38,271 nt of DNA. Origin: Thermoplasmatota archaeon. Its GTDB lineage: Archaea > Thermoplasmatota > Thermoplasmata > Halarchaeoplasmatales > Halarchaeoplasmataceae. Below the pieces are notes generated by a model. That model ran no database searches. It was not told the origin of the DNA and saw only the letters and a program-made list of their open reading frames with translations. The position numbers and the translations under genes are program-made. Of the stretch, positions 1-38,271 are shown in pieces. The stretch is from the NCBI GenBank assembly GCA_018334755.1, contig JAGXLI010000014.1, positions 1-38,271 on the forward strand, in the 5' to 3' direction. How positions within the stretch are numbered: the stretch's first letter is position 1; every line of letters starts with the position of its first letter.

Positions 1-1179
1 GTTCCCACCGATCCGGAGGAAGACCTTTTCGTCCTTTTCAGGCACGCTTTGAGGGGTATAACCCCGCCTGTTCAGGAAGCGTTCTTCTTCTTTACCGATT
101 TCGATCTTGGTCAGCACGCATCGATGACCTTCTCCTCTCTTTGGATCCTGGTTGATCTCATCTACGAGTTCCTCGATAGTAGATTTTCCATCACCTACGA
201 CATGTGGAGGGACCCTTTTGGCTACAGCTACCACTTCATGGTTCACCACGAGGAAACGGTAATCATCTCCCTCTACGAACTGTTCGACCAAGACCCGATC
301 GGAGTACTTGTCAGAGATAGAATATGCCACCCTGAGTTCTTCCTCGCTCCTCAGATCCCCGATCACACCTTTTCCATGATGGCCTCTCACCGGTTTTAAC
401 GCGACCGGGTACCTTAGATCTCCCGCAATCTCTACTGCTTCGTCCTCCGATCCCGCGACTTCTCCTCTGGGTACGGGAAAACCTCCCTCGTATAGTGTTT
501 TTTTAGCCAGGAGCTTGTTCTTGGCCACATCGGCTCCGATCAGGTCCGTTTCGGAAGTGACCGGCCCCCAGATCTTCTTCTGATTGACGCCCCAGCCCAG
601 TTTGAAAAAACTGTAATCGGAATCTACGTCATCATAGGGTATATCTTTTTTCTTGGTCTGATGGATTATCTCCTTGGTGCTCGGGCCTAGTCTTTTTCTG
701 TAGACGAGATCCTTCACACTCTCTATTTCCTCTTTTATTTTAGCTGTCTCTAGTGTTTCATCGAAGAGCCCATTCATCGTTTCTACGGCCAGATCCAGCG
801 CCTTTACGGCGGCCTCTTTTATCTTATATTCAAAGACCACGTTGTACTTACTTCCCTCTGCTCGTCGAGCCTTTCCAAATGATACTGATGATCCGGCCAT
901 ATTCTGCATAGCTAAAGCGAGATGCTCTATTATGTGAGCTGGATACGTGCCTCTATTAAGCCTTTTCACGAAATAGCCCTCCTCTGAACCCGAGCATCGA
1001 TGTGTTTTTATCTCCGGATACAGTTCTACCAGATTCTCAGCGATTTGCTCATCTGAGGCGTGATCGACATGATCACCCAGGTCTAGCTCAGCTTCGATTA
1101 CTGGAAAAAGTGCATGAACATTCGGACCTTCTAGTGACTTACAGCTCTCGATCGAGATTTCTTTTCTTTCTTCACCCAT
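1..1179 (-). CDS. cphA: Cyanophycin synthetase-like ATP-grasp ligase, N-terminal part (cut by window start)
   Basis: The reading frame is open from an ATG at 1179 to the window edge, giving 393 residues with no stop. Residues 10-150 look like the cyanophycin synthetase N-terminal domain: LEGPNVHALFPVIEAELDLG is followed by a Gly/Arg-rich segment with GTYPAHIIEHLALAMQ. From about residue 190 an ATP-grasp domain follows, with VALKPVRGHHGKGV, the LVEQFVEGDDYRFLVV strand, and GDGKSTIEELVDEINQDPKR. In the family these enzymes add Asp and Arg from ATP to build a nitrogen-storage polymer. The Mur-ligase-like C-terminal half would lie outside the window, so full CphA against a shorter CphA-like ligase cannot be settled. 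It follows a 72-aa gene on the same strand after 54 bases. The assignment rests on remembered motif similarity, not an alignment. Confidence 0.8.
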   Translation of the reverse strand, partial: MGEERKEISIESCKSLEGPNVHALFPVIEAELDLGDHVDHASDEQIAENLVELYPEIKTHRCSGSEEGYFVKRLNRGTYPAHIIEHLALAMQNMAGSSVSFGKARRAEGSKYNVVFEYKIKEAAVKALDLAVETMNGLFDETLETAKIKEEIESVKDLVYRKRLGPSTKEIIHQTKKKDIPYDDVDSDYSFFKLGWGVNQKKIWGPVTSETDLIGADVAKNKLLAKKTLYEGGFPVPRGEVAGSEDEAVEIAGDLRYPVALKPVRGHHGKGVIGDLRSEEELRVAYSISDKYSDRVLVEQFVEGDDYRFLVVNHEVVAVAKRVPPHVVGDGKSTIEELVDEINQDPKRGEGHRCVLTKIEIGKEEERFLNRRGYTPQSVPEKDEKVFLRIGGN

Positions 1180-1233
1180 CCTATAACCCCTCTTATATCT
1201 TATAGGAAAGACCGGAAAGGTGGAAAGTCGATT

Positions 1234-1452
1234 TCAATCTACAGAACTTTCAAGTTCCTCTTTTAGATTTCGATCAACATCGATCTGAACTTCATTCTGA
1301 CAAACACAGATGACCCCCTGGATAAAATCTTCTTTTATATCTTCAGGGATCTCCTCACCGGTCAAACCTAACTTCTTTTTTTCTATCTGGATCACGGTCG
1401 GAGCAAGATTACCCACTCTCTTGCTCAAAATCTGTTCCATTTGCGAACTCAT
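1234..1452 (-). CDS. Small conserved-looking protein, 72 aa, function unknown
   Basis: I do not recognise this family. The ATG at 1452 is preceded by a good Shine-Dalgarno sequence, GGGTGAT, three bases before the start. The protein has no membrane segment. It reads as a mixed helical protein with a basic N-terminal third (QILSKRVGNLAPTVIQIEKKK) and an acidic C-terminus. Two cysteines sit close together as CVC. It lies just upstream of the cyanophycin-synthetase-like gene on the same strand, 54 bases apart, so the two are probably cotranscribed. An opposite-strand frame at 1310-1537 overlaps it but has no ribosome site and is Ser/Phe-rich like other antisense frames here, so this strand was chosen. 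Confidence 0.6.
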   Translation of the reverse strand: MSSQMEQILSKRVGNLAPTVIQIEKKKLGLTGEEIPEDIKEDFIQGVICVCQNEVQIDVDRNLKEELESSVD

Positions 1453-1644
1453 ATTATCACCCTATAGTATAACACCCCTATCTAACCACATTAATGTTTT
1501 TTACAAAACCGCTACAAAACTTTTACAATTTATTTAAGAAATTAACTGTTTCTCTGAAGGAACTGTCAACAAGAAGAGATCTAGATAAAAACCCGAGGCA
1601 AAATTATTTAGTCTTTTACGAGGTTATATTCTCGAGGGTTGATC

Positions 1645-2697
1645 ATGAAAGCATTCGTAATGAAGGAAGTAGGTGAAGTCGATTTAGTCGAGAAAGAAAA
1701 ACCGACTGCGGGTCCGAACGACGCTATCGTGAAACCGACCAAGGGGTTGGTATGTACTTCTGATGTACATACGGTGAAAGGTGCCATCGGAGAAAGGGAG
1801 AACCTGACACTTGGTCACGAAGCGGTCGGACGTGTAGATGAAGTCGGTGAAGAAGTAGAGATGTTTAAACCCGGTGATAGGGTTGCCGTGGGAGCGATAA
1901 CCCCTGAATGGGGATCCGATGCTGCTCAAAGAGGGCACTCATCCCAGAGTAACGAACCTTTAGGAGGGTGGAAGTTCGCGAATGTGAAGGACGGTGTTTT
2001 CGCAGATTATTTCCACGTGAACGAAGCCGACGCCAATATGGCTCACATCCCTAAAGGAGTCAAGGACGAAAAAGCCGTGTATATAGCAGATATGATGTCT
2101 ACCGGTTTTGCAGGAGCTGAGATAGCTAACATACCGATCGGAGGAACTGTAGCGGTCTTCGCACAGGGACCAGTCGGTATGATGGCAACAAAGGGTTCTG
2201 TGCTCCAGGGAGCTGGGACGATCATCGCCGTGGAGGCAGTTGAAAAGAGACAAGAGCTTGCGAAAAAATACGGGGCGGACGAGATAGTAGATTTCTCAAA
2301 GCATGAGCCCGTGGAAAAGATAATGGAACTCACGAATGAAAAAGGGGTCGATTCGGCCATAGAAGCTCTCGGGATGAACGAGACCTTCAAACAATGTATC
2401 GAAGTGACCAAAGCAGGAGGAACCGTCTCAAACATCGGATATCACGGAGAAGGCGAATTTATGGAGATACCCAGGGCAGAGTGGGGCGTCGGTATGTCAG
2501 AAATCACCATCAATAACAAGCTGTGCCCGGGTGGACGAGTTAGATTGAATAGACTGCTGAGACTCCTCGATAAAGGGAAAGTTAATCCCACACATATGAC
2601 CACCCATGAATTCAAATTCGACGAGATCGAGGAAGCGTTCAGACTGATGAAGACAAAGGAAGACGGTATAATAAAACCGCTCGTCGATTTTGAGTAA
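1645..2697 (+). CDS. Zinc-dependent secondary alcohol dehydrogenase (Thermoanaerobacter brockii ADH type)
   Basis: A 350-residue medium-chain dehydrogenase that interconverts secondary alcohols and ketones (or related substrates) in the cytoplasm. Similarity to the T. brockii enzyme runs over the whole length: CTSDVHTV, IGERENLTLGHEAVG, PGDRVAVGAITPEW, GGWKFANVKDGVFADYFHVN, ADMMSTGF and LCPGGRVRLNRL. The expected catalytic zinc ligands are Cys37, His58 and Asp149; the structural zinc lobe is absent, as in that subfamily. The coenzyme site differs: the Gly-Ser-Arg that grips the NADP phosphate is replaced by Glu197-Ala-Val, which predicts NAD preference. The ATG at 1645 has a TATA box at about 1602-1610 and GAGG eight bases upstream. 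A TTG two codons earlier is less likely. A T-rich terminator follows. Confidence 0.93.
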   Translation: MKAFVMKEVGEVDLVEKEKPTAGPNDAIVKPTKGLVCTSDVHTVKGAIGERENLTLGHEAVGRVDEVGEEVEMFKPGDRVAVGAITPEWGSDAAQRGHSSQSNEPLGGWKFANVKDGVFADYFHVNEADANMAHIPKGVKDEKAVYIADMMSTGFAGAEIANIPIGGTVAVFAQGPVGMMATKGSVLQGAGTIIAVEAVEKRQELAKKYGADEIVDFSKHEPVEKIMELTNEKGVDSAIEALGMNETFKQCIEVTKAGGTVSNIGYHGEGEFMEIPRAEWGVGMSEITINNKLCPGGRVRLNRLLRLLDKGKVNPTHMTTHEFKFDEIEEAFRLMKTKEDGIIKPLVDFE

Positions 2698-2700
2698 AAC

Positions 2701-2720
2701 CTCTTTTTTCTTTTATTTAT
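2701..2720 (+). terminator. T-rich archaeal terminator after the alcohol dehydrogenase
   Basis: Runs of six and four T residues begin a few bases after the stop codon. Archaeal RNA polymerase commonly stops at such U-tracts without a hairpin. No stable stem is seen here. The call rests on base composition and position only. Confidence 0.45.
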
Positions 2721-2821
2721 CTCTCGATCTGCTTTGGATAGCTTGTAGACTGAGAGCTTTTTTAATAGTCGCCTAGGAAAATGATATGAACCAATAGTGG
2801 GAATGAGGCGTGAAGGTTCTA

Positions 2822-2917
2822 ATCGAAAACACTCGATACCCGCAGAAAAGCTATGCTTTTCGAGTGGTCCAGCGGAAGCAGAGCTTCCGCGCAGTGACCA
2901 CATCTTCGAAGAAGATG
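2822..2917. repeat. Cluster of perfect stem-loops next to tRNA-Trp
   Basis: Four short inverted repeats lie within 96 bases. ATCGA/TCGAT spans 2822-2837. AAAAGC/GCTTTT spans 2846-2860 inside an outer ACTCGA/TCGAGT pair. GCGGAAGC/GCTTCCGC (2872-2890, loop AGA) lies inside GTGGTC/GACCAC (2864-2901). CATCTTC/GAAGATG spans 2901-2917. On the minus strand this is the 3' trailer of tRNA-Trp, and the last hairpin overlaps the tRNA's two terminal bases. On the plus strand it lies after the alcohol dehydrogenase terminator. It could be a small structured RNA, a tRNA processing element or a termination region. No known RNA family was recognised and the strand is undetermined. Confidence 0.5.
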
Positions 2918-3099
2918 GGGGCACGGGGATTTGAACCCCGATCAGCGGGTTTCCTCCACGTGAGGGGCGACCTCACGTGTCATCGAATTACGGGTCACCG
3001 CTCCAGTTAGTCATCATCCCATAACTGGTCAGTAAACCCGATAGGTGTTCATCCCACGTAACTGGAGCCCGGTAGGATGCCGTGTTACCCTATACCCCC
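2916..3099 (-). tRNA. tRNA-Trp (CCA) with a large anticodon-loop intron
   Basis: Read on the minus strand, the 5' end GGGGGTA pairs with TGCCCCC at the 3' end (one G-U), followed by discriminator A at 2916. The T arm is CGGGG-TTCAAAT-CCCCG. The anticodon stem starts CCGGG and the loop carries CCA at 3065-3063. Exon 1 is about 3099-3062 and exon 2 about 2950-2916, giving a 73-nt mature tRNA and an intron near 111 nt. The intron ends can form a bulge-helix-bulge: CTCC pairs with GGAG, and intron-internal ACGTGGG pairs with CTCACGT. The bulges look longer than the usual three bases, so splice sites are approximate by a base or two. Pair 27-43 is a mismatch. CCA is not encoded, as is usual in many archaea. 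The intron holds a methylation guide. Confidence 0.9.
2995..3055 (-). ncRNA. Box C/D methylation guide inside the tRNA-Trp intron
   Basis: The boxes, in minus-strand order, are C-like GGGATGA (3055-3049), D' CTGA (3032-3029), C' ATGATGA (3017-3011) and D-like GTGA (2998-2995). The guide before D' pairs over seven bases with the intron/exon 2 junction and puts tRNA base C39 (2949) opposite the fifth base from the box. The guide before D pairs over ten bases with the exon 1/intron junction and puts the first anticodon base C34 (3065) at the same fifth position. This is the arrangement known for Haloferax pre-tRNA-Trp, which directs 2'-O-methylation at 34 and 39. Box D is degenerate (GTGA rather than CTGA). 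Confidence 0.85.
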
Positions 3100-3154
3100 A
3101 AGGGGTGTAATCGATAGTTTAGGTATTCCCATTTAGCTTTTTTGGCTGACTACT

Positions 3155-4159
3155 TCACAGATCTACCTCGTCTCTAGAAGGAGGCGCCATGAACTCAGGT
3201 CCCACTGGGTTTTCGACACTGTCTTCGATGATCTCGACGACTTCATTCAATTCTTCGTCAGTCAGGGACCATCCCGTGACTCCTTTTACTGGTTCCAGCT
3301 GGTCGGGTCTTCTAGCGCCCCATAACGCCGTATGGGCTCCCATGTCCAATACCCATCTTACAGACAGATGTATAACGCTCCTGTCGTACTTGTCGGATAC
3401 GTAATCATCCAATCTATCTACGGCATCTAAATAGTCCGAATAGAGGGGTTCTTGGAATTTGGGATCCTGCGCCTTCCTCATATCGTCCCCTTCAAATTCC
3501 GTTTCCCTTTCCATCTTTCCAGTCAACAAACCTCTGCAGAGCGCGCCGTAGGTCAAGAGATGTATGTCCTTCTCTAAACAGTAGGGGAGGACGTCCTTCT
3601 CTATCTCCCTCTCGAGGAGGTTGAACGGGGGCTGGCAGGCGTGAAGTGGCGCGTACTTCCTAAATTCATCCATCTGTTCCGTAGAAAAATTACTCACTCC
3701 GATCGCTTTTATCTTTCCCTCTTCATATAGGTCTTTCATTGCTTTTGCGGTCTCCTCTATAGGAGTCTCTGGATCGGGCCAGTGGACTAGATATATGTCT
3801 ATATAGTCAGTACCCAATCTTTCCAGCGAATCTTCCACTTCCTTGAATATACGTTCTCTAGAAGTATTCCTGAATACCTGTTCTCCTTCCCATTCCAATC
3901 CCACTTTGGTCGATAGGATGACATCATCTCTGTCCACGTCAGCTTCTTCGATCGCCTTTCCGACGATTTCTTCCGATCTTCCAAAACCGTATGCGGGTGC
4001 CGTATCTATCAGATTTATGTCTTTATCTAGAGCCTGTTGGATCGTTTTTATGGATCGTTTCTCGTCCGTTCCGCCCCACATCCAGCCTCCGATAGCCCAG
4101 GTCCCTAGGCCGATCCGGGAGGCTTTCAGGTCCGTGCCTGCTACATGTAAGTATTCCAT
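3155..4159 (-). CDS. Aldo/keto reductase
   Basis: A 334-residue cytoplasmic NAD(P)H-dependent oxidoreductase of the AKR superfamily, which reduces aldehydes or ketones with a TIM-barrel fold. The catalytic tetrad is visible: Asp52 and Tyr57 in IDTAPAYGFG, Lys85 in ILSTKVG, and His126 in YLVHWPDP. GVSNFS and the barrel strand LVHWPDP are typical. The natural substrate cannot be read from sequence. The frame extends 19 codons further upstream, but a TATA box at about 4224-4238 would place transcription near 4203, and the family normally begins at EYLHVAGTDLKASRIGLGTW; the ATG at 4159, preceded by GTGAGAAG, was therefore chosen. The gene is divergent from the first tldD. Confidence 0.9.
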   Translation of the reverse strand: MEYLHVAGTDLKASRIGLGTWAIGGWMWGGTDEKRSIKTIQQALDKDINLIDTAPAYGFGRSEEIVGKAIEEADVDRDDVILSTKVGLEWEGEQVFRNTSRERIFKEVEDSLERLGTDYIDIYLVHWPDPETPIEETAKAMKDLYEEGKIKAIGVSNFSTEQMDEFRKYAPLHACQPPFNLLEREIEKDVLPYCLEKDIHLLTYGALCRGLLTGKMERETEFEGDDMRKAQDPKFQEPLYSDYLDAVDRLDDYVSDKYDRSVIHLSVRWVLDMGAHTALWGARRPDQLEPVKGVTGWSLTDEELNEVVEIIEDSVENPVGPEFMAPPSRDEVDL

Positions 4160-4223
4160 CTTCTCACAGCATTTCGGAAGTGGTTGTAGTAATAATATTT
4201 TTCCACCATCCTGCATATTTTCC

Positions 4224-4238
4224 GAAAATATTTATCCG
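4224..4238. promoter_or_regulatory. TATA box serving divergent AKR and tldD genes
   Basis: An AT-rich block GAAAATATTTATCCG sits between the divergent starts at 4159 and 4269. Its core is nearly palindromic and can be read as a TATA element in either direction. For tldD it lies about 35 bases before the start codon, which implies a leader of roughly ten bases and no clear ribosome site. No separate operator is evident. Confidence 0.5.
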
Positions 4239-4268
4239 ACTAAGTTTTTCCGTATTAGATGATGGAAC

Positions 4269-5630
4269 ATGATTGATCCAAACCGTCTTATGGAAGACTT
4301 ATTGGATAAGGGCGCGGAATATTGTGATATCAGAAAAGAAGAATGGGACAGGATGTCAGTAACTCTGAAGGACGGCGAGATAGACAAGATAAGCCAGGGT
4401 GGTGAGGAAGGAGCTATTGTCAGAGTTCTTTACAAGAATGGATGGGGATGTGTAGGAACATCAAACCTTGATGACATAAAAGAGGCGTCTGAGCGAGCCC
4501 TTTCGATGGCTAAGAGCAGTGACGAGTTCAAAAATGAAGAGACAGGTCTCGCAGAAACGGAGATACAAAAAGATGATGTTAAGATGCCGATGGACGAAAA
4601 TCCCTTGGATGTGGATACGGAAGAAAAGATCTCCTTGGTGAGAGACCTGGAAGATAAGATAAACAGAGATTTTGTGAGTTCCACCGAAGTGAGGTACGGA
4701 GAAACCGTGGTCGAAAAGGAGATAACCACGAGTGAAGGTACCCAGGTGATGATGGAGATCCCAAGGGTGATAACTTATCTGATAATAACCGGAGAGAGCG
4801 ACACGATCCAGAGAGCTACGGAAGGGGCAGGAGGAACGGGAGGTTACGAACTGACGGAGAAGGCTTATGAGAAAGTCGATGTAGTTACAGAAAGGTTGAA
4901 GAAACTTCTTGAAGCCGATACACCTCCAAGCGGATCTCTTCCTCTGATAATGGATCCATCTCTTGCGGGTGTTTTCGTACACGAAGCCTTCGGCCACGCT
5001 GCTGAAGGAGATCTGTTATCCAGCGGCAACAGCTGCCTGAAAGGCAAGCTGGGTGAGAAGGTCGCGGCTGATGGAGTCAATATAAAAGATGATCCGACCT
5101 TCAAAGGATACGGCCAGTTCCCCTACGATGACGAAGGTACAAAAGCCAAAAACAGGGTACTGGTGAAAGACGGGGTACTCAACGACTTCATCCTGGACAG
5201 GGAGAGCGCCTGGAAACTCGACATGGAGCCCAACGGCGGCGCTAGAGCTGAAGACTTCAGGGTTAAACCGTTGGTGAGGATGAGCAACACGATAATCGAA
5301 CCGGGTGACCTGAAATTTGAAGAGTTGATCGAAAAAGTAGATAAAGGGATATATGCTAAATCCTCCAGTGGGGGGCAGGTCAGCACGGCTGAAGGCACCT
5401 TCCAGTTCAATGCCCAGGAAGGTTATCTCATAGAGGACGGCGAGATCGTCAAACCTCTTAGAGATGTGAGCTTCAACGGTTTTACGTTGGAAACGCTTCA
5501 GAATATCACCGGGATATCTGATGATTTCGAAGCCGGTATAGGACATTGCGGTAAAGGGCAGACGGCATCGGTCAGTCATGGAGGACCACACATGTTGATC
5601 TCCGACGTAACGGTTGGTGGTAGAGAATGA
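4269..5630 (+). CDS. tldD: TldD-type zinc metalloprotease subunit (first pair)
   Basis: A 453-residue TldD-family protein. In bacteria TldD and TldE (PmbA) form a heterodimeric protease that cleaves unfolded or modified peptides, such as microcin B17 precursor and CcdA. The zinc-binding HExxxH is present as HEAFGHAAEGD, with the first His near residue 238. Other family landmarks are EGTFQFNAQEGYLIEDGEIVKP-like strands and the C-terminal CGKGQTASVSHGGPHM. The stop overlaps the start of the partner gene by four bases (ATGA), so the two are translationally coupled. The start at 4269 is near-leaderless behind a TATA box at about 4224-4238. The substrate in this organism is unknown. Confidence 0.92.
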   Translation: MIDPNRLMEDLLDKGAEYCDIRKEEWDRMSVTLKDGEIDKISQGGEEGAIVRVLYKNGWGCVGTSNLDDIKEASERALSMAKSSDEFKNEETGLAETEIQKDDVKMPMDENPLDVDTEEKISLVRDLEDKINRDFVSSTEVRYGETVVEKEITTSEGTQVMMEIPRVITYLIITGESDTIQRATEGAGGTGGYELTEKAYEKVDVVTERLKKLLEADTPPSGSLPLIMDPSLAGVFVHEAFGHAAEGDLLSSGNSCLKGKLGEKVAADGVNIKDDPTFKGYGQFPYDDEGTKAKNRVLVKDGVLNDFILDRESAWKLDMEPNGGARAEDFRVKPLVRMSNTIIEPGDLKFEELIEKVDKGIYAKSSSGGQVSTAEGTFQFNAQEGYLIEDGEIVKPLRDVSFNGFTLETLQNITGISDDFEAGIGHCGKGQTASVSHGGPHMLISDVTVGGRE

Positions 5631-6970
5631 GCGACCAGATAGTCGAAAGTGTAAAGACGGCGATAGAAGAGATAGATAAAAGAGGTCTAAAGGGCGATGT
5701 TTACGCCCTCAAAGAAAAAGCGATCGGACACAGTATCAAGAAAGGAGAACTGAGCGAGAGTTCGGGTTACGATGATATAGGTCTGGGTATACGGGTCATA
5801 AAAGACGATAAGATCGGCTTTGGATACTGCGTACCTGGAAAAGAAGAGAAAGGAGTAAAACACGCGATCGAGCTTTCTGATTTCTCGGAAAGATTAGACC
5901 TAGAACTTCCTTCAGAAAAGGATACACCTGGGGTCGAAGTTTACGATGAAAAAGTAAGAGACGTGATAGAGGACTCTGAGGGTGCGGAATTGACTCAAAA
6001 GATGATAGACGGGAGCTCTTCAGTGGCTGACGATATAACCCCGACTAGAGGGGGATTAAACGTATCCATGGGGACCAGAGTAATCGGAAATACAGAGGGC
6101 TTGTTCTTGAAAGAGAAAGGATCTTCAATCTTTGGCTCTGTTACGGTCTCCATCCCTCAAGAGGAGACATCGCTTCAGGCGACCGAGATAGGGGTCGATT
6201 GCAAGTTGGACCTTGACTTTGAAGAGATAGGTGGTAAGGCAGCGAACAAAGTGGACTCTATCCGATCCAGTTCTGAAAGGTTGAGCGGCGATCATCCGGT
6301 GGTGATAAGCCCGTATGCGATAACTCAACTGATCGGTTTTGGATTGATCCCAGCTATAAACGGAGAAAATGTGAGAAAAGGAAAATCCGTGTATCAAGGA
6401 AAGATAGGAGAAAAAGTGGCTTCGGAAGACCTCCTTATGAAGGACGATCCCACCGTAGACTGGGGCGTCGGCAGCGGGGCTTTCGACGACGAAGGCGTGA
6501 TAAGTAAAGATACACCTATCATCTCGGACGGTATCCTCAAAAATTTCATCTATGATCTAAAAGAAAGCGCTAAGGACGAAAAAGAAAGTACAGGGAACGG
6601 CGTGAGAAGCGGGTTTAAATCACTTCCTGAGACTACCCACAGGAACATCGTATTGGAAGGCGAAGGAAAGGATCGTGATGATCTGATGCCGGATAAAGGT
6701 ATCTACGTGGACAACGTTCTGGGAGCTCACACCGCAAACCCGGTCAGCGGCGATTTCAGCGTAGTAACGAATCCGGTTTGGCGGGTCGAAGATGGAGAAA
6801 GAAAAGGCAGGATCGACGGTCTCATGATCTCTGGGAACTTGCCGGAAATTTTGAAATCGATCGAGTTGGCCGACGACCGAAAAAAGTGCTTCTTGCAGAT
6901 AGGGAGCAGAAGACTCATCATAGAAACGCCGACCGTCCGTTTGAACGACGTGACCATCTCCGGAAAATGA
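5627..6970 (+). CDS. pmbA: TldE/PmbA-type partner subunit (first pair)
   Basis: A 447-residue PmbA/TldE-family protein, the non-catalytic partner of TldD. It shares the TldD fold but has no HExxxH in the corresponding region, where VVISPYAITQLIGFGLIP is found instead. The segment KIGEKVASEDLLMKDDPT and the later FDDEGVISKDTPIISDGIL correspond to the family's conserved core. It starts within the last codons of tldD. The family role is to complete the cage-like protease dimer in the cytoplasm. It ends 24 bases before the convergent end of pgk. Confidence 0.9.
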   Translation: MSDQIVESVKTAIEEIDKRGLKGDVYALKEKAIGHSIKKGELSESSGYDDIGLGIRVIKDDKIGFGYCVPGKEEKGVKHAIELSDFSERLDLELPSEKDTPGVEVYDEKVRDVIEDSEGAELTQKMIDGSSSVADDITPTRGGLNVSMGTRVIGNTEGLFLKEKGSSIFGSVTVSIPQEETSLQATEIGVDCKLDLDFEEIGGKAANKVDSIRSSSERLSGDHPVVISPYAITQLIGFGLIPAINGENVRKGKSVYQGKIGEKVASEDLLMKDDPTVDWGVGSGAFDDEGVISKDTPIISDGILKNFIYDLKESAKDEKESTGNGVRSGFKSLPETTHRNIVLEGEGKDRDDLMPDKGIYVDNVLGAHTANPVSGDFSVVTNPVWRVEDGERKGRIDGLMISGNLPEILKSIELADDRKKCFLQIGSRRLIIETPTVRLNDVTISGK

Positions 6971-6994
6971 GACCCGTAGGATAACAAACGAAGA

Positions 6995-8254
6995 TCAAAT
7001 ACTTTCTTTCTTGAATTCGCGATATGAACGGTTCAGGGCCTTCACACCAGACAATTTCTTCCCCGCAAGAAAGTTGATACATGAACCGCCGCCGGTCGAG
7101 ATGTGATCGATCTCATCTTCCAGGTCAAGGTTCTCTAAAACGGCGGTACTGTGCCCCCCGCCGATGATAGAATAAGCGTTTGAATGAGCTATAGCTTTAA
7201 ATATTTCGGTAGTCCCTATAGAAAAATCATCTATCTCGAAAGCTCCCGCCGGTCCGTTCAAGACCACCAACGAGGCATCTTCTATCTCCTTTCTATACTC
7301 CATTATCGTATCTAGACCGATATCGAATATCGGATGGTCGGAAGGCAGCGCGTCTAAAGGTATTCCGTTCCTTTCTCCTTCCTCGTTCAGAACAACATCT
7401 TTGGGTAACTTTATCCTGTCCGGCCACTTCTCAAGTAGTTCTTCAGCATCCTCTACGATCTTTTCGTATCCTGGAAGTTCATCTTCCAAGAACTCCCTAT
7501 TGCCCTCTCCTAGGTCATGTCCTGAGGCCATCAGAAAGATGTTCGCGGTAACACCCCCGGTGAGTATCTTGTCTATCTTCCCGCCTGAAAGCATGTGCTC
7601 GGCGACCTCTATAGAATCGTCGGCCTTCATACCCCCTAGGAAAGCAAGTTTTGGTGAGCGGTCCATCGTGAACGCTTTTCCCATGTTCTTCAATTCACTC
7701 TCCATGACCCTACCGGCCATGCAGGGAACAACGCTAGAAAAGCCCACTAATGTTGGCTGTGCCCTGTGAGCCGCAGCGAACGCGTCGTGAACAAAAAAGT
7801 CGATCTCCTGGCTCAATTTTTTTACGATATGTGTGTTCTCGTGTTTCTCCCAATCACTTTCACCTTTAAGATAAGTCTCTTCGGCAAAGAATCTAGCGTT
7901 CTCGAGTAAAAGAATATCTCCTCTTCTCATCTCCCTGATCTTCTTTAAAGCGTGCTTTTCAAAGAGCCCATCCACATATTCTACTTCTTTTCTCAGGAGT
8001 TGAGAGAGTCTTTCAGCGTGAGGTTCAAGAGAAGTGTAGTCGTTCTTACCCGGTCGGCTCTGGTGGGCCACTATTATCAATCTAGTATCGCCGAGGTCCC
8101 GGATAGTATCTATGTGGCTTTTGATACGATGATCGTCAAGGATCCTTCCGGATTCTGGATCGAGTGGTGAATTGATATCTACTCTCAATAATACCGTCTT
8201 GCCCCTCAGATCGAAGTCGTCGAGGGTGAAGTACTCCTCACCGGGATATGGCAT
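6995..8254 (-). CDS. pgk: Phosphoglycerate kinase
   Basis: A 419-residue enzyme of glycolysis and gluconeogenesis, which moves a phosphate between 1,3-bisphosphoglycerate and ADP in the cytoplasm. Family landmarks in order: LLRVDINSPLD near the N-terminus, the substrate-binding HQSRPGKNDYTSLEPHAERL, AAHRAQPTLVGF, FLGGMKADDSIEV, LNGPAGAFE, GGGHSTAVLE and the C-terminal STGGGSCINFLAGKKL. The length fits archaeal PGK. A TATA box on the minus strand at 8290-8281 lies about 32 bases before the ATG, so the mRNA is nearly leaderless. The gene sits between two TldD/TldE operons with which it has no known functional link. Confidence 0.96.
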   Translation of the reverse strand: MPYPGEEYFTLDDFDLRGKTVLLRVDINSPLDPESGRILDDHRIKSHIDTIRDLGDTRLIIVAHQSRPGKNDYTSLEPHAERLSQLLRKEVEYVDGLFEKHALKKIREMRRGDILLLENARFFAEETYLKGESDWEKHENTHIVKKLSQEIDFFVHDAFAAAHRAQPTLVGFSSVVPCMAGRVMESELKNMGKAFTMDRSPKLAFLGGMKADDSIEVAEHMLSGGKIDKILTGGVTANIFLMASGHDLGEGNREFLEDELPGYEKIVEDAEELLEKWPDRIKLPKDVVLNEEGERNGIPLDALPSDHPIFDIGLDTIMEYRKEIEDASLVVLNGPAGAFEIDDFSIGTTEIFKAIAHSNAYSIIGGGHSTAVLENLDLEDEIDHISTGGGSCINFLAGKKLSGVKALNRSYREFKKESI

Positions 8255-8280
8255 CTTATCGGGTCGGGATTAAGGCTTGA

Positions 8281-8337
8281 GGTTATAAATTTTTCTTTTG
8301 CGTTTTTAGTGGATTTTCTTGATAACTTATTTATATC
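8281..8337. promoter_or_regulatory. Divergent promoter region, pgk and second tldD
   Basis: Two separate TATA-like boxes are visible. One reads ATTTATAACC on the minus strand (8290-8281), serving pgk. The other reads ACTTATTTATATC on the plus strand (8325-8337), serving tldD. Each is about 30 bases from its start codon, predicting leaders under ten bases. The plus-strand box also rules out a start at 8309 for the downstream gene. Confidence 0.6.
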
Positions 8338-8365
8338 GGGAGGTTGTTTGTATCACGGTGCAAGC

Positions 8366-9805
8366 ATGCGGGACCTTGTCGATTTTGGGATAGAAAAGTT
8401 AGAGAGGGAAGATGTGAGATACGGTGACATTCGACTATCTGAAATAGAGACAGAAGTGATCAACGTCAAAAATGGCGCGGTCGAAGCTATCAAGAGCAGC
8501 GAAAGCAGGGGCTACGGGATCAGAGTGATAGATGGAGGATGGGGATTTGCATCCTCGGCAGATCTCAGCGAGAAGGGTATCGAAGAGACGATCAAGAGAG
8601 CTAAGAAGATCGCAAGGGCTTCTTCCAAAGCTTCGGGGAAGATAGATATAAAGGATATAGAGGTCTTTGAAGATACTTATACAACGCCGTATGAGAAGGA
8701 TCCTTTCAAGGTCGAACTCGAGGAAAAATTGGATCTGTTGATGGAGGTAGACGATCGCTTAGATATAGACGATAAGATCAAGGTAAGAAAATGCAATTTC
8801 AACGCCTGGAAAACGGATAAGATCTTCGCGAGTACAGAAGGTGCGATGATCGAACAGGAACTCGTAAAAACGGGTGGAGGACTGAACGTGAACGTTTCAG
8901 ACGGCGAAGACACTCAAAAAAGAAGCTATCCCAATGCGTTCGGAGGGGATTTTCATTCCAGCGGCTACGAATTTTTTGAATCTTTAGATCTTCTGGGGAA
9001 TGCGGAAGAAACTGCGCAGGAAGGAGTAGATCTTCTAGATGCGGAACAGTGCCCGGAAGGAGAGATGGATATCATACTGAACACCAATCAATTGGCTCTC
9101 CAGGTCCATGAGAGTGCCGGTCATCCAACCGAACTAGACCGTGCCCTCGGAACCGAGGCGAGCTACGCTGGGACCAGCTTCCTGACCCCGGACAAGCTGG
9201 AAGATTTCAGATACGGAGCGGAAAACGTCAATATAGTCTCTGACGCCACGGCACAAGGCGGGTTGGGAACTTTTGGATATGATGACGAGGGAGCTAGAGC
9301 AAAAAAAATAGATCTGGTAAAAGACGGTCTTTTCGTCGGCTACCAGGCCTCCCGAGAGGGAGCGGCGGAAGTCGGCGTCGATGTCAGCGGTAATATGAGG
9401 GCTGACGGCTGGGAAAATCTACCCATCGTGAGGATGACGAATATCAACCTGGAGCCGGGTGACTGGACCAAGGACGAGATCGTAGAAGAAACCGATAGAG
9501 GGATAATATTCGACGGTATAAAGAGCTGGAGCATAGACGACAAGAGGCTGAACTTCCAGTTCGGAACTGAGGCGGGATACCTTGTAGAGGACGGAGAGAT
9601 CACGGAACTCATCAAGAATCCGACCTATACCGGGATAACTTATGAATTTTGGAAGAGATGTGACGCTATCGCCGGAGAAGAAGACTGGAGATTGCACGGT
9701 GTACCGAACTGCGGAAAGGGAGAACCTCCCCAAACTATGCAGGTCGGACACGGCTGTGCACCCTCTCGATTCAGCGATATCAGAGTGGGGGTGGGAGAAT
9801 GGTAG
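8366..9805 (+). CDS. tldD: TldD-type zinc metalloprotease subunit (second pair)
   Basis: A 479-residue second TldD-family protein. The zinc motif is HESAGHPTELDR, first His near residue 248. It keeps the fold markers EGTEASYAGTSFL-like loop, FGYDDEGARAKKIDLVKDG and EAGYLVEDGEITE. It is clearly diverged from the first copy (HESAGH against HEAFGH), so this is an old duplication and not a recent one. The ATG at 8366 was chosen because the TATA box lies at 8325-8337, downstream of an in-frame start at 8309. The 3' end overlaps the partner gene by seven bases. A separate substrate from the first pair seems likely but is inference. Confidence 0.92.
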   Translation: MRDLVDFGIEKLEREDVRYGDIRLSEIETEVINVKNGAVEAIKSSESRGYGIRVIDGGWGFASSADLSEKGIEETIKRAKKIARASSKASGKIDIKDIEVFEDTYTTPYEKDPFKVELEEKLDLLMEVDDRLDIDDKIKVRKCNFNAWKTDKIFASTEGAMIEQELVKTGGGLNVNVSDGEDTQKRSYPNAFGGDFHSSGYEFFESLDLLGNAEETAQEGVDLLDAEQCPEGEMDIILNTNQLALQVHESAGHPTELDRALGTEASYAGTSFLTPDKLEDFRYGAENVNIVSDATAQGGLGTFGYDDEGARAKKIDLVKDGLFVGYQASREGAAEVGVDVSGNMRADGWENLPIVRMTNINLEPGDWTKDEIVEETDRGIIFDGIKSWSIDDKRLNFQFGTEAGYLVEDGEITELIKNPTYTGITYEFWKRCDAIAGEEDWRLHGVPNCGKGEPPQTMQVGHGCAPSRFSDIRVGVGEW

Positions 9806-11169
9806 GAACTAGAGAAGATTTTGAGCGGGCTACAGATCAAATTTTAGATGATGCCGAAGCGGACGAAGTCGAGATAAGGATATCAAAAAATGATACCGCC
9901 CTGACGAGATACGCTAACTCCCGCATCCATCAGAACATCGGGCAAAAGGACGTCAATATCTCGATAAGAGCCGTCTTTGGAAAGAAGATAGGTTCCGCCA
10001 CAACCAATTCCCTTGAAAGTGAAGCTATAAAGGAATGTCTCTCAAGAGCGGAGACAATCGCCAAACATCAGAGAGAGGATGCAGATTTTAAAGGTCTACC
10101 GGAGCCCAAAGAGGGAAGAAGAAGCCATGATAATTTCGTGGAAAAAACAAAAACCTTTTCGCCTGATGAAAGGGCGGAGAAGGTAAAAGAGATCATCGAT
10201 ATGGCGAAGGACGAAGGAATCGACAGAGTCTATGGCGCCTTCAAAACGGAAGCCCAGAACCTATATTTAGCCAACTCGAACGGCGTCGAAAATTTCTCTA
10301 GATTGACTTCCTCGAAACTGACCACCACGGCCATAGCCGATTGGGAAAATGATCAGGGATTTGGATGGGGTGAAAAGTGTTCTGCAAATGTGGAAGATAT
10401 AGACCACTTAGAGGTAGGAAGGACCGCGGTAGAAAAGGGTCTGAACAATCTGGATCCTAAAAAGATCGATCCCGGCGAGTATGACGTGGTACTTGAACCG
10501 TTAGCTGTCAAGAGCATCTTACAATATATGGACATGATGGGGTTCAGCGCGAGGAAGGTCCAGGAAGAGAGAAGCTTCATGAAAGGTAAATTCGGTGAAC
10601 AGATCATGGACGAAAGGGTGAATATCTATGACGATGCTTTAGATCAAGATATGATCGGTTATCCCTTCGATTACGAGGGCGTGCCCAAACAGAGAGTGGA
10701 CATAATAAAGGACGGAGTGGCAAACGAAGTTGTTTACGACTCCTACACCGCGGGAAGAGATGAAGAGGATAAAGAGTCGACCGGTCACGCTCTTCCAATG
10801 CCGAGTCCGATGAGCCCGATGGCGTTGAACCTTTTGATGGATACCGGAGAGCAATCACAACAAGAGATGATAGAGGAAACAGAAAAAGGTATCCTGGTAA
10901 CTCGATTCAACTACTGCAGGCCGGTGCATCCGGTCAAAGGTATATTGACTGGCCTTACAAGGGACGGTACCTGGCTTATCGAGGACGGCGAGATAAAACA
11001 TCCTCTGAAAAATCTCAGGTTTACGCAGAACCTGATCGACGCTTTCGATAATATCGAGGGGATAGGAAAAGAAAGAGAACTCTTCGCCATGGGCTATCTT
11101 CCAGCCTATTTCGCCGCTCCAGCACTGAAGATACCTGATTTCCAGTTCACGGGTTCAACAGAATTTTAA
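9799..11169 (+). CDS. pmbA: TldE/PmbA-type partner subunit (second pair)
   Basis: A 456-residue PmbA/TldE-family protein paired with the second TldD. No HExxxH is present; the matching stretch reads VVLEPLAVKSILQYMDMMGF. Core markers include KFGEQIMDERVNIYDDALD, GYPFDYEGVPKQRVDIIKDG and the C-terminal TGLTRDGTWLIEDGEIKHPL. The Shine-Dalgarno sequence GGGGGTGGGAGA lies inside the end of tldD, and the seven-base overlap indicates coupling. An enrichment in Met-Pro around residues 330-350 (ALPMPSPMSPMALN) is unusual but lies in a loop-like stretch. Confidence 0.9.
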   Translation: MVGTREDFERATDQILDDAEADEVEIRISKNDTALTRYANSRIHQNIGQKDVNISIRAVFGKKIGSATTNSLESEAIKECLSRAETIAKHQREDADFKGLPEPKEGRRSHDNFVEKTKTFSPDERAEKVKEIIDMAKDEGIDRVYGAFKTEAQNLYLANSNGVENFSRLTSSKLTTTAIADWENDQGFGWGEKCSANVEDIDHLEVGRTAVEKGLNNLDPKKIDPGEYDVVLEPLAVKSILQYMDMMGFSARKVQEERSFMKGKFGEQIMDERVNIYDDALDQDMIGYPFDYEGVPKQRVDIIKDGVANEVVYDSYTAGRDEEDKESTGHALPMPSPMSPMALNLLMDTGEQSQQEMIEETEKGILVTRFNYCRPVHPVKGILTGLTRDGTWLIEDGEIKHPLKNLRFTQNLIDAFDNIEGIGKERELFAMGYLPAYFAAPALKIPDFQFTGSTEF

Positions 11170-11212
11170 ACTTGGTCATATTTCCATGCCGATACACGGG
11201 TATGGCTAAACC

Positions 11213-11554
11213 ATGGCTAAAAAGACTCTAGAACATCTAAGCATAAAGAGAGCGGAAGGTATCCTAACGAAAACCCTAGGTCTGATGTTCAAAAAAAATG
11301 TAGACTATGGACTACTGATCCCTTTCAGAAATGAGAGCGCTAAGATAAAGATACATTCTCACTTCGTCTTTTTCTCTTTTCATGCCATATTTTTAGATAG
11401 TGAAAAAAGGATAGTGGACGTTAAAAAAAATATTTCGCCATTCAGTGGACAGATCTCCCCAGATAAACCTGCAAGATACGTTCTCGAGGTCCCCGCCGAT
11501 AAGATCGATATCGATGAAACTGATCTTAGTATCGGAAGAAAATTAGAGTTATGA
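11213..11554 (+). CDS. DUF192 family protein
   Basis: A 113-residue protein of the DUF192 (UPF0127) family, whose function is unknown. The recognisable parts are LGLMFKKNVDYGLLIPF near residues 23-39, a variable strand region, FHAIFLDSEKRIVDVKKNISPF, and the near-invariant PARYVLEVPA at about residues 87-96. The usual Trp/Met-rich 'MWMKNT' loop is changed to HSHFVFFSFHA. No signal peptide is seen, although many bacterial members are exported. It begins 43 bases after the second tldE stop, possibly as the last gene of that operon. Confidence 0.8.
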   Translation: MAKKTLEHLSIKRAEGILTKTLGLMFKKNVDYGLLIPFRNESAKIKIHSHFVFFSFHAIFLDSEKRIVDVKKNISPFSGQISPDKPARYVLEVPADKIDIDETDLSIGRKLEL

Positions 11555-11580
11555 AGAGAGATACTGCAGATCTAAAGAGT

Positions 11581-12633
11581 TCAGGACAGTTCTTTGACTC
11601 CCTCGGTGATCAACTCTATCAGTTTCAAAACGTCCTTCCAATCTCCACACTCCACCGTAGAATGAGAATACTTGACAGGGACGCCTATCGAGACGGCCAA
11701 ACATCCGGACTCTTGAAGAGCCATGCCGTCGGTAGTACCTCCAGTCACTCCGTACTGGTACGGTATCCCTTTCTCTTCAGCCACCTCTTTGAAATGCTCT
11801 ACCATCTTTGGTGAAGATATCGCTCTAGTATCTACCATCCTGAGAACTGGTCCTTCGCCGAACTTTATCGGCTTGTAGAATTCCTCTATCCCCGGCATAT
11901 CTGTGGTCGTGTAAGTGTCAAGAGCGATTACGTACTCCGGGTCTCTCGTGTTGGCTACCACTTTCGCTCCTCTCAGTCCTATCTCTTCCTGAACGCTCCA
12001 GATCATGGATGGATCGACATCTAGTTTCTCATCCTTGAGATGCTTCAAGACCTCTAACAGGGCGTAAGAACCGATCCTGTTGTCTAAACCTCTCCCTGAG
12101 ATTATTTCACCTTTGAGCCTTCTCAGCTCCTTGTCAAAAGTTATCGGATCTGGAACGTCGATACCCAACTCTTCTACCTCTTCTTTTGAATCTGCTCCTA
12201 CATCGACGTGAGTCTTTGTCCAGGGAGTCACTTCATCGTCATCGCCTTCACCCGTCCTCAGATGAGGGGGTCTATGACCTATCACCCCGTTGATCGGACC
12301 TTTATCTGTATGGATGGTCACCTGTCTTCCGGGAAGCAGAGGGTCGGGAACACCTCCGATCTTCTTTATCCTCAGATAACCGTTGTCTTCTATATTGGAT
12401 ACCACTAGTCCGATCTCGTCCATATGGGCAACAAGCGCGACTTCCGGTTTCCCCGTTTTTCTTTCATAGATCAGATTCCCTATGTTATCTTCTCTAAGAT
12501 CATCTAAATCTTCGATCTCCACATAATCAGCGATCAAGCCTCTTATCTTATCCCTTATCGGGTCCTCGTAACCGGAAACTCCAGGCGTTTTTAAAACTTG
12601 CTCAAATACATCTAATCCTTTTAGTTTTTTCAT
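11581..12633 (-). CDS. M42 family aminopeptidase (TET-type)
   Basis: A 350-residue zinc aminopeptidase of family M42. These enzymes usually form dodecameric tetrahedral (TET) shells and trim peptides from proteasome-type proteolysis in the cytoplasm. The metal and catalytic residues are in place: His70 in VAHMDEIG, Asp in SGRGLDNRIG, the Glu pair in WSVQEEIGLRGA, Asp in VIALDTYTT and the late His in KYSHSTVE. GVTGGTTDGMALQ is typical. Residue preference cannot be read. The ATG at 12633 has a perfect AAGGAGGT Shine-Dalgarno sequence. The gene is on the same strand as gcvT, 58 bases downstream of it, with an origin-box-like element in the gap. Confidence 0.92.
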   Translation of the reverse strand: MKKLKGLDVFEQVLKTPGVSGYEDPIRDKIRGLIADYVEIEDLDDLREDNIGNLIYERKTGKPEVALVAHMDEIGLVVSNIEDNGYLRIKKIGGVPDPLLPGRQVTIHTDKGPINGVIGHRPPHLRTGEGDDDEVTPWTKTHVDVGADSKEEVEELGIDVPDPITFDKELRRLKGEIISGRGLDNRIGSYALLEVLKHLKDEKLDVDPSMIWSVQEEIGLRGAKVVANTRDPEYVIALDTYTTTDMPGIEEFYKPIKFGEGPVLRMVDTRAISSPKMVEHFKEVAEEKGIPYQYGVTGGTTDGMALQESGCLAVSIGVPVKYSHSTVECGDWKDVLKLIELITEGVKELS

Positions 12634-12656
12634 CTTTTTACCTCCTTAGTAGGGGA

Positions 12657-12681
12657 GGGGCCCCTTTGTTTCGAGTGGAAC
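12657..12681 (-). other. Origin-recognition-box-like element B
   Basis: On the minus strand the element reads GTTCCACTCGAAAC, then AAAGGGGCCCC. This has the layout I recall for archaeal Orc1/Cdc6 origin recognition boxes: a TTCCAC...GAAAC dyad followed by a run of G. It lies between gcvT and the M42 gene. It matches element A at 15847 over about 34 bases, in opposite orientation. No orc1/cdc6 gene is in the window, so origin function is not established. Confidence 0.6.
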
Positions 12682-12691
12682 CTCTAATCTT

Positions 12692-13792
12692 CTAGATGAA
12701 CGGAGGGTTCGTGACTTCGGCCTCTCTTTTATCGTCTCTTATCTCTACCTGAACCTCAGTTCCCTCTTCCTGATAACCGGGATCGAGATAGCCGAGGGCT
12801 ATCCCCTCCTTCAAGGTCGGAGATCTGGTTCCACTGGTAACTTCACCTATCTTTTCGTCTCCATCGAAGATATCATAACCGTGCCTCGGGATTCCCTTTT
12901 CCTTCATCATCAAACCTTTCAAGAGCTGAAGATCTTCATCCTTCTTCTCTTCTAGTTTTTCCTTTCCTATGAACTCGTGATCCCATTCGATCGCGTCTTC
13001 AGCCCATCCCGTTTCGAGAGTGGTTCTAGATTCATCGAAGTCCTGGCCGGAGAGAAGGAATCCGAATTCTATCCTCAAAGTATCTCTAGCTCCCAGGCCG
13101 CATCTAGTAGGCGAATCTTCGAGTTCCTGGAGCTGTTCCCACAACTCGACGCCGGCATCGTTCGGCAGTGCGATCTCGAAGCCGTCTTCTCCCGTATAAC
13201 CGCTTCTCTGTACTATCGGAGTGTCGGACATGGGCCAGTCTGAATCGAATTCGTCCATGATCTCATCGTTTATAGGTATCTGTTTAGCCTGGAAAAATCC
13301 GATCTCTGAAACGTCTTCGTCCGCCAGTTCCTGAAGCAGCTTTTCAGCATCTGGACCTTGAAGAGCAAGCATAACGGTCTCTTCAGTCAGATCCGTGATA
13401 TAGTCCTCTCCACCTTTCTCTGCGAACCAGTTATAGATCTCCTCGTTGTTTCCCGCATTAGGAACGATATAACAGGAATCTTCAGAAAGTTTAGTTACTA
13501 TAGTATCGTCCAAGATCCCTCCATCTTCGTTCAACATGTGAGCATATTTTAGTTGGTTGACTTCGGAGTCTACGATGTCCATGGTGCAGTGTTCGCTAAT
13601 GAATTCGATCGCGCCGTCTCCTTCGAGATATATCTCCCCCATATGCGATACATCGAAGATCCCGGCGGCCTCTCTTACAGATTCATGTTCTTCGTTTATA
13701 CTGGTAAATTTAAGAGGCATCTCCCAGCCTCCAAAATTTGTCATCCTAGCTCCTGCATCAGTATGTTTCGAGTAAAGAGCAGTTTCTTTCAT
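12692..13792 (-). CDS. gcvT: Glycine cleavage system T protein (aminomethyltransferase)
   Basis: A 366-residue aminomethyltransferase. In the glycine cleavage complex it moves the aminomethyl-derived C1 unit from lipoyl-GcvH to tetrahydrofolate (or an archaeal pterin) and releases ammonia. Markers in order: FGGWEMPLKF, FDVSHMGEI, NEDGGILDDTIV, YIVPNAGNNEEIYNWF, LALQGP, QRSGYTGEDGFEIALP, GLGARDTLRIEFG and GEVTSGTRSPTL. It is strongly acidic, as expected for salt adaptation. A TATA box lies about 29 bases before the ATG, so the message is nearly leaderless. GcvH and GcvP are not in the window. The divergent neighbour is a dihydrolipoamide-dehydrogenase-like flavoprotein, the fourth type of component of this complex. 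Confidence 0.94.
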   Translation of the reverse strand: MKETALYSKHTDAGARMTNFGGWEMPLKFTSINEEHESVREAAGIFDVSHMGEIYLEGDGAIEFISEHCTMDIVDSEVNQLKYAHMLNEDGGILDDTIVTKLSEDSCYIVPNAGNNEEIYNWFAEKGGEDYITDLTEETVMLALQGPDAEKLLQELADEDVSEIGFFQAKQIPINDEIMDEFDSDWPMSDTPIVQRSGYTGEDGFEIALPNDAGVELWEQLQELEDSPTRCGLGARDTLRIEFGFLLSGQDFDESRTTLETGWAEDAIEWDHEFIGKEKLEEKKDEDLQLLKGLMMKEKGIPRHGYDIFDGDEKIGEVTSGTRSPTLKEGIALGYLDPGYQEEGTEVQVEIRDDKREAEVTNPPFI

Positions 13793-13812
13793 ATAATCAG
13801 TATCGAGTCATT

Positions 13813-13878
13813 CCTTAAAAATTTTTATCTTTATTTTTTCTTTTTTTGAGGGATGAGGGAAAAAATTTACTAATATAG
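13813..13878. promoter_or_regulatory. Divergent gcvT / flavoprotein promoter region, very AT-rich
   Basis: The minus strand carries GATAAAAATTTTTAAGG (13829-13813) as TATA for gcvT. The plus strand carries AAAAATTTACTAATATAG (13861-13878) as TATA for the flavoprotein gene, whose ribosome site GGAGTG is at 13901-13906. Between them is an almost pure T/A block. The same block lies between the two origin-box-like elements and is a candidate unwinding region if those are functional. Confidence 0.5.
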
Positions 13879-13911
13879 AGACCTTAGACCCCTTTAGTTG
13901 GGAGTGAAAGA

Positions 13912-15324
13912 ATGGATGAATATGACCTGATTTCGATAGGCACTGGCTCTGCTATGAGTATCGTGACTCAAGCACTACGTGACAAACCTGATCTAGATGT
14001 AGCCGTGATAGAAAATAAAGCAGCTGGGGGGATCTGCCTTACCAGAGGATGTATTCCTTCGAAGATGCTGCTCTATCCTGCAGAAGTTGTAAACCACATA
14101 AATGAAGCGGACCGCTTCGGGATAGATGCCGAGATAAACTCGATAGACTTTAAACAGATCATGGACAGGATGAGAGAGCATGTCAGGCCGGAGAGTGAAC
14201 AGATCAGAAAAAATTTAGAGAAGAGTGACGACCTAGATTTTTATCATGAAAACGCAAAGTTCATCGATGACTATACATTAAAGGTCGGAAAGAAAACGAT
14301 CAAGGGTGACAAGATAATCTTGGGTATAGGATCCAGGATCTCAAAACCTGCGATAGATAATCTCGAAAAAGTGGGTTATCTGACGAGTGAAACCCTTCTA
14401 GATTTAGAGGAACTTCCGGAGAGCGTGATAGTGATCGGAGGTGGATATATCGCCGCAGAATATGGCTACTTCCTTTCGATGATGGGATCAGATGTTACGA
14501 TAGTCGGTAGAAATCCACAATTTGTTCCCTCTGAAGAGGAGAACGTATCGAATGTACTCCAGAAGAAGTTGTCAAAATATATGGATATACATACTGGATT
14601 CGAGGTGGAAAAGGTAGGTAAAAAAGGAAACAAAAAGGCAGTGATAGCGGAAAACGCGGATGGAGAAAAGAGAAAAGTCAAAGCTTCAGAGATCCTTTTA
14701 GCGGCTGGGAGAAGATCGAATGCGGACATCCTAGAACCTCATAAGAGCGGGATCAAAACGGACGAAAAAGGATGGATCAAAGTTAACGGGTCCCTGGAGA
14801 CCACGAAATCCGATATCTGGGCTTTGGGTGACGCGACAGGAGAGCATATGTTCAAGCACGTCGCAAACTATGAAGCAGAAGTGGTCTATGAGAACGCGTT
14901 CGGTGAAGGAGTAAGAGAGGTTGACTATCACGCGGTACCACATGCCGTATTCACCCACCCCCAGGTAGCTTCGGTCGGTATGAAAGAAAAGGAAGCTAGA
15001 CAGAATCATGAGGTCCTGATAGGTTATTACCCTTTTGAAAACACGGCTAAAGGATCGGCCATGGATATAGAGGATTACTTCGTCAAAGTGATCGTAGAAG
15101 AATCAACATACAGGATATTAGGAGCCCATATAGTCGGACCCCACGCTTCCATCTTGATCCAGGAGATAATCGACCTGATGAACACTCCAAACCAGAATAT
15201 GACACCTATCTTCAAGGGTATGCATATCCATCCATCACTGAGCGAAGTGGTCGAAAGAGCGTTCTCCAACCTACATTCTCATGACCACGAGTCTCATTCT
15301 CACGAACATGATGAGCACGAGTGA
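13912..15324 (+). CDS. Dihydrolipoamide dehydrogenase-like disulfide reductase with His-rich tail
   Basis: A 470-residue FAD-dependent pyridine nucleotide-disulfide oxidoreductase. The FAD loop is IGTGSAMS, the redox pair is Cys42/Cys47 in GGICLTRGCIPSK, the nucleotide-binding loop is VIGGGYIAAEYG, and the C-terminal active-site base motif is HIHPSLSEVVERAF. Position beside gcvT favours the lipoamide dehydrogenase (L protein) of glycine cleavage. Two details point elsewhere. The acidic residue that normally ends the second strand of the NAD fold is replaced in VTIVGRN, by Gly followed by Arg, suggesting NADP use. The IGTGS opening also resembles mycothione reductase. The last 17 residues alternate His with Asp, Glu and Ser, a likely metal-binding tail. 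So L protein versus low-molecular-weight thiol reductase is open. Confidence 0.82.
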   Translation: MDEYDLISIGTGSAMSIVTQALRDKPDLDVAVIENKAAGGICLTRGCIPSKMLLYPAEVVNHINEADRFGIDAEINSIDFKQIMDRMREHVRPESEQIRKNLEKSDDLDFYHENAKFIDDYTLKVGKKTIKGDKIILGIGSRISKPAIDNLEKVGYLTSETLLDLEELPESVIVIGGGYIAAEYGYFLSMMGSDVTIVGRNPQFVPSEEENVSNVLQKKLSKYMDIHTGFEVEKVGKKGNKKAVIAENADGEKRKVKASEILLAAGRRSNADILEPHKSGIKTDEKGWIKVNGSLETTKSDIWALGDATGEHMFKHVANYEAEVVYENAFGEGVREVDYHAVPHAVFTHPQVASVGMKEKEARQNHEVLIGYYPFENTAKGSAMDIEDYFVKVIVEESTYRILGAHIVGPHASILIQEIIDLMNTPNQNMTPIFKGMHIHPSLSEVVERAFSNLHSHDHESHSHEHDEHE

Positions 15325-15377
15325 AAAAGTAGATAGAAGAAAAAATTTAAGTAGAGTTCCTAGGATTCACTTCAAAT

Positions 15378-15761
15378 ATGAGTCTAAAAACTACTCTAAA
15401 GAAGCACGAAGTCTTGATATCGGTGATCATTCTTCTCCTAGCAGCTTACATATTCTTGATAGGGCTCTTCGGGACCGTCCTAAGCGATTATTCACCCGGG
15501 ATGTTCACCAAACTCAACCAAGCTATAGGAGCCTGGAAATGGTGGTTACTCGTAGTTGGAGGACTACTCCTTTTTATCTTCTCGCTGATACTGTTCTTCC
15601 GATACAGGAATTTGAAGGAATTCAAAGACCTTTACAACACGGAGAGTAAGAGCAAATTTAGAAAAAATATCGCTCAAATAGAGAAACTAGCGATGAAGTT
15701 GGGCCCGGAGTATGAAGACAAGGTGATCGAAAAGGAAGAGGAGTATAACATCGACCGGTAG
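15378..15761 (+). CDS. Small membrane protein with two transmembrane segments
   Basis: A 127-residue protein of no function known to me. Two hydrophobic helices are clear, at about residues 13-34 and 54-74. They are separated by a short loop (DYSPGMFTKLNQAIGAWKWW) and followed by a charged cytoplasmic-looking tail that ends KEEEYNIDR. It may belong to the archaeal family catalogued as DUF3198, but that is from memory and uncertain. A TATA-like AAAAAATTTAAG lies about 35 bases before the ATG, so it probably has its own promoter although it starts 53 bases after the flavoprotein stop. Confidence 0.7.
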   Translation: MSLKTTLKKHEVLISVIILLLAAYIFLIGLFGTVLSDYSPGMFTKLNQAIGAWKWWLLVVGGLLLFIFSLILFFRYRNLKEFKDLYNTESKSKFRKNIAQIEKLAMKLGPEYEDKVIEKEEEYNIDR

Positions 15762-15846
15762 TGATTTATTAAAGTTCAGCTGACACGAATTCTGATATAA
15801 TTTATCGAATAAAATTTGCTTTTGGCTCGGATACTTCGCTGCCCTA

Positions 15847-15873
15847 GTTCCACTTGAAATGCAGGGGCCCCCC
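15847..15873 (+). other. Origin-recognition-box-like element A
   Basis: The plus strand reads GTTCCACTTGAAAT, then GCAGGGGCCCCCC, in a gene-poor, AT-flanked stretch between the membrane protein and tRNA-Gly. The dyad plus G-run matches the archaeal origin recognition box pattern as I remember it. It repeats element B at 12657 in inverted orientation, about 3.2 kb away, with the dyad ends facing each other. The adjacent 15775-15830 stretch is AT-rich. Confidence 0.6.
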
Positions 15874-15909
15874 TCTACCCTATCACATAACCTAAGTCGA
15901 TCATGAAAA

Positions 15910-15983
15910 GCGGTTGTGGTCTAGACTGGTTAGGACCCAAGCTTCCCAAGCTTGTAGCCCGGGTTCAAATCCCGGCAACCGCA
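15910..15983 (+). tRNA. tRNA-Gly (CCC)
   Basis: A 74-nt intron-less tRNA. The acceptor stem GCGGTTG pairs fully with CAACCGC and A is the discriminator base. The anticodon stem-loop is CAAGC-TTCCCAA-GCTTG, so the anticodon is CCC. The T arm is CCGGG-TTCAAAT-CCCGG. CCA is not encoded. It ends 14 bases before the convergent end of the TPR gene. Confidence 0.96.
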
Positions 15984-15997
15984 TCCAAAAAACACGA

Positions 15998-18937
15998 TCA
16001 GCCCTCCTCTTCCAGCATCCGTTTTGCTTCCTGATACGTCGGTTCCAACTCCACGGCCCTCTCCACCGATTCTTTCCATCCATCATCCCCCGACCTTTTT
16101 TGAGCTATCCCTTTATTATACCAACTGACGGGATTCTCTCTATCTATGCTTATAGCCCTTTCGAACGTATCGAGAGCGGCTTCCACCAAGTCTCTTTCGA
16201 GCTGGCAAAATCCGATATTATTGAGTATATTCACATCATCAGATTTTAAACTCAAAGCGGTCTCAAAAGCTGTCAAGGCCTCTCCGTACCTCTCCATTTG
16301 ATGTGCAGCGCACCCGAGATTGTTATAGTACAGAGCGACGTCCTTCTCGGTAGCATCTCTAAAGAGCTCTAGGCTTTTCTCATAATCTCTATTCTTATAG
16401 TAAAATACTCCTAGGAGATTTAGGAGGTCTACACAACTTTCGCTGCCATCGAGCTCTTCAAGTGTTTCTATACCTTCTTCCCACCCCTGAGACTCCACCT
16501 CGCATCTTGCCTTTGCCATGATAAAATCGATTATAGGATTGGTTTCCAATTCTTGGGCATTTTGATAACAACTGAAGGCAGAGGAAAATTTACCCGTTCT
16601 TCGCATGGTCTCCCCTCTTCTCTCCCAAATGGTCAACATATCTTCTAAAAATTCGTCCTCTTCATTTTCTTCTATAGATTCTATCGCCTTCCTGTACTTC
16701 TCTAGATGGTAATATAATTCTTCAAGGTTCATCTCGGCTATCGTGGAGGGCAGAGCATCTATGAACATATCTTCTGCAGAAACCTGATCTTTTTTTTCAA
16801 AGAAGGAACATCCAATCATGTTCAAAGCCGTCTGATCATCCATCTTTGGAACGAGGTCCAATGCCTTGTCGGTCTCATCCATCCTCCACAGCAATAACCC
16901 TTCTTTTATCCTTCTCCTGTCATCCCCCAGCGTTTCAGATTCTAGTTCACTTTCTCCCTTTTTTCCACCACCTTTCCTTTTTTTGAGCCTGTAAACTTTC
17001 TCTTCCAATTCCTTTTTCCTTTCCTTTATCCCCTTCAATTTCTTGCTTTTTTCTTTCAACTTGGATTTTAAGTGGTGGATTATCTCATCCTTTTTCTCGA
17101 TCTTTTCTTCCAATTTTTTTCTACTTTCGAGTTCCTTTTTCAGATCTTTTAGGTCGCTTTCTAGATCCTTTTTTTCGTCCTTCAATCTGTCTATCTTTTC
17201 TTCCTTTTTTCTCACCTTGTTCTTTAGATTTTCCCGCTCGCCAACAAGGTGTTTTATGTCCTCTTCCTTTTCTTCGATATCCTTTTTAATCTCCTCTTTC
17301 TCGGCCCTTTCACCTTCCATCTCAGCAACTTTGCTTTCTAATTCGGCCTTTCCTTCTTTCAACCCTTGGATCTTATCTTTTTTCTCTTCCAATTTCTTTT
17401 TAAAATCATCCTCCCTTTCTTTCAATCCGCCGACCTTCTCTTCTTTGCCCCTGATCTCCTCTTCTATCTTCTTCTCTTTCTTTTCTTTCTCCTTCCTCGT
17501 TTTTTCTAAGATCTCCTTTAAATCATCTATCTCTTTCTCTTTCTTTTCAAGCGTCGTCTCCAGCTCACCTTTCTCGGATCTCAGTTCCTCCAATTCCTCT
17601 TTTTTATCTTCTATCTCTAGTTCAAATTTTCCTCCACCTTTTTGTCTGATCTTAACTTTATTTTCATCGCTCTTCTCAACCCCGGATTCTATTTTTTCTT
17701 CGATCTCTTCAGAAGTTACACTCCTTTGGGAACTCTCAACGACTGAACCTTCACTGCCCTTTTTCCCTAATTTTTCCTGCAGGATAAACTGCAGTTCTTG
17801 AGCACGGTCATGATTTGGATTTAGTTGAAGACAGCGCTGGATCTTTTTCCATGCTTTCTCATACCTTCCGAGTTGGTACAAGTAAGCGCCATTGATATAG
17901 TGGTATTCACCTTTCTTCGGTCTATTCTCGATCAGCTTTTCCGAGACCGCTAGAGCCTGTTCTATTTTTTCTAAGTTTTCGAAGACTAGAGCTTTGTTCA
18001 ATAGGGCCTCTTCGAAATCAGGATCTATGGAGAGGGCGCTGTTGATAGAATCCAAGGCCTCTTTGTATTCTCCCTTTCTTAGATGACAGAGGCCTTTATT
18101 GTTCCAGGCCTCTGTATCTTTAGGTTCTAGTTCCAAGATCTTCTCAAAGCTGAGTATCCCTTCGTCATACATACCTAGGTCGAGGAGCGTTCTTCCTTTG
18201 CCCCTCCAGGCCTCGATATAGTCTTCGTCATGATCTAGGGCTTTATCGTAGTTATCCAGAGCTTCTTCCTTTTTTCCTTCTCTGGAATAAGATTCTGCCA
18301 GATAGTACCATGCCTCTAGATTCTCTGGATCCATATCTAAAGAGTCCTGAAAAGCCCGTATAGCCTCTTCTAGACTGTTCTTTTCGAAGTAGATCTTCCC
18401 TTTTTTGAGAAAACCTATCGAAGGACTGTCTCCTTCCGATATAGCTTCCTCATAATAGTCCAGAGCTTTTTCGTGATCTCCTTTGGAAAGGTATCTATCC
18501 CCCTGTTCGAGGAATTCGTTCTCTTCTTCTTCGACCTCCTCTTCACGTTTCTCGCTCTTAACATCGGATAACAGATTATATTTTTTCAGCAGACGGTAAA
18601 ATTTTCCCCCACTCGCTATCTCAACGTCCATCTCTTCGGGAAGATCGGCATCGCTGGTATTTGTTGTCAATAAGAGTCCCTCGGTCCCGCCGGAGATCAT
18701 CTTTTCAACGCGCTCTGTCTCGACGGGGATCGCCTCTCCTGAGCGGGTACATTTTATGACGTAATCTTTGACTTCATCCTCTCTCTCTATCGTTCCTTCT
18801 GCAATAAAATCTCCTGAGACGGATTTGATGTTAGAAATATTGAACCCCATATTCTCAAGTAAATCTATACAGAGTCCTTCGAATTTTTTACGGCTCATCC
18901 TCTCTAGAGTTCCCAAGCACTCTCTTTGGTCGAGCAA
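15998..18937 (-). CDS. Mrr-like nuclease-fold / TPR / coiled-coil protein, 979 aa
   Basis: Residues 15-125 resemble a restriction-endonuclease-like (Mrr) domain: FEGLCIDLLENMGF, Asp43 in GDFIAEG, and Lys62 in YVIKCTR where nucleases have Q/V-x-K. A block of tetratricopeptide repeats follows at about 145-395, including SIGFLKKGKIYFEKNSLEEA, NLEAWYYLAESYSREGKKEE and TEAWNNKGLCHLRKGEYKEA. A long Lys/Glu coiled coil occupies about 430-675, and a second set of TPRs fills the C-terminal 300 residues. The start is a TTG with AGGTGA four bases upstream. The role is unknown; TPR and coil parts suggest a scaffold, and the N-terminal fold could bind or cut nucleic acid, or be inactive. It is the last gene of a minus-strand run. 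Confidence 0.85.
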   Translation of the reverse strand: MLDQRECLGTLERMSRKKFEGLCIDLLENMGFNISNIKSVSGDFIAEGTIEREDEVKDYVIKCTRSGEAIPVETERVEKMISGGTEGLLLTTNTSDADLPEEMDVEIASGGKFYRLLKKYNLLSDVKSEKREEEVEEEENEFLEQGDRYLSKGDHEKALDYYEEAISEGDSPSIGFLKKGKIYFEKNSLEEAIRAFQDSLDMDPENLEAWYYLAESYSREGKKEEALDNYDKALDHDEDYIEAWRGKGRTLLDLGMYDEGILSFEKILELEPKDTEAWNNKGLCHLRKGEYKEALDSINSALSIDPDFEEALLNKALVFENLEKIEQALAVSEKLIENRPKKGEYHYINGAYLYQLGRYEKAWKKIQRCLQLNPNHDRAQELQFILQEKLGKKGSEGSVVESSQRSVTSEEIEEKIESGVEKSDENKVKIRQKGGGKFELEIEDKKEELEELRSEKGELETTLEKKEKEIDDLKEILEKTRKEKEKKEKKIEEEIRGKEEKVGGLKEREDDFKKKLEEKKDKIQGLKEGKAELESKVAEMEGERAEKEEIKKDIEEKEEDIKHLVGERENLKNKVRKKEEKIDRLKDEKKDLESDLKDLKKELESRKKLEEKIEKKDEIIHHLKSKLKEKSKKLKGIKERKKELEEKVYRLKKRKGGGKKGESELESETLGDDRRRIKEGLLLWRMDETDKALDLVPKMDDQTALNMIGCSFFEKKDQVSAEDMFIDALPSTIAEMNLEELYYHLEKYRKAIESIEENEEDEFLEDMLTIWERRGETMRRTGKFSSAFSCYQNAQELETNPIIDFIMAKARCEVESQGWEEGIETLEELDGSESCVDLLNLLGVFYYKNRDYEKSLELFRDATEKDVALYYNNLGCAAHQMERYGEALTAFETALSLKSDDVNILNNIGFCQLERDLVEAALDTFERAISIDRENPVSWYNKGIAQKRSGDDGWKESVERAVELEPTYQEAKRMLEEEG

Positions 18938-18982
18938 TCTGTCACCTTTTTATACCATTATAATCTGGCTTGTATTAATATA

Positions 18983-19903
18983 TTATGTTGATTGTTCCTC
19001 CATCCTGAAGATCACGTCTTTCCATCCGATCCTACCGGTCTGTGAGCCGGCCTTTTCTACTGCAAAGGAAGCCCTGGCAGAACCCGCCCTGCAGGCTCTT
19101 TCCAAGGAGAGATCCCGGGAGAGAGCGGCATAGAAACCGGCTCTGAAGGCATCACCCGCTCCTGTAGGTTCCACGATTTTTTGTGGTTCATAAGTGGGTA
19201 TGATTATCTTTTCTTCAGGAAGGTGCAGCGTACTTCCTTCTCCACCTTTGGTCACCAATATGAAATCCAATCCAAAATCATCTAATAAAGTTTCAAAAGA
19301 GTCGATTTCTAGGTACCTGAGCGCCACTTCTTTCTCTTTTTGATTACAGAAGAAAAAGTCGCTCTGACGTAGAAATTTTTCAAAAGTACTAGCATCATAC
19401 ATATATTCTAATTCCTGGGCAGGATCGAAACCGACCGATTTTTTTTCTAAATCACATCTATCGTATATCTTTCGGTAATAAGAAGGCTTTCCCGTACCGA
19501 TATGTAGGACTTCACAATCTTCTATAGTTTCGGTCGGGATTTCAAAATCTTGCATCTCCTTCATAGCCCCTTGATCTACTATGGTTAACTGTTCCCCTTC
19601 ACGATCGTTGATGATCCAACACGTGGTGGTATCATGATCTTTCTTTACTTTCAAGCCATCAGTAGACACACCAGAGTCCACTAAAGCGTCAAGATAATCG
19701 TCCGGAAAATCTCCGCCAACGAAAGAGCAAAGTGAAACATCAACATCTATCTCCGCGGAGGCCCTAGCTATGTTCGCGGCGGTACCTCCGAAACGGGTGG
19801 CTCTTTCCTCTACAGCTATGGACGAATCTCGATCCGGCAATTTTGGTACATTAAGGATTACATCTATGGCCGTGTGGCCGAAGACAGCTAGATATGTTTC
19901 CAT
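18983..19903 (-). CDS. PfkB family carbohydrate or nucleoside kinase
   Basis: A 306-residue ribokinase-fold kinase that phosphorylates a sugar or nucleoside with ATP. The two family signatures are present: FGGTAANIARA near residue 38, which closes over the substrate, and the C-terminal EPTGAGDAFRAGF, which carries the catalytic Asp and the anion hole. VTKGGEGS is typical of the ATP site. The general look resembles archaeal nucleoside kinases such as MJ0406, but the substrate cannot be deduced. It is on the same strand as the TRAM gene upstream and the TPR gene downstream, with gaps of 84 and 45 bases. Confidence 0.88.
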   Translation of the reverse strand: METYLAVFGHTAIDVILNVPKLPDRDSSIAVEERATRFGGTAANIARASAEIDVDVSLCSFVGGDFPDDYLDALVDSGVSTDGLKVKKDHDTTTCWIINDREGEQLTIVDQGAMKEMQDFEIPTETIEDCEVLHIGTGKPSYYRKIYDRCDLEKKSVGFDPAQELEYMYDASTFEKFLRQSDFFFCNQKEKEVALRYLEIDSFETLLDDFGLDFILVTKGGEGSTLHLPEEKIIIPTYEPQKIVEPTGAGDAFRAGFYAALSRDLSLERACRAGSARASFAVEKAGSQTGRIGWKDVIFRMEEQST

Positions 19904-19987
19904 TTTACTACCACAACAAGATGTGAAAAACGAGAGAAAAGTAAAAAGGTTTTGAATTAGAGGGGATCCGAACTCACAAGAGCTGTT

Positions 19988-20308
19988 TTATTCCAATTCT
20001 ATCTCGTCTACAGTGACCTCTTCAACTTCAGGAGCGTCCTCTGGTTCTTCTATCTCTTCGTCTTCTTCTGGTTCTTCTATCTCTTCATCGACTTCGACGT
20101 CTCTATCGGCTACCTCGCCAAAGGCGAGAGTCCGTAGCACTCTAGTGATCTCTATCTCCACTTCATCCCCGACGTCGGTATCGGGGACGAAAACCACAAA
20201 GTTCTCTACTTTCGCAACTCCGTCTCCTTCCTTCCCTATGTCTTCTATCTTAACCTTGTACGTTTCCCCTTCTTCAACAGGGGGAGAAACACCTACGCCT
20301 TCACTCAT
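19988..20308 (-). CDS. Stand-alone TRAM domain protein with acidic tail
   Basis: A 106-residue protein. Residues 10-68 form a TRAM domain (VEEGETYKVKIEDIGKEGDG, VVFVPDTDVGDEVEIEITRV), a small beta-barrel that binds RNA; archaeal single-TRAM proteins act as RNA chaperones. The last 35 residues are an acidic repeat, EEIEEPEDD-like units given twice, which is longer than usual for these proteins. The ribosome site GAGGTG lies nine bases before the ATG. An eight-base inverted repeat overlaps the promoter upstream. Confidence 0.9.
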   Translation of the reverse strand: MSEGVGVSPPVEEGETYKVKIEDIGKEGDGVAKVENFVVFVPDTDVGDEVEIEITRVLRTLAFGEVADRDVEVDEEIEEPEEDEEIEEPEDAPEVEEVTVDEIELE

Positions 20309-20336
20309 TTACTTACACCTCAATTATTTTATTTAC

Positions 20337-20359
20337 TGCACATTTATTTTTAATGTGCA
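20337..20359. promoter_or_regulatory. Palindromic operator-like site at the TRAM promoter
   Basis: TGCACATT and AATGTGCA form a perfect eight-base inverted repeat around a seven-base T/A spacer. On the minus strand the spacer region provides a TATA-like AAAAATAAAT, about 35-45 bases before the TRAM start codon. A dimeric regulator bound here would block TATA-binding protein. A single half-site, TGCACATT, also occurs at the mrp promoter near 35710 and may be chance. Confidence 0.55.
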
Positions 20360-20384
20360 TTTTAACCAAACATGGTAGGGATAT

Positions 20385-21665
20385 TTATCTTTTGCCCCCT
20401 GTGGAGAAGTTTAATAGTGCTCTGAACACCTTTTTCGTCGATTTTACAGCGTAAACCCCTTCTTCATCGATGATCTCATCGTAAGTTCTCGAGGCCGTTT
20501 CGTCGCTGGTATAATCTCTATCCGATATGTTTTCTGGATCGATCAGGAGCACTTCTTTATCGAACTTTCTGACGCCTTCTTCGACAGCTTCTATATTCTT
20601 TCTGTTTCCGTCGCCTACCGGAAAGTCCGTTACGAGCAGGATATCCGCATCTTTGATCATCTGAAGGTTTTTCTCGTGGGATCTTTCCGTTATCGAAGAG
20701 AAAGGAGCTTCAGTGACCGTTTCTATGTCTAAGAAATCGGCTTTCTCGAAGTCCGAATCCATGACGTTGAGGACCCCGGCGGTGATTTCGTATCCTTCTT
20801 CGACCAGGTCCTTGAGAAGGGTGTTCGCGGAACCACCTCCACAGATCACGTGTACTGTCTTCTCTTTACTCTCGGAGGAAACATGCTTGTCAACTGGCGA
20901 AACGTAGAGGCTCCCATCTTTCGGGTGTTCGTGAACTTCCGCCTCGATGCCGTAGACGGCTCTGAGATGAGAATTCGTTAGAACTTTTTCTGGTCTACCG
21001 AATGCGTGCTTTTCGCCCTCATCCAAGAGCAAGATCTTGTCACAATACCGGGCGGCGAGGTTCAAATTGTGATGGACCGAAAGGACGCTCAAGTCCTCTT
21101 TCTCGTTTTTTTCTTTTATCGTGTCCATGATCTCTTTTTTGTGTCCGATATCGAGGTGAGAGGTGGCTTCGTCTAAAAGCAAGAGATCAGGTTCCTGGGT
21201 CAGTGCCCTGGCCACTATGACCCTCTGCATCTCTCCACCGGAGAGTTCGTTGATCTTTCTTTCCCTGAACCTGTAAGTCTGAGTGTTTTTCATGGCCCTT
21301 TCAGCGATCTTTTGATCCTTTTCATCATAGTTTTCGAACCTCCCCAGATAAGGACTTCTCCCCATCAAAACGACCTCTTTCGCGCTGTATGGAAAACTTA
21401 TGAAGGTGTCTTGAGGTACCACGGCAGCGGTTTTGGCGATCTGTTTCCTAGAAAGACCACTGATATCTTCACCGTCCAGCTTGACGGTGCCTTCCCAGGG
21501 ATCTAAGACCCTTGTGATACACTTGACTAGGGTGCTTTTCCCGGACCCGTTCGGGCCAACGACTCCGATGAATTGATCTTCTTCCATAGCCAAGTTCAGC
21601 TCTTTTAACACCGGTTTTTTTTCTTTATAACCGGTCGTAACCTCGTCGAGCCGGATCATCACCAT
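20385..21665 (-). CDS. btuD: Corrinoid ABC transporter ATPase with C-terminal extension
   Basis: A 426-residue ATP-binding subunit of a BtuCD/FecCD-type importer. Walker A GPNGSGKST is at residues 37-45, the signature LSGGEMQRV near 145, and Walker B LLLLDEA follows with the switch His in VHHNLNLA. After the usual 255-residue ATPase comes a further 165 residues starting VHVICGGGSANTLLKDL, a Rossmann-like domain also found on haloarchaeal BtuD proteins as I recall; its role is unclear. The start overlaps the btuC stop by seven bases and is preceded by GGTGAG. Adjacent cobA makes cobalamin or another corrinoid the likely cargo, rather than iron-siderophore. Confidence 0.88.
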   Translation of the reverse strand: MVMIRLDEVTTGYKEKKPVLKELNLAMEEDQFIGVVGPNGSGKSTLVKCITRVLDPWEGTVKLDGEDISGLSRKQIAKTAAVVPQDTFISFPYSAKEVVLMGRSPYLGRFENYDEKDQKIAERAMKNTQTYRFRERKINELSGGEMQRVIVARALTQEPDLLLLDEATSHLDIGHKKEIMDTIKEKNEKEDLSVLSVHHNLNLAARYCDKILLLDEGEKHAFGRPEKVLTNSHLRAVYGIEAEVHEHPKDGSLYVSPVDKHVSSESKEKTVHVICGGGSANTLLKDLVEEGYEITAGVLNVMDSDFEKADFLDIETVTEAPFSSITERSHEKNLQMIKDADILLVTDFPVGDGNRKNIEAVEEGVRKFDKEVLLIDPENISDRDYTSDETASRTYDEIIDEEGVYAVKSTKKVFRALLNFSTGGKR

Positions 21666-22684
21666 CCCGTCTCACCCCGGTTCCTGATCAATAGATATAT
21701 GAAAAAGGGCGCCCCGAAGAGACCGGTGATGACACCGACCCAGATCTCACCGCTCATCCTTGACGCCGCGTCACAAACCATCAAGAATGTTCCTCCTAAA
21801 AGGGCGGAAATAGGAATCAACTTTCTGTGGTCCGGCCCTACGAGCAGCCTGGATGCGTGAGGGATTATAAGGCCGACGAACCCGATGACGCCTGTGAAAG
21901 ATATCACGACAGCGGCGAGAAGACTCGATGTGATCAACTGGATGATCTTCGTTTTTTCGACTTCGATCCCGAGCTGCTTCGCGGAGGTCTCTCCGGTCTG
22001 TATCACATTTAGATCACGTGAATAGGCATAAACCGCCCCTGAACCTAACACCATGACGGGTAAACTTATCCATATCTCATTCCAGACCGTTCCGCTCAGG
22101 GATCCCCATGTCCAAGCTACTATACTCATCCTTTCCGCCGGATCGCTGTAGAAGAGTATCAAGCTTGTCAGCGCGGTCATCAAAAAATTCATGGCTAGAC
22201 CGGCGAGAAGTAACGTGGATATATCGGTACGACCTCTTACCCTGCCCAAGAAAAAGACTGTCAGCATCGTCACCATTGCGAATATGAAAGCGATGAGGGG
22301 AAGCAGGTACCAGGGAAGATCGAAAAAGATGCCCACCGCCGCTCCGAAGGCGCCGCCCGCAGAAACGCCGAGGATGAACGGAGAGGCCATTGGATTTTTG
22401 AATACACCCTGCATCGACGAGCCAGAAACTGACAGAGAGATCCCGGCGATCAAGCCCAATAATATCCTGGGTAAACGGATCTTCAAGATTATGATGGACT
22501 CTGGGCCAGTATGCTCCGGAAAGAACTCACCTATTAAAGGGATTCTAGAGAGCAGTATCTTCACTATATCTTTGTAAGGTATGCTCACGGACCCCAGCGA
22601 TAGGGAGATCACCGCCGTTACTAACGTCAGGCCCGCAAACGCCAACAATGACTTTCTGAAGTGCCCTTTCAGAGGATGAGCCAT
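21659..22684 (-). CDS. btuC: Corrinoid ABC transporter permease
   Basis: A 341-residue membrane permease of the FecCD/BtuC family with about ten hydrophobic helices. Recognisable segments are LKIRLPRILLGLIAGISLSVSG in the first third, SPFILGVSAGGAFGAA, TLLLAGLAMNF, and the C-terminal FVGLIIPHASRLLVGPDHRKLIP, which includes the coupling helix that contacts BtuD. Two copies would form the membrane channel together with a BtuD dimer. It sits between btuF (18-base gap) and btuD (overlap). The substrate is inferred from cobA in the same cluster. Confidence 0.92.
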   Translation of the reverse strand: MAHPLKGHFRKSLLAFAGLTLVTAVISLSLGSVSIPYKDIVKILLSRIPLIGEFFPEHTGPESIIILKIRLPRILLGLIAGISLSVSGSSMQGVFKNPMASPFILGVSAGGAFGAAVGIFFDLPWYLLPLIAFIFAMVTMLTVFFLGRVRGRTDISTLLLAGLAMNFLMTALTSLILFYSDPAERMSIVAWTWGSLSGTVWNEIWISLPVMVLGSGAVYAYSRDLNVIQTGETSAKQLGIEVEKTKIIQLITSSLLAAVVISFTGVIGFVGLIIPHASRLLVGPDHRKLIPISALLGGTFLMVCDAASRMSGEIWVGVITGLFGAPFFIYLLIRNRGETGW

Positions 22685-22702
22685 TTTATTAAACAGGATA
22701 TT

Positions 22703-23764
22703 CTATACTTTAACAATTTTTTTGGTTGATGAGATCGACCACTTTTCCAGCGTACCAGCTTCAGCTAAGGATGTATCAGCTTTTTCACTGCCATCTAATA
22801 GGTCGACTAGTGTTTGCTGTGCCTCCACTACTCTAGGCCCGGGTCTAGACATAACATCCCCGTTGACAAAGTAAACCTGATCTTTTTCTACGGCGGTTAT
22901 ATTCTGCCATGAATCCTTTTCAGTATATTCCTTCACGTCTGATTCAATATAACCTGGAGCGATGATCACTTCTGGATCTCTAGAGATGATCTCTTCTTCG
23001 GAGATTGTAGTCCATCCTTCTTTGTCAGAAGCTATGTTATCGGCGCCGGCATTGGTCAGAAGCGTGTTCTGAAAAGTTCCTTCGCCCGGAGTGTTTATCC
23101 CCTGGTATACACCCGAGATGTAGAGGACGTCGATCCTTTCCTCTTCCGGCAGATCTCTAGTTTCTTCAGTGATATTATCGATCTCATCTTCCAAGACTTG
23201 TGCTTTCTCCTCACCCTTTTCTTCAACTCCGCACATCTCTCCGAGTGCTCTTAGGTCAGAATAAACGTCTTCAAGCGTTTCACCCCCTGTGACGAAGGTT
23301 CTTAGTTCATACTCTTCTAGCTGTTGTTTCATATGGCTGACCGCTTCTGTGATGACTACGACGTCAGGCTCTAGATCCACGATCTTCTCGTAGTCCACTT
23401 CCATCGAATCCCCCACTTTGGGAAGTTCTTTGGCCTCTTCGGGATAATTGCTATAGTCGTCTACTCCGACGACTCGATCACCAACTTCTAGGTGAAATAG
23501 GAGTTCAGTGTTCGACGGCATGAATGAAACGATCCTCTCGGGAGGCTCTTTGAACTCTATCTCTTCCCCTGTAGCATCCTTTACTGTGTAGTTTCTCTGC
23601 TGGTCCTGAGAATCGCCGCTGTCGTCCCCCTCATCTTCTTGAGAATCGCTCCCGGTTAGAGACCCTTCTAAAGGACCTAACACGGCGCCGATCACCAGAA
23701 CTATGACAACAAGCACTCCGATAGCGATGAATAAGTTCCTTTTTTCCATGTTATCATTCTCCAT
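22703..23764 (-). CDS. btuF: Corrinoid ABC transporter substrate-binding protein
   Basis: A 353-residue periplasmic-binding-protein-like receptor of the TroA/BtuF fold. A single hydrophobic helix at about residues 11-32 anchors or exports it; there is no lipobox Cys. A very acidic linker (about residues 37-56) follows, then the binding domain from TVKDATGEEIEF through PPERIVSFMPSNTELLFHL, VVGVDDYSNYPEEAKELPKVG and LEPDVVVITE. The extracellular domain would deliver ligand to BtuC. An AT-rich stretch ahead of the gene offers a TATA element, so it may have a promoter separate from cobA, which lies 47 bases upstream. Confidence 0.87.
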   Translation of the reverse strand: MENDNMEKRNLFIAIGVLVVIVLVIGAVLGPLEGSLTGSDSQEDEGDDSGDSQDQQRNYTVKDATGEEIEFKEPPERIVSFMPSNTELLFHLEVGDRVVGVDDYSNYPEEAKELPKVGDSMEVDYEKIVDLEPDVVVITEAVSHMKQQLEEYELRTFVTGGETLEDVYSDLRALGEMCGVEEKGEEKAQVLEDEIDNITEETRDLPEEERIDVLYISGVYQGINTPGEGTFQNTLLTNAGADNIASDKEGWTTISEEEIISRDPEVIIAPGYIESDVKEYTEKDSWQNITAVEKDQVYFVNGDVMSRPGPRVVEAQQTLVDLLDGSEKADTSLAEAGTLEKWSISSTKKIVKV

Positions 23765-23811
23765 TTTTCTTTAGAAAAGTAAAATAAACTTTAAAATAAA
23801 TACTTTTCCCT

Positions 23812-24393
23812 TCACCGCTCTATACCTTCTCTAGCCTCAATACCTTTCTGATAGGGGTGCTTGATCTCTTTCATCTCAGTCACTAGATCGGCCCGCTCTA
23901 TAACCTCATCAGGCGCTTTCCTGCCGGTGAAGATCAATTCCACCTCTTCAGGTTTATCCGATAGCAGTTCGATGATAGACTCTAATGAGAGAAGATCGAA
24001 ATGGTGTGCCACGCACATCTCGTCCGCTATGATCATGTCATGATCCCGGGATTTCATCTCTTCTCTTATCTTCCGTAATCCTTCCTTGGCTTTCTTCACC
24101 TGTTTTTCGGAGGGTTCACCTTTCAATTGGAAATCTCCGTCTCCAAATTGTTCGATCCTTATGTGGTCTTGTAATCTCCTCAATGCGATGTGCTCGCCGT
24201 AGTTTCCGCTCTTCATGAACTGACCGATGAAGATGTCTAGATCCCTTCCCGCAGCTCTCACAGCTAGACCTAAGGCAGCGGTCGTCTTCCCCTTTCCATC
24301 GCCGGTATAGACCTGGACCAACCCATCTTCCAACTTCCCTGTCAAGATTTCACCTTTTGTTGAGTTGAAACCGCTTAATTGATCTTTAATCAT
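23812..24393 (-). CDS. cobA: Cob(I)alamin / cob(I)yrinic acid a,c-diamide adenosyltransferase
   Basis: A 193-residue CobA/BtuR-type enzyme, which transfers the adenosyl group of ATP to cobalt(I) in corrinoids to make the coenzyme form. The family's modified P-loop is at residues 31-38 (GDGKGKTT), within LVQVYTGDGKGKTTAALGLA. FIGQFMKSGNYGE, IIADEMCVAHHFDLLS and LIFTGRKAPDEVIERADLVTEM complete the match. It heads the minus-strand corrinoid salvage cluster cobA-btuF-btuC-btuD. A TATA-like TTTAAAATC lies only a few bases before the first ATG, so the true start may be a little further in. Confidence 0.94.
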   Translation of the reverse strand: MIKDQLSGFNSTKGEILTGKLEDGLVQVYTGDGKGKTTAALGLAVRAAGRDLDIFIGQFMKSGNYGEHIALRRLQDHIRIEQFGDGDFQLKGEPSEKQVKKAKEGLRKIREEMKSRDHDMIIADEMCVAHHFDLLSLESIIELLSDKPEEVELIFTGRKAPDEVIERADLVTEMKEIKHPYQKGIEAREGIER

Positions 24394-24474
24394 ATCAAGT
24401 TGATTTTAAACCTTTACATTCAAGATCGAAATCTAGGATAAAATCTAAATGTTTACATCCTCTATGTTGAATAC
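24394..24474. promoter_or_regulatory. Divergent promoter region, cobA and the duplicated HTH regulator
   Basis: TATA-like sequences are seen for both directions: GGTTTAAAATC on the minus strand (about 24412-24402) and GATAAAATCTAAATG on the plus strand (24438-24452). The heptamer TTTACAT occurs twice, at 24413 and 24452, 39 bases apart in the same orientation, and could be a regulator site. No cobalamin riboswitch-like structure was recognised. Confidence 0.4.
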
Positions 24475-25509
24475 ATGAACTACCGCGAAGACGAACTCGA
24501 CCTTCGCTTACTCCGCTTCCTTCTTTCGGGCGACGGCGTCCACGTCAACGTAAGCGAATTGTCAAGAGAGTTGGATATTCATTGGGCTACTGCAAAGAAA
24601 AAGCTCCAGTCTTTGTATGATCAAGATATACTCACACCGCCTTTTTACCCTTTCGTGCAGTTATTCGAAGAATATCCTTTACTGGTGCTGGTGAAAGCGG
24701 ACATGCCGAGGACCCAGGGCGTGAGGAACTTTTACAAGGACGACTCACACATCTTCGCGGCCTTTTCCTGCATGGAGGGCTTTTACAACACCTTTCTGAT
24801 CGAATTCTTTGAAGGTCTAGAGGATTATCATTCCTGGCGCAGTGAGATCGTCGAGGAAAACAAGATCCCTGATAGAGGGGAAAGGACACCGGCTCAATCG
24901 GAATTTTTCAGCAACAGGTTGAACTTCAAATACGAACCGACCTGTTTCATCCACAAGATGGTGGCTGAATTCGAAAAAAAAGGTTACGTGGAGCTGAACG
25001 GCAGAAAGATCGAGGGTGATACATTTCGAATACTGGAAAGGGTCATGAAAGGCGAGGGCATCCGGACCAATTATTCATACATCGGTAGAGAGATCGGAGC
25101 TAACAGGAAAACGGTGAAGAGAAGGATCGATTCTCTTTTAGGTGAAAACATAATTGAGGATCCAAAATGCTATTTTCCCAATCTCTTGATCCCTCCAGGC
25201 TACAACCTGATCGTGACCATGATCGAAGCGACATCGGGCAGAGAGGAAGTGAAGGCCTTTCTGGAAAGAGACGATAACGTTCCCAGAGCGGTCGAGACCA
25301 GTACGGAAAGGTACAACTTCCTGGTCTTCTCGGCCTTCGAGAGTATAGAGGAATTCTTTGAATGGGGCGAGAGGTTAAATTCTGAGTTCCCTGAAAAGAT
25401 CGGGGCGATCTCCAAAATCATATTGTCTTCCAGGATGATGCACATACTCGATCCGCAGAAAGTTTCGTTAGGATTCATCGAGAGGAGGTTATGGGAGATC
25501 AAACGTTGA
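24475..25509 (+). CDS. Transcriptional regulator with two HTH-effector units
   Basis: A 344-residue protein that looks like a tandem duplication of an Lrp/AsnC-style layout. Residues 5-55 form a winged helix-turn-helix (DLRLLRFLLSGDGVHVNVSELSRELDIHWATAKKKLQSL). An alpha/beta domain of about 100 residues follows. A second helix-turn-helix (TFRILERVMKGEGIRTNYSYIGREIGANRKTVKRRIDSLL) occupies about 180-230, then a second alpha/beta domain (NLIVTMIEATSGREEVKAFL). The halves share little identity. It is divergent from cobA and faces a glutamate dehydrogenase gene, so it might control either. It appears nearly leaderless. Effector and target are unknown. Confidence 0.78.
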   Translation: MNYREDELDLRLLRFLLSGDGVHVNVSELSRELDIHWATAKKKLQSLYDQDILTPPFYPFVQLFEEYPLLVLVKADMPRTQGVRNFYKDDSHIFAAFSCMEGFYNTFLIEFFEGLEDYHSWRSEIVEENKIPDRGERTPAQSEFFSNRLNFKYEPTCFIHKMVAEFEKKGYVELNGRKIEGDTFRILERVMKGEGIRTNYSYIGREIGANRKTVKRRIDSLLGENIIEDPKCYFPNLLIPPGYNLIVTMIEATSGREEVKAFLERDDNVPRAVETSTERYNFLVFSAFESIEEFFEWGERLNSEFPEKIGAISKIILSSRMMHILDPQKVSLGFIERRLWEIKR

Positions 25510-25517
25510 GCTAGATT

Positions 25518-25535
25518 ATGGTATATATAGACCAT
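25518..25535. promoter_or_regulatory. Operator-like inverted repeat, site 1 upstream of glutamate dehydrogenase
   Basis: ATGGT and ACCAT flank an eight-base AT spacer. The first nine bases, ATGGTATAT, recur exactly at site 2, 61 bases further on. It lies just after the regulator gene stop and about 160 bases before the dehydrogenase start. Confidence 0.5.
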
Positions 25536-25578
25536 TAGTTTTAAATTTACAAAAAAGTCCTTTTAATAACTTGAAAAC

Positions 25579-25597
25579 ATGGTATATTACTTTACCA
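25579..25597. promoter_or_regulatory. Operator-like inverted repeat, site 2 upstream of glutamate dehydrogenase
   Basis: TGGTA and TACCA flank an eight-base spacer, opening with the same ATGGTATAT as site 1. A further TACCA half-site follows 11 bases later (25604-25608), about one helical turn. The pattern suits a multimeric regulator binding one face of the DNA. Confidence 0.5.
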
Positions 25598-25628
25598 AAC
25601 TAATACCAACTTAATCACTTTCCCCACT

Positions 25629-25652
25629 CCTTTCTGTAAGGAGGTTTTTTAT
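25629..25652 (+). terminator. Hairpin with T-tract in front of glutamate dehydrogenase
   Basis: CTCCTT and AAGGAG form a six-base stem with a five-base loop, followed by six T. This looks like an intrinsic terminator for the regulator gene or an attenuator. The T-tract runs into TTTTTTATATT, which could instead be the TATA box of the dehydrogenase gene 40 bases downstream, so the two readings compete. Confidence 0.45.
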
Positions 25653-25691
25653 ATTACCCACTTTCTCTCGAACATACATAAAGGTGGAAAG

Positions 25692-26978
25692 ATGGCAGAA
25701 GAAGGCTATAATCCATATAAGATGGCCCAGGAACAGTTCGATAGGATAGCTGAAAAGTTAGATCTCGACGAGGGGTTGAAAGATCTGCTGAGGGAGCCGA
25801 AAAGAGAATATCGATTCAATCTTCCCGTGAAGATGGATGACGGCAGTACGGAAGTGTTCAACGCTTTCAGGGTCCAGCACAACGACGCGCTAGGCCCGTG
25901 TAAAGGAGGCATCAGGTTCCACCCGGAAGAGACGGTCGATACCGTAAGAGCTCTTGCGATGTGGATGACCTGGAAGACCGCCGTCGCGGACATACCTCTC
26001 GGCGGCGGGAAAGGAGGCGTGATCTGTGATCCTCACGATCTTTCAGATAGAGAGCAGGAAAATATATGCAGGGAATACATCAAGGCGATAAACAAGAATA
26101 TAGGACCTCTTCAGGACGTTCCCGCTCCGGACGTGATGACCAGTCCTCAGCATATGCTGTGGATGATGGACGAATATGAGAACATACAGGGTGAAAAATA
26201 TCCAGGCGTGATAACTGGAAAACCCCAAGACATGGGAGGTTCTAAAGGTAGAACAGAAGCCACCGGCTACGGTTTGGTTTATCAGCTGAGAGAGCTTCTG
26301 AAAGAACTCGATAGAGATCCAAAAGATACAGTAGCTTCGATCCAAGGTTTCGGGAACGTGGCGCAGTATGCCGCCGAACTCTTCATCGAGTACGGCGGGA
26401 CCGTGGTTTCGGTATCCTGCTGGGACCAGGAGGATCAGAAAGCTTACAGCTACTATAAAGAAGACGGCATCGATCTTGAAGAGCTGAGGGGCATAACCGA
26501 CCGCTTTGGATCCGTAGATAAAAAGAAAGCGGAGAAGAAAGGTTACGAGCAACTGCCTGGGGATGATTGGTTGAAGCATGAAGTCGACGTTCTGATCCCG
26601 GCTGCTCTAGAAAACGCCATAACAGAAGATAACGTTAAGGATATACCCTCGGCAGTGGATATAATAATCTCGGGAGCTAACGGACCTATCACTCCGGAAG
26701 CGGACAATATGTTGGAAGACAGGGACATGATCGTCGTTCCCGATTTCCTGGCGAATGCAGGAGGAGTGACCTGCAGCTACTTCGAACAGGTACAGAGCAA
26801 CCAAAACTACTATTGGCCTAAGGACGAGGTTCTAGGAAAATTGGACAACAGCATGACCGACGCCTTCTACGAGGTATGGGAGCTCGCCCAGAAAAGGGAC
26901 GTCAGGATGAGAGACGCGGCCTACATGATCGCTATTCAGAGGGTCGCCGAGGCCTGCGAAGCCAGAGGATGGGTATAA
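25692..26978 (+). CDS. gdhA: Glutamate dehydrogenase, archaeal type
   Basis: A 428-residue enzyme that interconverts glutamate with 2-oxoglutarate and ammonia, probably hexameric and cytoplasmic. Markers: [26 protein letters not shown] with the substrate-binding Lys, the catalytic Lys in [31 protein letters not shown], the nucleotide loop IQGFGNVAQYAA and ANAGGVTCSYFEQVQ. Length and motifs match the archaeal-type enzymes of about 420 residues. The stretch after the second coenzyme strand (VVSVSCWDQEDQ) differs from the usual SDSxGG, so coenzyme choice is not clear. The start has AAGGTGG seven bases upstream. It is followed after 22 bases by a PPDK_N-domain gene. Confidence 0.95.
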   Translation: MAEEGYNPYKMAQEQFDRIAEKLDLDEGLKDLLREPKREYRFNLPVKMDDGSTEVFNAFRVQHNDALGPCKGGIRFHPEETVDTVRALAMWMTWKTAVADIPLGGGKGGVICDPHDLSDREQENICREYIKAINKNIGPLQDVPAPDVMTSPQHMLWMMDEYENIQGEKYPGVITGKPQDMGGSKGRTEATGYGLVYQLRELLKELDRDPKDTVASIQGFGNVAQYAAELFIEYGGTVVSVSCWDQEDQKAYSYYKEDGIDLEELRGITDRFGSVDKKKAEKKGYEQLPGDDWLKHEVDVLIPAALENAITEDNVKDIPSAVDIIISGANGPITPEADNMLEDRDMIVVPDFLANAGGVTCSYFEQVQSNQNYYWPKDEVLGKLDNSMTDAFYEVWELAQKRDVRMRDAAYMIAIQRVAEACEARGWV

Positions 26979-27000
26979 GCAAAAATCGACAGAGAGATAT

Positions 27001-29997
27001 ATGAAAGAGAAGTTCAAAAAGATCGAGGAGGCCGTTCAAAAGGCCACGGGTAAATCTGTTGATCTAGGGAGTCTAGAAACCACTTCTGACATCCCAGAGG
27101 CATCACTCATCGGTGATGTCCTCCTTTTTTCAACTTCTTACGATTATTTCCTTGTACAGGAAGAGGGCCGTCTCGACTCGCTGATAGAAGATAGGTTCTC
27201 AGTGGGAGATGTGAGGCAGCCCCCGAAGGTGGATCACGTCGAAACGGAAGAGCAGTGTAGAGAGGCGTTGAAAGAACGGGAGATCGATCTCCTTATCGTC
27301 TTCGGCGAGCCTATGGATACCTCTTTTGAAGGATTTCTGTCGGAGACGGAAAAGGCACATGAGGAACTACCCATAGTATGGATAAGTAACGATGGATCTG
27401 AATCTTTAGACCGGATGGATCTATCTAATTTGGAGGAGATATTCACCTGGAACGGCGACGGCGAGATAATACTGACCATAATACAATACATCGAAGACAA
27501 GATCTGCTTTTCGAAAGGTGATTTCGATGAGCACGCGCGAGTCATACTGCTCGTCGAAGACTCGAGGCAGTATTATTCAACTTACTTGACCCACATCTAT
27601 GATAGGATATGGTCATATCTAGATAGGATCATTCACGAGGGTCTCACAAGGGAAAAGAGGATCGAACGGTATAGGAGAAGACCCTTCGTCATCCACGCCG
27701 AAGACGTAGAAGAGGGTCGAGAGAGATATGAAGAGTTAGAGCGGGACTTATCATGCGTTATAACGGACAATCGCCTCAAGAAGAACGACCGAGCTGAAGA
27801 AAACGCCGGTCTGGAATTTGCTGAGGAGATCAAAGAGGATCGACCCGAGCTTCCCGTGCTACTTCAGTCCTCTTCTCAAATAGAAGAAGATATGAAGAAC
27901 AAGGATATCGAGTACGTGAACAAGAAGGCTCCAGACCTGAATCAAAAGCTGATCGAATTCGTCGATCAGAGGTACACCCCCACCGAACTGGCCATCAAGG
28001 AAAATGATCATCTCGGTGGAAAAAGTATCGAAACTATACGTGAGTTCGAAGATGAGATAAAACATCTCGATGAAGATGAGCTGTATGAACTCGTGAAGGA
28101 ATCGGAATTGATCAATTGGCTGATAAACTTGACCGAGTTCGAGATCGCCGAGAACATCGAGACCATCGCTAAGAGCGGGGTCTCTCCTAGAAGAGTGAAG
28201 GAGGAAGTTTTGGATGCCCTTGAAGAGCACAGGTATGCCTCTTACAGTACGGCCGTAACGAACTTCAGGAGAGAGACTGACGATCTCGAAAGCAGGATCA
28301 ACCGGATAGGTGATGGCGCACTTGGAGGAAAAGCTCGAGGTCTAGCTTTCATCTCCAAACTCTTTTCGAGATTCCTCAATGAGGAGCTTTTCGAAGATTT
28401 AGAGATCACGGTCCCGAGGACCATAGTTCTCACCTCGGACGTTTTTGACAAATTTTTAGAAGAAAACGAAATAATGGATTCCTCCCTCTTGAAGAGGTCC
28501 GATGAACGCATCTCTTCTAAATTTATAGAGGGAAGTCTACCGGCCACGGTCATAGGAGATGTACGCGCGTTCATCAGGAACACGAGAAATCCCCTAATCG
28601 TGCGTTCTTCCGGCTTACTGGAGGATTCGATGACCCGTCCTTTCGCGGGAGTTTATTCCTCCATGTTCCTGCCCAATGAATCCTGGGAGACCAGCCTCAG
28701 GTTCAGAGAGGTATGCGACGCCATAAAACACGTTTACGCCTCCACGTTCTTCGAGAACGCCAGGAACTATCTCAGATCGACTCCAAAAAACATAGGCGAC
28801 GAAAAGATGTCAGTCATACTTCAGGAGGTGGTGGGGAAAAAGTACGGTAAGTACTTTTATCCAACTATTTCGGGAGTCGCTAAATCCTACAATCATTATC
28901 CCGCAAAAGGTTGTGATCCTGAAGACGGCATCGTTTATCTCGCTTTAGGCCTGGGGAAAGAGATAGTCGAAGGTGGACAGTCGTACTTCTTCTGCCCCGA
29001 ATGTCCCAAATCTCCCATGTTCGGCACCCCTAAGGACTTCATCCCTCACTCACAGACTGAGTTTTACGCTCTTGATCTCGAATCGGTTTACAGGAGGGTG
29101 GAAAAGGACGAAGAGACTTCACTAGCGAACCTCGATATGAAGAAGGCGGAGAAACATAGAGTTCTCGATAAGGTTGCTTCGACTTACTCACCCCGGGACG
29201 ACCGTCTTTACCCGGGTATAAACAGAGAAGGTTCTATAGTGGTGGACTTCGCCCCGATAATAAAGCACGGTTCTATACCATTGGCCGATGCGATGAAACT
29301 TCTCCTCGAGATCGCCGAGATAGCCTTGGGTTATCCAGTTGAGATAGAATTTGCCGTGAAATTCGAAGAAGACGGGAACTCGGCGGAACTCGTGGTCCTT
29401 CAGATAAGGAACATGGTCTCCAAAGACATGTTCTTAGATATCGATATAGAGAAATGTGACGAAGAGAAGCTGGTCTGCCGCAGCGATAAAGTACTGGGAA
29501 GCGGTATGATCACTGAGATAAGAGACGTGATCTATACGAAACCGGATCAGTTCGAGATGAAGAACAGTGAAAGAGCCGCAGAGGAGATAAGCGAAGTGAA
29601 CAAGAGACTCTTGGAAGAAGACGAGGACTACATATTGATAGGCCCGGGCAGGTGGGGTACTACAGATCACTGGATGGGCATACCTGTAGAGTGGGGCGAT
29701 ATCGCCGGAGCTAAAGTGATAGTGGAGACGCCAGCCGAAGGACGAGCCATCGAACCGTCTCAGGGTTCGCATTTTTTCCACGATATGATCGCTTCAGAGA
29801 CCTGTTACCTGGTTGTCGATGATGACGAGACTATAGATTTGGAGTGGTTGGAAAAGCAGCAGGTAGAGGATGAGATGGAGGATATCAAGCATGTCCGCCT
29901 CGAAGAACCCGTGGAAGTTAGGATAGATGGAAAGGAGGGAAAAGGCGTGATAATGAAAAAAGTACAAAAAGGAGCGGAGACGAATGATGATAATTGA
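27001..29997 (+). CDS. Receiver-like / PEP-pyruvate-binding-domain (PPDK_N) kinase-like protein, 998 aa
   Basis: Two response-regulator-like domains come first. The first (about 35-170, DVLLFSTSYDYFLVQEEGRL) is degenerate. The second (about 178-325) keeps the acidic pair in VILLVEDSRQ, a likely phospho-acceptor Asp near 253 in CVITDNRL, Ser in LLQSSSQ and Lys in VNKKAPD. From about 437 (LGGKARGLAFI) a PPDK_N ATP-grasp domain follows, with IVRSSGLLEDSMTRPFAGVY near 532 and QEVVGKKYGKYFYPTISG. Near 880-930 a further conserved piece has GPGRWGT and GSHFFHDM. The phosphohistidine domain and PEP-binding barrel of real PEP synthase are missing, so the phosphate acceptor is unknown. A 44-base gap, holding a 21-codon overlapping frame, separates it from the next gene. 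Confidence 0.85.
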   Translation: MKEKFKKIEEAVQKATGKSVDLGSLETTSDIPEASLIGDVLLFSTSYDYFLVQEEGRLDSLIEDRFSVGDVRQPPKVDHVETEEQCREALKEREIDLLIVFGEPMDTSFEGFLSETEKAHEELPIVWISNDGSESLDRMDLSNLEEIFTWNGDGEIILTIIQYIEDKICFSKGDFDEHARVILLVEDSRQYYSTYLTHIYDRIWSYLDRIIHEGLTREKRIERYRRRPFVIHAEDVEEGRERYEELERDLSCVITDNRLKKNDRAEENAGLEFAEEIKEDRPELPVLLQSSSQIEEDMKNKDIEYVNKKAPDLNQKLIEFVDQRYTPTELAIKENDHLGGKSIETIREFEDEIKHLDEDELYELVKESELINWLINLTEFEIAENIETIAKSGVSPRRVKEEVLDALEEHRYASYSTAVTNFRRETDDLESRINRIGDGALGGKARGLAFISKLFSRFLNEELFEDLEITVPRTIVLTSDVFDKFLEENEIMDSSLLKRSDERISSKFIEGSLPATVIGDVRAFIRNTRNPLIVRSSGLLEDSMTRPFAGVYSSMFLPNESWETSLRFREVCDAIKHVYASTFFENARNYLRSTPKNIGDEKMSVILQEVVGKKYGKYFYPTISGVAKSYNHYPAKGCDPEDGIVYLALGLGKEIVEGGQSYFFCPECPKSPMFGTPKDFIPHSQTEFYALDLESVYRRVEKDEETSLANLDMKKAEKHRVLDKVASTYSPRDDRLYPGINREGSIVVDFAPIIKHGSIPLADAMKLLLEIAEIALGYPVEIEFAVKFEEDGNSAELVVLQIRNMVSKDMFLDIDIEKCDEEKLVCRSDKVLGSGMITEIRDVIYTKPDQFEMKNSERAAEEISEVNKRLLEEDEDYILIGPGRWGTTDHWMGIPVEWGDIAGAKVIVETPAEGRAIEPSQGSHFFHDMIASETCYLVVDDDETIDLEWLEKQQVEDEMEDIKHVRLEEPVEVRIDGKEGKGVIMKKVQKGAETNDDN

Positions 29998-30041
29998 ACA
30001 ACTCAAGGATTTTGAAGAAAAAGATGTAGAGGTCGGAAAAG

Positions 30042-33000
30042 ATGGTTGATGAGAAGATCAAGGCGTCCTTCTCAGACGAGGGTGAAGGCGAGCAGCTCAT
30101 ACCCTCCGAGAGGGAGGAAATAGACGAGTTAGAGGAACGAGTTAAAGAGCTGAACTGCTTTTACAGGATATCTGAGATCGTGAACGACGATTCTTTGTCC
30201 TTGGATGAAGCTCTTAAAGAGATAGTGGATGTACTTCCCCCTTCCTGGCAGTACGAGGATATCACCTCCGCCAGGATAAAGGTCGGTGAGAAAGAATATA
30301 CCTCGGGAGGTTTCGAAGAAACAGAATGGATGCAGAAGAGCGAGATCAGGGCGAAGAGTGAAAAGATAGGAAAGATAGAAGTGGCCTATCATGAAGAGAG
30401 GCCGGAGATGGACGAAGGACCGTTTTTGAAAGAAGAAAGAAAATTGATAGATACGCTCGCGGATCTTCTAGGACGTTTCGTCCAGGAGAAAACATCTATA
30501 GCCGAAGATCAAGAAGAACCCGAAGCTCCAACACAGAGACAGGATTGGGAGGTCATAATAGACCTCCTGATGAAGACGGACCCTAGAACCCTTCTTCGGA
30601 TGACGAGAAAGATGGTCTATCACCTTTACAGGCATGAGAACGAGAGGATACAAGCTCTTCTGGATGATGTATGTCCGATAGATAATGGTACTGGGGCTCC
30701 AAAGTGGTGCGGGATCAACATGCCGAATCCGAAGCAGGACCTCGATTCTCTAAAAACGGTCCAAGAAGAGGTATTCAAGGTAGCGAAGGAGCATATGGAG
30801 CCCGAGGAGATATCTGACCTTTTCCACAGGTGGTTGAAAGAAGATAAGGCTAGGCCGCTTCTCCTCGCCTCTCAGAAAAGAGGCATACCTCTGGTGGAGA
30901 TGACTGAAGAACTTAACCGTTTCTTCAGGAAACCCGACTCGGAGAAGGCTTTAGCTGAAGAAGACCAGATGAGTATCCGCACCCAGCTAATACAGCGTTT
31001 TTTCACGGATAGGCTGGATTTTGTCAACGTTGCGAAAGAATACATCAAAGTGGAAGATTACGAGTCCCTGGTAAAAAATATCGTCGGTCCAGCTAGAGGA
31101 GCTGGCAAACTCGGCGGTAAGGCCTCTGGGGCCTACCTCGCTCAGAAGATACTGCAGGAGGAACTCGATGAAGATATAACTGAAAACATAGCTTCCCCGA
31201 AAACTTGGTACATCACTTCTGACACGATGATAGACCTGATCCACTACAACGATCTCGACGAACTGGTCCATGTTAAATATCTGGACCCGGAGGAGATAAG
31301 ACAGGAGGAGCCGTTTTTAGAGCAGTTGATGAAGAACGCTACATTCCCGTCCGAGATAACGGAAGGTCTGAGAAAGATACTGAGAGATATAGGAGATAAT
31401 CCGATAATCGTAAGGTCTTCTAGTCTTTTAGAGGATAACTTCGGTGCGGCTTTTTCCGGCAAATACAAGAGCCTATTCTTACCCAATAAAGGCAGTGAGA
31501 AGGAAAGATTGAAGGATTTGAAGAACGCTGTAGCTGAAATTTACGCCTCTACGTTCTGTGCCGATCCCATCGAGTACCGGAAGGAAAGAGGTTTATTGAA
31601 TTTCAGCGAAGAGATGGGTATTATGGTACAGGAAGTAGTAGGAACTGAAATAGGTGATTATTATCTCCCCACCTACGGAGGGGTGGCTTTCAGCAAGAAC
31701 GAATTCCGCTGGTCTCCGAGGATAGGGAGAGATGACGGGGTCGTGAGACTGGTACCCGGACTAGCGACTAGAGCCGTCGATAGGATCGGCGACGATTATC
31801 CCATCTTGGCGTCTCCAAACAGACCGGATCTAAGAGTGAACTCGACCGTGGAAGAACGCGTAAAATATTCGCCGCGGTACATGGACGTGATAAATCTTGA
31901 GGAAGAAAGGCTTGAAACCGTAGACGCCGTAGAATTTTTCAAAGAACATCCGAACGAATATCCCGGTATGGAGAAGGTCGTCTCTTTGTACGAAAATGGA
32001 AATCTTAAGACGCCCTCTGGTCTGATCCTACACCCCGAAAAAGAAGACATGGTGGTCACCTTCTCCAAACTGTTCGACAAGACCGACTTTTTGAGAAAGA
32101 TAAACAAGATCCTTGACGTGCTCGAGGAGAAGATCGGTTATCCCGTCGATGTAGAATTCGCATCGGATGGAGAGAAATTGTACATAGTTCAGTGCAGACC
32201 CCAGAGTCAAAGTCTGGATCAGGAGAGAGTGAAGATCCCCGTAGATGTCAAGGAGAAAAGGAAACTTTTCTCCGCGAACAGGTACGTGACCACGGGTAAT
32301 ATAGGGAATATCGAGTACATCGTGTACGTGGCCCCAGAAGAGTACTCGTCGCTGGAGAGCAGGGAAAGGATGCAAGAAGTCGCTCAAGTTGTGGGAGAAC
32401 TCAACAAAGAACTGCCGAAGGGAAAATTCATCCTGATGGGCCCCGGTCGATGGGGCAGCCGAGGCGATATCAAGCTAGGGGTTCCGGTCAAGTATAGGGA
32501 CATCCACAGGACCGCATTGCTGGTAGAAGTGGCGAAAGAGAGAGGTGATTATGAACCCGAACTCTCATTCGGGACACACTTTTTCCAGGATCTCGTGGAA
32601 TCCGGCATCAAGTATTTGCCTCTATATCCTGAAGAGGAACACAACATATGGAAAGAGGAGATGTTCTTCAGATCGGAAAATAGGTTGACGGACTTTTTAC
32701 CTGACTATGAAGATTACGAGGACGTCGTGAGGGTCATAGACATTGGGGATATAAGCCGAGGCGGAACCCTCACCGTGACCATGGACGGCGAAGCCAACCG
32801 CGCTCTGGCCTATCTTGAACCCTCGGATCACTGGCAGTGGCGTATGAAAAAAGTCAAACAGATGGGGAGGGAGTTGGATCTAGATCTCTACGGAGTGAAG
32901 AAGCTGTACGTCGTCGGGAGCACAAAAGAGGCTACGGCGGGGCCTGAAAGCGACATCGATCTGATAGTGCATTTTGAAGGAGACGAAGAAAAGAAAGATA

Positions 33001-33197
33001 AGCTGAAGAACTTCTTTGATAGATGGGATCAGAGACTTGTCCAGGAGAATGAAAAGAGGATAGGAAAACGGCTCGATAAGATCCTCGACGTTCACTTTAT
33101 CACGGATGAAGACCTGGAGAAGGGAACGTCTTGGGCATCTCACGTAACTTCGAGACATAAATCGGCGAGAGAGATACCTATCGATGAGAGCGCCTAA
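30042..33197 (+). CDS. GAF-like / PPDK_N / nucleotidyltransferase fusion protein, 1051 aa
   Basis: A paralogue of the preceding protein with a different front and back. Residues 30-150 resemble a GAF-type sensor (LNCFYRISEIVND, SWQYEDITSARIKVG). A helical linker with two Cys (VCPIDNGTGAPKWCGINMP) follows. The PPDK_N domain starts near 354 (GKLGGKASGAYLA), with IVRSSSLLEDNFGAAFSGKY near 454 and the ATP-domain end VQCRPQS near 714. The shared GPGRWGS ... GTHFFQDLVES segment is at about 800-845. The last 105 residues are a minimal nucleotidyltransferase: VVGSTKEATAGPESDIDL with the metal Asp pair and LDVHF for the third Asp. It lacks the phosphohistidine and PEP domains. GAGGTC precedes the ATG. 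It ends two bases from the convergent phosphoesterase gene. Confidence 0.85.
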   Translation: MVDEKIKASFSDEGEGEQLIPSEREEIDELEERVKELNCFYRISEIVNDDSLSLDEALKEIVDVLPPSWQYEDITSARIKVGEKEYTSGGFEETEWMQKSEIRAKSEKIGKIEVAYHEERPEMDEGPFLKEERKLIDTLADLLGRFVQEKTSIAEDQEEPEAPTQRQDWEVIIDLLMKTDPRTLLRMTRKMVYHLYRHENERIQALLDDVCPIDNGTGAPKWCGINMPNPKQDLDSLKTVQEEVFKVAKEHMEPEEISDLFHRWLKEDKARPLLLASQKRGIPLVEMTEELNRFFRKPDSEKALAEEDQMSIRTQLIQRFFTDRLDFVNVAKEYIKVEDYESLVKNIVGPARGAGKLGGKASGAYLAQKILQEELDEDITENIASPKTWYITSDTMIDLIHYNDLDELVHVKYLDPEEIRQEEPFLEQLMKNATFPSEITEGLRKILRDIGDNPIIVRSSSLLEDNFGAAFSGKYKSLFLPNKGSEKERLKDLKNAVAEIYASTFCADPIEYRKERGLLNFSEEMGIMVQEVVGTEIGDYYLPTYGGVAFSKNEFRWSPRIGRDDGVVRLVPGLATRAVDRIGDDYPILASPNRPDLRVNSTVEERVKYSPRYMDVINLEEERLETVDAVEFFKEHPNEYPGMEKVVSLYENGNLKTPSGLILHPEKEDMVVTFSKLFDKTDFLRKINKILDVLEEKIGYPVDVEFASDGEKLYIVQCRPQSQSLDQERVKIPVDVKEKRKLFSANRYVTTGNIGNIEYIVYVAPEEYSSLESRERMQEVAQVVGELNKELPKGKFILMGPGRWGSRGDIKLGVPVKYRDIHRTALLVEVAKERGDYEPELSFGTHFFQDLVESGIKYLPLYPEEEHNIWKEEMFFRSENRLTDFLPDYEDYEDVVRVIDIGDISRGGTLTVTMDGEANRALAYLEPSDHWQWRMKKVKQMGRELDLDLYGVKKLYVVGSTKEATAGPESDIDLIVHFEGDEEKKDKLKNFFDRWDQRLVQENEKRIGKRLDKILDVHFITDEDLEKGTSWASHVTSRHKSAREIPIDESA

Positions 33198-33199
33198 AC

Positions 33200-34081
33200 T
33201 TAGCTTTCTACATCTATCACGGTTCTGGTGGCGTTCTCCGGTTCCTCTGTATCGAAGTTGACAAGGGCCAATTTTTGTCCAGAATGAACTCCGGTGAAGG
33301 ATAAAGTACTTCCTATCTTTTCTCTCCAGTTTCCGGTCATCTCCACCGTTTCATGGACATGGCCGTGGAGGGTTATGAGAGGTTCTTTCTGCTCGATGAA
33401 CCTCTTCACGGCGATGCTGCCCACGTGCACGTCCATCGGTGCGTGATCCACCTTTTTACCGTCGAGATCCGCTCTGTCGAGGTCGGTTTCGTAGGGCGGT
33501 GTGTGAAAGAGGTAAATGGTCTTTTCTGGGGGTGAATTTTTAGACAGCTCTGTTAGGTCGTCTTCTATTGTGGTGTGTTTTTCTTCGTATTTGGAGATCT
33601 CTACGGTCCTTGTACCTTTTTCCGGCGATACTGCCCCAACACCTACAAACCTAGAGACGTCATAGCGCTCCCAATCTTTCAATCGAAAGGGGGTCGGAGG
33701 TACGAAACTGTATCCGCTCACGTGAAGACCGTCGAACGTTTCGGTTTCATCGTGGATGTAGTGGAGAATATCTTCGTCGGCCATCTTTTTCAGTTGTTTT
33801 TCATAGATCCTTGGATCGTCATTACCCATGATTATGTAGATGTTCACCTTCTTATCTAATGAATCTTTTATTTCCTGCAGATGTTTGGATAAAAAATTCT
33901 CTAAGAATTTCTCTGGATCTCGTCCTCTATTCACCCCTGAAGGCAAAATATCCCCTCCGATGAAAACACCGTCTGGTTTCTCCTCTTTGATCTCCTTGAA
34001 CAATCTCTCGTACTTCTTTTTAACTCCGTGAAGATCCGATGTGAACATGCAGTTCAGAGCGGACACCAACCTATAGTTCAA
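33200..34081 (-). CDS. Calcineurin-like metallophosphoesterase
   Basis: A protein of up to 293 residues with the five metal-binding blocks of the family: SDLHG, GGD (VFIGGDILP), GNDD, FHTPP and GHVHE. Such enzymes hydrolyse phosphomonoesters or phosphodiesters with two metal ions; the substrate is not predictable here. The longest frame begins with TTG at 34081; an ATG 11 codons later (34048) directly before FTSDLHG is an alternative start. It converges on the GAF/PPDK_N/nucleotidyltransferase gene, with two bases between stops, and is divergent from the second glutamate dehydrogenase. Confidence 0.88.
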   Translation of the reverse strand: MNYRLVSALNCMFTSDLHGVKKKYERLFKEIKEEKPDGVFIGGDILPSGVNRGRDPEKFLENFLSKHLQEIKDSLDKKVNIYIIMGNDDPRIYEKQLKKMADEDILHYIHDETETFDGLHVSGYSFVPPTPFRLKDWERYDVSRFVGVGAVSPEKGTRTVEISKYEEKHTTIEDDLTELSKNSPPEKTIYLFHTPPYETDLDRADLDGKKVDHAPMDVHVGSIAVKRFIEQKEPLITLHGHVHETVEMTGNWREKIGSTLSFTGVHSGQKLALVNFDTEEPENATRTVIDVES

Positions 34082-34207
34082 ATCATCATGTTTTACTTTT
34101 ACTTTACTGTGTTTTCGAGCAGATTCTCAAACCGTTCTGTATTATCTTTGTATATAATGGGTAAAAAAAAGAAAAAAATATATCACCTCTTGATTCGAAA
34201 TACTTAA

Positions 34208-35602
<1,395 letters not shown>

Positions 35603-35610
35603 AACAAACT

Positions 35611-35638
35611 CTCTTTTTCTTTCTTTTTTCTATTTTTT
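35611..35638 (+). terminator. T-rich terminator after the second glutamate dehydrogenase
   Basis: Three closely spaced runs of five to six T residues, broken by single C or A, start about nine bases after the stop codon. There is no stem-loop. This is the usual form of an archaeal U-tract terminator. Confidence 0.5.
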
Positions 35639-35728
35639 AATCCCTGAAGAACAGAGCGAAGATCAGGCTAAGAGATTACTCCCGCTGATGGGAAATACAT
35701 ATATATTTATGCACATTTGAGTATGGTG

Positions 35729-36481
35729 ATGAATAAAATAGTCGTCATGAGTGGTAAAGGTGGAGTAGGTAAGAGTACGGTCGCTGCGAACTTAGCTTTC
35801 AAGTTCGCTTCTGAAGGAAAAAAAGTCGGTATATTCGATAGTGATTTTCACGGACCTTCTATACCCCAGATGCTGGGTGTTAAGGAGGATATCCTGGGAG
35901 CGAGGGACGAAAAAAACATAGAACCCGTAGAGGTCGATTCCAATCTCAAGGTCGTCTCTATGGAATTTTTACTCCCGGATGATGATTCAGCCGTTATCTG
36001 GCGTGGACCTATGAAGATGAAGGCCATAAAGCAATTTGTAGAGCAGGTCAACTGGGGAGATATAGATTATCTGATCATCGACCTGCCTCCGGGGACCGGA
36101 GATGAACCTCTCAGTATAGCCCAACAGATACCCGAGTTGGACGGGTCGGTGATAGTGACCACCCCTCAGGAGGTCGCGGTTCAGGCCGTCAAAAAGTCCA
36201 TATCGTTCTCAGAGAAACTCGATCTCGGCGTGTTGGGTGTCATCGAAAACATGAGTGGACTTACCTGTCCAAATTGTGGGGAAGAGATAGAAGTCTTCGG
36301 TTCCGGCGGAGGAAAGGAGATGGCTGAAAAGTTAGATGTGCCTTTTTTGGGCGAAATTCCACTAGATCCAGAGATAATGGCCAGCGGGGAAGAAGGAGAA
36401 CCATTTTTCGGTAAAAGCGCGGCTTATTCTGAATCTTTTGAAGATATAGTAGAAAAATTACTAGAAAGATTGGGTGAATGA
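35729..36481 (+). CDS. Mrp/NBP35-family iron-sulfur carrier ATPase
   Basis: A 250-residue P-loop ATPase of the ApbC/Mrp/Nbp35 group, which carries and hands over 4Fe-4S clusters in the cytoplasm. The deviant Walker A is MSGKGGVGKST, followed by DSDFHGPSIPQMLG, the Walker B-like IIDLPPGTGDEPLS and the CPNC motif near residue 190 that binds a bridging cluster. In-frame starts exist at 35717 (TTG), 35723 and 35729; a TATA box at about 35699-35711 places transcription near 35730, favouring the last and a leaderless message. It heads an operon with two NifX-like genes and a ferredoxin-ATPase gene. Confidence 0.92.
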   Translation: MNKIVVMSGKGGVGKSTVAANLAFKFASEGKKVGIFDSDFHGPSIPQMLGVKEDILGARDEKNIEPVEVDSNLKVVSMEFLLPDDDSAVIWRGPMKMKAIKQFVEQVNWGDIDYLIIDLPPGTGDEPLSIAQQIPELDGSVIVTTPQEVAVQAVKKSISFSEKLDLGVLGVIENMSGLTCPNCGEEIEVFGSGGGKEMAEKLDVPFLGEIPLDPEIMASGEEGEPFFGKSAAYSESFEDIVEKLLERLGE

Positions 36482-36482
36482 T

Positions 36483-36851
36483 ATGAAGGTGGCAATCTCT
36501 GCAAGCGGAGAAGGTAAAGAGGCTAGTATAGATGAAAGATTCGGTAGGTGCCCGTATTTTGTGGTAGCGGATACTGAGGAGATGGACTTTAAAACTATAG
36601 AGAACGAACACGCGGACGAATCACACGGTGTCGCTCCTCAAGTTGTCCAGACCTTGTCCGAGATGGACATAAAAGCGGTCATAACCGGGAATATCGGACC
36701 AAATGGCTACGAAACCCTAGAATCGGCTGGGATGAAAGCTTATAGAGGCTCGGGAGAGATCTCGAAAGCGGTGGAAGAGTTGAAGCAAGGAGACCTCGAA
36801 GAGATAGAAAATGAAACCGTAAGAGGTCACCACGGCAAAGGAGGGAGATGA
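36483..36851 (+). CDS. NifX/NifB-C-terminal-like cofactor-binding protein (first)
   Basis: A 122-residue protein of the dinitrogenase iron-molybdenum-cofactor family (NifX, VnfX, C-terminus of NifB). Markers are MKVAISASGE, SIDERFGRCPYFVV, and GNIGPNGYETLESAGMKAYRG. Members bind FeMo-cofactor precursors in nitrogen fixers, but many stand-alone archaeal copies occur without nitrogenase, and their cargo is uncertain. The end is HHGKGGR. GGTGA lies before the ATG, one base after the mrp stop, and the stop overlaps the next gene, so the operon is tightly coupled. Confidence 0.88.
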   Translation: MKVAISASGEGKEASIDERFGRCPYFVVADTEEMDFKTIENEHADESHGVAPQVVQTLSEMDIKAVITGNIGPNGYETLESAGMKAYRGSGEISKAVEELKQGDLEEIENETVRGHHGKGGR

Positions 36852-37216
36852 TGAAGGTAGCTGTGCCCGCTATGGGCGAGTCTGGATACGATGAAAATAT
36901 CAGCGATCATTTCGGTCGATGTAAAACTTTTGCGATATACGATACGGAGGAGGAAGACCTGAGTTTTATCCCCAACAACAGCAAACACATGGGAGGAAAA
37001 GGCAATCCTCCCGAACTCCTGGCTGAAGAAAACATCGATCTCATGCTGTGCGCTAATCTAGGGAGAAAGGCCGTGAGCCTGTTTGAAGAACTGGGGATAG
37101 ATGTCTACTGCGGTGCTGGAGGTACAATAGAGGATGCACTTGATTCTTGGGACGATGATCAACTGAGAGAGGCGTCGGTCTCCGACGCATGTGAAGAGGG
37201 ACGTCACGACCATTGA
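36848..37216 (+). CDS. NifX/NifB-C-terminal-like cofactor-binding protein (second)
   Basis: A 122-residue relative of the preceding protein: MKVAVPAMGESGYDENISDHFGRCKTFAIYD, then CANLGRKAVSLFEELGIDVYCGAGG. It has more cysteines than the first copy (five, including CAN and YCG) and ends with RHDH, which could bind a metal or cluster. Two ATG codons stand in a row; with GGAGGG just upstream, the second (36851) has the better spacing. A 27-base gap leads to the ferredoxin-ATPase gene. Confidence 0.87.
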   Translation: MMKVAVPAMGESGYDENISDHFGRCKTFAIYDTEEEDLSFIPNNSKHMGGKGNPPELLAEENIDLMLCANLGRKAVSLFEELGIDVYCGAGGTIEDALDSWDDDQLREASVSDACEEGRHDH

Positions 37217-37243
37217 TTAGAATTGAGAAAAAGGGGAGTTGTC

Positions 37244-38271
37244 TTGGATATAGCTATAGCGAGTGGAAAAGGAGGGACGGGAAAGACCTTTATCGCGACG
37301 AATCTAGCTAAAACCCTTGCGAAGATGGGGAAGGACGTTGATTACCTGGACTGTGATGTAGAAGAACCCGACGGTCACCTGTTCTTGAAGCCGAAAGTAA
37401 CTGACGAAAAAGAGATCTTACTTGAATCACCGGATGGTGTCGATGAAGAGAGATGTATAAAGTGTGGTAAGTGTGCCGACGCCTGCAAATATAACGCGAT
37501 CGCTGTGGTTAATGAGAACGTACTGTTCTTTCCGGAACTCTGCCATGTATGCGGCGCTTGTTCCCTGGTCTGTCCGAACGATGCGATAATCGAGAGGGAA
37601 AGGAAGATAGGCGATCTGAAAAAAGGTCGGTCTAGCGATGTGAATGTGGCTTATGCTGCTCTTAAAACTGGAGAAGGAGGCATGTCCCCAAGATTAATAC
37701 AGGCAGTGAGGAAAGAAGGAGATGGTGAGATCAACATAATAGACGCCCCTCCGGGGACTGCGTGTCCAGCCGTTGAAAGCATATCGGGAGCCGATATTGT
37801 GGTATTGGTCACTGATCCCACCCCCTTCGGCGTCAACGATCTGAAACTCTCCGTCGATATGTGCCGAGGTTTGGGGATGGAGCCGGTCGTGATAGTCAAT
37901 AGAGCTGAGTACAAAGATGAGAATTTAAAAGAATACTGCGAAAAGGAAGACCTACAGATAATAGGAGAGATCCCTGACGATAGAGAGGTGGCGGAGATTT
38001 ACTCTCGAGGAGATATGGTGGTTGATGAGGTGGAAGACTATAAAGACATTTTCAGGGAACTTGCTGAAGAACTTCAGAAATTAAGTGCAGGTGAAAGAGA
38101 GATAGAACCTACAACAAAGAAGGAGAAGAAGGAGGTCGGATCCGAAGATATCAGGAGAACAGAATCCAAACAGAAAGACTCATCAGCCGGACCTGGTAAC
38201 AAAGAGTTGGTGATAATCAGCGGAAAAGGCGGCACTGGAAAAACTTCACTCATGGGATCGTTCGCTTCCCT
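37244..38271 (+). CDS. MinD-like ATPase with two 4Fe-4S clusters fused to a second MinD-like domain (cut by window end)
   Basis: The frame is open from TTG at 37244 to the window end, giving 342 residues. The start has AGGGGAG five bases upstream and gives MDIAIASGKGGTGKTF, a deviant Walker A at the very N-terminus. A bacterial-ferredoxin insert follows: CIKCGKCADACKYNAI and CHVCGACSLVCPNDAI, eight Cys for two 4Fe-4S clusters. IIDAPPGTACP and LVTDPTPFG complete the first ATPase. After a charged linker (about residues 285-322) a second Walker A, IISGKGGTGKTSLMG, begins in the same frame. In related clusters two such ATPases are usually adjacent genes; here they are joined. A role in iron-sulfur or metal-cofactor handling with Mrp and NifX is inferred from the operon. 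Confidence 0.88.
   Translation, partial: MDIAIASGKGGTGKTFIATNLAKTLAKMGKDVDYLDCDVEEPDGHLFLKPKVTDEKEILLESPDGVDEERCIKCGKCADACKYNAIAVVNENVLFFPELCHVCGACSLVCPNDAIIERERKIGDLKKGRSSDVNVAYAALKTGEGGMSPRLIQAVRKEGDGEINIIDAPPGTACPAVESISGADIVVLVTDPTPFGVNDLKLSVDMCRGLGMEPVVIVNRAEYKDENLKEYCEKEDLQIIGEIPDDREVAEIYSRGDMVVDEVEDYKDIFRELAEELQKLSAGEREIEPTTKKEKKEVGSEDIRRTESKQKDSSAGPGNKELVIISGKGGTGKTSLMGSFAS

Follow-up and report, generated by a model that had tools for sequence, protein, structure and literature searches.

The window, by which we mean the whole analysed stretch of 38,271 nucleotides from a Thermoplasmatota archaeon, carries two inverted origin recognition boxes (ORBs) on either side of a gene for an aminomethyltransferase, a dld-like oxidoreductase gene and a gene for a small membrane protein of the DUF3198 family (Table 1). 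A search of the locus for riboswitches or other RNAs with Rfam returned the tRNA only.

Table 1. Features at and around the ORB pair (positions in the window).
Feature	Position	Strand	Evidence and remarks
M42 family aminopeptidase, directly outside ORB B	11581..12633	-	Pfam Peptidase_M42; synteny in the family and in f7, f11, f16
ORB B, origin recognition box	12656..12681	-	sequence GTTCCACTCGAAACAAAGGGGCCCCT; 20-mer core 12661-12680; matrix score 31.6 of 34
gcvT, aminomethyltransferase, its 3' end a few bases from ORB B	12692..13792	-	Pfam GCV_T, GCV_T_C
gcvT/dld intergenic region, AT-rich, divergent promoters	13793..13911		GC 0.29; possible unwinding site, unconserved
dld-like pyridine nucleotide-disulphide oxidoreductase	13912..15324	+	Pfam Pyr_redox_2, Pyr_redox_dim
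DUF3198 small membrane protein	15378..15761	+	Pfam PF11433; similar to Thermoplasma Ta0354, 1x9b
ORB A, origin recognition box	15847..15872	+	sequence GTTCCACTTGAAATGCAGGGGCCCCC; 20-mer core 15848-15867; matrix score 32.2 of 34
tRNA-Gly(CCC), directly outside ORB A	15910..15983	+	ARAGORN, Rfam; same place in the family

Both elements match the consensus TTCCAnnnGAAA...AGGGG with its dyad and G-string. An earlier sequence-only reading had described two inverted elements 3.2 kb apart and recognised in them the archaeal Orc1/Cdc6 box; motif search, shuffles and matrix bear out the former, and the latter agrees with published consensus ORBs (PMC4153887 Table 2). With up to three mismatches allowed, ORB A and ORB B are the only matches in the window, and 100 dinucleotide shuffles of the window yielded 0.00 matches. 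A position weight matrix, which was built from ORBs of the whole class and includes ORB A and ORB B themselves among its inputs, scored the rest of the window below 15 and all shuffled windows below 14. A third ORB-like site at 13889-13909 on the minus strand has 3-4 mismatches, a matrix score below 15 and no conservation, and is probably a chance match. Beyond the G-string both boxes continue into a C-tract that reaches position ~12648 in ORB B (GGGGCCCCTCCCC) and ~15877 in ORB A (GGGGCCCCCC); such extensions are found in many lineages of the class. The boxes had been described as facing each other, but their G-strings point outward, which is the geometry published for the two inverted ORBs of Haloarcula hispanica oriC1 (PMC3936714).

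The whole 2.1-Mb genome contains three good ORBs, namely the window pair and one at C89:7262-7282, which lies on another contig just upstream of cdc6-1, in the leader of this gene. Matches at 2-3 mismatches were no commoner than for a reversed control pattern. Many scattered copies, or a denser cluster beside a cdc6 gene, had been named as observations that would speak against an origin; the genome-wide scan returned these three copies, a single one of them at cdc6-1. Repeats on contig C64 resemble the motif but have no G-string and form part of a long repetitive region that is apparently coding. A second cdc6 lies on contig C37, and no initiator gene adjoins the pair. In the whole family, all genomes of which are fragmented assemblies, cdc6-1 is apart from the ORB pair, by at least ~18 kb here and at least ~50 kb in the relatives. 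The encoded Cdc6-1 is of the oriC1 type, its closest solved structures being 2qby_A and 2v1u_A. The region upstream of cdc6-1 combines the one ORB with a conserved stretch of ~280 bp whose AT content reaches 0.85 over 60 bp; among the family genomes GTCTGACGAAAGCTTTTTTA is present in 16 of 16 and the ORB in 14 of 16. The conserved upstream motif can be read as a BRE/TATA promoter with an ORB in the leader, an arrangement that would fit autoregulation.

The ORB pair occurs at the same place in all 14 same-family relatives with a contig spanning the locus (span 3.0-3.2 kb), where it flanks gcvT, dld and the DUF3198 gene. Throughout the family dld lies between the two ORBs, and the pair has been kept although the surrounding intergenic sequence has diverged. 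Across the class of relatives that we compared, almost certainly Thermoplasmata, the G-strings point outward in 43 of 43 tabulated pairs and inward in none. The class assignment is based in part on the likeness of the DUF3198 protein to Ta0354; a scan of named genomes yielded distant bacterial GcvT proteins only. We rejected the idea that the 3-kb segment flips back and forth between the inverted repeats, as its orientation is fixed in all genomes. Spacing within the class ranges from 0.5 to 10.4 kb (3.2 kb in the window), and outward pairs at ~0.5, 1, 1.3-2.4, 3, 6 and 10.4 kb enclose differing genes; in some other families the pair lies inside coding sequence, as in an RFC-like gene (G018) or gcvT (G055). 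We found a DUF3198 gene no more than ~2.5 kb from an ORB in 24 genomes, which represent 16 families. Usually in the class, DUF3198 and the ORBs adjoin cdc6-1, and in f7, f11 and f16 the M42-gcvT-DUF3198 block carries both cdc6-1 and ORBs. A pair beside DUF3198 with cdc6-1 elsewhere was found in f1, f12, f14, f18 and f21; overall, the window's family is joined by at least four others in having a pair without linked cdc6-1. The families f14 and f18 have no good ORBs besides the pair, and a search at up to two mismatches showed none near their cdc6-1.

Two further properties of the locus bear on its function. AT-rich stretches between the boxes had been pointed out before, and they are present in the window but unconserved in relatives. 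There, the gcvT/dld gap measures 52-130 bp and is promoter-like with a TTTAAA box, the gap preceding ORB A is often only 11-17 bp, and ORB B often starts a few bases from the gcvT stop codon. Apart from promoter-like sequence, the family comparison revealed nothing AT-rich and conserved between the ORBs that could serve for unwinding, which counts against an origin. Raw cumulative GC skew has its maximum at the locus in five contigs and follows gene orientation; after strand correction there was no shift at the locus, and third codon positions were inconsistent. G070, a relative assembled in one contig whose pair is linked to cdc6, was sampled over about half its length and gave no clean skew shift either; GC skew therefore lacks power here.

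We consider it likely that the two boxes form the ORB set of the oriC1-type origin in this archaeon, an origin unlinked from its initiator gene and stretched around unrelated genes, although the ORBs of known origins lie next to the initiator gene and, in Sulfolobus, no more than ~130 bp apart. The sequence-only reading had left the choice between an origin that lacks a neighbouring cdc6 and Orc1 sites dispersed for another role; cdc6-1 is indeed on another contig, and the comparative evidence favours the origin, whose activity we infer. Orc1/Cdc6-1 made from the distant gene would bind both ORBs, the AAA+ domain contacting the outer G-string, and would then recruit the MCM helicase, so that two forks would leave in opposite directions. 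Unwinding might begin in the gcvT/dld gap. Ancestrally, cdc6-1 probably lay directly outside one ORB, with DUF3198, often together with gcvT and M42, beside or between the ORBs. A rearrangement in the window's family would then have split cdc6-1 and one leader ORB from the two ORBs left with DUF3198 and gcvT, and the ORB in the cdc6-1 leader would probably serve autoregulation. A tentative extension of this reading concerns the whole class: outward ORBs could work over 0.5-10 kb regardless of the enclosed genes and with no fixed unwinding element, in several families also at a distance from the initiator gene, the ORBs acting as half-origins or being joined by looping.

For the window pair itself, a finer version of the oriC1-type reading, whose probability is part of that reading's own, would have each ORB with its C-tract load helicase alone or after looping. 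Distance and enclosed genes would then hardly matter and no single local unwinding element would be expected, which agrees with outward pairs of such varied spacing and gene content and with ORBs that directly follow stop codons or lie inside genes, where a local AT-rich element would not fit. Loading at a single ORB and looping are, however, conjectural, and the Sulfolobus origin requires both its ORBs jointly with a central motif, all within ~130 bp; we regard this version as rather unlikely. In the main alternative, the active origin would be the region upstream of cdc6-1, and the gcvT-dld pair would be a distinct locus where Orc1 binds and is thereby titrated or regulated, in the manner of E. 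coli datA or the region rich in ORBs downstream of Haloarcula oriC2. Being AT-rich and conserved and containing an ORB, that region does look origin-like, and titration by extra ORBs has been documented in Haloarcula. Yet it holds a single ORB, whereas the origins of Sulfolobus and Haloarcula need both of two; its motif reads as a promoter with a leader ORB, as autoregulation would have it, and cdc6-1 of f14 and f18 has no such box within two mismatches. Two boxes are also few for titration, a cluster of many initiator boxes as in a datA-like locus was not found in the window, and the pair has strict origin geometry; we consider this alternative improbable. That the elements are transcription signals, be it terminators or 3' RNA elements belonging to the gcvT and dld-DUF3198 units or Orc1 operators for these genes, is very improbable: each ORB in the family follows shortly after a stop codon, read in the direction of transcription, and its G-tract could pair with the C-tract, but elsewhere pairs enclose other genes or sit in coding sequence (G018, G055), no T-run follows the elements, they fold no better than shuffles, and the motif recurs at cdc6-1.

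The common description of an archaeal origin has ORBs enclosing a short AT-rich element next to the initiator gene, and origin prediction relies on this linkage. If the oriC1-type reading is true, such predictions fail for families whose ORB pair is unlinked from cdc6-1. The limit on ORB spacing for firing would also become testable, because natural pairs cover the range of 0.5-10 kb. DUF3198 emerges as a candidate for an origin-associated membrane protein. We found no origin mapping for this class in the open-access papers searched, and according to a 2017 review genetic evidence on how initiation is controlled is confined to Sulfolobales, Halobacteriales and Thermococcales (PMC5333045).

With the oriC1-type origins of Sulfolobus, Haloarcula and Haloferax the locus shares the box motif, two inverted outward ORBs and the Cdc6-1 type; an HflX-type GTPase, cdc6 and signal peptidase are recurrent neighbours in related families, as at those origins. 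It differs in that its ORBs are 3.2 kb apart around three genes rather than ~100 bp apart around an AT-rich element, in the lack of an adjacent cdc6 and in the C-tract beyond the G-string. The datA locus of E. coli and the ORB-rich region downstream of Haloarcula oriC2 likewise place initiator boxes at a locus that is not necessarily an origin, but both consist of many boxes, whereas the window has exactly two in strict origin-like geometry. In Methanomassiliicoccales, which probably belong to the same class, ORB pairs also occur at kilobase distance: 'Ca. M. alvus' has ORBs on both sides of cdc6.1, and 'Ca. M. intestinalis' has lone ORBs away from cdc6 (PMC4153887; PMC5011839). Their pair encloses cdc6.1, whereas the window pair encloses gcvT, dld and DUF3198, with cdc6-1 on another contig.

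The two inverted elements, A and B, that the sequence-only reading had likened to the origin recognition box (ORB, the Orc1/Cdc6 site) are indeed present in the window, and their G-strings are directed outward. With a matrix built from class-wide ORBs, B and A score 31.6 and 32.2 of 34, and no other site in the window scores above 15; no third motif match with three or fewer mismatches was found there, and shuffled sequences gave zero. The window is one entire contig (C105) of a 2.11 Mb genome in 112 contigs that is 93% complete. The sole further good ORB in this genome lies closely upstream of the start codon of cdc6-1, the gene for the oriC1-type initiator, and looser matches are not more frequent than those of a reversed-pattern control. 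The published ORB consensus is CTTCCAGTGGAAACGAAAGGGGT for archaea and GTTCCAGTGGAAATGG-AGGGGTA for Methanomassiliicoccales (PMC4153887). Cdc6-1 of the window genome has Sulfolobus Cdc6-1 (2qby_A) and its Aeropyrum homologue (2v1u_A) as nearest solved structures; a second, more distant Cdc6 is encoded on contig C37.

Allowing for contig ends and some insertions, the window genome and 15 further genomes of its family share the order tldD, tldE, M42 peptidase, ORB, gcvT, dld, DUF3198 (a small membrane protein gene), ORB, tRNA-Gly(CCC), TPR protein, pfkB. Both ORBs occur in 14 of the 15, spanning 3029-3213 bp outer-to-outer in the family; the contig of the remaining genome (G013) covers one site of the pair, and that ORB is present. 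Beyond their G-string, 31/31 pair ORBs bear a C-tract (GGGGTCTCCCCC type), compared with 0/14 ORBs at cdc6-1. Same-genome ORBs differ by 1.73 mismatches per 26 bp versus 3.43 when shuffled among genomes (0/20,000 shuffles); examples are G007, where both centres read AAC, and G014, where both read CAG. This speaks for joint evolution of a genome's two ORBs without proving it, because the shuffles ignore kinship.

Judging from gene order, the window locus is probably the neighbourhood of a cdc6-1 origin without cdc6-1. In f7, f11 and f16, cdc6-1 lies next to DUF3198 or the ORB (table). M42, gcvT and DUF3198 are also found together in the window genome, with an ORB on either side, and its cdc6-1 adjoins a signal-peptidase-like gene on another contig. 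Contig ends place cdc6-1 at least ~18 kb from the pair in this genome and at least ~50 kb in G004, G005 and G009. It likewise lies apart in f12 (G026), f14 (G028, G047), f18 (G038, G063) and f21 (G055); in G055 the two are 176 kb apart on one 284-kb contig, with ORBs only at the pair. Among the matches listed, no ORB with two or fewer mismatches lies near cdc6-1 in f14 and f18. A break between tandem ORBs may have left one box with cdc6-1 and the other with the origin.

The leading rival, possible in our view, is that the origin is the region upstream of cdc6-1, which is AT-rich in the family. There, 16/16 family genomes carry a GTCTGACGAAA motif and, after it, a T-rich tract, and 14/16 have a recognisable ORB located between motif and start codon; some genomes carry a second motif copy, GTCATAC or GTCAGACGAAA. 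However, the GTCTGACGAAA motif resembles a BRE/TATA promoter and, as it stands with an ORB before the start codon, we read the region as probably an autoregulated promoter.

Outward ORB pairs as in the window recur in the class. An exact search found ORBs in 150/300 class genomes, and almost none with the reversed control. Among the matches listed, neighbouring ORBs on one contig form at least 43 outward, at least 6 tandem and no inward pairs, spaced 1.0-10.4 kb; a spacing of 0.5 kb occurs in G028 and G047, where the partner ORB bears one mismatch. The widest spacings among these belong to f4 (G018, G057), whose pairs are distant from both cdc6-1 and DUF3198. This broad range argues that the ORB-ORB distance is only weakly constrained. 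The one-contig relative G064 has ORBs at 1,287 and 1,937,524. Gene content between the ORBs varies among families. In the cdc6-linked origins of f29, f30, f32 and f33, the cdc6-1 side frequently bears a tandem of two ORBs. The cdc6-1-linked origins at L252-L255 and L257 are asymmetric: the cdc6-1-distal ORB has a C-tract (GGGGTCCCCC), and the proximal one often a second G-tract (GGGGTGGGG).

An ORB lies within ~2.5 kb of DUF3198 in 24 genomes of 16 families, and the DUF3198 product is a candidate origin-associated membrane protein. It matches Thermoplasma acidophilum Ta0354 (1x9b), from which we take the class to be Thermoplasmata. The gene recurs beside ORBs class-wide, with cdc6-1 present or absent.

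Elsewhere in the window, a phosphoglycerate kinase gene separates two nearby TldD/TldE-like gene pairs, and glutamate-dehydrogenase-like genes stand on either side of two large adjacent PPDK_N proteins, the second also with a nucleotidyltransferase domain. The TPR/coiled-coil protein adjoining tRNA-Gly has an N-terminal match to an Mrr-like nuclease domain.

Features, enclosed genes and gene orders at the loci discussed
Feature	Location	Position (strand)	Content
Element B	window	12656-12681 (-)	
Element A	window	15847-15872 (+)	
DUF3198	window	15378-15761 (+)	
TldD/TldE-like (PmbA/TldD) pairs	window	4269-6970, 8309-11169	
Phosphoglycerate kinase	window	6995-8254 (-)	
TPR/coiled-coil protein	window	15998-18937 (-)	979 aa
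Glutamate-dehydrogenase-like	window	25692-26978, 34253-35602	
PPDK_N proteins	window	27001-33197	998 + 1051 aa
ORB at cdc6-1	C89	7262-7282	
cdc6-1 upstream region	L033 (C89)	7234-7522	
Outward pair, f4	G018 L238	4579-10649	6 kb
Outward pair, f4	G057 L239	4740-15117	10.4 kb
Enclosed	f6 (e.g. G115, G207)		cdc6-1 itself
Enclosed	f3, f29		HflX-type GTPase
Enclosed	f30, f32, f33		gene of size similar to HflX-type GTPase
Enclosed	f14		DUF3198 alone
Enclosed	f18		DUF3198 + GTPase
Enclosed	f4 (G018, G057)		RadA, tRNA endonuclease, others
Gene order	G021 (f7)		signal-peptidase-like gene, cdc6-1, ORB, DUF3198, gcvT, M42
Gene order	f11 (G025, G045, G053)		M42, gcvT, DUF3198, ORB, cdc6-1
Gene order	G036 (f16)		M42, gcvT, DUF3198, cdc6-1, then ORB just past it

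We infer every step beyond the DNA motif from established archaeal origin biology. As in Sulfolobus and haloarchaea, Cdc6-1 would most likely bind both ORBs and then recruit MCM for bidirectional replication. No conserved unwinding element was found between the pair ORBs in the family, which counts against a simple origin. GC skew favours neither reading: the raw curve has a maximum at the locus that tracks gene orientation, and the strand-corrected curve lacks a shift. Unwinding might start in the gcvT/dld gap (52-130 bp in the family, with a promoter-like TTTAAA box), at each ORB alone or in a looped complex. ORB B often starts only a few bases from the gcvT stop codon.

Single unlinked ORBs, as well as ORBs flanking cdc6, have been described in Methanomassiliicoccales (PMC4153887), whereas the window family has a conserved kilobase-spaced pair without cdc6-1, an arrangement of which we found no account in an open-access library. 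The outward G-string geometry is the same as that of Haloarcula oriC1, where, read on the same strand, a left CCCCCC and a right GGGGGGGG point outward around an AT-rich centre (PMC3936714).

Follow-up and report, generated by a model that had tools for sequence, protein, structure and literature searches.

Introduction

That bacteria control nitrogen assimilation by covalent modification is textbook knowledge, with GlnE and GlnD as the examples, and we know of no equivalent covalent control established for an archaeal glutamate dehydrogenase (GDH). GlnE, which acts on glutamine synthetase (GS), is a large protein with two nucleotidyltransferase (NTase) domains of the Pol-beta type. Small NTases also occur as the MNT antitoxins of type VII (HEPN-MNT) systems, among which MntA transfers AMP and carries a GSX10DXD motif (PMC7641770), a transfer supported also by a second study (PMC11586414). 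Inactivation of GDH through AMPylation has a precedent in mammals, where GLUD1 is modified by Selenoprotein O, an AMPylase that has a kinase fold and no relation to the NTase considered here (PMC12375108). Another chemistry is provided by ATP-grasp domains of the PPDK_N type, common to PEP synthase, PPDK and rifampin phosphotransferase, which phosphorylate a histidine (PMC4844700); in HpeHI, the acceptor histidine lies on a separate protein, and the ATP-grasp and His-swivel parts are separable (PMC12167813).

We describe here a 1051-residue kinase-like protein of uncultured archaea that probably serves nitrogen metabolism as an on/off switch not described before. In it a PPDK_N ATP-grasp domain and an MNT-type NTase are joined in one polypeptide, encoded beside GDH genes. 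The parts are known, whereas their combination and GDH context appear to be undescribed in the literature searched: with most subscription journals lying outside the search, no report joining PPDK_N with an NTase was found, and nothing on PPDK_N beside GDH.

A PPDK_N protein ending in a nucleotidyltransferase domain

The window analysed, a 38,271-nucleotide stretch of archaeal DNA, contains a confirmed open reading frame at 30042-33197 on the forward strand whose product, P0001, is 1051 aa long. Pfam and homologues resolve it into a sensor-like N-terminus, a PPDK_N ATP-grasp domain, a conserved block and a C-terminal MNT-type NTase:

30042..33197, + strand: fusion protein P0001 (ORF, Pfam, 29 full-length homologues)
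30123..30491, + strand: N-terminal GAF-like sensor module, residues 28-150 (recurs in a PAS sensor protein)
31110..32255, + strand: PPDK_N ATP-grasp domain, residues 357-738 (PF01326, 183.5 bits; invariant ATP-site residues)
32259..32816, + strand: conserved block, residues 740-925 (homologue alignment; common to RecPPDK and Bacteroidales proteins)
32826..33179, + strand: NTase domain, residues 929-1046 (PF01909, tail model, Foldseek/VIA)
32916..32960, + strand: GSX10DXD motif, G959-S960 to D971-I-D973 (pattern search; invariant in 29 homologues)
33087..33089, + strand: third catalytic Asp, D1016, in ILDVHF (invariant; strand 3 of the model)

No Pfam family matches the N-terminal module, which in a relative is found again within a sensor protein of the PAS/HTH kind; the label "sensor" given to it in the preliminary description is therefore a reasonable reading of the sequence, while "GAF" is unproven. 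Next comes an ATP-grasp domain matching PF01326 far above the cut-off (27 bits), whose K360, R458, E705, Q717 and R719 are invariant in the 29 full-length homologues, the ATP-site Lys, Arg, Glu and Gln-x-Arg aligning to those of PEP synthase/RPH. The block that follows holds invariant GPGRWGS and SFGTHFFQD motifs, including an invariant H846, and has no Pfam match and no PDB relative below E 0.5. Neither the phosphohistidine swivel domain (PF00391) nor a PEP-binding domain is matched in P0001 by Pfam at E<=1, and a motif search for the swivel-His signature T/SxxGGxxxH (PMC12167813) found it nowhere in the protein, including around H846. A PEP synthase function was therefore rejected. Unlike PEP synthase, PPDK and rifampin phosphotransferase, P0001 has no detected PEP-utiliser or swivel-His domain or motif and carries a sensor module ahead of the ATP-grasp domain and an NTase behind it, the fusion with PPDK_N that had been proposed earlier being borne out by PF01326 and PF01909 matches in the same ORF. 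The full-length AlphaFold model, built on a two-sequence alignment, was unusable (mean pLDDT 33), and only a model of the tail was used.

The nucleotidyltransferase domain

That the tail is an NTase domain is virtually certain. It matches PF01909 (NTP_transf_2; cut-off 21 bits), scoring 33.3 bits within full-length P0001 and 39.7 bits when scanned by itself, and an independent whole-genome scan recovers it at 1.2e-9 as one of five PF01909 matches in the source archaeal genome (2.1 Mb). GSX10DXD occurs once in P0001, at positions 959-973, and G959, S960, D971, D973 and D1016 show no variation across the 29 full-length homologues (46-84% identity to the query). All 31 tails scanned match PF01909; in one, a truncated second copy in genome G557, the Gly of GS is lost (GS to DS). 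The domain begins slightly earlier than position 32875, where the preliminary description had placed it, since helix 1 starts near residue 929, exactly where a stand-alone homologue begins (see below); the domain itself, spanning about 32826-33179, is real.

The tail model, built from the P0001 tail and one homologue (pLDDT 76), has an MNT topology in which an initial helix is followed by two strands, a long helix and a third strand, with D973 in strand 2, D971 just ahead of it and D1016 in strand 3, so that the structure prediction returned the expected fold complete with its Asp triad and pointed to no other domain. Its best Foldseek matches are the Sulfolobus NTase 2rff, MntA (7bxo) and a spectinomycin NTase (E 2e-3 to 4e-3), and VIA-align ranks the MNT antitoxins 8xeo and 8xeh at the top together with 2rff (Z 7.9-8.0), a score near 8 that is moderate alone and consistent with the sequence evidence. 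A PDB profile search with the tail likewise gave 2rff first (2.4e-4), then kanamycin NTase, with MntA lower. The domain is very likely to be catalytically active.

In fold, size, GSX10DXD motif and third Asp the tail resembles the MNT antitoxins, and P0001 resembles GlnE in being a large protein with a Pol-beta-type NTase for which control of a nitrogen-assimilation enzyme is proposed. Membership of either family fails, however, at 20.1 bits against the NCBIfam MntA_antitoxin model (cut-off 60) and 12.1 bits against the GlnE family PF03710 (cut-off 24). Unlike MntA, this NTase is fused to a 930-residue PPDK_N protein, lacks a HEPN partner and is linked to GDH and a phosphoesterase; unlike GlnE, P0001 has one NTase domain rather than two, a separate phosphoesterase as possible eraser and GDH, not GS, as neighbour. 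The analogies drawn earlier to both thus hold at the level of chemistry and not of family, and by that analogy the fusion may work like them.

A conserved glutamate dehydrogenase cassette

The fusion gene lies among GDH genes, in a cassette with the following further features:

24475..25506, + strand: winged-helix regulator (HTH) adjoining GDH1 (Pfam, neighbourhood comparison)
25692..26978, + strand: GDH1, archaeal-type GDH, 428 aa (GdhA_Arch; P. furiosus GDH)
27001..29997, + strand: RecPPDK, a receiver-like and PPDK_N paralogue of 998 aa, without the NTase (Pfam, neighbourhood)
33200..34081, - strand: MPE, a metallophosphoesterase whose gene converges on that of the fusion (PF00149, 54 bits)
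34253..35602, + strand: GDH2, NADP-specific-type GDH, 449 aa (NF006929, 750 bits, cut-off 536)

GDH1 matches P. furiosus GDH (1gtm) at 2.9e-124 and scores 488 bits against GdhA_Arch, under the cut-off of 750. In the MPE, the metal-ligand motifs D16-x-H18, GD44, GND88, H193 and GHxH243 are invariant in 31 homologues. The order HTH, GDH1, RecPPDK, fusion and convergent MPE is held wherever contigs are long enough, across several families, with one rearranged exception (G557, where the MPE stands beside the truncated DS copy). In more distant families the HTH gene is sometimes not found upstream of GDH1, GDH2 is frequently, not always, near the cassette, and genes beyond the cassette vary between relatives. 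This conserved order, with RecPPDK and GDH neighbours also in Bacteroidales, upholds the earlier choice of GDH as the relevant neighbour.

This context bears on two other readings of the tail. One is that its substrate is RNA or, in the manner of aminoglycoside NTases, a small molecule, the cluster being metabolic rather than regulatory. In sequence as well as fold searches, kanamycin and spectinomycin NTases do come out near MNT proteins and the Sulfolobus NTase; yet the tail, of about 120 residues, is not followed by a small-molecule-binding second domain, and the sensor and receiver modules of the cassette point to regulation, making this reading quite improbable. Still further down in our estimation, and very improbable indeed, is a type VII HEPN/MNT antitoxin borne on a larger protein, for motif and fold are alike but the MntA score is low, the conserved cassette has no HEPN gene (no HEPN family matched among the six cassette proteins scanned with Pfam), and the locus is conserved on chromosomes with a metabolic enzyme. 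PADLOC weakly matches the tail and the MPE to the candidate models PDC-S09 and PDC-S10, matches judged to be domain-level only.

A proposed route to reversible control of GDH

Our best overall reading, to which we give a probability of roughly 0.5, is that P0001 is a regulator in a GDH operon carrying an intact MNT-type NTase and serving the reversible covalent control of GDH1. The N-terminal module and the ATP-grasp half would sense a metabolic signal; the NTase would then move a nucleotide, probably AMP, onto a cassette protein, either the PPDK_N partner or GDH1 itself; the mark would be taken off by the metallophosphoesterase of the convergent gene; and GDH1 would thereby be reversibly controlled, much as GS is by GlnE. 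Covalent control of GDH1 is favoured because of the precedents described above, namely the AMP-transferring motif of MntA, the action of Selenoprotein O on GDH and histidine phosphorylation by PPDK_N domains.

The elements of this reading differ in strength. Regulation of GDH or nitrogen metabolism by the module is likely, whereas protein nucleotidylation as its means falls a little short of an even prospect, and GDH1 as the direct NTase substrate is doubtful. The NTase as nucleotide writer is the favoured assignment, its activity, donor nucleotide and target being inferred, like the signal that the protein would sense, and the MPE, with its invariant metal ligands, is the probable eraser. The cassette makes the idea directly testable, for a single conserved operon supplies the candidate target together with a specific writer and a probable eraser.

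RecPPDK-GDH pairs and GDH1 His115

The pairing of a PPDK_N protein with GDH is broader than the NTase fusion, as follows from its occurrence in Bacteroidales and in archaea without the fusion. Near full-length relatives of RecPPDK, 33-34% identical, are found in Parabacteroides, Phocaeicola and Prevotella records; they share its receiver-like region, PPDK_N domain and GRWG/HFF block, and the NTase tail is absent. In Parabacteroides and Phocaeicola the gene directly adjoins gdhA, and another GDH gene follows or precedes within some 6 kb; in other Thermoplasmata and relatives lacking the fusion a RecPPDK relative adjoins GDH2. GDH control, if that is what the RecPPDK-GDH pair means, therefore does not need the NTase. 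The link across domains of life also supplies a context for a family that has lacked explanation, its sole annotation being "PEP/pyruvate-binding domain-containing protein".

Conversely, GDH1 can be found without the module. Two genomes of the same genus (G001, G002) and one of another family (G045) keep the HTH regulator and GDH1 with different genes downstream, and they have neither GDH2 nor RecPPDK, the fusion or the phosphoesterase; one deletion could account for what is missing in G001 and G002. Since GDH1 persists in these genomes, it can do without the module, which is what one would expect if the module is a regulator. One GDH1 residue tracks the presence of the module and is given as a lead only:

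26034..26036, + strand: GDH1 His115, GGKGGVICDPHDLSD (tracks module presence)

His115 is present in 38/38 orthologues counted with the module, a set that includes G423 and G543, whose contigs end before the module, and nine of which were out of sample, having been fetched after the prediction. The three orthologues without the module all have Arg at this position, and other archaeal-type GDHs have Ser, Lys or Thr; in P. furiosus GDH the position aligns with a Lys, eight residues past the conserved GGGKGG lysine. At 145 positions invariant in the module set, G002 departs at 2 and G045 at 13, so that a single position shared by their departures has a chance expectation of 0.18, and the tracking is suggestive only.

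These observations feed the main rival to the NTase as writer, ATP-grasp phosphotransfer to GDH1, in which the ATP-grasp half would modify GDH by phosphorylating a histidine in trans, perhaps His115, which lies next to the loop of the active-site lysine. The NTase would then do no more than tune the process, with RecPPDK or the fusion itself as its target. PPDK_N chemistry is phosphoryl transfer to histidine, by parts that HpeHI shows to be separable (PMC12167813), and the fusion has no recognised swivel domain of its own; the distribution of His115 and the RecPPDK-GDH pairs without NTase point the same way. Against this, the module-less genomes represent only about two independent lineages, GDH2, with which RecPPDK is paired elsewhere, has Lys at the position of His115, and the acceptor could instead be the invariant H846 after the PPDK_N domain. 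We consider this account unlikely. Distinctly unlikely, too, is a dual-chemistry modifier comprising the ATP-grasp domain and NTase, the RecPPDK partner and the phosphoesterase, by which GDH would be switched through phospho-His115, AMP or both; were it true, it would be an archaeal counterpart of the GlnE-GS cascade and, to our knowledge, would include the first PPDK_N proteins acting on a protein substrate and not a metabolite.

Distribution and co-occurrence

Full-length relatives of P0001 occur within the genus, the family and other families of the class, one of them at 84% identity in a Thermoplasmata archaeon (PWHU01000020.1). In class and phylum samples, tail profile scores split cleanly between true relatives (>130 bits) and other NTases (<25 bits), and nearly all true relatives lie in ORFs of about 1040-1100 aa, the shorter ones being contig-end fragments with two exceptions, the second copy in G557 and a stand-alone gene in G067. 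Because the catalytic and ATP-grasp residues are invariant in full-length homologues, comparison of the sequences argues that the PPDK_N-NTase fusion is an old, selected architecture across several families of the phylum. No relative was found in the viral contigs searched; in a plasmid collection, no match covered the NTase tail, the only matches being RecPPDK-like ones from Bacteroidales and a partial one from Ilyobacter.

In G067 the tail is a separate 124-aa gene adjoining the phosphoesterase, its start (ATG-GAT-CAT-TGG) falling at the domain boundary, which shows that the NTase domain is an independent module tied most closely to the phosphoesterase. Neither the fusion protein nor GDH1 was detected in this 78% complete genome, a hint that the NTase may have a substrate other than GDH1 and the chief argument against direct modification of GDH1. 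The free-standing gene also weighs on the idea that the domain is a non-catalytic nucleotide sensor gating PPDK_N. Pol-beta-type domains can persist as sensors; here, however, the GS and the full catalytic triad are invariant in full-length homologues, and the sole tail without the Gly is the truncated second copy in G557, which renders such a sensor improbable.

Of 390 genomes sampled from the phylum, 26 have a GDH1 orthologue together with the fusion and 360 have neither, and in the four discordant ones (G423, G543, G515 and G592) contigs end where the missing gene is expected; the nominal Fisher p of 6e-36 ignores phylogeny and linkage and is not to be taken at face value. Since linked genes travel together, gene order and co-occurrence do not count as independent lines of evidence. 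One proposal tied the need for the module to genomes in which two GDHs coexist; it fitted almost perfectly in 61 relatives and was rejected as it fails phylum-wide: G495, on one contig, has the fusion and GDH1 and no GDH2 at E<=1e-90, and G187 and G195 have both GDH types with the fusion absent. In the 61 relatives, the MPE subfamily is found in 14 of the 15 genomes bearing the fusion, the exception being one (G016) whose contig stops inside the fusion gene, and in none without it. A 61% complete genome (G006), set aside in this count, holds a short fragment with 53% identity.

Glutamate dehydrogenases and receiver-PPDK_N proteins

Glutamate dehydrogenase (GDH) and PPDK_N proteins are linked in both archaea and bacteria, as seen in Parabacteroides (L186:6079-10563) and Phocaeicola (L188:4074-8596), where gdhA is divergent from the gene of a receiver-PPDK_N protein and a second GDH lies within about 6 kb. 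Two features of the window are also of note:

26034-26036, forward strand, codon of His115 in the archaeal-type GDH1
32259-32816, forward strand, conserved block after PPDK_N in the fusion protein, with GPGRWGS and SFGTHFFQD

Position 115 is His in every GDH1 accompanied by the module and Arg in the module-less orthologues (3/3). The conserved block, within which H846 is invariant, is common to the archaeal and Bacteroidales proteins and had no match in Pfam or PDB.

Other copies of the tail nucleotidyltransferase

In the related genome G557, a shortened second copy of the fusion C-terminus (L093:14498-15166), with GS replaced by DS, adjoins the phosphoesterase and is probably decaying. A free-standing 124-residue tail nucleotidyltransferase (L110:1185-1556), convergent with the phosphoesterase gene, starts at the domain boundary.

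Other genes in the window

Directly after GDH2 come a NUBPL/Mrp-type P-loop ATPase and, behind it, two Nitro_FeMo-Co domain proteins (35717-37216). Region 4269-11169 holds two confirmed TldD/PmbA metallopeptidase homologues (4269-5630 and 9799-11169), with which the product of 5627-6970 clusters. The N-terminal part of a 979-residue protein with numerous TPR repeats (15998-18937) gives a weak match to the Mrr-type restriction endonuclease domain.
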